Source: Quercus robur (Eukaryota; Streptophyta; Magnoliopsida; Fagales; Fagaceae). From it: a stretch of 64,000 nt of DNA. Each line of letters starts with the position of its first letter. The stretch's first letter is position 1. The stretch is taken from positions 15,063,974 to 15,127,973 of the forward strand of contig NC_065536.1 of the NCBI RefSeq assembly GCF_932294415.1, written 5' to 3'. Below are positions 1-64,000 of the stretch, piece after piece. The notes under the pieces were generated by a model. The model did no database searches. It was not told the DNA's origin and was given only the letters and a program-made list of their open reading frames with translations. Both the position numbers and the translations under genes were made by a program.

Positions 1-620
1 TCGAGCTCTCCAAATCTCTCTTCAATTTTCTTCTCTCTTAATTCAAACACCTGATTCCATTCCTCCAATTCCTTCCAACTTTCCTTCAATCCATCCTCTT
101 TCACTTCAAGCTCTCGAATTCGCTCTGCATACTCCTCAATTTTCTTCTCTTTCAACTCCAATTCTTTCAAACATTCTCCCAATCTCTTCTCTTTCGCTTT
201 GAGCTTTCGAATACACTCTCCATACCGCTTCTCCTTCACCTCAAAATCTCTAGAACACTCCTCAATCCTCTCCTCTCTCGATTCAACCTCTCTAACTCTC
301 TCTTCCAAGTTCGCCTCTTTCAACTCAAATTCCTTCGAACACTCTCTCAATCGTTCCTCTTTCGCCTCGAAACCTCTCGACAACTCCTCAACCCGCTTCT
401 CTCTCAGTTCAAGCTCTTCGAACCGCTTCTCTTTGGACTCGAGCCCTTGCACCTGTTCCTGGAGAAAACGACGCGCCGTATCGAAGTGGTCTTCCAGATC
501 CTTCCATTGAAGCGAGAACAAAAGAAACGAAGACGAAGAGCTGTGGATTTGCTCCAGCGTTTTCCGCAGAGTTTGCTTCTTCATCTCCGCCGCTTCCAAT
601 TCGCTCGAGATTTTCCCCAT
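1..620 (-). CDS. FRIGIDA-like protein, exon 1 (coiled coil), 3' end outside window
   Basis: The start codon is at 620 and the frame stays open to the window edge, so this is the N-terminal part of a gene read leftwards. The protein begins MGKISSELEAAEMKKQTLRK and has the FRL5-type block 'LQWKDLEDHFDTARRFL' at about residues 41-57. From there on it is a charged coiled coil of repeated 'LKEKR..E' units. The start matches the other two first exons in this window (14444 and 28831), and it is closer to the one at 14444. No FRIGIDA domain is visible because it would lie beyond base 1. Family members are plant-specific proteins related to FRIGIDA, a scaffold that promotes FLC transcription; a function for this copy is inference. 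Whether the gene is intact cannot be judged. Confidence 0.85.
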   Translation of the reverse strand, partial: MGKISSELEAAEMKKQTLRKTLEQIHSSSSSFLLFSLQWKDLEDHFDTARRFLQEQVQGLESKEKRFEELELREKRVEELSRGFEAKEERLRECSKEFELKEANLEERVREVESREERIEECSRDFEVKEKRYGECIRKLKAKEKRLGECLKELELKEKKIEEYAERIRELEVKEDGLKESWKELEEWNQVFELREKKIEERFGEL

Positions 621-2053
621 TACAAAACACGATTAAATACAGAAAACCTAACTATTATATCTACATGCATTCACATGTGTATGTATGTAGCACTGTATAA
701 CGTGAAAGACAAACAGAGAGAAAAGGAGGGAAAATAGAGAGAATTTATTATATCGCAAATTTTCTCTGGAGCCAATCAGGGTTTAACGAGCATGTGTTTT
801 TTGTGGTTAATTTGCATAATCTTTGCTGAATAAATACTTTATTACTCAACCAAGGAAATACAAATTTGCTTGGGCCTAGCCCATTGGGCAATGAGATGAG
901 CACTGTTGAACACTGTATTTACAAAAGGAAAAAGAAATATTTGCAAAAGATTTAGCCTAATACAAAATATCATCATATATATATTGTCAAAAAAAAAAAA
1001 AAAAATACATCATATGTGGGCTTCATACTCGAGTAAGTTTTTCAGAGCTCAATAACATTTAGAGTATTACCTTTCAATATTATTTTTTTTATAACCTTTC
1101 CTAGCTGCACACGTGATAGCACATCAAGCTGTTTTGGTTTCTCCTTGCAAAGAATTCTCAGTTCCAATTGTGCAATAGAAATTTTCTCTTTGCCTATTGT
1201 TGCATCAAAGTTTAACTTTATCTAGTTGTTTGAGTTAATTTTCTTAAAATAAACTCTTTTAACGATTTATATTATGATAACTGATCTGATAAGATAAGAT
1301 ATTGTGGAATAAGAAATTTTTTTTTTAAATTGATTTATACTAAATTTTTAATTTTTTTCTTGAAAGTTCAAAGTTTATATTATAATTTTAAAATTATAAG
1401 ATTTAATTTGTTATAAGATTAAACATAAGATTTAAAATGTATTTTTTTCTTTCAAAGAAAAAAATATTTATTTTCTTTAAGTTGTGTGAATTGCTGAAAT
1501 ATATTTTTCATTTTTTTTTGAAAAAATTTGTCCAACCTCAAATTTTTGTCCTTTAAATTTATAAAGTTGTAATTCATCATAAGAAAATTAAAAAGTTATA
1601 AACTTCATTATTTTTTTCTAGGTTATGCTAACTTTTTTAACATTAAATGTTATTCAGCTTGTTATTATGTAATTTCCTTAATAAAAGAAAATTTATTATA
1701 CTTTAAAATTTTAAAATTTAATGGATGAAAATGAAACTTAGATTAAATTTTGAAGATAGATCATAGAAGAGTATATTTGTATTTTTTTAGAATTTTTAAA
1801 AAATGAATAATTATATATTTGTTTTGGAAAATTTAAACCCTTTTTTAGGAGAAATTAATTGTGTGAGTTCATTAATAAATAGCTATTCAGAGTAAAATTA
1901 ATTTAAGTTTTAAAAAATATTACTCTAATGATAATTGAAGTTATAAATTCAAATTTATGAAGAAACAAGTTATGAAATTTTTTTTTTTGATAAATAAGAA
2001 TTTTGATTTAAGAAGAGCCATATACTATAGTCTACCATAGTTTTGTAATACTA
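621..2053. other. AT-rich intergenic sequence
   Basis: Presumed promoter side of the FRL copy that starts at 620. It holds A/T homopolymers (for example around 990-1005) and no supportable gene, RNA or element boundary. Confidence 0.5.
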
Positions 2054-2062
2054 GGTGCTAGT

Positions 2063-2230
2063 ATTACCATAGTTTTATAACCAGAGCTATTCTAACAAGA
2101 CTTAGGCCGTTTTGTTAGAGTACCTTTGGTAAGAGTTTAGTCTCAATAAGCCGTTAGTACACTACCCAAATCCCTGTGTTCTAATTCTAACTTAACTACT
2201 AATTCTTCTCAAAAAAAAAAAAAAAAAAAA
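2063..2230 (+). repeat. SINE-like retroposon with poly(A) tail
   Basis: A segment of about 150 bp ends in a run of A (to 2230) and is bracketed by the direct repeat ggtgctagt at 2054-2062 and 2231-2239. The poly(A) tail and flanking target duplication are the marks of retroposition. The internal sequence has only a weak resemblance to tRNA promoter boxes, so the SINE label is tentative. Confidence 0.55.
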
Positions 2231-2239
2231 GGTGCTAGT

Positions 2240-2971
2240 GCTACAACGCTTCAAAGTGTTACGATACCTAGTAAAATATATAATTACATTTTGAAAAAAA
2301 TTGGGAGGGAGGAGGGGAGGGAATCAATAATAAATCCTTTATGTTCTGTATCTCTCTAGCTCATTATTAGTTTTAATAAAGTGATTCATTATCATCAATC
2401 ATCATTATGTTTCTTATCTTTGTTTTTTGGTACTTTTCCTCTTGAAATAAGAAGTTTAATATTTGTTTATTAATTCTACCAAAGGTTACTGAGGATATAA
2501 TTAACAAATAATGCATCTATTGCACCATAAAAAATTTGACATAATTTACTACTCAAATTTTGATATAACTTTGATTCTATAAAAATTAAAAAATGTTATG
2601 AAATTTGTTGTTTACTTATTAATTTACTAACTCATTTTCAAATACAAAAGGTCAGATTGGCTTTTTCACAAGAAGTTATTTTGCTTAGTCCAAACATCTT
2701 AGATCAGAAGAATTGACAAAGTTGGTTAACTTTGATTTGTTGATGTTCTTGCAATCCTCTACTAAATATTTCCTATTATTAATAATTACTGTAAGTATTA
2801 AATTCTATATTCTAAAACAGATTAAACATAGAGAGTAAAAAATTTTGTTGAGATTTACCGTGCATTACTCAAATTACAAACTAGTGTAAGATTTAGAGTC
2901 AAGTGCCTTCATTCCCATGACTTTGTTACTGTTTAGTATCCAACCATTTTAACAACTTGGAAGTTAGAACC
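2240..2971. other. AT-rich intergenic sequence, nothing recognised
   Basis: No reading frame with family resemblance, and no repeat boundary that I can define. Confidence 0.4.
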
Positions 2972-2974
2972 TTA

Positions 2975-3366
2975 GAGCATCTCCAGGAGCATGGCTATCC
3001 GGGTATATTAGCTATAATATAGAGAATATGTGCACTGTAGATGCTCTAGCGGATTCAGTAAAGTTTTTTTTTTTTTTGCTTATGAACAGTAGCCCATCAG
3101 ATCTGATGATCTGATGGGCTACTGTTCATTCTTCAAATTCTTATTTTCTATTATAATAATTAGGCGTTGAATAAAAGAATATTGGAAGATGTGTAATTGT
3201 TAAAAAAAGAATAAATAATGAATGAAGAAATAATATTTAAATGGGATAGAGAATGTGATAGAAAATCTGTTGGAAAGTGTATTCGAAAAGTAGGTAGGCA
3301 AAAGCTAAATGTCACTGTTCATTAGCCAAACAGTACAAAAATTTGGCTAATCTGCTGGAGATGCTC
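2975..3366. mobile_element. Tourist-like (PIF/Harbinger) MITE, copy 1
   Basis: Terminal inverted repeats begin gagcatctccagga at the left and end tgctggagatgctc at the right, with TTA target duplications at 2972-2974 and 3367-3369. There is an internal perfect palindrome around 3087-3127 (arms containing gaacagtagcccatcagatc). It has no coding capacity. The 3-bp TTA duplication and this terminus are typical of non-autonomous PIF/Harbinger elements in plants. Confidence 0.85.
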
Positions 3367-3369
3367 TTA

Positions 3370-3762
3370 GAGCATCTTCAGGAGCATGGCTATCCGGGTA
3401 TATTAGCTATAATATAGAGAATATGTGCACTATGGATGCTCTCGCGGATTCGGCAAAGTCAGTTTTTTTTTTTTTTTTTTTGCTTATGAACAGTAGCCCA
3501 TCAGATCTGATGGGCTACTGTTCATTCTTCAAATTCTTATTTTCTATTATAATAATTAGGTATTGAATAAAAAAATGTTGGAAGATGTGTAGTTGTTAAA
3601 AAAAGAATAAATAATGAATGAAGAAATAATATTTAAATGAAATAGAGAATGAGATAGATAATCTGTTGGAAAGTATATTTGAAAAGTAGGTAGGCAAAAG
3701 CTAAATGTCACTGTTCATTAGCCAAACAGTACAAAAATTTGGCTAATCTGCTGGAGATGTTC
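3370..3762. mobile_element. Tourist-like (PIF/Harbinger) MITE, copy 2
   Basis: Nearly identical to the element at 2975-3366 and directly adjoining it. The two share the middle TTA (3367-3369), and copy 2 ends with TTA at 3763-3765. Its internal palindrome is 8 bp shorter than in copy 1 (one 'gatctgat' unit less). Confidence 0.85.
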
Positions 3763-3780
3763 TTATTCAAGTAGTAAGAT

Positions 3781-4880
3781 CAGTGCCGGCTCAACATACT
3801 AAGCAAGTGAGGCGATCGCCTAAGGCCCCCAAGAAAAAAAAGGCCCCAAATTTTAACCAATCAAAAATTTTTAAGTCCCAAAATATTAGATGATAAAATA
3901 ATGTTAATGGTGACTCAAATATAAACCAATAAAAACCAAAATTTGCTAACTCAATTGTTGTGAAAAATGTAATATATATCGTAACATTACTTCTACCTAA
4001 TAGGATCTAATTCTTGAAAGTATTAATTAAGCCCAAAATTCTAACCAATAAATAAAAAATAATTTTTTTCTCAAAGAAAAAACTAGAACAAATAAAATTT
4101 TCGTTACCTTTCACCTTCTCCATGGGTGTTTTTCAGTGTAGAATTCATTAACTCCCACATAGAGAAGCTAAAAAAACACACACTCTCTCTCTCAACCAAA
4201 CAACTAAAATTTTAAGACAAAAATTATATACATATTCAATCTCAGACCTCAGTTTTTCTTGTACAAATTGCTGGAAATTTTGCCCCACTCTCTATTTAAA
4301 GCATAAAAAAGAAATTGTTTTGAGGCTGTAGCTGCTGTGCTTCAGACCTTCTTCTCCTCATTTGAGTCTGATCCTTAGGTTTGTTACTTCTCTAGAACCT
4401 TTGCTTTTTTCCTGAACTTTCTCATAATTCAAGCTATCTTGTTTTACTTTCTCTTTATTTTATTCTTGGTAATTACTTTAAATTCTAACACAGCACATAG
4501 GTAAACTCATTTTCATTCGTTCATTCATTTAACATATTGGTTGGGACGTGGGGTAGCATAGGACCATAAATTTATTTTATTTTATTATTTTAGTAATCAT
4601 GGAACTACGTCTATACTTATCTTTTAGGGTTTTAATTTTTTAAATAAATTTCACCTTCCATTTTTTGTTGAGAATTTCGTTGATTCGTTATAAAAAAAAT
4701 TTACTTGTATACTCTTGTATGGGTCCACATTAACACTACTAGTTGTTATTTTGTTAACAAATAAAACTATTTTTGCGAGAAAAAAAAATCAACCGATAAA
4801 AAATTTTAATATTTAAATTAAAAAAAAGGCCCCACTCAGAATTGTTGTTTTAGGCCCCAAAATACCTTAACCCAGCCCTG
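3781..4880. mobile_element. Non-autonomous hAT transposon (1.1 kb)
   Basis: The left end is cagtgccggctcaac and the right end, read inwards, is cagggctgggttaag. It is flanked by a perfect 8-bp duplication, agtaagat, at 3773-3780 and 4881-4888. CAG-G-C termini plus an 8-bp target duplication define the hAT superfamily. 'Ggcccc' motifs recur near both ends. No transposase frame is visible. Confidence 0.85.
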
Positions 4881-4888
4881 AGTAAGAT

Positions 4889-6302
4889 AATAAGGGATTA
4901 CACACAAAATTTACTTTGACTCTATTAGAAGAAAAATATTTACTTGTGGCATAATTGTTGGTCAAAAAGTTCAAATTATCTACTTTAAATTTCAGTAAAT
5001 TGTCATTTTTCGTTCCTAGAGATTATCTTTTGACATTTTAATCCTTACTCAAATCTATCAAGTTAGTCCTCCTGTAGTCGTGTCCATTACTATCTATAAA
5101 ACTACCATTAAATCCGACAAACACTGTAAAAGTTTTATGTGAACAATGAAAATTTTATTACTTTTATATTCCGTAAAAAACGAAAGGACCAACTTGATAG
5201 AAATGTTAAATTTAATAATTAAAATGAAAAAAAAAAAGCTTTAAGACAAAATTAACAATCCATCCAAACTGCCAAACACTAATGTTAAAGGTTGAAATTT
5301 AAATTCTAATCTAGTTATTTGCAAGGCTATGCTTCGAATCTACAAATATACGTAAGCCCTTACATCAAACTATTGTTCACATTCTTTATTACATCTCACC
5401 ATTAACTTTTTCCTTTGAAATAATTTTGTTACAGCCTGGTAGAAAGCGTGCACCATTTTGAGCATATACTTATTTGCTAGGATAAAGTTTGACTCTTAAC
5501 CTATTTGATCCTATCTTTTCTAACTCATTACATGATAAATTACGAGATTATTTATGCATATTAATTATACAAGTCACATGGACAGTCTCTTTAATTATAA
5601 GCAAATTAAAGATGGTTCTAAACATGTTTAGAATTTGCTATGCCCCCACTCAACATACCCTTGAGTTAAACAAGTGAGTAACCCACATGTTACCTCGTAG
5701 GTATTGAAAGCCAGCCAAAGAAGGAAACTTCATCAGCAATCCAGCAAGTAGAAGCCACCCTTGTCCACCTCTCGTGTATAAGTACGTGGCATGTGTTAGT
5801 CCATGCATGAAATTTTACAAGCAAAGGGTATTTGCATGCAATCATTTCATAAGCCACGTGGTCTTCTTGGACCATGGACTTCTTATATGCAAGCATCTCG
5901 CAAGTCTTATCTAATAATCACTTAAATTAAAAGGTAAAGTCGAGAGTGAAAGAGAGAAACAGAGGTAGGGCAAGGAAACAATTAGTTCAAGATAAAATAT
6001 AGACATTCTTAAAGGAAAAATATAATTGAAAAAAAAAAAAAAAAAAAAACAGATTTGACTTCTAAAAAGAACTGAAATTTTCAGCATTTTGTTAACATAA
6101 TTTTGTACGACAGTATAATTGAGTTAAGTTGTTCTAGGTTATCAAAGCAGTACAATTGAAGCAACTAACATATTTTAAATGTGCTGTTTTACCAAACCTT
6201 CAGTAACTAGAGCCAAAAAGGTGATTCAAGATTTCTATTTTTTTTTTTGTATAAATATGATTCAGGCAAATGTATATATTTCTTTTTTACTTCCCTTCTT
6301 AC
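4889..6302. other. Intergenic sequence downstream of FRL exon 2-4 set
   Basis: AT-rich with a poly(A) run near 6030-6049. Short open frames (for example 5489-5677) show no family resemblance and are not called. Confidence 0.4.
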
Positions 6303-6530
6303 AGAACCATTGTATGATCATTCCCTCCATGCATTTCATATAGCAAAACAAAAGGAATAGAACAGCTGTCAACAAGTGAACTTAATCCTATACTTTGTAA
6401 GTAAAGGACAGGGTTTCACAACTGTGTGAGGAAACCATTGTATAATCATTTCTTCTATGCATTTCATAGAGCAAAATTGAAGGAAATGAACAGCAATTAA
6501 CAAGTGAATTTTAGCCTATACTCTGTAAGA
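6303..6530. repeat. Tandem duplication of about 127 bp, diverged
   Basis: Two aligned blocks, about 6303-6402 and 6430-6530, both run from 'accattgtat(g/a)atcatt' to 'cctatact.tgtaag' with scattered substitutions and small indels. They lie just downstream of the last FRL exon and may belong to its 3' UTR or flank. Confidence 0.6.
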
Positions 6531-6721
6531 ATAATGGACAAGCTTGTGAGTGCATTTGGATGCGTTTAACTAATTATTTATTTGCTGAAAGTGCTGTAGA
6601 AAATAAAGGGAAAAGTTTTTTTGAGTGGGGGGTCAGCTAAAATAAGCTCAAAAATCCTAAGAAGTAGGCATTTTTTGCACTTTCCAAACGCAAATGTTTT
6701 TAAGTCCAAAAGAAGAAGGTA

Positions 6722-9134
6722 CTACGGCGGTAAATTATAGCCACCATAAGGCATTGGATAATTGTACAAACCTGGTCCCCTGATTGTATCCGCAGGGCCA
6801 CCAAAGGATAGTGGCCTATCATAATAATCAGGTATCCTAAGTGCCTCCCTAGGGTAATCAGGAATAATGTATGGGTTCATATGTACATTAGGCAGAGGAT
6901 AGCCTGACAAACTATAATGTCTAGCTGATGTGTTGAAGTATGGTGCATCTTGGTCCATAAACAAACCTGGTGGCTGCCAATTAGGGGTTTGCATAGAGTG
7001 AAAACAAGAAGTGGCACCAACAGCAGAGATTGGTGGAGCCTCTCTTGGAACTTCTGTCCTATGACGCTTACTTCCACTGTGTTCTTCAGGTTCAGACTTT
7101 GGAGTATTGCCAGAAGTTAGGGTGGATGGTGCAGAGGTGGCAGTTATCATGGTTGTAGGAGCAATACATATCTGCTCAGTGTGCTGTGGTCGAAACTTGA
7201 TTAGTTTGTTGAGGATCCATCTCCGACCCCAAAGTTTTGGGACTACAGCTTGTTTGTTGTTGTTGATGCTGCTGCAGTAATGTAGCTTTAGATCTAGTAC
7301 GAGGTCCATTTTTGACATTGGAGGAGTCATACTCATGCTTTTTCTCTGCCTGCTGCTTTTCCTGTTCCGCAATGTGCTTTTCAAGGATTTCAGGAAAGTT
7401 TTCATCTTCAAGCTTGTAAATTTCAATCCAGCTGCGTACGGCTCTTAAAGCAGTTAACTCTTTGCTTATCCCCATAAGCTGTAAGCAAGTTTTACTCAAT
7501 CACGAGCAAATATGTACAAGAGGAAGGTGGTTGAATGTTTGACCAAGAAGAACATACAAACATAAACAAAAGGGTGGAGAAAATACCTGAACTGGAAGTG
7601 ACTTATCTCCTTCCTTGCATAAGTCCTCTGCTTTTCTTTTGGAATTCATCAAATGATCATTTAAAAGAGGTACTAGTGGGAAACTGTCCACCACCTCCAG
7701 TGCACAGATATATTTAATAGCTTCTTTGATAACATTTTGAATGAAATCTATTACATGCAATAAAGGAACTATTAGTATTAAAAACCCGCAGAAGTGGGAG
7801 CATTGTATATTGGGTATGACCTTTTTTTTAATCAATGTAACAATGATGACAATAATTGCACGAAAGGAAAATGAATGACATAAAAATAAAATAAAAAAGA
7901 AAGGAAAACCCAAATATCACATGACAGATAGAGGAAAGAATTTAACAACTGGAAAACCTCTTTTCATGAGGAAAAGATATCTTCACTGAAACTAAATTAA
8001 AACCAAAGGAAAGGAAACCCATATAGGTTCTCTATAAGATTTCTTGCATCGCTTGGTAACATTTGATGAAATGCAATATCATCACAGGGAAAACAAGTGG
8101 TGTTTATATTAAATTTACATTACATTTAAGCATCACTTCAAGGGATCTAATAACAGTTCAGATAAAACCTTTCACCCTTTCAGGTTCTTATTACATATCC
8201 TAAAAACTTTCCTTTCTAAATTTCTCAATCATATAGTACCCTTCTTCCATCTTTGATTCGAACACATTACAAATTCCGCAAAAGCAAATGATATACAAGA
8301 AATAGGAACCAGGAAATTTTAAAGACCATTATAAAATTTTTCACAAAACAAAAGCTTGCAGAAGATGTAAATCAGTGATGTACAAGTCCCATTGAAAGTT
8401 CCTTCTGTGAAGGCAGTGATGCTAAGGATTACTGTACTGCATGAAGGAGGAATGACACCCATTCAAATGAAAAAGTTTTCAAAATATATGAACAGAATTT
8501 AACACAAATGATTTATGGGTACAGAGAGAGAGAGAGAGAGGGAGCTTACTAGGCATGATATCTGTCAGGCCAAGGACCTGACATAAATCAGGTACCTTTT
8601 TATGCCAAACATCAGTATCCAAAAGACCAAGAATCTCATTTGCATAAAAAGAAGAGGTCAACCCATAGGCTACTAAAAATGGCAGAAAGGCCAGGACCTC
8701 CAAAGGATCATCTCTCTTATTTTTCAATCTTGAGTTCCAATCATTTGCAAACTTCGTGGCTTCTTCTTTCACCAGAGGCTTCATCTGGGGTGAAAATATT
8801 AATTGTTTCAACAATAAAATGAAGTTTCTAGAAACACCCAACTTAAAGCCTTCATCTCCCTTTAAGTTTGAAGGATAAATTCCCTTTATTGCATCCAAAA
8901 CAAGCTTATCTGGATCTGGTACAGATTGAAGAGCGTCAGAAACTTTACTTCGCATCGAATCATACTCCACTTGGTTGTTAAGTAATGATCTCAATATCTC
9001 TCCATCCTCATTGACAGATGAACATTTAGGATCCTGCTGAGGATTCACAGCCAAAGAAGCCTCTCTGCTGTCCAATGGGGTACTTTCCTTTGACAATTGC
9101 CCACTCTTTACATGGGAATGAACAGTGCTGCTCA
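6722..9134 (-). CDS. FRIGIDA-like protein, exons 2-4 (exon 1 not attached)
   Basis: Three exons with good splice sites match exons 2-4 of the intact FRL at 17111-28831: 8550-9134 (FRIGIDA domain, 'DPDKLVLDAIKGIYPSN', 'KEEATKFANDW', 'PLEVLAFLPFLVAYGL'), 7587-7747 ('ALEVVDSFPLVPLLNDHL') and 7478 leftwards ('IYKLEDENFPEILEKHI'). Introns have the same phases as in that gene (1, 1, 0). In the last exon the starting frame ends at 7176. The expected FRL tail (EEHSGSKRHR, then a Pro/Tyr/Gly-rich C-terminus ending at 6722) continues in another frame, so one frameshift near 7180-7200 or an unseen small intron is implied. No first exon lies nearby; the only candidate is the damaged one at 14444. Either a 5'-truncated duplicate or part of one rearranged gene. 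Function inferred from family only. Confidence 0.7.
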
Positions 9135-9243
9135 CTAAACAAGTAAGACAAAGAATTTGATATTCAACAGAAATTTTTGCATACCACATATTAAACAATA
9201 GTTCATGACCATGAATGTGCCTGGGTTTTATTCTTGATATCAC

Positions 9244-10006
9244 TCAAATCATGCAAAAAATGCTGAAGAACGAACAGGCAATATTCTAAAGCTAGCTAAT
9301 TTATCAAAACATTAGTTAGTTTTCCTTGTTGACTTTCTGAGACTTTCTGCATTAAAATGAATCATATGATAAAATTCACCTTCATAAAAGATAATGTTTT
9401 TCATTCCATTAAGCCAAAAGAAAAGAAAAGGAGGTGTAAATGGTCTTGTTAGTCATTCTCGCAACCATGCAAGGCATACACAAGTATTCTTGTGATGACC
9501 AAAGTATCATTGGAAGCATGAAAATCTATGCCAGGAAAAAGGACAGGATCAGATAAGTAGGATATTTAAAGTGATGGTCAATAGAATAAGCACACTGAAA
9601 CAACCTTCTTAAACTAACAATCACCCTTAACACTGAAACCAGGACCTAGAAGCTTAATGCAGGGAGAGAGGAAGGGATGGGGCCTGTCAACAACAGACAA
9701 CATCTTAAGCCATTTAAACAGAAGCCTGTGAACTTGGAAAATTCTTGCATGCATTTCTATTACTGGAAGAGGAAAGAAAAGAGAAGATAACAGCAACAAA
9801 TCAAGAAGAAGAGATTAAAGCAAAGTTCCATGTTTATATTCCTTTCTCAACTTGGGTATGTAGAAGGTGAATTTAAGATGGTGAAACCATACTTTGCCTC
9901 TCACGAAAACTCCTCGCAGCCAACAAGAATTCTTGTAAAACAGAAAGCAATGAATAGGAGACTATAATCAGAATTTCAAACAGCATAACATGATGAACTT
10001 AGCTAA
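9244..10006. other. Spacer without recognised content
   Basis: No domain-bearing frame or repeat boundary seen. If the exons at 9134 and 14444 belong to one gene, this would be intron. Confidence 0.35.
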
Positions 10007-10013
10007 ATGTATA

Positions 10014-11170
10014 TCTGTAGAGAAGGTGGCTTGTGGTTGAGAAGATTGAATGAGTGGAATAAGGCAGCAATGATGATATGTATGAGGAATCTTTTTGTTA
10101 AATCTGGTACTATTTCAGTTGCTTGGGAGAATCATTATTTACAAGGCAGAAGTTTTTGGGCAGATGGAGTCCCTCAAGACTGCACATGGGGGTGGAGAAA
10201 GCTTCTATGCATCAGAAAGCAAAGTAGGCCATTGATAAAGCTTGATGTGGGGATAGGTGAAATGTTTTCCTATAATCCTATGGCATGATAATTGGCACCC
10301 GCATGGTGGCCTGAACCCTAAGTATGGCCATCAAATATTTTATGATGCTGGTAACACATTGTTTGAAAAATCTCTAGTGTCCATAAAGGGGATTGGAAGC
10401 AAGCTCCTGCAAAATCTAAGAATGTGGTCAGGATTCATGAGGGCTGTTTTCATGTAACTCTAGCTCAAGGAGATGCTGTGAAGCGGCTTCCAACAGCATC
10501 GAGAAATTTTTCTTGTAGATCAGCTTGGGAAGAGATAAGAGTCAAGCATTCAGTGGAGGAATAGTGGAAACTAATCTTGTTTTCAGAAGCCATCTCTTAG
10601 CGTTTGTTTATGTGCTGATTAGCAATTAAGAACAGGCTAACTGCATAAGATAGGTAGGTCCAATGGGAATACAATGGTAATTGCTTATGCATTTTCTCCA
10701 GAAATCATTTGGAAAGCTGTGATCATGTATTTTTTTTATGTGCTTTTGGCCAGAGAATCTAGCTGCAAGTCTTGGGACTATCTGGGAAAGCTGGATTTGT
10801 GATAATTCGATAATTGGAGAAGGAGGGATATGAACCCTGGATATCTTCATTAGAAACGCCAAAAAGTGCCAACCAATTGAGCTACAAGGCTTTTGGCAAT
10901 AAGTTGGATTTGTGGAGGTGGGATGATGTTATCCAGTTGAGTGTTCAGCTCCTTACAAGGAGAAACTTTAACATTATATTTTGCAGAATAGCTAATGGCA
11001 ACCACAATTTATCAACCATGGTTGAAAGGAAATGCGAGAATCCATGAAGACCAAGGAAGAACTGAGAAGCAGACTGTCGGATTGATTAAAGAGATGTGAG
11101 AGCAATGTTGCAAGAAGATAAGAGATTCTATCAAAGAATGTGTCCTGTGTAGTCAATGGGGTTTTTCAAT
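10014..11170 (+). mobile_element. Degenerate LINE fragment (C-terminal part of ORF2)
   Basis: Translation at 10025-10450 reads 'GGLWLRRLNEWNKAAMM', 'GRSFWADGVPQDCTWGWRKLL' and 'WHDNWHPHGGLNPKYG', the region after the reverse transcriptase of plant L1-type LINEs. Around 10560-10760 comes a zinc-binding RVT-type segment ('FSEAIS.RLFMC.LAIKNRL', later 'DHVFFMC'). The reading frame is broken by many stops and frame changes. No 5' domains, poly(A) tail or target duplication could be assigned. It is interrupted by the SINE at 10802-10904. Confidence 0.75.
10802..10904 (-). repeat. tRNA-derived SINE inside the LINE fragment
   Basis: On the minus strand it has a tRNA-like A box (tagctcaattggttggca) and B box (gggttcatatccc), ending in a short A/T-rich tail. 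It is flanked by tggatttgtg at 10792-10801 and 10905-10914. Because it lies inside a decayed LINE, it is the younger insertion. A diverged relative is at about 49384-49478. Confidence 0.75.
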
Positions 11171-11649
11171 AATGATGCAAATGTAAAAGAGAGCTCTGTT
11201 CAAGAGTTGTGTAGGTTGTTTGAGCTAGTTGGTTGATGTGGATAGGTTTGTAATTCGCAGCTTATCTCTGCTTGTTATTGTGATTTTACTATCTTTTTTT
11301 TTTCTCCTTGGAAATGAAATAATCACTCACTTCATCCAAATATATGTGTGTGTGTGTGTGTGTGTGTCTAGAGACTTTAAAATGCAATCTGTTGATAGTC
11401 ATAACACTACGAAAGAATGTAATCAGAAATTTTTGGAAAACAAAATCTTTAAGACAAGAATCTATGAAATTAGGACCAAAAAAGTTTTCAAATAATAGAT
11501 GGATGAATTAAATTATGTGGTGAAACAAAGGAACTGAAAGATGTGAACCAAACCCACTTATATAATAGCCTACTATTACAATATTCAGGTTCTTGTGATT
11601 GTCCGTAATCACATGCTATCAAAAGTAGCCATCATTGTAATCAAAAGTC
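11171..11649. other. Spacer with a (TG)n microsatellite
   Basis: A TG dinucleotide run lies at about 11345-11367. Nothing else recognised. Confidence 0.6.
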
Positions 11650-11654
11650 CTAAG

Positions 11655-12165
11655 TGTTGGGTGCACCATGTGCACATGTCCAGCCCACATAGCATTAAAG
11701 CCCATCTATGGACTTGTTTTGTTCTGGCTGTGACTTGCAAGCATCCTAATTCTAGTTGAATTAGCATCCATGTGTAGTAAGTGTGTAAGGCGGCTGGGTT
11801 AACATATAAAGATAAGGTTTCTTAGGTTTTAGGGTGTGCCGCGTATAGAAGAGACAGAAAGAGAGGAAGCTGCACAAGAGAAAAGAGCACAGCCAAGAGG
11901 GAGCCGCTTAGAGAAAAAGAAGACAGCCAAAAGAGAGCTGTGCGTGAAGAAGAAAATAGAGAGGAGAGAGCAAAGTGTTGCCGCCTTTGAGAGAAATAAT
12001 TAGTGTGTATGAGAGCAAAGAAAAACAAGAGAGAGATTTTTCTTTAGCTGTGAGACATATACAAGAGATATTGTTTTTGATTTAATAATAGTGAAATTAT
12101 TCGGAGTTTGTTCTATGTTATTTTGGATTGCTAATATTTGTGATGATATTATTTGGGACCCAACA
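11655..12165 (+). mobile_element. Solo LTR of an LTR retrotransposon (fossil)
   Basis: The segment starts TGTTGGGTGCACC and ends GGGACCCAACA, so the ends carry an inverted TGTTGGGT/ACCCAACA. It is flanked by the identical 5-bp duplication ctaag at 11650-11654 and 12166-12170. A TATA-like catataaag lies near 11800. At 511 bp with no internal coding region, this is what recombination between two LTRs leaves. The intact duplication argues against great age. Copia or Gypsy cannot be decided from the LTR alone; Copia is my guess. Confidence 0.85.
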
Positions 12166-12257
12166 CTAAGTACGTTTCAATGCCCACCAAATGACACCAA
12201 ATAATTAGCATATTAGCAAGCATGTGAAATATAATGATGTGTAACTAATGTATTCAG

Positions 12258-14444
12258 TCAGGGTGTACCTTTATTGCTGAACAAGCTTGCTGTCTCCTGA
12301 TGAGGCAGTTCTATTAAGTGAGCAGTTGAGGTGGAACCTTTGGAAGTATTTGGTGCAGCGTCTGCTGAAACAGCTACCCAAGGGCGCTTACTACCGCTAT
12401 GCTGTTGCACTGGAGTCAAGGAGGCAGGGGCAGGGGCATGGCTAGTGGTTTTGGCAATGGTTGATGGGGAGGTAAGGTTATTTTCCGTAATGAAGGTAGG
12501 AATAGGAGCAGGGATGGGAGCAGCAGCAGGAGTGACAGGAGCAATATGTTCCTTGCTGCCAAGGGCCAGCTTAGTTTTTTTCTTCATAGCCTTTCGTTTT
12601 CGTTTTTTCAGAAAAGTGATGCTGCTCTTAAAGTTCTGAAAACTTACCTGTGCTTTAGGTGATCTGTTTTTCTTCTTGAAAAAACTTTTAGAAGAATTGT
12701 TTGAACACTTCAAGCAATCCTTCAAGAGATCTCTTGGTGGAAACTTGTCGGCCAGCTTAAATACATAAATCAACCTAATAGCCCCAGGGAGCTGCTTACT
12801 TTTAATAAGATTTTGAATGAGTCCTGGTATACACAAAACAGAAAATACAGGTAACAGGTTCCATCTAACCATGGGAAAGGGGATACTTTTAAGACTAATT
12901 GAGCAAATTCCTAACATTAAGCATTACTTTAATCAATTTAAGACAATGATTAAGAGAAACCTTTTCCTAGAAAAACCTGAAGATGCCGATTTCTATTAAC
13001 CTAATGATTAGGCAGGAATGGTCGAGTCACTAAAGAAGCTTGAGGCTTGAAATTCTATGCTTGCATATATTCTCAACAAGACTTCATTGTTCAGCAATTG
13101 CTCTAACAACAGACAACAACTCCCTTGAACAATCTCTCATCAAACTCCGCGTCTCCCTTCTTCAAATGTGGAGGATAAAACCCTTCCATTGCATCCAAAA
13201 CAAGCTTTGCAGGGTCCGATGATAATCTAAGAGCAGCAGCCACTTCATCTCTCATCAAATCGTGCTCTTTCCACCGCTCATTTAGGAATATTTGCAAACT
13301 CTTTCCACCCATTTTTACACAAAATCGAGGACCAGCAGAAGAAGACGAATTATTATCAACATCGTTAACCAGAAAATCTTCTAAGGGCTCTGCTAAGGGC
13401 TCGGTAATTACTTGGGTTTGAAGGCAGTCAGTGAACCTTTTCTCTGTCAATCCAAGCTCCTTAATCGTCTCTTTGAAATGCTTCTCTTTTGACTCAAACT
13501 CTTTGACTCGCTCTTCATATTTCTTCTCATTTAACACAAGTTCTTCACTTCTTTCTTCAATTTTCTTGTCTTTCAACCCGAGTTCTTTATGCCATTCCTC
13601 AAATTCCTTCAAACAGTCTCCTAATCGTTTCTCTTTTGCTTCGAAGTCTTGAATAAGTTCTACATACCGCTTCTCTTTCAACTCGATATCTCTTGATCTC
13701 TGCTCAATACTCTCCTCTCTCAATTCAAGTTCTTCTAATCTCTTCTCTTTCGACTTGAGCTCTTTATATCTCTCTTCTCATTCAACACGAGTTCTTCGGA
13801 TCTCTCTTATTCTCTTTTCTTTCAACTCAAGCAATTTATGCCATTCCTCAACTTTCTTCAAACACTCTCCAAATCGCTTCTCTTTCGCTTCAAGCTCTCG
13901 ATCGCGCTCTCCATATCTCTTCTCTTTCAAATCAAACTCTTTGAACCTCTCATTCAATTTCTTCTCTTTCAACTCAAGCTCCGCGAATCGCTTCTCTTTC
14001 GAATCAAACTCCTTGAAATCTCTCGTGCAATTTCATCTCTCTCAACTCGAATCTCTTCAAACGCTCTCCAAACTGCTTCTCCTTCGCCTCAAACTCTTCG
14101 TACCGTTTCTCTCTCAACTCAAACCTCTTCAAACGCTCACCAAACTCTTCGAATCTCTCGCCTAATCTCATCTCCTTCATCGCAAACTGCCTCTCCCTCG
14201 CTTCAAACACCCGAACGCGCTCTCCGAACCGCTTCTCCTTCTGCCGAAACGCACCGGATTCCTCCTCCTTCGACTCGAGCTCCAGGAGAAAGCGGCGCGT
14301 GGTTTCGAAGTGGTTCTCTAGGTCCTTCCATTGGAGTGAGAGCAAAAGGACTGAGGAAGAGCAGTCGTGGATTTGGTCAAGCGTTTTGCGCAGGTTCTGT
14401 TTCGTCAACTCCGCCGCCTCCAATTCCCTTGTGATTTTCTCCAT
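12258..14444 (-). pseudogene. Decayed FRIGIDA-like gene copy
   Basis: The start at 14444 gives MEKITRELEAAELTKQ and 'LQWKDLENHFETTRRFL', then a coiled coil of repeated 'KEKR.GER' units. The frame is lost near 14015 and again twice around 13770-13790. A FRIGIDA domain begins ('GKSLQIFLNERWKEHDLM', '[18 protein letters not shown]') but breaks after about 13120 and lacks its centre. At 12258-12840 an exon-3-like block follows ('DKFPPRDLLKDCL'), leading without a break into a tail with 'QHSGSKRPW', like the C-terminus of other FRL copies. The normal start of exon 4 is missing. Several frameshifts plus an internal deletion make this a pseudogene. An alternative is that its exon 1 once served the exons at 9134-6722. 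Confidence 0.75.
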
Positions 14445-15570
14445 TGGAGAAAATATGTAAACAAACCTAACCGCGCATTGTATAAATGTATAGCGTGATT
14501 CGCATTTGATGTGAAAGAATCGAAGAAAACTTAGAAGGTGGTTGTGTTCTGGGGAATGAAGAACTGAACAGGTGTTTTTGGTTGGAGAGAAAAAGGAGGG
14601 AAAATAACGTGAATAGCGTGATCGCAATCTTTTCTCTTGACCCAATTTGACGAAGTTTGTACAGTTTAAATGTTTAATATATACATTTGGTTTTAAGATT
14701 TTGAATATTTTATTTTTGACCCCTCAAGAATTGAGAGTTAAAACTAGAACCCCCCCCCCCCCCCCCTCTAAAACTAAAATGGCCACGTGACCCATTCAAA
14801 TATTTTAGAATTTAAAAGAATATTGAATTCCATTTTGTTAGATGATTTAGTTGATTTTTTTTTTCTTTTTGTTGATATCTTGTTAATATTTAGTGGGTGT
14901 TAGTTTGGATTTACATGAAATTTATTTTCTTTATTCCCTCCTTCTATTTGGAAAGTTCAAATTCTAGTTTTGTCCATAAATTTTAGTATAGTTTTGAGTT
15001 TCGAAAAATTCCAACCCAAGTCAAATGATAAGACTTGGGTTACTACTTGATAAAAGACAATTAAACTGTCAATTCCATCATATCATCTTGTGGAGCGAGT
15101 TAGGATGTTGAGACTAGTAATTTGAAGTAAAGACTTGAAAGATTTGAAGAAAATTAAGTTATTAGATTTGATGAAGATCAAGATGTCAGTTGGATCTATT
15201 GAAAATTGAGTTCTCTGAAAAATCTAAAGGTGTGAGTGCGATGGTGAGGGGGATGGCCCCGGGATTGGTATTTTTTCCTCCCCCGGATTAGTACTTTTTC
15301 CTCTTTGAAGAGAAGGCTATGGCAATTGTTTGTTGATTCTAGTGAGTATTTGATTCTAGCAATACTCACCAATGAAAAAGGGTCCATGAATAATGCAAAG
15401 TATATTTGACAATAAGAATTTTGATTACAATTCACTCATTGAGATTACCATAACAAGCTCTCTGGCCTAGTCCAAACATCTTAGATAACAAGAGACAAAG
15501 TTGGTCAAATTGAATTTGTTGATGTTACTTGCATTCAAATACGAAATGTTTCCTCACCTAATGGTGGTCA
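14445..15570. other. Intergenic sequence with a poly(C) tract
   Basis: A run of about 16 C lies at 14751-14766. No gene recognised; the 79-codon frame at 15196-15435 has no family resemblance. Confidence 0.45.
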
Positions 15571-15574
15571 GGTA

Positions 15575-16512
15575 TAGGACTGTAAACGAGCCGAGCTTTG
15601 TCGAGTAATGCTTGATCAAGCTTGGCTCGTCAAGAAAAATCAAAAACTCGAGCTTGGTTTGAGCTTGTGACAAGCCTAAAAATAATGTTTGAGCTTGAGC
15701 TCGTGGGAAAGTCAAAAAACTTGAGCTTGGCTTGACTTGGCTTGATTAATTAGTTAAGCCAAACTCAAGCTTAATATCAAGCTCAAACTCGAGCTCAAGT
15801 CAAGTTTTTGAGCTTGAAATCTAAAAAAAATTACATTATTAAATGCTTAAATCTCCAAAATTAAGAAGAAAAAAAATAATATACTCATTTTATCATGCAT
15901 CAAGTCTTACTTATGATTAGCTATTATTCAAATTAATAATTTACATAATTAAATTCATTTATTCATCATTCCTTGTCTACAGCTTCAACAATTGTTCAAA
16001 ATACAATTTTTACATTCACGTTAGATGGTGAAGGGCTAGAAAAATACCTATTTGTAACTATTATGAATGAGAAAATACTAGTATGTTTCATAACTTTATT
16101 ATAAATGATTGATAGGGAAGGATCATATGTGGCTTACTTAATTATTTATTTATTTTTAAATGTAACTATAGTTTAAAGTGGTTCTTAATTAATTTAAAGG
16201 AAGGAAAAAATTAAGGTAATATAGTAGTGGTCTCATGTTGACCATGTCATTATTAAAATATGTATAATGAGTATATTTAGCTAACACATATAAACTGATA
16301 AATGAGTCTATGCTTAAATTGTTGTGTATCAAGCCTAATAACTCACGAGCTTGTTCATGAACAAATTTTCTTGCTTAGGCTCAGCTTGTTTATGAAACGA
16401 GCCTAAAACTAAGACTCAAGATTGACTTATTTATAAATAAACAAACATGAACAAACTTTTTATCAAGCCGAGCCCAAGTTGATCATGATTAGCTTGGTTC
16501 ATTTTCAGTGAC
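15575..16512. repeat. Unclassified inverted-repeat element rich in 'gagctt' motifs
   Basis: The left end (actgtaaacgagccgagct) and the right end read inwards (actgaaaatgaaccaagct) are similar inverted repeats. Short words such as gagcttg and ctcgagctt recur in both orientations near each end, around an AT-rich core. No clear target duplication was found, so neither the exact limits nor the superfamily is settled. Confidence 0.5.
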
Positions 16513-17110
16513 TCAAGTAGTCTCCTTTAGTAGGATGGGTCATTCTCATGTAAGCCCATTCACAGTAACGACAAAATGTAAGATGAAAGATCCACAGCTG
16601 AGCACCGTCCATACTCAACAAGCCTACTATCTTTTGTAGTCAGATACTTTCAAAACCAAGTTGTTGCACAAATGGCCATCCAAATAGATCATTGAAAGAA
16701 TTCCCTAATGCTTTAGTGAGGGACTAGACTACTTTGGAAAACCATATATTGACATGCACACTTAATCATGAATGAATGGTATCATTGGTATGTATGCCAT
16801 TCTTTCACCCAATTGATTCTCCAATAGTAGACTTACCATAACGTATAAGCAACCCATTAAAGACCATAAATGATACATACATAATGCAAAACTAAAGGTT
16901 TCAAAATTTTTCTATTACCATGTACTCATGTCTAGCCTCTCTACACTACAAAAGTTTGGATTATAAAGTGATTCATAGATGATGGGTACTAAGATGTTAA
17001 ACGGTTAACCAAGGCTACCACTATACACTGATTTTCCAAAATTACTCAACTATACATTGGACTGTTACAGTGAGCATATCTAGGTTGTGAAATTATGGCT
17101 TAGCTTTAGG
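16513..17110. other. Spacer downstream of the intact FRL gene
   Basis: Presumably includes the 3' UTR of the gene ending at 17111. No other feature recognised. Confidence 0.4.
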
Positions 17111-20100
17111 TCAGAAATGAAACAAGTAATGATTTCTAACAAACTGCTGCCCAGCACCCAAATAAGGAGAAAGACTGTAGTTGCCAGCATAACCAAAATG
17201 CCCATGGCCTCCATGAGCAGGAACTGGCATTGCATGGGGTCTGACAGTGGAGACAGCAGTTCGAGCACGTTTGTTTCTATTCTGCGGCTGCACTTGCTGC
17301 TTGCGGGCTGAACCGCTATTATCACATTTCTTCACATCTGGCTGTTTTGGTCCAACTTCGATGGCAGAGGTTGATGCAGCATTTCTCCTTTCGGCCTTTA
17401 GCTTTTCAAGCTCAAGAACACGTCTTTCAATGTCCTTGGGAGGGAACTGGGTTTCAAGGTTGTAATCTGTAATGCATCCCAATACGTCTCTTAGAGCTGC
17501 TATTTCTCTATTTGCGGCCTTATCCTGCGAGCATTCATTCACGTGTAAGATGGGCAAAAGTATCTAGACTAGGAAGTTGGCATTTCATGGAAAAGGAGGA
17601 AGATAGCTATAGGATACCTTTTCTTCAAGTGATTTCTTTCTCTTGCATGAGTTCTTTGTAGAGCTCCTTGAATTCTCCAAGTATTTTTTTAAGAGTGGTA
17701 CTGGTGGAAACTTGTCAACCAACTTGAAGGCACAAATAAATCTAACAGCCTTAATATAGATCTTCCTCTCAATAAGATTCTTAATAAAATCTGTAAAATG
17801 TAAAAAAAAATTGCAGGCTAATCAAACTGCCCCATAGAAGTTCCAATACGCATATGATTAAAATAAAAGCACCACCTAAATAACAGAAGCCGGTATGGAT
17901 AAATGCATCAGGCAGACCCAATTAACACATAATAGAAATGACAGCAAACTAAACACCTAACAAAAATGATATAGGACAAATGGGAGAACTTGCCTATGTG
18001 CGCTTGTGGTGGGTTGATATCGAATTAAGCTGATGTCTCTCCCTCCCCCACCCCTCCCCCACACCATCAACCACCCCCCCCCCCCCCCCTCCTCTACTCC
18101 CTCTCTCTTCCCCTTCCTACCACCGGCTGTACCACATTTTCCTTCCCTCCCTCCCTATCCTTTTCTATTTCCATCTCAACTCCCACCTTTTGGTTTACCT
18201 CCATACACCTTTTGTCATCCCTCTATCCCTTCTAGTTTTTGCCTACCGTCACACCCCTTACAACCATCCACATTGCCTAATAAACCTTCTGTGCCTACAC
18301 CTCCATTGTTACCCGTTATCTCCCTACCTAAAACTGATACCGTTATCTCCCTACCTAAAACTGACACCAAACCAGCTTCAAACCTTATTATACCTCTCCC
18401 ACTGTATCGGTTCAGGGGGGTAGAAAGATTCCTTCCTGTATTGATGCAAAGCTTTTCTCTTTTTCTTTCAATGATGGGCGACATGATTCGTATGCTATTC
18501 ATGAGAGCAGCCGGCATTTCAAGCATACTATCTGGGTAGGACGTAAAGGATTGGAGTGGATCCTTTCTTGTTTTGCTAATATTCGTGATTGGGTTCCGGG
18601 GAAAGTTTCCATGTGCAAACGGTTCCGGGATAAAAATAAGTTGTTGGAATTTTGTGGGAGGTCGAATAAGGCTGGTGTTTTTGTGGTCATAGCTGAATAC
18701 TTTGGCAGGGCTCGCTGAGGGGGTGTTATGATATCAACAAGTTCCAATCGTGCAAGTTGGTCTTTGTTTCAGAGAGAGATGAGGGATTTTTTCATTGGTG
18801 CTAAACTAGTTTCTATGGCTGAAGCATCCTCCAAAAATGGTGGTGGTGGAGGTGGTCAGTCTGCTGGTGGTGACCGGAGTGGGAAAATTTTGTCTACTGT
18901 TGGTCATCAGCGTAAGTTTAGGAATTTTGAAAAATTTGGAGCTATCTTGGGGCAGAACAGGATTCCTGGAGGCCATGTAGAGAATGGTTTAGTTTTAAAA
19001 GGCAAAGTCTCAGTCATTAATGGCAGACCCACGCGGACTTGTACTTTTAAGTTGACCCCTGCTTGTTTGGCTTTGAGAGTGTGCAAAATGGAGGGCAGGA
19101 AACGTTCTGTGACTTACCTGGATGCAAAGGATTTCAGTTGGTCCAAGGATGTAAGTGGCGGGCCAGAAATTATTAAACATTCTGGTGGGCTTGCCCAAGC
19201 CCAGCCCGTGGATACTGTTTCTCCACTTAAGGGCACTTTGGTCAAACCTGCGGCCTTAAAGGATTCTTTTGAGGGTTAGGCTTCGTGGGCTATAGGGGAG
19301 AGCTCCAGAGGAAGCTCAAGGAAGGTTCTTGGGTCGCCGGTGCCAGCAGCGGTTCCAACGAGCACGATGGAGGTTTCCGGGTCGCCGGTGACAGCGGCGA
19401 CGTCGGCGAGTGCAACGGTGGGGTCCTTTCTTGGGTTTTCCGGCACGGTGGTGACCAATCGAAGGATGGGGGACGTGACCCATACTCCGATAGCTGGTGA
19501 TGGCAAGGCCGATGCTACCCATAACTCTTTTTCTCCTTTGTCAGGTCTAGGTAGTGGGGAGGGTCTCTATTTTGGAGGAGAGATGACTTTATGGTGGATT
19601 CAAGTGAGAAGGGAGGAGATTGGAGTAGTCCTAATGCTGAGCCTGTGTTGCCAAGCCAAGTGGGTGGGTTTGAGTTGCTTTAGGATGGGCCTGAGCATCT
19701 ACTGAGTCAGTGGAAGCACAGGGTGGTTAATCCTAGTGATTTTTTTCATGGTGAGGATGAGAATGGTTTTTTGGAATGCTCACCTCTTTCTAAATGGGAT
19801 CCCAATGGACATAAGAAGTTAGAGGTGATCCAGGAAGGTGATGAGGGAGAGTTTCGGGGGTCAGCGGGGGAAATTCGAAATGGGTTTGTAGTTTGATGAA
19901 ATTTTTTTGTAGAATTGTGGGTTTTCCTATTGTGAAGCATGAAGATCAATGCCTGGCTCTGTTTTGTCTTCTCAAACAAGACTGTGTTGATGTTGTTAGT
20001 GTTGGGTCTTCTAATGGTAATGTGAACTCTAAGCAGAAAGGGCTTAGGGAACTCAAAGGTTTGTTTTCCTCTATTAATTATGATGGGGTAGCATCTAAGG

Positions 20101-23100
20101 GGAGGAATAGAGACCTCTCAGTAGGTATGGGGCGATTACTAGTTTTAAATGAGTTTACGATTGCTATCTTGGAATGTTAGGGGATTAAATAATCCTCAGA
20201 AGCGAGAAGTATGTAAAAATCTTCTCAAGGAGTGGAAGTGTGATATAGTTTGCTTTCAAGAAACTAAGCTGTCTTCTTTAAACTCTTTTGTTGTTCGAAG
20301 CCTTTGGGGTAGTCCATTCCTGGATTGGGTTGTTCTAGATGCAGTCAATACTGTAGGGGGGGTGTTACTAGTTTGGGACAAGAGAGTTTTTGAAAAAGTT
20401 GATTGTGCTGTTGGGCGGTTTTCTGTTAATGTTTTATTCAAGGGGTTGTAGATGATTTTGTATGGACTTGTTCAGGAGTGTATGGGCCTAATAAGGATTC
20501 TCAACGAGGTGCTCTGTGGGAAGAACTCTCAAGGATGCACTCCAGGTGGAATTCGGCATGGTGTGTTTTTGGGGATTTCAATACCATTCGATATCCGAGT
20601 GAGAGATTTGGTTGTGAGGCTTTTAGTCCGGCAATGTTTGCTTTTTCAGACTTTATTGAGGCTAATTACCTTGTGGACTTATCCCTTGAAGGGGCTTCCT
20701 TTACTTGGTTTAGAGATTCGGGGTCAAATTGTATGTCAAGAATTAATAGAACCTTGGCATTGGTGGATTGGGTGGATCACTTTGGAAACGTGTCTCAAAG
20801 GGTTCTCCCTCATGTAGTTTCTGATCATTGCCCTCTGTTGGTGGTGGCGGGTAATGTTAATAAAGGCCAGAGTGCCTTTAAGTTCGAGAATATGTGGTTG
20901 AAAGAAGAGGGTTTTGTAGAGAGGGTTCGGCAATGGTGGAATGGGTATTGCTTTTCGGGTTCTCCTAGCTTTATTCTGGGTCGTAAATTAAAAGCTCTTA
21001 AAGAGGACTTGAAAAAGTGGAATAAGGAGGAATTTGGGGATTTGGCCTTTAGGAAGAAATGTCTTTTATCAGAATTGTTGGGTTCGGATGCTAGGGAGGA
21101 CCTGTCAGGCCTTTCTCATGAGGATCAAACTTGGCATACTTAGATTAAAGGAGAGATTGCACATCTTGCCTCTTTGGAGGAGATTTCTTGGAGACAAAAG
21201 TCCCAGTTTTTATTTGTGAAGGAAGGGGACAATAATACTCACTTTTTTCATCGAGTTGCAAACTCCCATAGAAGAACTAATTATCTTCGGGGTATAAAAG
21301 TGGATGATGTCCTCTATGAGGATGAGGAAGAGGTGCGGTTTAAGGTGGTCCATTTTTATCAGAGTTTGTACACTGAGTCAGATACTTGGCGCCCTTCTAT
21401 GGATGGATTAGAGTTTACTAGCATTGAAGAGGACGAGCGGCTTGAATTAGAGAGGGACTTTTCTAAGGAGGAAGTGGTAAAGGTTCTTCAAGAGATGGAG
21501 GATGATAAAGCCCCAGGTCCTGATGGTTTCACTATGGCTTTTTTTCAAAAATGCTGGAGTGTTATGGAAATAGATGTCATGGCTTTCTTTGATCATTTTC
21601 ATAGGAGCTCAGAGTTTGAACGGTCTTTGAATGCTTCTTTTCTATCTCTAATTCCCAAAAAAAATAATGCTTTGAATATTAAAGATTTTAGGCCTACCAG
21701 CTGAGTAGGCAGTATGTATAAGCTTTTGTCCAAGGTTTTACCTAACAGATTGAGACGGGTGCCGGATAATCTTATTTCAGAGTCACAAAATTCTTTTGTT
21801 AGCGGCAGACAAATTTTGGATTAAGTGCTTATTGCCAACGAATGTTTAGACAGTAGACTGAAGTGTCGCACCTGATGGTGTGTAAGTTAGATATTGAGAA
21901 AGCTTGTGAATTGGGACACTTTGTTTTATCTGTTAAAAAGGATGGGATTTGGGGATAGATGAAGGAGATGGTTAAAGACTTGTGTCTCTACCATTCACTT
22001 CTCAGTTCTGGTTAATAGATCTCCTGCTGGTTTCTTTGGTAGCTCTAGAGGTCTCAGACAAAGCAATCCTTTGTCTCCCCTCCTATTTCTTTTGATCATG
22101 GAGGTCTTAAGTCATATCATGAAGAAAACTGAGGAAGGTGGTTTCATTCAAGGTTTTCATGTGGGTCCTATTAATTCTACTGGTATCCGTGTTTCTCATC
22201 TTTTATTTGCTGATGATACCATTCTTTTCTGTGATGCCTCTAGAGAGCAGATTCTGTCTATTAGGCTAGCTTTGACTTGTTTTCAAGCTTTTACAGGTTT
22301 AAAGGTGAATGTGGGGAAAAGTGAAATTGCCCCTGTTGGGGAGGTGCGTAATATTCAGTCTTTGGCTAATATCCTTCAGTGCAGAGTGGGCAGTTTGCCT
22401 ATGACTTACTTGGATATGCCGTTGGGAACTTTATATAAAACACCCTCCATTTGGAATCCGATCCTAGAGAGGATGGAAAAGAAGCTTTCAGGTTGGAAGC
22501 GGCTTTATTTGTCAAAGGGTGGTAGACTCACCTTGTTGAAGAGTACCCTTTCAAGCCTTCCGACTTATTACCTTTCCCTTTTTACTATCCCCAAAGCTGT
22601 GGCTACTAGATTGGAACGCACTCAAAGGAACTTCTTGTGGGGTTCATCCGTTGAGTGTTTCAAATATCCTTTGGTGGCTTGGGAAAAGGTTTGCTTACCG
22701 TGTGAGTTGGGTGGTTTAGGAATTCGGAAGTTGGCATCTTTTAATCAGGCCCTTTTAGGGAAATGGCTTTGGAGGTATGGCCATGAAACCTCTCATCTGT
22801 GATGAAGGGTCATAGCCATGAAATATGGGGAGGGAAAAGGGGGTTGGTGCACTAGAGCTTGTAGTAGGGCCCATGGTTGTGGGTTATGGCGGAGTATTAG
22901 TGAAGGGTGGGAAACTTTCGCTAAGCATTTCTCTGTTATGGTGGGGGATGGATCTCATATTCTTTTTTGGCATGATAAGTGGACTGGGGATGTCCCTCTT
23001 AAAAGTTTTTATCCTTAGTTATTTTTGTGTTCAGCTAATAAGGAGGCTTGTATTTTTGATGTGTTAAGCCCTTCAGTGGGTGATAATGACAGAGTGTGGA

Positions 23101-26100
23101 GTTTAAGATTTCAGAGGGAATTCAATAATTGGGAGTTGGCGGCTTCCTACTCCCTTCTTCATTTAATCCAAACTCGAATCCCTAGGGGTGAAGGGTGTGA
23201 CAGGCTTTGTTGGAATCTTAATGGCAGTGGGAAGTTTGATACTCGGTCTTTCTATCATAAGATTCGTAATGCAGCTCTCCCCACCTTCCCTTGGAAGGGT
23301 ATTTGGAAAGTTAAGGTTCCTAAAAGGGTGGCTTTTTTTATGTGGATAGCAGCTCATGGTCAGATTCTAATTTTGGATAATCTTATGCTTCGTGGTCACC
23401 CATTGGCAAATCGTTGTTATTTGTGTTGTTGTAATGCGGAATCTGTGGATCACTTGTTACTTTTTTGTCCGATAGCTCATTCTTTGTGGATGTATATGCT
23501 TCGGTTGTTTGGGATCGATTGGGTCATGCCAGGTTCAATTGAAGACTTATTATTCTGTTGGTTTCATTGGCTTGGGAAGCATAGTTCTAATATTTGGGAT
23601 TTGGTCCCAAGCTGTTTAATGTGGGCTATTTGGTCTGAATGGAATTGGTGGGCTTTTAAGGATGAGGGGAAAACTGTGGTTTAGTTATTAGAGTTTTGCC
23701 AGAGGACCCTCTTTGATTGGTCTCGATATTGGGGTTTCTCGGATTGTTCTACCCTTACGGATTTTATTTCTTCTATTAGAATAGATTAGGGGCTGTTTTT
23801 GTCTTGTTGTTTCTTTTTTCCATTGTTCACTACCGTGAACTCTTTGTGTTTCTCTTGCTTTTCTTTTATTAATAATATTCTCTTCTTACTTATCAAAAAA
23901 AAAAAAAAGTTTAGGAAGATTTGTAGATTTTGGGTTTAGAACCTTTTTGAAGAAGGATTAGGGTTTGAGAACGAATATGGGTTCACTAGAAAAGGAAAAA
24001 TATTTAATTTTGGGTTGAAGAGAGAGAGAGAGAAACAGATATAGAATTTCTCCAAATCAGTAAGTGTTAACACTACACAAAAACAGTGTGAATGAACAGT
24101 ACTTATGAACAGTTTTGTGAACATAATATCACAAGAAAGAAGAGAAAGGGAGGAAACAGAATACTAAGGCCAACTTGCCTATACTCAAAACACAATATTT
24201 TATTGATCAACTCTGACTTGTTTGAGTATAGTAAGATACCTATATAGACCATAACTCTCTAACTTTTCTGAGCAGAAAACTTCTACTTTGAGTAGTAAAC
24301 CAAACCTTAAATTAAACCAAAACCCACACATATTTGATAAGTAAACAAAATAAGACTTACTTATTAATATAATAAAGAAAACCCAAGGCCCATAACTATG
24401 GCCCATACCCAATAATTGTAGACTAACTAAAATACCCTTAACTCTAGAATGACCATATAAAGCATAAAACTTAATACACTACTATGGATACTTTATTCTT
24501 GAGCTTTGCCTTAACCGTAGACTTCCAAATAGGAAATTGTTTCTCTAACCATGCTATGGTTGCGCCATCAAAATATCCAAACTAAAATTGACTTGTACTT
24601 AAAGAAACTAAACCCCACACGCTTAGAATTTTTTAAGCATAACTCAAAGACTAAAATATCCTTAATTGGTAGGAATTACAAAAATTATCAATCTTCCCTA
24701 GATAAAAAAAGAAAAAAGAAATAATAAATCTTGTAAAATAAAGAGCCAAATATAAAAACTATATTAACTCTATACTCCTAACAACATACCATCAAAACCA
24801 TAGTATTCTTGCTTCAATTGTACATGTATGGAGTTATGGACCCATGAAACAAATCTTGAAATCAATAAAATTGCAAAAGTAGTTCTCACAGAAATAACAA
24901 ATCAATATTGCATGGTTTCTTCACTCATCAGTCAGAAAAGTAAGTAATGTACACAGCACATCAATAACTCAAGTTGGCCCATCTCATCAATGGGCAAAGG
25001 TCAGCAAACTGCAGCCCTTCAAGAACCCCAAGGACAATATTCTTCCAATCACAAACAAGAACAGAATTCTAGAAGTTTCAACCAGCCTAGAAAATAAATG
25101 CTATAAATTGCACAAAAACTACAAATCAAAAAGGCATGTTGGGCCAATGAGCTCTAACTCAAATGACATTTCCCCTCCCCATAAGAATGTGATAGAGGGT
25201 GAGGTGGAAGATTCAAGACCCATTGGATGCATGTTTAACTTACTAACAAAAAAAAGGGACAAACATATACAGACATGCACATGGAGTGATGATGGGTAGA
25301 TTCAATATTCAGAAAACATACCAGGAATCTGATCTATGAAGCCAAGGGTCTGACATACTTCTAGAGCCTGTTTATACTCTGCAACAACTTCAAAAAGCTT
25401 TAAAATCTCTTCTCTATTGAATGAAGATGTCAATTCATAAGTAGCTAGAAGCAGCAAAAAAGCCAAAACCTCCAAAGAATTAATAGCACTGGCTGTGAAT
25501 TTCATTTTCCACTCAACCGCCAGTTTCATTGCTTCTTCTTTAACTTGTGGAGGTATCTGTGGTGAGAGACTCTTAAGCTGCTGTAGCATTAAGATGTAGC
25601 TCTTCATGATACCTGCTTCAAAACCTGTGTCTCCCTTCTCCCAAATATAAGGAAAAGAGCCTTGCATCACATCCAAAACAAGCTTTGCTGGATCCGATAA
25701 CAGTTGAGGAGAAGCTAATATTTCGTTGCACGTCAAATCAGCCCCATTCAGTTGCTCATTCAGGAACTGCAAACTCCCATATGTGGTGGCATTTAATTGA
25801 AGATTTACAGAAGAAGAACAAGCAACATTTTTGGCTGGTAGATATTCAAGCTGCTCCATTTTAACTTGGGAATGAAGAGCACTGGCCACTGGACAGGTAG
25901 AATGAATAGAAATCAGTGGGTAATTTATAAGAATTTTCTGTATTGAATATAAAGCATACTTATCGCATTAAATTTTCTTTCAAGCAATACAAATCATCAG
26001 AAACTCAAGGAAGAAGTTATATTTGGACTGCCAAATTCTTAAAAGACCAAATTTAAGCCTTGGATTCACTAGAGATGATGTTGGAAGAAAGGGACAGCAT

Positions 26101-26717
26101 ATCTGGATTATTTCCTTACAATCATTATCACAATTATACCATAATTTATTACTAGCTGTGTTAGACATTAATGTGGGGGAGGACAAGGAAATAGTGAAGA
26201 TAGTGTGTTAATCAATAAGCATCCCAGGAATATAACTAAATAACTGATGAATGAATAAACTGTATAGTGTTAAACAATAAAATCTCAAAATGGTAACGCC
26301 TAATAAGACATTAAAGTGTTCAAACAAGGCATTTTGCAATAAATATCATTGCTGCCAACAACCAATGGATTAACTATGTGCAGAAAAACTTATCCCATGA
26401 CCAGTCCCAGGGCAATGGCAGCAGTCCTGCTCCACAAAGGAATGGAATCTGACACAACATAATGACAGAAAAAGTCCCAAACCCGTAAGGAAGGGTCATT
26501 AACATTTTTAAGCTTTTCAGTGAGGTCTAGAGGGCAAAAATATTATCAAAATTGGTTTCATCATATAAAATAAAATAAGAAAGATGTATAAGCCTCTCAT
26601 TTCAAAGAACATTAGGGACATCACAATTGCTAATTCAAATATTCACAATAGATTAAAAGAAGAAAAAAATTAAGATCACCTATTTTAGCCTTGAAGTTTA
26701 GGCAAATCAAATTAAAA

Positions 26718-26756
<39 letters not shown>

Positions 26757-28831
26757 CCAGGTGCTTTATATATGATCCCAAGGGTTCGACATAATTCAGG
26801 TGCCAGTCTATGCTGATCAATAGTGAGAAAAAGACTCCGTAGCTCATCTTCATTAAAGCCAGAGCCCAATCCAAATGTTGCCAAGAGCTGCAGAAAACCC
26901 AAAACCTCCAGACCATTATCTTTGTCCACTTTCATCTTTGCCTTCCATTCAACTGCCAATTTCATTGCTGCTTCTCTCACCTGAGGCTTAACAACTTTTG
27001 AGGTTTTCATTAACTGCTCTAACAAAAGAATACAACTCCTCCTGATAATATTCACATCAAACACCATATCTCCCTCCCTTGAATGTGGAGGGTAAAACCC
27101 ATGCATTGCATCTAGCACCAACTTCGAAGGGTCAGATGCTGTTTGAAGAATTGTAGAGACTTCACCACGCACCATCTCATGCCTTTGTAAATTCTTATTC
27201 AAGAGCAACTGCAAACTTCGTCCATCCATGGTGGTGTGGGATCTCAAAGATGCAGGGTAAGGATCAACAATAGCATTGTTGGCAGGTGTGTGTTCATGTT
27301 GCTTGGTCTTCACTTGAGAAGGAAGGTCATTAGTGTTCCCCTTCAATTCCTTCTCTTTTATAGTCTCTTTCAGTGATATTTGTATTGAATCAAATTTTTT
27401 CTCTCTCAATTCAAGCTCCTTGACTCGTTCTTTGACTTTCCTTTCTCTCATTTCAAGATTATTTTTTATTGAATCAAATTGTTTCTCTTTCAAATCAAGT
27501 TCCTTGACTCGTTCTTTGACTTGCCTTTCTCTCATTTCAAGATTATGTGAACGTTCGTCCAATGACTTCTTGAGTGAGGCAAGATGCTTCTCTTTCAATT
27601 CAAGTTCTTTGAGCCCTTCATTCACTGTTTCTTGGACAAATTTCAGTTGCTTCTCCTTTGATTCAAGAGAATCAGTGCACTCTTTGACGGACTTTTCTAC
27701 CAAATAAAGTTCCTTCTCCTTTGATTTTTGTTCCTTAAAACATTCCACAATTGCTTTCTGAATTGATCTAAGCTCTTCCTGTTTTGATTTGAACTCCTTG
27801 TCACACTCTTTAATCAAATTCTGTCTAGAATTCAGTTGATTTCCTTTAAATTCAAGTTCCTCGTTGAGTTCTTCAATAGATCTTCGGATTGCATTATGCT
27901 CCCTCTGTTTTAGCTCAAAATCTTCACAAAATTTTCTATACAATTCTTCGACTGAATCAAGTTGCTTCTCCTTGGACTGAACTTCTTTAGACTGGTCTAT
28001 CAATTTCTTCTCTATCAAATCTAATATCTTCTTTTTTGACTTAATTTTTTCTGAACTCTCTTTAATGCAACCATCAATAGACTCAATTTCATTCTCTTTC
28101 ACTTTCAGCTCCATTGTCCGCTCTTTGATTAACTTCCCTATTTGATCAAATTGCTTTTCTTTCGATTCAAGCTCTTCACTATTTTCTTCAATCAATATTT
28201 TGATAGACTCCAAATGTTTCTCCTTTGACTTAAGCTCTATTGCTTTCTCCTCAATCAACTTTTGAACCCCACACAGTTCCCTCTCTTTCAACACAAACTT
28301 TTCAGCCCAATCTTTTATTCTTTTTTTCGCTAACTCCACTTCCTTCCCTTTCATCATGACTTCATCACTATACTTATCTAACAAGTCCTTCACGGTCTCC
28401 AACTGCTTCTCTTTCAATCCCAATTTGTCACAACACTCCTCAAACGACTTCTCCAACCAATCCAGTTCCTCTTTTTTCAACTCGAGGTCCCTAGAGTACC
28501 GTCCCATTGATTTTTGCATTAAAACCAGTTGCTCCTTATTCAACTGAAGCTTCTCCAGCACCAAACCCAATTCAATTTCCTTTGCACCAAGCTCACTCTG
28601 CACTAAACCCAATTGTTTCACCTTCAAACCCATCTCTTTTTCGCGCTCCTCGAGTTCTTTGAACTGGGTTTCAATGGACTTCCTTGTGGAATCCAAGTGT
28701 TCCTCCAAGTCTTTCCATTGAAGTGTGAGTATAAGGATTGAAGACGCTTGAGCATTCAAGGCCTCAAACGCTTTCCTCAAACCACTCTGCTTCAAATCTA
28801 ATAGCTTTAAATCTGAAGCCACTTTCTCCAT
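17111..28831 (-). CDS. FRIGIDA-like protein, FRL5-type, two FRIGIDA domains (1075 aa)
   Basis: Four exons, complement of 26758-28831, 25322-25888, 17618-17790 and 17111-17524, join in frame (introns of phase 1, 1 and 0) to 3228 nt. Residues 1-530 are a long Lys/Glu coiled coil of about 20-25-residue repeats. FRIGIDA domain 1 is about 538-691 ('[18 protein letters not shown]', '[16 protein letters not shown]'). Domain 2 is 692-938 ('[16 protein letters not shown]', '[17 protein letters not shown]', then '[21 protein letters not shown]' from exon 3). The tail has a possible nuclear signal (NKRAR) and a Gly/His/Tyr-rich end. The architecture resembles Arabidopsis FRL5. FRIGIDA itself scaffolds transcription activators of the floral repressor FLC; a role for this paralogue is not established. 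The second intron (about 7.5 kb) holds a LINE in the opposite direction. This is the only copy here with a fully open frame. Confidence 0.88.
18473..19279 (+). pseudogene. LINE ORF1-like protein remnant
   Basis: From about 18473 the translation carries the plant LINE ORF1 N-terminal style ('[21 protein letters not shown]', '[31 protein letters not shown]'). It then runs in an open frame from 18728 to 19279 with a Gly-rich stretch ([11 protein letters not shown]). In plant L1 elements this protein binds the element RNA. The frame changes near 18715, so the product is broken. A further low-complexity stretch to 19890 may belong to the same ORF. Confidence 0.55.
20149..23684 (+). pseudogene. LINE ORF2 (endonuclease / reverse transcriptase) remnant
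   Basis: It runs in order through an endonuclease (20149-20830), a linker, a reverse transcriptase (about 21480-22400, FADD catalytic motif) and a zinc-binding C-terminal region (22590-23684). In a live element it nicks the target and primes reverse transcription from the element RNA. Open blocks are 20478-21140, 21174-21701, 22071-22799 and 23025-23681, separated by stops or frame changes; the stretch 21702-22070 is the worst. Confidence 0.85.
24065..24783 (-). mobile_element. Probable solo LTR (fossil), within FRL intron 2
   Basis: Read on the minus strand it starts TGTTAGGAGTATAGAG and ends TAGTGTTAACA, with inverted TGTTA/TAACA ends. The sequence is LTR-like, including an aataaaatattg polyadenylation-type motif. 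It is about 719 bp. I did not find matching 5-bp flanks, so the limits and the solo-LTR call are tentative. There is no coding capacity. Confidence 0.4.
24784..25321. other. Remainder of FRL intron 2
   Basis: Nothing recognised. It lies directly upstream (plus-strand view) of the exon beginning at 25322. Confidence 0.5.
25889..26757 (-). other. FRL intron 1 with (CT)n next to the donor
   Basis: Intron between the two FRIGIDA-domain exons. On the gene strand it starts GTAAT and runs straight into a CT dinucleotide microsatellite (26720-26753 on the plus strand as GA). No further element recognised. Confidence 0.7.
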
Positions 28832-29449
28832 TGCTACATAAAAATTGTACCTTTCTTGTCCAAAAAAGAAAAGCAAGAAACCCTTAAGAAAAAAATTCAA
28901 AACCCAGATATAAAAAACAGTACTGACCCAGAAAAAAACTACTTTCTTATTCTTTTCTGTTTTCACTTTTCAACTTTTCAAAAACATACATTTTGTGTTT
29001 TTAGAGACTGAAAACCCTAAAACCCTAGCCAAGCAATCCAAACGCTAGAGAGAATTTGAAGAAATATATATAGTTTTGTTTTTTTGTTTTGGATGAATAA
29101 ATAAATAAATGTAAATATTTAAAAAAATAACTAATACTAGTGTATTGTACAGACTACAAAGACGGCGTGTTTTGCGTGAATGAATAAATGTAATTAATAT
29201 ATTACCAAAAATAAAAAAATTAGTGAAAGTCAAACATCAATGGTGGAAAAAAGTTTTATGGTTTTACTTACAGAGACGAAGTCCGAGGTCGGAGAAAGAC
29301 AACAATTGCTTACAATTTTGTGAAAGCTATGCTCTGCTTTTTTTTCTTTTTTTTTCTCTGTTTCTTAACTTTTGGTTTTTACTTGGTGATGATTGAAACA
29401 GTGAGAGTCTTATAAAAGTGGGGCTTTGCAGAATTGGTTTTTATAAATA
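28832..29449. other. Upstream region of the intact FRL gene
   Basis: Presumed 5' UTR and promoter of the minus-strand gene starting at 28831. It is AT-rich with pyrimidine tracts. No precise promoter element can be assigned. Confidence 0.4.
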
Positions 29450-30436
29450 CTAGTCGCTAACCCGTGCGATGCACGGGAAAACTATTAGAAAATAATAAAG
29501 CATGCATATATTAAAAGACAATTTAAGTTCATGTGTGCTTGCAAGGGATACATACCTAAATAGTTCTTGCGGTAGAAATAAAAGTCTTATCTTTGAGATA
29601 AAGAACTGATGTAAACAAACTAACCTTACATAAAACAAATTAAAAAAAAAATAAAAAAATATAAAACTGATGTCACGGGAAATTCAGCCTCATAGTAGTA
29701 ATATATAAATCTCTTAAAACCTAAACCTAAACCTAAACATAAGGACTAAATATATAAACAAACTAACCTTACAAAAGCTGAACTTTATAAGTTAAAATCT
29801 ATACTGTGAGTTGTAGATCTTGAATGTTATACCATGCGTTTAGGGCTTCCTACATTTGGAGAGAGAGAGAGAGAGTTTGCAGAAATCAAAGAAAATCTCT
29901 CTATAGCTTAAAAAACACAATATATTAAAATCAAAGAGATAAAATTTTCAGAGGACAAAATATTATAGATAATTTAAAAGAATTTTGATTTAATTCTTGA
30001 ACACTGAATTGGAAATTGATTATATGAGTATTCAATAGTGAACAAAGTACTATGTATTAATTAATATATAAACAAAACTAACCTTATAAAAATTGAACTT
30101 TATAAGCTAAAATCTATACCGTGCATTGTAGATCTTGAATGCTTTACGTCTGGAGAGAGAGAGTTTGCAGAAACCGTGACTTTATATTTCTTAACTTGAG
30201 AGAGGGGTAAGGTTGCTAGGGTTTTGTAGATCTTGAATGCTTTAGGGCTTCCTACGTTTGAAGAAAGAGAGAGTTTGCAGAAACCGTGACTTTATATTTC
30301 TTAACTTGAGAGAGGGGTAAGGTTGTTAGGGTTTTGAGGAGTTATAATTTTTATTTATTTTTTATTTTTTAAATATTGTGCTGACGTGGAAAATTGTGGT
30401 GCCAGTAAAGATTTCGGTTTTATATATATATATAGA
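29450..30436 (-). mobile_element. Non-autonomous Helitron (987 bp)
   Basis: On the minus strand it starts TCTATATATATATATAAAAC. It ends with the hairpin CCCGTGCatCGCACGGG, nine bases, then CTAG. The flanks are A on the 5' side (30437) and T on the 3' side (29449), as expected for insertion between A and T with no target duplication. Inside are two imperfect repeats: a block with 'gcagaaaccgtgac' (about 30160-30220 and 30265-30325) and another around 29760-29840 and 30065-30140. There is no coding sequence, so it needs Rep/helicase from another element. Confidence 0.85.
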
Positions 30437-30740
30437 TAAGAGATTTTTATTCCCACTTGTAAAACCGTACCTTCAAATATATCGTACTAGGTTGTTTTTT
30501 ATCAGACTAGTCTAGTAGATTTTTGTTAAAAGACTAGTCTAGTAGTTAAAATCGAATAACACTAGAAGTTCTATTTTAAAGCAATAAAAAAAAAAAGTGA
30601 AGCCTCAAGTTTGATTTTGAATGATATATTCAAAATTTAAATAATTGATAGTAGTAGTAAATGTCGGTTTTTTTTTTTTTTTTTTTTTGAGAATATAGTA
30701 AATGTCGGTAAGGTTTTTTTTCTATACTACTATTTAAGGG

Positions 30741-32166
30741 ACTTCTCCTGTTTGGATTCCACATTTTTTATGCCTAAGATACCCTCATCATACCCACTTA
30801 CAAGTTTTCAACTACCAAGGATAGATATGTAAATTAAAACTCCTACACTTTAAAACCACAAACTCATGTACGCTTTACAGTTTCTATCTCACTTTCTCTC
30901 TCTCATTCTTCTTCAAATTAAAAACATTTAGTTTAGCTCTACATCCTCTTCTCTTTTTCTTCATATTAAAGATATTTACTGTCAAAGGCTTCAACAAATT
31001 TTCAGGTTCTATCTTTTGCAAGTTCCTCTTTGTTTTCTTTTCTTTTGTTTATGATTGACTTTCTTTAAGTTCTACTTTTTTTTTTCTTATATGTATCACG
31101 TTAACTCTTTTTTTTTCCCCTTCTTCTTTATTTTAAAATGTAATTTTGAAATAAATAGTTCCTTCATATACTCCATCATTGTACTTCTTAAAGAATTGTC
31201 ATTTCATGTTGTAGGTATTGTGATCCAAAGATAGAGCTGTCTTATGCTACAAAAGAAGTATTCAAAATCATTCTCCAACAGTTAAACAGTATGGCTTCCT
31301 TTACCTCTTTTAATAGTCTTTGTTTACATATTTAAAATTATAACCATGATCACCTCATGAATAAATAGTAGTTTTTTTTTTCATTTGTGTAACTTTTTTG
31401 TATATCATTTACTACACCTTTTATATCAATCTAAATTATCAATTTTATATACACCTGTTTAGATTCCACATTTTTTATGCCTAAGATACCCTCATCATAC
31501 CCACTTACAAATTTTCAACTACCGAGGATAGATATGCAAATTAAAACTCCTACACTTTAAAACCACAAACTCATGTACGCTTTACAGTTTCTATCTCACT
31601 TTCTCTCTCTCATTCTTCTTCAAATTAAAAACATTTAGTTTAGCTCTACATCCTCTTCTCTTTTTCTTCATATTAAAGATATTTACTGTCAGAGGCTTCA
31701 ACAAATTTTCAGGTTCTATCTTTTGCAAGTTCCTCTTTGTTTTCTTTTCTTTTGTTTATGATTGACTTTCTTTAAGTTCTACTTTTTTTTTTTCTTATAT
31801 GTATCACGTTAACTCTTTTTTTTTTCCCCTTCTTCTTTATTTTAAAATGTAATTTTGAAATAAATGGTTCCTTCATATACTCCATCATTGTACTTCTTAA
31901 TGAATTGTCATTTCATGTTGTAGGTATTGTGATCCAAAGATAGGGCTGTCTTATGCTACAAAATAAGTATTCAAAATCATTCTCCAACAGTTAAACAGTA
32001 TGGCTTCCTTTACCTCTTTTAATAGTCTTTGTTTACATATTTAAAATTATAACCATGATCACCTCATGAATAAATAGTAGTTTTTTTTTTTCATTTGTGT
32101 AACTTTTTTGTATATCATTTACTACACCTTTTATATCAATCTAAATTATCAATTTTATATACACCT
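30741..32166 (+). repeat. Tandem duplication, period about 707 bp, at Helitron 5' end
   Basis: Copy 1 starts at about 30748 (cctgtttggattccac) and copy 2 at about 31455 (cctgtttagattccac). They stay closely alike through 31454 and 32166, with a few substitutions. A third copy, inverted, forms the 5' part of the nested Helitron (about 35880-36530). Confidence 0.85.
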
Positions 32167-32470
32167 TTTTTTTTTTTTGATAAGTAGATACATCTTTAAC
32201 TCCCATTAAAATGTTGCCTACAAAATAGGATCACTCTCCTAATAGTTTTCAAATTACTTTATCCATTTAAAAAAATTAAAATTAAAATTAAAACAAACAC
32301 ACTTTTTTAGTAAAAAAAAAAAAAAAAACCCACATCTTCCGTTACAAACTATTTGATCTTAAATTTTTAGTTCCAACTCTCCAATATATCTTACGTTTCA
32401 AAAAAATATATATAACTGAAGGTAATTGTAAAAGTTGGATTGCTACACCTATTAAAACCACGTTTGTTCT

Positions 32471-32513
<43 letters not shown>

Positions 32514-33504
32514 CCCACGTTCTCACATCCACCACAATATTATCCTTCTCCTTCAGTTTCTTTTTCCGTCATCCACCCAATCATCTTCCACCATCTTTCA
32601 CTCTCACTTTGTTAAGTCTTCACAGTTTTTTCAAATCCTATTCATAAATTGATACATGTTTTGATGTCAAAATGGTAGGCCTCTGAATCTGAAATGGGCA
32701 AAGGCTCTCAGGGGCAGCTTGATGTATTTTCCCATTTTTCATATCTTTATTTTTTTATTCCATAATTTTTTTATCCACATAATTTATGACTATTATTTTT
32801 TTATCTACACAATGCAAGGCTACAACCACTAAACGTTTCCCAAATAACTGTAAATTTTCGAAATTCAAATTTCCAGTAAAATCTCACCATGTTCTCTATC
32901 ACAATCTCTTTTATCCTTATATGCTATCACTACCAACATTTTCGGATAACTACTATTTTATTCAAATGTTTGCTTTATTCTATTTCTTTTTTTCTTTTTT
33001 TTGGAGAAGAATTTTCTATTTCTATTTGAATTCAAAAATTTCAAACACAAACTCTAACAAACTTAAGCTATTATCTTTAACAACATATACATTCAAACGT
33101 TGGTTTGTTAATTAAAGTTTTTTTTTTTTTTTAAATACTTGGTTTAACCCTAATTTTTATCTCTCTCAGGTTCACGTACGCACAAACTTTTTGGATTGCA
33201 TTGAAGAGTCATTGGAATGGAATATTAGATAAGTTCGGGTGAGAGACTTTACAAGAATTATTATATGTATTAAACTTCACATAAAGTGGTTGTTATCTAA
33301 GAAACTGTTGTAAAAAAATTTCTTTTGTAATAGAAACTATATTTCTTTTGTATACAATTAACGTGTATCTCTTGTCATAAAATTTTCAAATTAAGCTTTT
33401 ATTTACTTATGTTATGGACGTGTAGTAAATGACTAAATTTTAGGATTAAAAATACTACATTTTACGAATAGACAAAAAATGATAATTGTCATACATAAAA
33501 TTTG

Positions 33505-33535
<31 letters not shown>

Positions 33536-33575
33536 CACATCAACAACACCAAGAACGTGAGAGACTTTACAAGAA

Positions 33576-33880
33576 CTAGCCTCTGAGCACGCGCGCAGAG
33601 GCTCTTCTATTTTTTGGGTAAGGATTAATTTAGAGCATTTATTATAATTTGGAATTATTACATTTTTCAATCACAAAAAAAACCTAGGGGTGTGATGAGT
33701 GTCATGTATGGAGAAATAATTTTCCAATCACAATAATTTTTCATCACAAAAAAATCTAGGAGTGTGATTGGAAAATTATTTCTCCACACATGACACTCAT
33801 CACACTCCTAGGGGTTTTTTTTTTGTGATTGAAAAATGTAATAATTCCAAATTATAATAAATGCTCAAAATTAATCCATG
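33576..33880. repeat. Fold-back 3' end region of nested Helitron
   Basis: A near-palindrome of about 300 bp. 'Gggtaaggattaattt' and the cacaaaaaa/tcctaggggt blocks reappear inverted after a central palindrome around 33730. It matches the element at 44386-44755, but the far arm lacks the last ~40 bp. Confidence 0.75.
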
Positions 33881-33884
33881 TACT

Positions 33885-34790
33885 ATTTTAAAAATCCTAC
33901 TTTTTATCCCACGTTAAGCATCTCACGTTTTCCTCTTTTTTTTTTTTTTTTTTAAATCTCTTCCATATTTTGGAAAAAAAAGACTCCTACAATAAAACTA
34001 CTACTATAATTTCTCCATCTATATCCTTATATTTAGGCACTAACATATCTGATTTTGAAAGAAAATAAAATGCTAAATTTTAAGGAAAAAAATTTAAAGT
34101 CTAATATTCCATTCTTGTAAAGTCTCTCACGTTCTCTCTCTCTATCTATGTACTATTTAAAAAAGTCCCACTTTCTATCCCACGTTAAACATCTCAAGTT
34201 TTCCTTTTTTTTTAAAAAAAAAAAACCTTTTTGGTGTTGTTGATGTTTTTTTTTTTTAATTTTTTTTTTTTATGTATGACAGTTATCATTTAATTTAATC
34301 TTTAATTTACTTTTTGAAGTAAGTAATACGATTTTTTTTAATAAAAAATAAAATCGTTTTTACTGTTTTCTCTTTTTCGAAAATTCAAAGTATTTACATC
34401 TTGTACTTTGTCCTTTTTTTTTTAATATATATATATACACACATCTATCTATGTACTATTTTAAAAATCCTACTTTTTATCCCATGTTAAGCATCTCACG
34501 TTTTCCTCCTTTTTTTTTTTTTTTTTTTAAATCTCTTCCATATTTTGGAAAAAAAAGACTCCTACAATAAAACTACTACTATAAGTTCTCCATCCATATC
34601 CTTATATTTAGGCACTAACATACCTGATTTTGAAAGAAAATAAAATGCTAAATTTTAGGGAAAAAAATTTGAAGTCTAATATTCCATTCTTGTAAAGTCT
34701 CTCACGTTCTCTCTCTCTCTCTCTATCTATGTACTATTTAAAAAAGTCCCACTTTCTATCCCACGTTAAACATCTCAAGTTTTTTTTTTT
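33885..34790 (+). repeat. Direct repeats with Helitron-like 'tctatgtactattt' starts
   Basis: Blocks starting near 33887 and 34447 ('atgtactattttaaaaatcc') and near 34143 and 34729 ('atgtactatttaaaaaagtc') form a tandem duplication of about 570 bp. Each start resembles a Helitron 5' terminus (A then TCTATGTACTATTT). Confidence 0.65.
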
Positions 34791-35523
34791 TTTTTTTTTT
34801 AAAATTTTATGTATGACAGTTATCATTTTTTGTCTATTCCTAAAATGTAGTTTTTTTAATCCTAAAATTTAGTCATTTACTACACATCCATAACATAAGT
34901 AAATAAAAGCTTAAATTGAAAATTTTATGGCAAGAGATACACGTTAATTGTATACAAAAGAAATATAATTTCTATTACAAAAGAAATTTTTTTACAACAG
35001 TTTCTTAGGTAACAACTACTTTATGTGAGATTTAATACATATAATAATTCTTGTAAAGTCTCTCACCCGAACTTATCTAATATTCCATTCCAATGACTCC
35101 TCAATGCAATCCAAAAAGTTTGTGCATACGTGAACCTGAGAGAGATAAAAGAATTAGGGTTAAACCAAGTATTTTAAAAAAAAAAAAAAAAAAAACTTTA
35201 ATTAACAAACCAACGTTAGCGTGCATGTTGTTAAAGATAATAGCTTAAATTTTGATAAGATCAACGTTAGAGTTTGTGTTTGATTTAAATTTTGATGGGA
35301 TCATTTTTCCTAAAAATCCTATTAAAATTGTTCAGAATAAAGATACATATCTAACTCCCTACAAAATAGGACAACTTTCTGTTAGTTTTCAAAGCAAACT
35401 TCACTTTCCTTACTCACGTTTAAAATTATTCAGTCACCACCAACATTTCAAAATTAATTTTAAAAAAAAAAAAAAGAAAAGGAAAGAAAAAAAAGAAAAG
35501 AAAAGAAAGAGAGTTAACGTGAT

Positions 35524-35555
<32 letters not shown>

Positions 35556-36530
35556 GAAAAAAAGAGTAGAACTCAAGGTTGCTACATACCTATATAAAAA
35601 AATAAAAAAAATTTAATGCCAAAAACATATACACTCAGTCACCACCAACATTTCAAAATTACATTTAAAAAAAAAAAAAGGACAGTTAACATGATACATT
35701 AACAAAAAAAAAAAATGTAGAACTAAAAAAATTTAATGCCAAAAACATATACAATGATGGTAAAAAAAAAAAAAAAAAAAAAAATTTATAAAAAAAACAT
35801 ATATATATATATATATGAAGAAGGAAAAAAAAAAAGAAGTGAAGTGAGGAAGGAGAAGGAAATAGTAATTGATCATTTATATGTAACTATTTTTATTTCA
35901 ATTCAAAATTTTTAAATAAAATGTAAACAAAGACTATTAAAAGAGGTAAGGGAAGCCATACTGTTTAACTGTTTACAAATGATTTTGAATGCTTCTTTTG
36001 TAGCATAAAGCAGCCCTGTCTTTGGATCACAATACCTACAACATGAAATGACAATTAATTAAAAAGTACAATGGTAGAGTATATGAAGGAATCATTTATT
36101 TCAAAATTACATTTTAAAAAAAAAAGAAGAAAAAAAAAAAAGAGTTAACGTGATACATAAAAGAAAAAAAAAAAAGTAGAACTTAAAGAAAGTCAATCAT
36201 AAACAAAAGAAAAGAAAACAAAAAGGAACTTGCAAAAGATAGAACCTGAAAATTTGTTGAAGCCTCTGGCAGTAAATGTTTTTAATCTGAAGAAAAAGAA
36301 AGGAGGATGTAAAGCTAAACTAAATGTCTTTAATCTGAGACGAATGAGAGAGAGAAAGTGAGATAGAAACTGCAAAGCGTACGTGAGTTTGTGGCTCTTA
36401 AAGTATAGGAGTTTTAATTTACATATTTATCCCTGTTAGTTGAAAACTTGTAAGTGGGTATGATGAAGATATTTTAGACATGAAAAATATGGAATCCAAA
36501 CAGGGGAAGCCCCTTAAATAGTAGTATAGA

Positions 36531-37840
36531 TGAAATATTAGACTTTTAATTTTTTTCCCCTAAAATTTAGCATTTTTTTTTCTTCAAAATCAGATATGTT
36601 AGTGCCTAAATATAAGGATATGGATGGAGAAATTATAGTAGTAGTTTTATTGTAGGTGTCTTTCTTTTCCAAAATATGGACGACATTAAAAAAAAAAAGA
36701 AAAAAAAAAAGAGGAAAACGTGAGATTTATTTTGTATACAATTAACATGTATCTCTTCACATAAAATTTCCAATTTAAGTTTTATTTACTTATGTTATGG
36801 ATGTGTAGTAAATGACTAAATTTTAGGATTAAAAAAACTACATTTTAGGAAAAGACAAAAAATGATAACTGTCATACATAAAAGTTGAAAAAAAAAAAAA
36901 AAAAAAAAAAAAAACAACATCAACAACACCAAAAACGTTTAAAAAAAAAAAAAAAAAGAATGAAAACTTGAGATGTTTAACCTGGGATAGAAAGTAGAAA
37001 TTTTTTAAATAGTACATAGATAGAGAGAGAGAGAACGTGAGAGACTTTACAAGAATGGAATATTAGATTTAAAATTTTTTTCCCTAAAATTTAGCATTTT
37101 ATTTTCTTTCAAAATCAATTATGTTAGTGCCTAAATATAAGGATATGGAAGGAGAAATTATAGTAGTAGTTTTATTGTAGGAGTCTTTTTTTTTTTTCCA
37201 AAATATGGAAGAGATTAAAAAAATAAAAAAGGAAAACGTGAGATGCTAAAAAGTAGGATTTTTATAATAGTAAATGGATAGATGTGTGTATATATATATT
37301 AAAAAAAAAAAGACAAAGTACAAGATGTAAATACTTTGAATTTTCGAAAATGAGAAAACAATAAAAACGATTTCATTTTTCATTAAAAAAAACGTATTAT
37401 TTATTTCAAAAAGTAAATTAAAGATTAAATTAAGAGAGGAGTATATACTTAGTTTAATGCTTTGGTCTAAATTTAAAGTGCGATTTTGAGCAATAGTACA
37501 TGACAAAAAATGATAACTGTCATATATAAAATTTGAAAAAGAAAAAAAAAAAAAAAAAAAAAAACAACATCAACAACACCAAAAAGGTATTAAAAAAAAA
37601 AAAAAAAGGAAAACTTCAGATGTTTAACGTGGGATAGAAAGTGGAAATTTTTAAAATAGTACATAGATAGAGAGAGAGAACGTGAGAGACTTTACAAGAA
37701 TGGAATATTAGATTTAAAATTTTTTTCCCTAAAATTTAGCATTTTATTTTCTTTCAAAATCAATTATGTTAGTGCCTAAATATAAGGATATGGAAGGAGA
37801 AATTATAGTAGTAGTTTTATTGTAGGAGAAATTATAGTTT
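36531..37840 (-). repeat. Inverted copies of the 'tctatgtactattt' repeat family
   Basis: Minus-strand counterparts of the blocks at 33.9-34.8 kb. They include ends near 37018, 37268 and 37666, and three copies of the 'gttagtgcctaaatataagg' segment (36600, 37123 and 37771). Confidence 0.65.
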
Positions 37841-37993
37841 AAGCTGTTTAAACATTCTTCATTGATTGGAATCTTATTATTTTGATAAAATCCGTAATCT
37901 CTGGCATGTTAATTGTATGTCAATGTATACTAAGATACTAAGTCAATGTTTATAATATTAAATTTAGGTCTCCCTCCAACCTATCCAACTATA

Positions 37994-40900
37994 ATGGCGA
38001 ATGACTTTGAGGCTGGATCAAGTCATATAAATTCTAATGTTACTACTAGTAAGTCTTATATAATATATTGATAAAGCTTTAACTATATTTTTTTTATATA
38101 TAATTACACCAATTGAGCATTTTATATAAATACATTGCAGTTACAGAAAGAATTGAAGGAGTTGAAAATATAGTTGAGCAAAACCAAGGGGATGCCTATA
38201 GAGAACAAGGTTCGTTACTCAATGTCACCATTTTTATCCTCAATTTCATGTTTATATCATTCTATAAACATTTCATCATTATTTTTTATATATAATAACA
38301 CCAATTGAGCATTTTCTATAATTACATTGCAGGTGTAGAAAGAACAGAAGCAGTTGAAAATATTAATTGTCAAAATCACGGGGATGGCTACAGAGAACAA
38401 GGTTTGTTACTCAATCTCACCATTTTAATTTTAATTTACATGTTTATCATTATCAATTTTATTATTTGTTAATAAGCTGCATATTTGAAACATTATTAAT
38501 ATTTTAATATTTTCTTTCACAACTATTATAACACTCTTTATCACTAATTTTTTCCTCAAAATAAAAATTAGGTGTTGACAACACGTTTGATGGTACTGCA
38601 CATGTAATAAATTGTATGCGAGGCAGATACAATTGTGCAAAGGATTATAAAGAAGGTATACAGACCATTAGGTACCAACTACCACAACCAAAGACATGTT
38701 GCTTTCGTAATGCTCGTTTGTTCCATCGAGAGACATCCTCGATGTGTTGCAAGGATGGAAAAATATCCTTACCCAACATACCAATTTGTCCTGAATTTAG
38801 GGAGCTCATTTGTGAGCAAACACCACGAGGCAGACATTTCAGGCAATATATACGGTTTTACAACAACATGTTTGCATTTACCTCAATGGGAGTGCACGTA
38901 GATGAAACCATGGCCTTGAATAGTCGAGGAATATATACATTTCAGGCCCAAGGTGCCATCTATCATAGAATTGGTAGTCTTTTACCACATACACCTCTAA
39001 GTGTACGGCATCTACAATTATATATCTACGACACTGGTCTTGAAATACAACGCAGAATGTCTCAATCTGTAGAAGCTCATGAAGATATTGTGCAACTTAT
39101 TCAAAGGATCTTAGACATGCATAACCCATTTGTGGAGAAATTTTGTCAACTATCTCGAAGTCCAAATTTACATCAATGTAAACTTCTGATTAAAGAACAA
39201 CCTTTAAACCAACCTCAATATTGCCTTCCTAGTGCTTCCCAAGTGGCAGCTATTATTGTAGGAGGAGAAGAAGCTGGTCATTTAAGTGGTAGAGAAATTT
39301 TGGTTCAAACATTTGGTGGTAATTTGATCAATGTTCAAGATACAACAGGATATTATGATCCATTGCAGTACCCAATACTTTTCCCATTTGGAACATATGG
39401 ATGAGATATCAATACACGCGATACTAATAGAAATAAAGTGTCATGTCGTGAGTATTATGCATTCATCTTTCAGGTAACAGTTTTATTATTTTCAATTTTT
39501 TTTACTTCAAAATTCCGCTTACACTATAAAATAACTGAACCTACATTTATTTTTACTAATGTCCAAGATTCGCGACGATGCTCTATCAATGATTTGGTAT
39601 GGAGGACGCCTTTCACAACAGTATGTTGTTGATAATTATGTAAAAATTGAAACACACAAGCTTAGGTGGTTTGAGCACAATCAAGATTCTATTAGGGCAG
39701 ATCTGTACCAAGGCCTACAAGATGCTTTCCATGAAGGAGAGAGTGATACTGGTAATGTAAATTTTACACTTGAAATTTACATTATCTTATTAATGGCAAA
39801 TTGGTAGGAATATTTATTAATGACCCAACTTTTTCACCTTATATTTAGGAAATGTTGGACATAAAACCATTCTACCTTCATCATTTGTGGGAAGCCCACG
39901 CGATATGATCCAATGATTTCAAGATGCAATGTCATTGGTTCAAAAGTTTGGGAAACCAGATTTATTCATCACAATGACGTGTAATCCAGAATGGGAAGAA
40001 ATCCAAAATGAGCTTTTACCCGCACAAACCGCACAAGATCGTCCAGACTTGCTTGCAAGAGTTTTCAAATCAAAATTTGAAGAATTGAAAGATGATATTG
40101 TGGTTAAAGGGGTTCTCGGAAGAGTTATTGTATATGTGCAAGTCTTTGAGTTCCAAAAAAGGGGTTTACCACATGCACACATGCTTATAATTCTCGATGA
40201 AGATGATAAATTGCATAATCCAGAGGATTACGATCGAGTTGTTAAAGCAGAAATACCGTGTAAGGAGGAATAACCTCAGTTACATAAAGTTGTACTAAAA
40301 CATATGAAACATGGTCCTTGCGGAGTACAAAATCCAAGATCACCATGTATGAAAAATGGGCGATGTAAAAAAGGATACCCAAAGCCTTTCTCGCCAGAAA
40401 CCTACCAAGACAATGACTCATATCCTGTTTACAAACGATATGATACTAATAATCTCGTGCCATTGAATGATCATTGCAGGATTATGGTAGACAATACTTG
40501 GGTTGTTCCATATAATCCTTGGTTACTGCTAAAATATAATTGTCATATTAATGTTGAAATATGTTGCAGTATCAAGAGTGTAAAGTACTTATACAAATAT
40601 GTGTATAAAGGCCCAGATCGTGTCTTTATGGAAGTTAGACTAGGCCCAAATTATGATGAGGTCCAACAATACGTTGATGCAAGATGGGTATGTGCTCCAG
40701 AGGCATGTTGGAAGATATTTTCTTTCCCTATGTATCGAATGTACCCTGCCGTTTTTCGTTTGCAAATTCATCTTCCAGATAGACAACAAGTACATTTTAG
40801 ACCACATGAACCAATTGCTAATGTTTTGGAGCGAAGTAAAAAGACAATGCTCACTGAAATTTTTTTATATGAATACGATTGATCATGATGCACGAAATTA

Positions 40901-42908
40901 TCTATATAGAGAGTTCCCTGAGCATTATTGTTGGGATCATAAAAACAAAACATGGACACAAAGAAGATCTCATAAAAAAGTAGTGGGCAGGGTATATACT
41001 GTTTCACCATTTGATGGAGAGAAGTTCAATTTGCGTGTTCTTCTTAATCATGTCAAGGGGCCAACAGGATTTGACGATTTATTGACTGTGAATGGGATAA
41101 CCTATCCAACTTTTAAACAAGCAGCTGAACATAGGGGTTTACTAGAGAATGATAACAGCATACGACAATGTCTACTTGAGGCAAGAGACATTCGAATGCC
41201 ATCAGCTTTAAGAAGATTGTTCGCAAAAATATTGATATTTTGTTTACTAATTGGAGTAAGAGAATTGTGGAATGAGTTCTATCCATATATGATAGAAGAT
41301 TACCCATCAACATCTGTTACAACAGAGACACATCGTACAAATAAACTTCTCAATGATTTAGAGGCATTACTCTTGCAACATGGAAAGCATATTACAGAGT
41401 ATGATTTGCCGATTTTAACTGGAGAATGTGACAATGATTCAACTACACCAAGACTCATACAAGATGAGCTAACTATTCCTAATATAGATGAAGAATTCAC
41501 TTTAATTGAGAAGTTGAATAACGACCAGAGACTTGCATATGAGACAATCATGACAATTATTGATCGTAACGAAAGCATGATATTCTTCGTCGATGGGCCA
41601 GGGGGAACTGGGAAAACATTTTTGTATCGCACAATATTGGCAGCCTTGAGAAAAGCTGGTCACATTGCAATTGCCACTGCTACATCTGGCATAGCAGCAA
41701 CATTACTCCCTGGTGGAAGAACAACGCATTCCAGGTTTAAGATTCCTTTAACTCTAGATGCTTCATCTACTTGCTTAATAAGTAAACAATCAGACTTAGC
41801 TGAGCTTATTAGACGTGCCACCATAATAATTTGGGATGAAGCCCCAATGGTAAATCGACGTGCACTCGAATCTTTAGATAGAACATTTAGAGATATTATG
41901 GAAGTAAATTTACCTTTTGGTGGGAAGGTGCTAATTTTGGGTGGAGATTTTCGTCAAGTACTTCCGATTGTTCCAAAGGGTACAAAGGCAGAAATGATTG
42001 ATGCATGCATAGTCAAGTCCCCATTATGGAAAGATGTCAAAGTGTTACATTTGAAGGAGAATATGAGGTCTAGCAATGATGAAGAGTTTGCTGAGTACAT
42101 ACAACACATTGGTGATGGGAATGAACCATATATAATTGATGATTTGATTAAACTACCCCCTTCAATGGCAATGCAATGGGAGGGTCAGCATTCTATATAC
42201 AACTTGATTGATCAAGTTTTTCCAAATTTACAAGACCATGTCAATGATGCAAGGTATATGGTTGATAGGGCTTTGCTAACACCTATAAATGATGATGTTG
42301 AACAACTTAATGCAAAGATAATTTCTCAGTTTCCAGGAGATGAGTTTACATTACATTCTTTTGATGAGGTTGAAGGAGATACACAACATCTATATCAACA
42401 AGAATTCCTAAATTCTATATCTCCAGGGGGTTTACCACCACATATATTACGGCTAAAAAAGGGTGCTCTAATTATGTTGTTGCGCAATATAGATCCAAAA
42501 GCCGGATTATGTAATGGTACAAGATTGATATGCCGTGGATGTTTTAACAACGTAATTGATGCTGAAATTTTGACTGGACAATATGTGGGTACACGTATTT
42601 TTTTGCCAAGAATCCCTTTGAAGACAACAGAAAATGTACACCTACCATTTGTAATGATCAGACAACAATTTCTTGTATGTTTAAGCTTTGCACTTACAAT
42701 AAACAAAGCGCAAGGTCAGACAATTCCAACTGTTGGAATTTATCTTCCTGATCATGTTTTTAGTCATGGCCAATTATATGTGGCATTGTCAAGGGGAGTC
42801 TCCCAATCCACTACAAAACTATTGGTGCAAAAAGGCAGAATACCTGAGGAGGAAGGTGTTCACACAAGAAATATTGTGTATAAAGATGTTTTGTTCCCTT
42901 CATCATAG
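37994..42908 (+). pseudogene. Helitron Rep/helicase (RepHel), degenerate
   Basis: The start at 37994 (MANDFEAGSSHINS) is followed by exons 37994-38048, 38141-38209, 38333-38401 and 38572 onwards, with consistent phases. Then comes the Helitron-like N domain ('LQLYIYDTGLEIQRRM', 'DPLQYPILFPFGTYG'), and further introns at about 39474-39574 and 39753-39848. The rolling-circle Rep domain has the two-His motif ('FQKRGLPHAHMLIIL' near 40152) and the two-Tyr motif ('KYLYKYVYKG' near 40585). The C-terminal half is a PIF1-type helicase with Walker A 'GPGGTGKT' (41597), Walker B 'IIWDEAPM' and 'FALTINKAQGQT'. In-frame stops at 39402, 39914 and 40271 and a frame change near 40862 make it non-functional as it stands. 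The helicase half (to 42908) is fully open. Confidence 0.9.
38107..38470 (+). repeat. Tandem exon duplication in the RepHel gene (period 192 bp)
   Basis: Two 69-nt phase 1-1 exons, 38141-38209 and 38333-38401, encode related peptides ('TERIEGVENIVEQNQGDAYREQ' and 'VERTEAVENINCQNHGDGYREQ'). The preceding intron ends ('caccaattgagcatttt' at 38107 and 38299) and following donors are duplicated as well. Confidence 0.85.
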
Positions 42909-43050
42909 GTATTAATTAACAATTGAAAAGAACTGTCTTACATATAGATTTATTTTAATAATTTACAAATTTTAATGGTTATGCTATCTTCATTTTAATA
43001 TTTCATTCTTTGAAGTTTTTTATGTATACAATTAATTGGTAATAGGAAGG

Positions 43051-44089
43051 ATGCCTAACTCAAATGTGAGGATTGAGTCCACTATGTTAAATAATGGAGT
43101 GCATGCTGTTCCTATTGCTCATTGGGAGAAGTGGAAGGATGATCAGTCAATATCGAACATGGAGGCCATTGATAACAAGGTATATTTCTTTCTAATGATA
43201 TCTTTAATCAGCATCCTTTCTATTGTTTTATCAAAATTAATATTAAAAATGTCATGTTGCGAATGGGTTAGGTTCGAAAATTGCAAATTTATTCACCTGG
43301 TTGGGGATTCACTGTTCGAGCTGACAAGAAAGAGCTTTGGAGAGAAGTAAAACGAGTTTTAGAGTCACAAGAATTGGAAAGGTTTGTTATGCTATTTTTT
43401 AAAATAGGAAAATAACTAATTGATAATTTTAATATACAAACATTTTTTTTTCCTTCATTTTGAAGGACCAAGAACAAAGACAAACAACAAATCGCTGTCA
43501 AGAGCAATGAAGTTTCCAACATCCATAAGAATAAAGACAAAGGAAAAATGAAGGACGATGTGATCTCTAACACTCATGCCAACAGAGACAAACGGAGAAT
43601 GAAAATCAAGGACAATGTGGTTTCCAACATCAAAGAGCAAAAAAAGATACGAACAAAAAAAATCAAGGACGATGCAATCTTCAACACCAAAAACAGTAAA
43701 GACAAACAGAAAATGAGAGTCAAGGACGATGCGATAATAAAGCAGGTACAAAACATTACCACGTCTACTTAAAAATATATATATATAGTTTTTAAATTAA
43801 TTTTTTTTTAAATTTTGGTAATTAAATGATAGCTCTTCAAGTCCCAAGCTGAAGTAGACCATTTCACATACATGGAGCTATGCCATATCATCACAAGGTC
43901 AGTTCAAATATTTCATTTTACAAGTTTATGCATGATATTTATAGTGCTTATCATTATTATGTACGTTTTAAAGTCTCTATTAATAATACAAACTAACACA
44001 TTTTGTATCATAGGTTCATGGCAAATACTGCTGGAAAGCAATTAGAATGTGAAACAAATAGCATTGCTCCACCAACTTCTCCACTGTAG
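43051..44089 (+). CDS. Five-exon gene for a 219-aa lysine-rich repeat protein, in Helitron
   Basis: Exons 43051-43179, 43272-43381, 43466-43745, 43833-43897 and 44014-44089 all have GT/AG borders. They join in frame to 660 nt ending in TAG at 44087. The N-terminal part is MPNSNVRIESTMLNNGVHAV, then 'IYSPGWGFTVRADKKELWREV'. Residues about 81-173 are five tandem units of 17-19 residues, with the shared core 'K.KDD.I.NT/I' between Lys/Arg-rich ends. The tail is acidic/neutral ('SQAEVDHFTYMELCHIITR'). I do not recognise the family. It lies 142 bp past the helicase stop and before the Helitron 3' end, on the same strand, and an acceptor-like AG sits just before the start. It could be an accessory Helitron gene, a captured host gene, or downstream exons of the RepHel transcript. 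It is unbroken although the Rep part is not. Confidence 0.6.
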
Positions 44090-44385
44090 TCGTCATAATA
44101 TTAATAAGATCACCTATTCCATGTTTAAGATGTAGTGCATTATTTTACAGTTTTATCATAATTGCTTTTGGCAAGGTCATCACATGTATTTTGTAAGTAG
44201 TCTTATTGTTACAGTTTTATTATGCATTTTCAATATATGCACTATTTATAAGATTTATTTAGAGGATCTTTTTTTTCCTCCCCCTAAAGGTTAATACTAA
44301 ATTATTGCATTATCTCCCAATCAATAATACGTTGATTACTGCATAATTTTTTTTTTTGGGCAAAAATGGATAATAATTACGGAAT

Positions 44386-44755
44386 ACTAGCCTCTGAGCA
44401 CGCGCTCACGTGCGTGCTCAGAGGCTCTTCTATTTTTTGGGTAAGGGTTAATTTAGGGCATTTATTATAATTTGGAATTATTACATTTTTCAATCACAAA
44501 AAAAAAAAACCTAGGGGTGTGATGAGTGTCATGTGTGGAGAAATAATTTTCCAATCACAATAATTTTTCATCACAAAAAAATCTAGGAGTGTGATTGGAA
44601 AATTATTTCTTCACACAGGACACTCATCACACCCCTAGGTTTTTTTTTTTTTTTTTTGTGATTGAAAAATGTAATAATTCCAAATTATAATAAATGCCCT
44701 AAATTAACCCTTACCCAAAAAATAGAAGAGCCTCTGAGCACGCGCGCAAAGGCTA
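44386..44755. repeat. Fold-back 3' terminal region of the large Helitron
   Basis: Both ends carry the 'cctctgagcacgcgc' hairpin followed outward by CTAG (44386, minus direction) or CTAA (44755, plus direction), each with a T beyond. Between them lie two arms of about 170 bp around a central palindrome near 44570. It looks like two Helitron 3' ends joined tail to tail. The companion copy is at 33576-33880. Confidence 0.75.
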
Positions 44756-45520
44756 ATTTTTTTTAAATGATTATAAGGGGTCAAGTTTTTTGATACAGTT
44801 TCGAAACTTTTATTAGGGGAAAAAAGGATTTAAAAAAAAAAAAATACAATAGAGGTCTAGTAGAGGTCTAGTAAATCAGAGAAAAAAAAAAAAGAAAAAA
44901 AAGATAAAAAAAAAAGGAGATCTCCTAAGTTTAGGATTCAGAGGTAATATAGGAATAATATAATACTAAAAATTTTTTTTTTTTCCTCGGGAAAAAAATT
45001 TACCTATAACTAATAATAATTACTAATTAGTTTAGTGTTTTTCAAAGAATCATGACTATAAGCCTTATTAAGTTGAAAGAAAATTTAATTAGATCTTAAT
45101 TTGAAGTCAATGGAGATTTTTTTAACCATTAATAATATTTAATTTATGTTGAAATTAAATTATTAAAATTATGTATTTAAGTACATACTTTTATTCCTTC
45201 TAATTTTTTTTTAAATGTAATTATGTATATGTATAAGATTACAAACTACTTAACATTAATAAGTCATCCTTGAGGGATTTTTTCTTATGATCATTTGATG
45301 TATGTTAGATGGAGGGATACACACATCCAAACGAATATATGATTTTTAACAAAGAAGTATAATGATAAGCCATCAATGCAAGTGGTGTTGGATAAAAATA
45401 ATGAAATATAGATTATAGAGACAAGGCAAGGCACTTCTTTCAACGTGGAGTTGGTAGTGGACCACACGTGTTGAGTCAAATTGTGAGACCATAGCTTCTT
45501 CTTCTTTTTTTACCTATTTT
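44756..45520. other. AT-rich sequence, nothing recognised
   Basis: Several poly(A)/poly(T) runs. No domain-bearing frame. Confidence 0.4.
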
Positions 45521-45630
45521 TGTTTTTGATAATCTGAATATTTGATAGCTAGACAGAATTTGAACCTATATATCTTAAAAATATCATGAGGTTACCTGCC
45601 AACTCATTGAGGTATACAACTCTCGGTAAG
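45521..45630 (-). repeat. Possible old tRNA-derived SINE
   Basis: The minus strand has A-box-like 'tacctcaatgagttggcagg' and B-box-like 'aggttcaaattc' at tRNA spacing, with an AT tail. It is diverged and no target duplication was found. Confidence 0.35.
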
Positions 45631-45849
45631 GCCATAGCATTTTTAGAGCATGTCCTCCTAGTAGAGCTCTCGAACCATTGATTATTAAAATAATATTAAT
45701 GAGGATGCAACATTATATATATATATATATATATTATTTTTAGAATCCCAACAAAATGCTTTTTATTGATCGATTCAAAATAAAATTGTCTCGAACTACA
45801 ATAGGATTTGCAAATCTCCTCCAACCCCACCTGACATCATCAATTACTC

Positions 45850-46130
45850 TTGCTTTTTTTTTTTTTTTTTCTTTTTTTTCTTTTTTTTAATTTAAAAAAA
45901 GATTTATTTATTACCTAAGAAGCAATGTTATAAGCATTGCACTCGCGAGGAGTGCCTAGTTGCAAAACATCACATAAATATTTTATACAAACAAAATTTG
46001 GACATTTATTATATTCTCTGAAGTTGCATTTGATGCTATGGCCTCTTTACTAGTTCATCTGCCGCATCATTTGCTTCACAAAAAACGTGATGTGGAAGGA
46101 CGATCAATTCTTACCCGAGCAGCATTTTGC
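45850..46130 (-). mobile_element. Possible LINE 3' fragment
   Basis: The minus strand translates near 46060-46100 to 'HHVFCEANDAADELVKR', like the end of the RNase H domain of plant LINEs. About 190 bp further on is an A-rich run (plus-strand T run at about 45855-45890). Short and diverged. Confidence 0.3.
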
Positions 46131-46451
46131 GATTTAAAATCAAAACAAAAAATTCCGATGTTAGAACAACATATGTTGTTAGGCAATTGAAGAGAATTTG
46201 GGACTCAATTTCTAAGTTTATATATTTATATTCTAATTTCCAAGCTATTTTTATTTTATTACTCTTACTTTTCTGGTTAGAGCATGTGTGAGGGGTTACT
46301 ATTGCGCTTAACAGTTAACATATACAAAACAAGATCACCGTAAACTAGTAGCTAGCATTTTAATATCATCAATTACATGGCCAAAGAGAGCTTTACATTA
46401 TATATATATATAGTCAAACAAAATAATTTTACCCATATTGTAAAAATCTAA

Positions 46452-46879
46452 GGGTATGTTTGGTAACTATTTTTTTCCCTTATTTTCTGTTTCCAAAAAC
46501 AATTTTCTATTTTTGAGACTAAAAAACTTGTTTAGTAACCCAAAATGAATAGAAAATAAAAACTATTCTCAAAACTCAATTTGTGAAGGAAACTAAAAAC
46601 ATATAAAAGACTGTTTTCAGTTTCTAATTTTCAAAAGTCAATAAAAATATGCATTTAATTTAATGAATCTATCTCATTTAATGAGTTAGCATTAAAGTTC
46701 AAATCCTAATAACAACATATTTTAGTATTTTATATTTTTTTCTTCAAAAAATTGTCTTTTTAATTTCAACTAACCAAACATGTTTTTGATTTCAAAAATA
46801 CAAGAAAATTGTTTTATCTTTATATTCCTAAAAACAAGTTTTTGAAAATAGAAAACAAAAACTATTACCAAACATAACC
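46452..46879. mobile_element. MITE, PIF/Harbinger-type (428 bp)
   Basis: The left end gggtatgtttggtaactat and the right end read inwards (ggttatgtttggtaatagt) are inverted repeats, with TAA at 46449-46451 and 46880-46882. The AT-rich core has no coding frame. Confidence 0.75.
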
Positions 46880-47071
46880 TAAAAGTGACTATCTAAATGC
46901 TACACTACGTGAGCAATTTAACTATAATTTTTTTTTTTTACTTACAAATATATATTAAAGACTTGTATATATTTAAATTGGAATAAAAATTCATAAAGTA
47001 CACATATCAGTCTATGTATAACAGCATAAGGACTAATTTTCATCAAATTCCAAAAAATTACCCACATCAAA

Positions 47072-48534
47072 GGAGTCTTTTGGGTTAATATTGTAAAATT
47101 CAAAGTTAATTTGCGTTATATGAACTGTTCAAAGATAATTGGGAAATTGAGGAGAGAGACTGAATTTCGGCAATGCCATTGCCGAAATTCAGCCAAAAAG
47201 CAGGAGAGAGAATAAGAAAAGGAGGAGAGAGAAAATCTTTGAATTTCGGCAATGGCATTGCCGAAATTCCACTGCCCAGTTTTACTTCCCGAATCCTATG
47301 TGTCCGAGTGTGCCCGAGTGTGGAGTGCTCTTAAAATAAATAAAAAAAAGGCAATGGCAGCAATGTCATTGCCGAAATAGGGGAATAATTTTTTTTTTTT
47401 TTTTTTTAGCAATTGTGATAATGGCATTGCCAAAAATGGGAAAAAAAAAGTGGTTTCGAAATCTTTAGAAGAGTAAAAAACAGGTTTCATGTCCACAATA
47501 TTTTTACAATAAATCACATATAATTAGTTATTATTAGTTAAAAAAATTTGTGACAACTAATTGTGACAATGGCATTGTCGAAATAGGAAAAAAAAATTGT
47601 GGCAATATCATTGCCGAAATAATGAGAAAAATAAAAGTGACAAACTATTTGAGACAATTGCATTGCCGAAATAGGGAGAAAAAAAATTGGAAATTTTTCC
47701 CTATTTCGGCAATAGCATTGCTGTAAATGAAAAAAAAAAGAAAAAAAGATAGAAAACGGCAATGGGATTGCCAAAATAGGGGGGGAAATTTCGGCAATCC
47801 CATTGCCGTTTTCTATCTTTTTTTTTTTTCTTTTTTTTTTTTTTTCTTTTTTTTTTCTTTTTTTTTTCTTTTTTTTTTTTCATTTACAGCAATGCTATTG
47901 CCGAAATAGGGAAAAATTTCCAATTTTTTTTCTCCCTATTCCGGCAATGCAATTGTCTCAAGTAGTTTGTCACTTTTATTTTTCTCACTATTTCGGCAAT
48001 GATATTGCCACAATTTTTTTTTTCTATTTCGGCAATGCCATTGCCACAATTAGTTGTCACAAATTTTTTTTAACTAATAATAACTAATTATATGTGATTT
48101 ATTGTAAAAATATTGTGGACATGAAACCTGTTTTTTATTCTTCTAGAGATTTCGAAACCACTTTTTTTTTTCCCATTTTCGGCAATGCCATTATCACAAT
48201 TACTAAAAAAAAAAAAATTATTCTCCTATTTCGGCAATGACATTGCTGCCATTGCCTTTTTTTTTTTTTTTTTAAGAGCACTCCACACTCGGGCACACTC
48301 GGACACACAGGATTCGGGCAGCAAAACTGGGCAGTGGAATTTCGGCAATGCCATTGCCGAAATTTAAAGATTTTCTCTCTCCTCCTTTTCTTATTCTCTC
48401 TCCTGCTTTTTGGCTGAATTTCGGCAATGCCATTGCCGAAATTCAGTCTCTCTCCTCAATTTCCCAATTATCTTTGAACAGTTCGTATAACACAAATTAA
48501 CTTTGAATTTTACAATATTAACCCAAAAGACTCC
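47072..48534. mobile_element. Giant fold-back element of GGCAATGCCATTGCC repeats (MULE-like)
   Basis: A nearly perfect inverted repeat of 1.46 kb with arms about 47072-47780 and 47787-48534. Ends read ggagtcttttgggttaa in both directions. It is flanked by the direct repeat acatcaaag (47064-47072 and 48535-48543, one base shared with the left end). Each arm contains about nine variants of the small palindrome GGCAATGCCATTGCC, usually followed by gaaat, spaced 40-150 bp. Long terminal repeats plus an 8-9-bp duplication fit a Mutator-like or hAT fold-back element; MULE is my preference. It has no coding capacity. A transcript would fold into a long hairpin. Confidence 0.8.
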
Positions 48535-48543
48535 ACATCAAAG

Positions 48544-49163
48544 TATGTAAAGGTGTGTAAATATAAAAAAGTTATAGTCCCGTCTAAATACACACGGTTA
48601 TTATAATTTTGGAAAATGAATTTTTATTGAAATAAGTTTTTAGAATTGATAATCTATCGTAAGTGTTTTTGAATAGTAATTGTGTAAAAATAGAAAATTA
48701 AGTAATATAAAAATATTGCACTAAAAAAATGCTCAAAAGGGCACTCATAAAAAAATAGGGTTTTTCCATTTTTGTTGTGAGGATTTAGGCTAGTTTTTTT
48801 TTTTTTTTTTGGATAGAATAAAGTTAGAGATACAATCTATTTTACAAAAATTTTTACAAACTACTGATGTAATGAGTGATTATTGGTAAATGAAAAAGTG
48901 ATATTAATTGTGAGGCTAAATGAAACTAATAAGAGATTGACCACATCAACATTTTGTAAAGATATTGTAAAATAGTTTGTATTTGTAGCATTACTTTTTT
49001 GGATATAGGAGCAGTAAGCTTATTAGCTTGGGCTTAGGCTTTAGATGGTGTGTATTTTGTTATACTCGGCAATCGCATATCCGTATTTTTTTATTTGGGC
49101 TTCAGTGATAGTTTTTGGTAAGTTTATTTATTTGGGAAAAACTTTGGTTAGGTGTTGTATATT
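48544..49163. other. AT-rich spacer
   Basis: Nothing recognised. Confidence 0.4.
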
Positions 49164-49178
49164 AGGTTTGGGGAAAAT

Positions 49179-49348
49179 GTGGGTTCCAGTTAGTTCAACT
49201 GGTAAAGTTTCTGATTGTTGTATGTGAAATCTAGGGTTCAATCCTCGCCTACATCAAAAACTGATTGGTGTTTTGGTCTGATGATAAAGAGCTATCATCA
49301 GGAACGGATGTCATAGGTTAAAATTCTCTCTCAAAAAAAAAAAAAAAA
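49179..49348 (+). repeat. tRNA-derived SINE
   Basis: A box gttcaactggtaaag and B box gggttcaatcc, then a tRNA-unrelated body ('gatgataaagagctatcatc') and a poly(A) tail. It is flanked by the perfect 15-bp duplication aggtttggggaaaat at 49164-49178 and 49349-49363. Full length and probably fairly recent. Confidence 0.9.
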
Positions 49349-49383
49349 AGGTTTGGGGAAAATTTCTTTTTTTTGGTTAATAT

Positions 49384-49478
49384 AATAATTTGATAGAAGT
49401 AGAAGGATTTGAAAATTGGATGTCTTTGTTAAAAACGCCTAAAAGTGCTAGTCTATAAAGCTCTTGACATTTTTTGTC
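49384..49478 (-). repeat. Diverged tRNA-derived SINE
   Basis: The minus strand resembles the SINE at 10802-10904 (matching 'gcacttttaggcgttt' and 'gaca/tatcca' blocks) but with many substitutions. No flanking duplication identified. Confidence 0.5.
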
Positions 49479-49489
49479 ATATTTTAAGT

Positions 49490-51155
49490 GTTTCACTTTA
49501 TAATCCACCGTCACAACTTAGTACATTTTTTAAAGTCGCATTATTATTATTTTATTTCCTTATAAAATAATTAAAGTTTAAAATATAAAAAATATAATAT
49601 AAAACACATGAAATACTATAATTGGAGATAAACTGATTGAGTAATAAAGTGAAAGCAAATGTCAAATTTATTTGGTATTTGACACATCTCAAGGAGGTGA
49701 TTTTTTGCATTTAGTGTGCGAAATGCTAAAAATTTAGCATTTAACTCACTGATGCTAGTACTCTAACAACATCTAAAGTTAAGGTTGAGTGGGATTTTAT
49801 GGGTATGTTTGTTGTAGTTGATGAGGTTGGTGTGGTGTGGTGAGAGAACTTGAGTTTTAGGCTTGAAGGGCATTAAGTATTGTGATTTTGATTTGGTTTT
49901 GGATTCAGCTTGGTGCTTTGTCAATCTTAAAGTTTTGGGTAAGACTTTAGAGGAGATTGGGTGCTGTCTTTGTGTTTGTGTATGTGTTGATGTGTTGAGG
50001 TCGAAATGTAATGCCTGGGCTGCTGTGTTGGTGCCTTAAAGTTGATTTGTTATGGTGTTGTCCCTTTGTTGTTGGTGAATGGAGATGGAGTATAGTGAGG
50101 CTGTATGTATGCCTGCCTAGGTGTACTGCTAAGCTTCAGTGAAGACCTGGTGTGGTATTTTTGTGCCTTTGTGACCTTTTGAATGGTTGGGGATGAGGGT
50201 GAGAGTATTGAGACTTGAAGTTGAAAGTTAAGAGGAGAGGGAGAAATATATGGGTGTGGAAGCTTGAGGAGTGTAAAAGAGAAATACAAAAGGAAAAAAG
50301 GCAGCATGTGATCCGAAGGAAAAGTGCTCTTACTCATTTTGTTTTAATTGCAAAAGAATGCTACTCTATATATAGAAGAATATGAGTATAAGAAAACAAT
50401 TTAAAAGAAATCACTAGGACATGCTTAGGTATTCTAAAGTACAATAATTCTTAAAATGCTTATCAGACTTATCATTTATCTATTTTGTAGATAAACTGAT
50501 TAGACTTATCACTTATTTACTTTGTCTACCATGTACAAGAAAGTGGGGAGAGAATATATATTTTAAAATTTTTATTATTATTTAAAATTGAAAGAGAAAA
50601 AGAAAAAGAAATCGATTAATTTTTTTCAAAAATAAAAATTACTCAGAAGAGTAATGATTATCACACACTTGTTGTTGTATATACTTCATTCACTCCTTTG
50701 AAATTGTATTTTGAGAATATGATTTCAATTAAAATTGCAAAATTGTATTTAAAAGTGCACAATAGTGACTGAGTAACAAGATTTAGCCTTAGAAAGCCGC
50801 CACATGACACATCTAGAGAGTAGAGAGCACATTATAAGAAGATTGGACACATTTCAAAGTAAGAAACACAGTACCTCTTTCTATAAAAATCAACCCTCTA
50901 TTTATGTCGAAAGATCAAGTTTTCTGAAAAATACTTAATAGATAAAAAAAATTGCTTAACAATTTTAAGAAAAACTAGGGTCAATGCTCAATACTTGACA
51001 ATAAGATGTTTTTGTAACATTAATAATTGACATCTTATTGGGGTTTCATTTCAATGTCCATATATGGATTTGGAGTCCAGTTGCCTTCTGAATGAGCGTT
51101 GAAAATGGCCTCCCAGCAAGATTTGAAGACCTAGTTGATATTCAGAGTGGCTTGT
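49490..51155. other. Spacer, no recognised gene
   Basis: Short frames (such as 50050-50337 on the minus strand) lack family resemblance. The G/T-rich stretch 49800-50270 is compositionally distinct but I cannot assign it. Confidence 0.4.
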
Positions 51156-51159
51156 TTTT

Positions 51160-51350
51160 TAAATTGCTGCTTTCTTTCATTCGAGGGGTTTGCACCCAAT
51201 ACTGTCAGGAAAGAGATGATATGGTTTTCTGCTGCAATCTCCAATCATAGCTTCATATGCTGGCTAATGGTCAAGAATAGGTTATAAACCTGTGATAAGC
51301 TTGCTAATGGGGTTACAATATTTATCTCCCATGTTCTGCATGGGAAATTA
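51160..51350 (+). mobile_element. Small LINE fragment (zinc-binding RVT region)
   Basis: Translation reads 'WFSAAISNHSFICWLMVKNRL.TCDKLANGVT', the C-terminal zinc-binding segment of plant LINE ORF2. Isolated, with no tail or target duplication. Confidence 0.5.
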
Positions 51351-51599
51351 ACTACGTTGGTTTAGAAACAACTTATTTAGCTAAAACTGAAAACTTTTTA
51401 CTGAAAGTACTGTAAATAAAGCAAAAAAGTAGCTTAAATAGTATAGTGAAACTCATTAATAGTACCAAAAAGTACAATGAGACCCGTAAATAGTAATAAA
51501 AATAAGTTAAATAGTAACAAAAAAAAACTAAATAAAAAAAATTAAAAAAAAAAAAACCTGACTTTATAAACCAATGCCAAACACAACCTTATTTTATGA

Positions 51600-52501
51600 A
51601 TGTTCTTATACTAAATGATACCGGTAAGTGTTAAATTTGTGCTTAATCAACTGGCATTTGAGTGATTCAAATGCTAGGTTATAAACTCAGCATTTTCACT
51701 AAAGCAAAAGAGTTTTCAAGTCCGTCACATTAATGCTAGATTGGGTTGCCTTCTGGGTGCAACTTTTTTAGTTTATAACGAGAACTTATTATTTTCACTA
51801 TAAGATTATGTATAATTTTTTGAAAACACCATCTTTCAATGTATAAATCTACTTTTACAGAGCTTATTTTTAAAACAAAATACACTAATAAAGATAAACT
51901 AAACCAATTGCACTGGGCGGTCTACTAGAAACAAAAGGATTGAGTTTGGGACAGGTCCAAACTCAAGCCCAACTTTAAATTCAGCTGCTATAAGCTGATC
52001 CAACCATTATGAATACTCCCAAGTCAACCAGTACAAGGAAAAAAATAGGGACGAAAAAAGTCATACAGTATATCTGCTGTATGAAAGTATTTTGAATTAC
52101 ATCCACAGCAGAACAGCTCAGTTATCAGTACCTTGTTGAGGCTATGTTTCATTATAAATGCTAAAATGAATGAAGGTTAATTGTTGCACTATTAATTACT
52201 TTAACATTCTTCTTACATTCTTGGCCACTGGCACCCTCATTACTGAAAAAACAATCTGGTAATCAACCAAGCCTCGGCAATATTTGTATCAGAAATTCAA
52301 GATATACATGCAACAGAGATTCCCCCCTATATATTCCTGAGTTTTAATGTGAGATGACCTGATATTGAAGCGTAGTTCACAAATCAAGTAACTGTTGTTC
52401 GAAAGGGAAAGGGGAAGATCACAAGTCCTAATTTAAACAATAGCCAATACTTCAAACTGTAGTCCTAGCCCCAATCTTCTGTTGTAGACTTGTAGTGCTC
52501 A
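51600..52501. other. 3' flank of the TRAPP subunit gene
   Basis: Presumably contains its 3' UTR just left of 52502. Nothing else recognised. Confidence 0.4.
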
Positions 52502-55500
52502 TTAGGCTTTTATGCGAACCACAAATGAACCTGTTCAATAATTTTTAAAAAGCATGATTACAAGAAAGCATGCAAAAAGTAGTACCAAAAGGACATGATT
52601 TATAAATGGAAAGGCTTAAATTTTAGGTTAAAAACAGCTCGTGATGCATTCATCTAAAAGGAGCAAAAAAAGTAACCAAAACACATTAACAAGATAATTT
52701 TGCTGTAGTGCCAAACACAGTCGAAACATATTAAAGTTGATTTATCAATGACGTTAAAGATATGCAAGTCACATCAAATGGCATAAAATCAAGATAGAAA
52801 GTGATAGTTTTGTCAACAAAGGATTATGAAAAAACCAAAGATATGTATGAAGTACTTCTTCGTCAAAAGTAATTTAGCCTGGATCATTATCATAGATGAT
52901 CCTGGTTTTCTTCCTTTTTCCCCTGAACTAGTTGAGCAAAGGCACACTTAATAGGAGGTTCTGGGGAAGAATGATAAAACCAATCAATTCAGTCCAGTTC
53001 TTGCCATGTTGCATGCATCCTAATGGTAGTTTCAAGCATTCCATATGCAATCTCGGTGGAAAACAGTTTCTCACACCCTCATAACTCATAAGAGATGCAG
53101 TATGTTGATAACAGGATGCAACAGACAGAAAATTGCTTATTAGAACAATATAGGGTTTCCCAGGAAAAGCAACAAGCAAAAAGGCCAATAAATGTGAAAA
53201 AGAGGCATGCAGGATTTGCACATACCAATATGCAGCCAATGAGCTCCTAATAATCCAGAGGAACTCCTAATAAAATGATTTTGAATAAAATACTACTGGA
53301 AAGTTAAAATAAGGGACAAAATACAGGTGATTACTGCTAAAAGTTTTTGAATGATGAATGAGGAAAAAGAAGGTGGGGAATGGATAGTAGTACAGGTCAG
53401 GCAAAGGGAAAAAAAAAAAAAATCAAAGGTCAAATATTGAAAATAAGATGGAATATGGAGGAGATTACAAAGAAGGATATTGTGGAGAAAGGAAATTTAC
53501 CCTCAGGAAAAACATATAAACATATTAGTGATATACACCACAAGTGGCTAGTATAAGAAATCAGCTATACAAAAGATGTGAAAACAGTCTATGAACAAGC
53601 TAGATTAAACATCAAGTACCTAATACCTATAAAATAATACCAAGTTGAATATACACAATAATAAGTCAACGCATTAAAAACCTAACATAGATGAACTGAG
53701 GGGAGCTTATAACCTGAATGAGATCAATAGGACTACTTAGAATTAAAAGATATGAATATCAAAGGGACTACTTCTCTTAACTGTTTCTTTTGTTCAGATT
53801 TGAGACATTAAAAGATATGAATATATATGGGAGGACTCAGGATGATTTGCTCAATTAAGTATGCCAAATATGATATATAAATAAACAGAGGAACATTATG
53901 GCAAAACATATACACGTGAAAGGAGAAACAATGAAATTGTAGAGATCAGTGTAGGTATTGCCATAATCAATTTATCCACCTTTACTAGGAAAATGAGTGA
54001 GTAAGCAAATCCTGAATCACAAGTGAGAAGTCATAAAGCATGTTTCCCTTCATGAATGGATAAACAAATAAATAATGATTATCATGCAGTGTCTTGAATG
54101 ACAAAAGAAAGCATATCATGGAATGCTTACAAAAAAATACAATGTGCACAAAAGTATTCACAATCTAAAGCACTCAATAACCAGTACTTACATGCAGGAA
54201 GGTTGGATATATCTGCAGTAACTGCACAAGGAATTCCCAAATTTGAAAGAGCGCCCCTTATGATTCCACATGGGAAATATAGATGCATGCTAGTAGCTTG
54301 TGCTGCCTTGTTTTCGGCCGGAGGATTATCTTGAGATAAATCTCCATTTTCAGGAGATGGGTCGATTGACATACGTGCAAGCCAACGAAATCGATTATCT
54401 TGCAAGACAAATGTACCCTACAAGGGAAAAAAAAAAAATCCATTTTCTTAAATTCACACAAAAACATATAATTATAATCAGTTAAAATATTTGAACTTAC
54501 TCTATGATTGGTCTTCAAGTTGTCTATTTGCTTCTTGAAGAGCTCGGACCAGAAGTCCTTGCAGATGAACTTGATTGCCTCTAGATGATCACTGAAACGA
54601 GGCCGCTCCATGGTATACCTAAAAAGAAATAGTATTTTTACTATTGCAAGCAGCATTTTTTGGTAAAGCATGCTGAGAACTATAGCGAGTATCAAATAAT
54701 CACTACTATATACAAATATGCATACAAAACTTACTATATCAGTAATAACTAATAAGTAACAAGATCTAAATTAATTACATGAACCCTATGCTGCTGATAG
54801 CTTCAAACAAAGTTTTTTCTGCTGTTCTACCACTCCCTTATATATTCATGTTAGATTCAATGCTACCCACCTTAAATAAAGAGCTAGAAATCCCTGACAA
54901 GATTTTAGGAGCAAAACTAAACAACAGCTTCTCATCGATGCCTTAATTGCAACCACATCCAAATAATCATACACATATGGTGGTCAATTGTTAGTACATC
55001 CCCGTATCAGTAACCACACAATTGGTTAGCTAAGAATCAAGCTTTCACCTTTAAAAGGCAAGCTTTTTTAAGAACACATTTTTATGACATATAACACCCA
55101 TTTCAAAGAACTTCAAAACAAGTCAGTTTAGATTTGCTTTCAATAAGCAATTATATAATCCTTAAAGCATTCGCACCAACTTGTGTAAAAATTCATGTTT
55201 ATTTTAGTATAAGAACCTACTTTTTCTATTTTACATACTCATTTTTCAAAACACCCCACCACCCTATATCAGATTATCTATTTTACGCTCCATTTCATTA
55301 AAATATTAATTTTTCTTTTTTTATTAATTTTTTCCTCTTTCTTCACACACAACCGCCACCATCCATTCTCTTCCTTCGTTCCCGAGATACATAAAGAAAG
55401 AATAAACAACTAAATGCAAAATAAAAAGTGGCAATATAAATTTATACGATTCCTATAGCAAAGTTGTAAATTTACACAATTATACACGGACTGATGAGAG

Positions 55501-56222
55501 TCATTTTTAGGCAAAACTTTGCAAATTCTACATCTTTTTCTATTATACAAGGATGGACTGATGTGAATGCTCTTATAGTACTAATGCTCAAAAGAAAAAT
55601 TAATCCCATTTTACAAATTCATATTATGTATAAGCAATTTAATCAAATTTCCCATATGGGTTTTCTTTTCTTTTTTTTCCCCTGTTTCATTCCCATAGTC
55701 CTAAATCCTAAATAATTAGTACATCAACTAAGGAAAACTAAAAAAGTTTTTAGCAAACTGTTAATTAACAAAAAATTAAACTAGAACTAAAATATTAATT
55801 CCATAAGACTAAGTAGAGTAGATCCTAAACACTATCTCAAACCCAAACAAAAAACATCCAAGAATCTAAATCATACTAGTAACCTTTACTTTCCCTGAAC
55901 TTTCTTAGTAACCAAACAGCTAAATAAAACATTTCTTTAAAAAATAAAACAATTTTACAAATAAACTCTTTCAGATCTAAAGGCCAATTACTAAAATTTA
56001 TGCAATGACAGAAATTTAAAAAAAAAAGAAAAAAAAAGAGAGGGTAGGGATAAGGTGTGGGGAGGTGTACCGTTCGGAGAGCTGGAGGCCGACCTGAAAG
56101 CCAATGGCTTCGATCCGACGAGCGGCGAGGTCAGGCTTATTGGCGTAGAAGCGATCGCAGTAAGAGGAGACCATTTCGGTTAGTAGACTATCCACGCAGC
56201 TCTCTGACACCTCTCTCCCCAT
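52502..56222 (-). CDS. TRAPP complex subunit, TRS33/TRAPPC6 type (174 aa)
   Basis: Four exons on the complement, 56071-56222, 54501-54618, 54192-54417 and 52502-52530, join in frame to 525 nt. The protein starts [20 protein letters not shown], continues with '[18 protein letters not shown]', '[37 protein letters not shown]', '[17 protein letters not shown]' and '[30 protein letters not shown]', and ends SFVVRIKA. This is the full Bet3-family fold expected for TRS33/TRAPPC6, and the length is normal for plants. TRAPP tethers transport vesicles at the Golgi and activates Rab GTPases; this subunit is part of the core. All splice sites are canonical, and the last coding exon is only 29 nt. It looks functional. 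Residues '[20 protein letters not shown]' form a variable loop. Confidence 0.95.
55165..55572. mobile_element. Tourist-like MITE in TRAPP intron 1
   Basis: The left end aagcattcgcacca and the right end read inwards (gagcattcacatca) are inverted repeats with TTA at 55162-55164 and 55573-55575. 408 bp, non-coding, inside the first intron of the TRAPP subunit gene. Confidence 0.7.
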
Positions 56223-57066
56223 TCTCTCTCTAACTCTCTCTCTCTAGATTTGCTCTACGTTTTGTAAAGTATGAAAATGGTGTTTCAGTTACTCTGTCTG
56301 GCCCAATTAATAATAAGCCCAAAATCAGAGTCCAAGAGGGAACCACAGTTTTTTGTTATTTTTTTTTTAATAAAAAAATTTTAAACTGTAGGACCCACTG
56401 ATTTGTTTTTGTCCAATTTTCCTACAACTGTTCTCAATATTTACCATACAAAAGTAATAAAACAGTTTTTTGAGAGTTTTTTTTCGTAGCTTGTTGTTTT
56501 TTTTAGGTGGCATTTTTGGAAACAAGTTGATAGCAATTTAGAAATATTTTGTCGTTGTTATTATTATTATTATTATTAAATCATTAATGTTTTTTTTTCC
56601 TCTCTAACTAAACTCTCTCTCATAACTCATTAGGTTGTGGACCTTGTGCCTAGACGTAACCTAAAACCACAAAACAAGTTCGTTGTTTGTTGTTGCAATT
56701 TTGAAGCCATACCACCATTGTTTTTGTCCTCTCTCTCTCATTAATGACATTGTTAGGAGTGAATCATTTTTGCAGTGATAGGTGACAATAAATTGTTAGG
56801 TTTGTTTGGATTTTCAATAGCGACGAGTTTTTTGGGTTTGTTTGAGCAGTTGTGTTTAGTTTTGGGTTTGTTGGGTAGGTTGGTTTTTGTCTGACGGTTG
56901 GATTTGGGGGTTGCAACATCGACATCATCAGTGATAGGCATAGTGTTGGACTATTAGTGAGTGGTGGTAATTTTTTATTGGAAGAGAAAATGAGAATTGA
57001 ATGGGAAGAAGAGGAAAATGGATGAAAAACTGGGGTGAGAAAATAATGCCAAATTAATCAATTTGT
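56223..57066. other. Upstream region of the TRAPP subunit gene
   Basis: Presumed promoter and 5' UTR near 56223-56300 (CT-rich leader on the plus strand as tctctc). The rest has no recognised feature. Confidence 0.4.
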
Positions 57067-57074
57067 GTTTTAAG

Positions 57075-57251
57075 CAGGGTTTTAAAAACCGGACCAAACC
57101 GACTAGTCCTACTGGTTGAACAAGAACCAGTCCGAACTGAAAAAAAAAATGCCTAAAATGGGTGAAAACCGATAAAAAACTAGTCAAAACGGAAAAAACC
57201 AGGAACCAGAGGCAAATCTGGTTTTGGCCCAATCCGGGTTTTAAAACCATG
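57075..57251. mobile_element. Small hAT-type MITE (177 bp)
   Basis: Inverted ends cagggttttaaaaaccgga and, read inwards from the right, catggttttaaaacccgga. Perfect 8-bp duplication gttttaag at 57067-57074 and 57252-57259. Confidence 0.75.
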
Positions 57252-57400
57252 GTTTTAAGGTGATAAAACGTGTTTTGGAACAATTTTTCCAAAACACCTA
57301 TAAAACAAAAACCGAAAACACAAAATTGTTTTCACTTTACCAAATAGGCTCTACAAAATACTACTATTCTATCTTAGTTATGTCTATGAATAACTAATGT

Positions 57401-57513
57401 TTGTTTGTCATCGTTTTTGTAGTTCAATTGATATCTCATAATGTTTTCAACAAAAACATCTAAACACATAGGGTTCAAATCCCCCACCCTCAACTATTGA
57501 ATTAAAAAAAAAA
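57401..57513 (+). repeat. Short tRNA-derived SINE
   Basis: A-box-like tagttcaattgatatc and B-box gggttcaaatcccc, ending in a poly(A) run. Flanked by aactaatgt at 57392-57400 and 57514-57522. Confidence 0.7.
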
Positions 57514-57650
57514 AACTAATGTATTCTACTGTCTACAAATAATTGCAACTTTCTAAAAAATAAATTTTGCTTCAAAAATTAAAATATTTCTTGAAAATTT
57601 TTAATTTTTGGCTTAAAAATTAAAACATTGCTTAAAATGTTCAATTAGTG

Positions 57651-57659
<9 letters not shown>

Positions 57660-57684
<25 letters not shown>
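57660..57684. repeat. (TA)n microsatellite
   Basis: Pure TA run of about 12 units. Confidence 0.8.
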
Positions 57685-57875
57685 TTCATCTCATGTATTA
57701 CTAATTATAATACCATGTGAAACACTTCTAATACTAATAATAAGCTTTGTAATACTCCCAAAAATATTTGATAAACTTTATTTCTTACAAATCGGACAAA
57801 GATTTTAACCAAATATTAGAAAAACTCCTCAAACCCACTATTTGGCAACCTAAAAGATCATTTAACTTTCCTTTT

Positions 57876-57985
57876 TTTTTTTTGGGTGTGTGATCAATAT
57901 GATAGCATTTCAATCTATCATGCTCGTCTCATGATAATTACTCTTTAAACAAAAAACCTTTACCAATTGAGTTATCTGAAACCCA
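57876..57985 (-). repeat. Possible SINE or tRNA-like remnant
   Basis: The minus strand has A-box-like 'gataactcaattggtaaagg' and a weaker B-box-like stretch about 55 bp on. No clear flanking duplication. Confidence 0.35.
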
Positions 57986-58033
57986 CTTCACATTTACTTT
58001 TAGCCATGTGGTTTTTTAATAGTCATGTATCTT

Positions 58034-58509
58034 TCTTTTTCTTTTTTTTTTTTTTTTTTTTTTTTTTGAGAAACAAGCCAACACTTTATTCAAACTTGAC
58101 AGAAACTTTTGTCCAACAGTACAAGTTGTTTCACATCATAGGGTATGTCATCATACCATACCTTACTGTGGGTGTACTTGGCTAGCTTTGCCAATTTGTC
58201 GGCCACAACATTACCACTCCTTTTAACATGTATAAAAGAAAAGGAATTTAAAAATAAAGCCAAGGTTCTGACATCATCAACAATATGGCCAGAGAAAGCA
58301 AGACACGTAAAGTCAGAGTTGATGGCTCTGATAATTGTTTTTGAGTCGCCTTCAAAGACCACCTTCTCCAGACCTAGATCCCGCGCAAAGGATACTACCT
58401 TTCTGCATGCAATTGCCTCCACGTCTTCTACTGTTGCTGGTAGAAAGGAGCTCTCAGAAAGTGCACCGATTACCTCACCGTTCGAGTCCCTAATGACCAC
58501 GCCAATGCC
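58034..58509 (-). mobile_element. 5'-truncated LINE copy (RNase H end)
   Basis: A minus-strand insertion with a long poly(A) tail (T run at about 58040-58067) and a perfect 17-bp duplication taatagtcatgtatctt at 58017-58033 and 58510-58526. It carries only the last 137 codons of ORF2, 58090-58500: an RNase H domain ('VIRDSNGEVIGAL', 'VEAIACRKVVSFARDLGLEKVVFEGDSKTII', 'VKRSGNVVADKLAKLA') with an open frame to its natural stop. Such 5' truncation is typical of target-primed reverse transcription. The open frame suggests a fairly recent insertion; expression is not expected. Confidence 0.9.
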
Positions 58510-58526
58510 TAATAGTCATGTATCTT

Positions 58527-58803
58527 GTTTAAATGATTTAATGAATTATGTGGTTTAATACACAGAAATGATTTTATGAACCATCACGTATCCGGTTAAT
58601 TAGAGAAAAATTTTGTCTTTACAAATTCCAATTATTTTCATTAAAATTTCGTTTCCTTCTCTTCACTCTCCTCTCCCATATATTCCAACTCTCATGTTTG
58701 GTATGATTTGGTAGTAATTACTAGTTAAATGGATTACCCTTTTTTATGGAAAAAATGTGGACGAATAATTATTATTGATGGGTATTGCTTATCCAATATG
58801 GAA

Positions 58804-58835
<32 letters not shown>

Positions 58836-59106
58836 CATGGAAGTTTTCGAACAGGAGGTCCTCCCTTAGCTTGATTGTCAAAATATGAATGGATGTCCTA
58901 ATATGGAAAAACACCTTCCCTAGGGTTCTATTACCTAATTCTCATCCCATTAACCCACAATCTCTAATCATAGACGCAAATCCTTAGATTCTCACATTCC
59001 ATTGTTTAAGACTATTGAAAATGGACAAAATTAAAGAAGTTGTTAGAAAAGACCTCTCCATATAATGAGACATCTTATTTGGGAATACTTAATAATTTTT
59101 TGTTTA
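58527..59106. other. AT-rich spacer
   Basis: Contains a poly(A) run at about 58807-58835. Nothing else recognised. Confidence 0.45.
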
Positions 59107-59114
59107 TGAGACAT

Positions 59115-59725
59115 TAGGGTTGTCCACGGGTCGGTCCGGGTCGGGTTTGTGCCCAACCCGGAACCGACCCGATCACTTCGGGTCTCCTAAACATGGACCC
59201 GCCGCCGACCCGCCGACGGCAACGGTTCGGGTGGTCGGACGTCAAAATTTTCCGGTCGGTTTCCGGTTGGACTCGGATTGTGAGAATCGCGTCGGATTTT
59301 TGCCAAAGTCTTCTTATTTTTGCTGGATCTAACCGGATTTCGAAGAGAGCTTGGCTGATCTCAACGAGCTTAGGCCGAACTTGAAGAGATCTTGGCAGAT
59401 CTCAACGAGATCAGGCTCGATCTCGAAGAGATCCGGCGAGATCTCGAAGAGATCAGGCCAGATCTCGACGAATCTCGACAGATCGGACAAAATCCTACCG
59501 GCGAACTACTTCAATCGACGGAGAAAGATTTTCCGGTGTGTTTTCCGGTCGGGTCGGTTGAAATCGGTTTTCCATGCTTTAACCCGTCAACCGACCCGCC
59601 GGACTCGGATTTTGGGATCGGGGATCCGCCGCCGACCGTCACCGGCGTCGGGTCGGCCGATTCTCAGGCCGGATCGGGCGGGTTGGGCGGGTGGGTCGGT
59701 TACCGGGTCTGGTTGGACACCCCTA
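59115..59725. mobile_element. GC-rich hAT-type MITE (611 bp) with internal 21-bp repeats
   Basis: Ends tagggttgtcc and, read inwards from the right, taggggtgtcc. Perfect 8-bp duplication tgagacat at 59107-59114 and 59726-59733. The interior is much more GC-rich than its surroundings, with 'gggtcgg' and 'cccgacc' motifs near both ends. Between about 59350 and 59485 a 21-bp unit with core gatctcgaagagatc repeats roughly six times. Confidence 0.85.
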
Positions 59726-59733
59726 TGAGACAT

Positions 59734-61343
59734 TATGGAAATGTCATAAACAAGATGAATTTAACATGGGATTTCCAGATTTACTAAATGTCTGTTTGGA
59801 TATCACTTATTGCTAAAGACTGAAAACATTGTAGTAAAATAATTTTTAAATATGTAAATAGTGACGTAAGACCTAATTTTAAAGAAAAATTTACTAAAAT
59901 TCGTACTTACAGGTTTTATGAACCGTACCCAAGATTATAAAAAAAAAAAGTAAACACGCATTTTTTTTTTCTTTTTCAGAGCAATATAAACCCATCCTAG
60001 GGATGGTTTTAGGGTGATAATTATACTTCCACCTTCAATATATTAATATTACTTTATAAATTAAAAAAAAAAAAAAAAAACCGACCACCTGGTATTTTAG
60101 TTTTGTTCTATCTTTAAGTTCATTCGGTATTCCAAAAGCATTTGCATTCATTCTTTTCCTCTGTCTCAAGGCCCAGACCTACCGCCCAAGCAAAGCAAAC
60201 ACAAGAAGTCATGGATGGACTTATTATTAACCAACCCTATGAGCTTATGCTTTCTTCTTTCCCCTCTCCCACGGAACCACCGACCCTCCTCCTCTTCCAT
60301 AACCCCAATCTGAATAGCTCACTGGAAACTTGGGAAGTCTAGACATTGAGGTAAACATTTTCATCGTCTTCACTTGGTTGTTTACTTTTTGATTCCTTTA
60401 TCTTTTTGGGTTTGTGTATTACATGATCTATGTGGGTTTTTGAGAGGACAAAAAACCCACTTGTGGGTATTGGAAGTTTTCACTTGTTAAAGCTTGTTGT
60501 TTATCAGCTATTGTTAATTTGAGCTTTGAAATGTAGAAAAAACATGGGGTGTTCCAAATTCTTTTCCATAATACTTAGAAGGGCAACCCCACATTGTTAA
60601 ATGCAGAGAACATAGAATCATTTGAGGGTTATTCTATTTTTTGGAGAATTTTCTTTACTGGGCATGTGCTATAAATCAAAATAAAAATGTAATCCCCTTT
60701 TTATCAGTGCACGCTTTAAACAAAAAATGCTTAATTAAGTGTTTTTTATTTTGTCCTGTTATATTTATCTTTAACTGTATGTAAGTAACCTGGAATTAGC
60801 TAAATTTAGATTCAATTTGTTATCGTTTGTTTAAATTATTCAATCTTTGCTGTGAAGTGTGTCACCGTTTCTGGTTTGTTTTACTTCATTTTTCATTTCA
60901 GGGTTTGCTGTGACTTGAACCCCATTGTTTATGAAAATCAAGTACTTAGTGGGTGTTTCTGTTTTTGTTTATGTACGTCCTCAGTTTGTTTAATTCTTAG
61001 GTTTCTTTGTTATTCCTCTTGATTTCTATGTCATCTTAGGTGGTGATCGCCGCTGTTGTTGTTGTAGTCGAATATATATATTTTTTTAATGTGTAATAAT
61101 ATTACTATGAGGAATTTATTTGTTTGTTTAGACATTGTATTTAAAGAATTGTAATTGTTCAAATTTTAATTAGCTTGTTTATGCTTTATTATTTTATTCT
61201 AAATTTTTTATGATGCCATTATGGTCCAATCTTAAAAATTTGAACATCTCTTTTTTTTTTTTTTGTTGTTCTCTTTACAATTTGGTTTTCAAAACCATGC
61301 TTTTTAACTTTTAAAGAAATAGAGACTGCAGAAAGGAGAAATT
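59734..61343 (+). other. Upstream region and possible leader of the thioredoxin reductase gene
   Basis: A possible non-coding first exon lies at about 60130-60352 (donor 'gag|gtaaac'), with an intron to an acceptor near 61320 ('aaatag|agactg'). This is inferred from splice-like motifs only. A 66-codon frame at 60142-60342 lies in that leader and has no family resemblance. Confidence 0.35.
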
Positions 61344-62436
61344 ATGAGTTATTGCCCTAAAAACAAGCTCTTAAATCTACTCAGAAGAGGTTCCAAGTTT
61401 GTTCGAAAGGCCTCCAACTCTGCTGCTCCCACCGTAGCTCCCACTTCCACACCTGGACAAGCATCCTCCTCTGCCACTGCCCTTTCTTCGACTTCGGCCA
61501 TGGATGACCTCCATACCCTCAAAACAAGGTTGTGCATCATTAGAAGTGGCCCAGCTGCCCACACTGTTGCAATATATGCATCCCGTGCAGAGTTGAAGCC
61601 CATCCTCTTTGAGGGGTGGATGGCCAATGGCATTGCCCCTGGCGGCCAGCTCACCACGACCACTGAGGTGGAGAACTTCCCAGGATTTCCAGATGGAATT
61701 AATGGCATTGAGCTCATGGACCGCTGCCGCAAGCAGGCACTCCACTTTGGCACTCAGATTCTAACTGAGACCGTCAACAAGGTGGATTTCTCCACCACCC
61801 CTTTCAAGGTCTTCACTGATTCTAAGATTGTCATTGCCAATTCCATCATTGTGGCGACTGGTGCTGTCGCCAAGCGGTTAGACTTCCCTGGCTCTGGTGA
61901 GGGCCCAGGAGGGTTTTGGAACCGAGGGATATCAGCTTGTGCTGTATGTGATGGTGCTGCACCCATTTTCAGGAACAGGCCCCTGGGAATAATTGGAGGT
62001 GGGGATTCAGCCATGGAGGAGGCCACATTCCTCACCAAGTATGGGTCCATTGTGTACATCATCCATAGGAGAGATGCATTTAGGGCTTCAAAAATTATGC
62101 AGCAGAGGGTCTTGACTAACCCTAAGATTCAAGTTCTATGGAACTCGGTGGTTGTGGGAGCCTATGGGGATGAAAACACTAATAATAGGGTCTTGGGAGG
62201 GTTGAAGGTGAAGAATGTACTGAGTGGGGAGGTTTCGGGTCTCAAGATTTCGGGATTGTTCTTTGCGGTAGGGCACGAGCCAGCCACCAAGTTCTTGGAT
62301 GGTCAGATGGAACTTGATTTTGGTGGCTATGTTGTCACAAAGCCAGGGACCACCCAGACAAGTGTGCCTGGAGTTTTTGCTGCCAGAGATGTCCAGGATA
62401 AAAAGTATAGGCAGGCTGTTACTGCTGCTGGCACTG
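61344..62436 (+). CDS. NADPH-dependent thioredoxin reductase (NTRA/NTRB type), first coding exon
   Basis: FAD flavoenzyme that reduces thioredoxin h/o with NADPH in cytosol and mitochondria. The exon encodes 364 residues plus one base, up to 'VTAAGTG', where a GT donor follows at 62437. The open frame running on to 62549 reads into intron. The short C-terminal part of the family ('CMAALDAEHYL...') was not found before the window edge. Seen: '[19 protein letters not shown]', the redox pair CAVC (Cys199, Cys202) and the NADPH motif GGGDSA (218-223). Residues 1-53 are a Ser/Ala-rich, basic extension, plausible as a mitochondrial presequence; Met53 (MDDLHTL) could start a cytosolic form. Odd: the FAD motif reads IIRSGPAA (usually IIGSGPAA) and the second flavin motif FAARDV (usually FAAGDV), so two conserved glycines are Arg67 and Arg348. 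This may be an impaired paralogue. Confidence 0.85.
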
Positions 62437-63503
62437 GTTTGTCAATATCCTCTATCTCTCCCCTTCATCATTTAAATTTCGATTTTGGAGCTTCTATGTT
62501 TGCAGCACTTCTCTTCTTCATTTTATTTGGGATTGTATGTTTTGTGTAGGTAATAAGGTGTATTTGTTTCTGTTTCTGTTTTTTGCTGGGTTAAAATTAT
62601 GTTTATCGCATTGATATAATGCTGAACTTAATTGCCTGGTTCACTTCTCTTCTCTGTACTGCTTACTCAGATGCATTTTTCAACTACAAGCTGCTGGTTT
62701 ACATGTTTCTTTGTTCTTGATCAAATTGCCCACCAGATAATAAAGGGACTGACTGCAAGAACAGAGAATATTTATGCTTTCTAAATTTGCCAGTGTCTCT
62801 AATTTACTTGTTGCATTATGGTATTTTCTATGCGCAACACATTAGTGAATGTAGTTACCCTTTACCGATGAAACTGATAATAAACAAAAGGAAATTTTAA
62901 TATTTATTTTTTGACTCACTCCTAATAGCTGTATAGTTAAGAAGGTTCTAAAAAGTTTTGTTTCTTGTCCATTCTATGCTTGTGGATTTAAAAACAAAAT
63001 TAGTCTCACCTTGTGTGACCATGTACTTTTTATGTTCTTCTTTATCAAAATGATGAAACTTGTGCTCTAAGGTTGTGAAGAAATTAATCTATTTATGATT
63101 GGTTTGACATGGCTTGATCACCATCTCTCTATGCAATTGGATGACTGTTGAGTCTTGAATTAAGCGCATTCTTTTGAGACACTGAGCCCATTTTTGAGCA
63201 AACCCAAGCTGATCTTACTCAGGTTTTAAGAACTTGGAGTATTCAAATATGTGAATATTTGGAACTTGATTTTGTCCTACCCATTTTTGGACCCCTTAAA
63301 ATAAGATCAAATGGGTTGCACTTCAAGGTTGAGCTGGACTCTGGGTTTTTTTTTTTGCTTGGTGACCTGAGATTGAGTGACATGTATTTATAATTTCTGC
63401 GCAAATGTAAATTAAGCCTATGCATAACTTTAATCTCACAAACTTAACTTATCGCAAGATACTTGACTAGGCTTGGATTGTTTGTCTTTTTAAATGTGAT
63501 TTA

Positions 63504-63540
<37 letters not shown>

Positions 63541-64000
63541 ACTTTGATTTGGGAAAGTGTTTTGTGTTCATCATTTAGCTACATTGGGATGCATAAAATT
63601 TGACAGTTTCTGTAATTGACTATAAGAATTGAGATAATACAAATAATTGGCAGTGGTATATAAGTAAATAAATAACAGCAGTTTGTTGCTTACTAACTCC
63701 AATCTAAGTGATTCTGCTATTGGGAATACATGTCTTTCTGAAATGTTCATTTAGGTCCCAAGATTTTGGGGAAGAGGGGGGGAGAGAAAGGCTGCTGCTG
63801 GTTTCTGTTTCATTCTCAATTTTCGGAACGGTCATATAGAAAATTAGAAATCATGTAAGCAGTGGTTTTGATTATACCATTAGCTGTGGCATCTACCATT
63901 GTTGCGATAACCTGTTTCTATCACCAATATTTGGGTTTTGTTGAACAATTTATGTTATCATTTTAAATTTAAATAAAAAGACCTGTTCCACTTAAGTTAT
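62437..64000 (+). other. Putative last intron of the thioredoxin reductase gene
   Basis: No sequence matching the expected C-terminal exon was seen up to the edge. Contains a long poly(A) run at about 63505-63537. No other gene recognised. Confidence 0.45.

Follow-up and report, generated by a model that had tools for sequence, protein, structure and literature searches.

In this study, we report a five-exon gene for a small basic protein, carried by a Helitron of Quercus robur behind the gene for the Rep and helicase protein of the element (RepHel). On balance, we favour the view that one lineage of plant Helitrons has here a genuine accessory gene, located in the usual place of RPA and likely to be a helper of RepHel. 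In PMC4683698, many plant Helitrons are described as carrying RPA as an extra gene, and an element with RPA and no RepHel is also described. The gene was found in a 64,000-nt stretch of the Q. robur genome (NC_065536.1, positions 15,063,974 to 15,127,973), referred to below as the window, and its copies, its relatives and the corresponding slot at other RepHel loci were analysed in the genome of the window.

Methods

The genome searched comprised 785.7 Mb in 42 contigs. Copies of the accessory gene were sampled as 20 copies at 10 kb each, and five shorter stretches were added later. The comparison of the slot behind RepHel was performed on 85 RepHel C-terminal matches among the matches listed (87 rows less two overlaps), and those with an identity of 78% or more were assigned to the family. 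The DNA following RepHel was also taken at four other loci (L037, L038, L039 and L040).

Results

The Helitron and its RepHel gene

The element carrying the gene (Table 1) is a canonical Helitron, with a TC 5' end, a hairpin and CTRR at the 3' end, and coding regions for Rep and a Pif1 helicase, though RepHel is broken in the window copy. The 5' end, TCTATACTACTATTTAAGG at 30721, begins with TC, and its junction is common to two further copies, L013 and L014, whose flanks differ; the preceding base is A in both of these and T in the window. Copy L009 differs on its 5' side and has no TCTATACTACTATTTAAGG-type end there. The 3' junction was placed by aligning the window, in which the end was read directly, with 18 copies of differing flanks, several of them truncated or deviating at the end. 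The terminal hairpin is followed by CTAA in the window and by CTAG in L012, L014-L016 and others, and the next base is T in the window and several copies. Both ends were mapped, with flanks unrelated between copies, and the accessory gene therefore lies inside a ~14-kb Helitron, with RepHel on one side and the 3' palindrome on the other. This confirms the first-pass annotation, which had placed the gene near the 3' end of such an element.

The Rep part of the same element had been described as broken, and this holds for the window copy. The RepHel frames stop before 39405, 39917 and 40274, with a new open frame directly behind each stop, and the frames at 40304-40882 and 40653-42908 are out of register. 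In the Rep domain, which has its stop just before 39917, an intron may also separate the two pieces.

Table 1. Features of the Helitron and its accessory gene, with positions in the window
Feature	Position	Strand	Remarks
Whole Helitron, ~14.0 kb	30721-44756	+	5' TCTATACTACTATTTAAGG; 3' hairpin and CTAA, then T
RepHel N-terminal piece, 262 aa	38616-39404	+	Ends at a stop in the window copy; no Pfam match
Rep domain Helitron_like_N, two pieces	39535-40270	+	PF14214, E 1.4e-10 and 2.2e-38
Pif1-like helicase part of RepHel	40653-42908	+	PF05970, E 2.4e-75; PF21530, E 1.3e-19; stop codon 42906-42908
Accessory gene exon 1	43051-43179	+	43 codons, phase 0 end; window and family alignment
Accessory gene exon 2	43272-43381	+	Window and family alignment
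Accessory gene exon 3	43466-43745	+	Five Lys/Arg-rich units of 17-19 residues each; unit borders read by eye
Accessory gene exon 4	43833-43897	+	Window and family alignment
Accessory gene exon 5, including stop	44014-44089	+	Window and family alignment
Large subterminal palindrome	44409-44746		Arms 44409-44509 and 44646-44746, 99% complementary; present in many copies

The near-perfect palindrome of ~340 bp directly before the 3' end is flanked on either outer side by hairpin sequence with CTAG-like borders, as if the 3' end had been duplicated in head-to-head orientation. Long direct repeats were observed in the 5' half of the Helitron (36478-37828), and their number differs among copies. Elsewhere in the window, two Frigida-like genes (PF07899) are located on the minus strand at 8479-9243 and 26630-28966, and frames at 12258-14645 and 25302-25889 on the same strand resemble Frigida-like genes by eye. 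A LINE-type remnant on the plus strand (22071-23684) has a zf-RVT match (E 5.6e-22) and a reverse transcriptase match of 27.5 bits against a cut-off of 29.6. A further frame on the plus strand (61344-62549) matches pyridine nucleotide-disulphide oxidoreductase (PF07992) and is thioredoxin reductase-like by eye. Repeated TTTCGGCAATG-type units are present at ~47161-47964, and an inverted repeat, the arms of which measure 147 nt and are 94% complementary, lies at 47610-48000.

The accessory gene and its protein

The coding sequence of the accessory gene comprises 660 nt over five predicted exons (43051-44089) and specifies 219 aa and a stop. The splice dinucleotides in the window are canonical (GT/AG 8/8), the exon phases match, and the introns, calculated from the exon borders, measure 92, 84, 87 and 116 bp; the five-exon model with an open frame of 219 aa, as first proposed, was confirmed. 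The tandem Lys/Arg-rich units proposed with it are also real: self-identity of the exon 3 protein at lags of 12-24 peaked at 0.34 at lag 19, a maximum as high as which was reached in none of 2000 shuffles. TRF, run on the DNA, reported no repeat. The pI is 9.7 for the 219-aa protein and 10.2 for exon 3, which has a charge of +15.6 at pH 7. Exon 3 of a diverged relative, L029, contains ~3 Lys/Arg-rich units, in frame, as against five in the window. Judged from these sequence properties, the gene probably encodes a small basic protein in which the number of Lys/Arg-rich units is variable. The pattern exceeds chance, since the same exon model was found again in L029 and in copies of the family.

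Copies of the gene in the genome

At least 43 DNA matches to the accessory gene were found in the genome of the window, some copies counting twice as pieces. In 19 of the 20 copies of 10 kb, the gene comes directly after helicase sequence; in L020, merely the last helicase bases stand before the gene, and a family RepHel match is located ~10 kb upstream. Recurrence beside RepHel, named in the first-pass annotation as a mark of an accessory gene, was thus borne out by family copies across the genome. The whole gene model (start, splice sites, frame and stop) is intact in 5/21 aligned copies (the window and 20 others), and the remaining copies have stops, indels or lost splice sites in the gene. 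L014 combines an intact accessory gene with two open frames, one of 1027 aa, which contains the helicase end, and one of 355 aa. The contrast drawn earlier between an intact gene and a broken Rep part is therefore seen in the window but, to judge from L014, is partly peculiar to the window copy. Nor is survival of the frame beside a broken Rep anything special, as five of the 21 copies keep the frame and private variants look neutral.

The slot behind RepHel

Among the matches listed, the accessory gene was found at most 1.5 kb downstream of 21/27 family RepHel matches and 1/58 others. The one non-family match proved to belong to a family copy, L028, in which the frame is shifted; the counts become 22/28 for the family and 0/57 for the others. 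DUF223 was found within 6.5 kb downstream of 0/28 family matches and 14/57 others (9/57 within 1.5 kb), counts which are lower bounds because L037 and L038 are absent from the DUF223 match list. Genome-wide, there are at least 31 DUF223 matches and five PF08646 matches at three loci; a near-absence of Helitron RPA, suggested by PF08646 alone, was overturned by the 31 DUF223 matches. RPA-like exons with DUF223 over the cut-off are located directly behind RepHel at L037 and L038. At L039, the RPA-like exons directly behind RepHel are weaker (Rep_fac-A_C E 4.2e-6; 27.0 bits, cut-off 28.5), and DUF223 lies ~3 kb downstream of RepHel at L040. With L037-L040 as positive control, tblastn at E up to 0.01 detected no RPA in the window element, the 20 copies (of which the 10 kb leave out part of the 5' half of the element), L029, L033 or L041-L043.

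The accessory gene is absent from the 1.5 kb downstream of six family RepHel matches, including those of L020, L044 and L045. The RepHel ends of L044 and L045 are 87% and 89% like the family. Exons 2-4 were not detected in either between RepHel and the 3' palindrome, where both carry a different stretch with an exon 5-like piece only (tblastn E 0.009 and 0.011). The two are 98% alike in this stretch, in which a possible first exon of 30 aa was noticed by eye. Their slot perhaps holds the accessory gene in reduced form, or a replacement for it. As exons 2-4 are lacking from L044 and L045, the gene seems dispensable in cis, and some members of the clade would have spread with no complete copy of it in cis, perhaps helped in trans.

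Search for a protein family and a parent gene

Pfam searches with the 219-aa protein and five relatives gave no match above the cut-off, and none to DUF223 or Rep_fac-A_C. Aca2_YdiL, matched by three of the six members (best E 0.0048; window protein 15.4 bits, cut-off 23.8), was taken as a chance match, as were the weak matches to NusA_N (one of six members, E 0.0041) and, in PDB, to MAT1 (E 0.014 and 0.035). The profile databases, to which the first-pass annotation had referred the protein, hence returned weak matches only and no family. Among viral contigs, 75 pattern matches were obtained, none of which was confirmed. No published description of the gene was found in the literature searched, its absence in print being unproven.

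The search for a host parent gene was performed in one genome with exons 1-2 and 4-5 of the window and exons 4-5 of L029, and none was found; the matches, as far as examined, were all at element sequence. The 51 matches to exons 1-2 all fall at places of the genome-wide DNA matches of the accessory gene, and all nine of the exon 4-5 matches taken from outside those places (L046-L054) share element DNA beyond the exons. Capture of a host gene was rejected, the searched exons (1-2 and 4-5) matching element sequence only as far as examined; a match to part of a host gene with flanking exons, considered at the outset, was found for none of them. Two apparently intronless copies, at C1:18005501 and C5:918479, proved to be deleted Helitron copies (L034 and L035).

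The diverged relative L029

Among four diverged stretches fetched (L029, L030, L031 and L033), all five exons were present in L029 only (C41:35685700-35689500), so the deep selection test rests on one sequence. In L029 the four introns are in place, all phases and eight of eight splice dinucleotides are kept, and the introns differ by 34% from those of the window. Over 173 codons, amino acid identity between the window and L029 is 0.64, with dN 0.219, dS 0.568 and omega 0.39 (0.23-0.64) by the Nei-Gojobori method, which is blind to transition bias (the introns have 55 transitions to 74 transversions). Without exon 3 (115 codons), omega is 0.42 (0.24-0.77). The differences by codon position are 33/30/56 (chi-square p 0.006). 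By rough estimates, conservation of 16/16 splice nucleotides at the divergence of the introns has a chance of ~0.0013, and one stop was observed against ~5.6 expected (p 0.022). L029 has one in-frame TGA, and ATT where the window has the start codon, with a later ATG in frame. This one deep comparison suggests past selection for a working accessory protein, and the dN/dS below 1 anticipated for such a gene was observed against one diverged lineage.

No RepHel was found near L029 among the matches listed, and its 3' border resembles that of the family by eye; we interpret L029 as a non-autonomous relative. Nested in L029 (328-1022) is a short Helitron-like insert, also non-autonomous, which shares its 5' end with the window family and has many relatives in the genome.

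Variation within the family

Variants of the accessory gene private to one copy behave neutrally (ratio ~1.03). Variants in at least two copies are modestly depleted of amino acid changes (ratio 0.65, p 0.03); the ratio becomes 0.76 (p 0.16) when CpG sites are left out and 0.62 (p 0.07) when CNG sites are left out as well. The difference between private and shared variants is not significant (Fisher p 0.12), and thus the evidence for selection within the family is weak. No depletion of shared stops was found in the gene within the family. The same variant analysis gave ratios of 0.78 and 0.68 for the helicase and of 0.87 and 0.40 for the N-terminal Rep piece, in which shared variants are depleted of amino acid changes. 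Pairwise dN/dS values inside the family range from 0.33 to 0.57, most with wide intervals. Exon divergence is similar to intron divergence within the family, and the helicase end is less diverged in older copies.

Discussion

The window family resembles the PHRPA Helitrons, as presented in PMC4683698, in combining RepHel with an additional gene, and L029 apparently parallels the RepHel-less element. Placement beside RepHel within the element, found in PHRPA, applies to the window gene as well, on the 3' side. In contrast to PHRPA, the window gene matches neither DUF223 nor Rep_fac-A_C, and no similarity between it and the L037 and L038 RPA-like genes was detected, the profile comparison being no better than shuffles.

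Among animal and fungal Helitrons and Helentrons are elements with endonuclease, OTU or other extra domains. These share with the window family the presence of lineage-specific extra coding parts beside RepHel, whereas the window gene is a separate, five-exon gene of a plant lineage and has no Pfam match to such domains.

The putative accessory gene sits 3' of RepHel, inside the element ends, where other RepHel loci carry an RPA-like gene predicted to bind single-stranded DNA. If spliced and translated as predicted, its product would most likely act as a helper for RepHel-driven rolling-circle transposition, a role suggested by its position and charge; through electrostatic DNA binding, it may do part of the job that RPA does elsewhere.

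VANC proteins are anti-silencing proteins of plant VANDAL elements and, in a comparison made by Pfam search alone, the accessory protein is like them in being encoded by a plant DNA element without being a transposase. By analogy, a basic DNA-binding protein could counter host silencing of the Helitron instead of assisting its replication. We consider such a VANC-like role unlikely: it would suit a basic repeat protein beside the transposase gene in which the unit number varies between lineages and the frame is kept, and the removal of part of the shared changes on leaving out CpG sites is compatible with methylation of the copies, but no Pfam match rose above the cut-off and the position is that of the RPA slot of other RepHel loci. 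We also rate as unlikely that the gene is a functionless passenger, a captured fragment or relic at the 3' end with frames left open in young copies by recent amplification. Neutral private variants (ratio ~1.0), exon divergence equal to intron divergence within the family, the lack of exons 2-4 in L044 and L045, and an exon 5 that stays with the 3' end in deleted copies are all in its favour; it is opposed by the third-position excess and the omega across the window-L029 split, by the roughly estimated retention of splice nucleotides and scarcity of stops over the same split, and by the finding of no host parent, the exon 1-2 and examined exon 4-5 matches lying at element sequence.

Position and multi-exon form are the same as in the RPA-like genes of L037-L039, and the gene might descend from RPA, having kept the slot and diverged until recognisable OB folds were lost. 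This is very improbable in our judgement, as a profile comparison with the joined RPA exons of L037 and L038 scored 16.1 and was exceeded by ten or more of the 40 column shuffles (17.2-20.9 for the top ten), and as the protein has 219 aa against 474 joined residues in L037. The exons could also belong to the RepHel transcript, either as its 3' exons or as a second frame in a message with two genes; an extra intron would then span 42909-43045. The gene begins 142 bp behind the RepHel stop on the same strand, GT follows directly after that stop in 18/21 copies, and AG at 43044-43045 is present in 17/21, kept about as often as other splice sites. With that donor, however, the message would retain the RepHel stop, the AG is absent from L017, L019, L023 and L028, and L029 has the gene with no RepHel nearby among the matches listed, so that we hold this arrangement to be very improbable.

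Further to our favoured reading of a genuine accessory gene, it is possible, and we put it forward tentatively, that this lineage swapped its RPA gene for an unrelated, undescribed basic repeat protein doing the single-strand or RepHel-helper job. If true, the accessory slot of plant Helitrons would be exchangeable. To our knowledge, there is no settled explanation for the presence of RPA in many plant Helitrons, and a lineage without detectable RPA but with another selected-looking gene in the same place would provide a natural comparison in the same genome. The gene would also allow such sequences to be named as a family in plant annotations.
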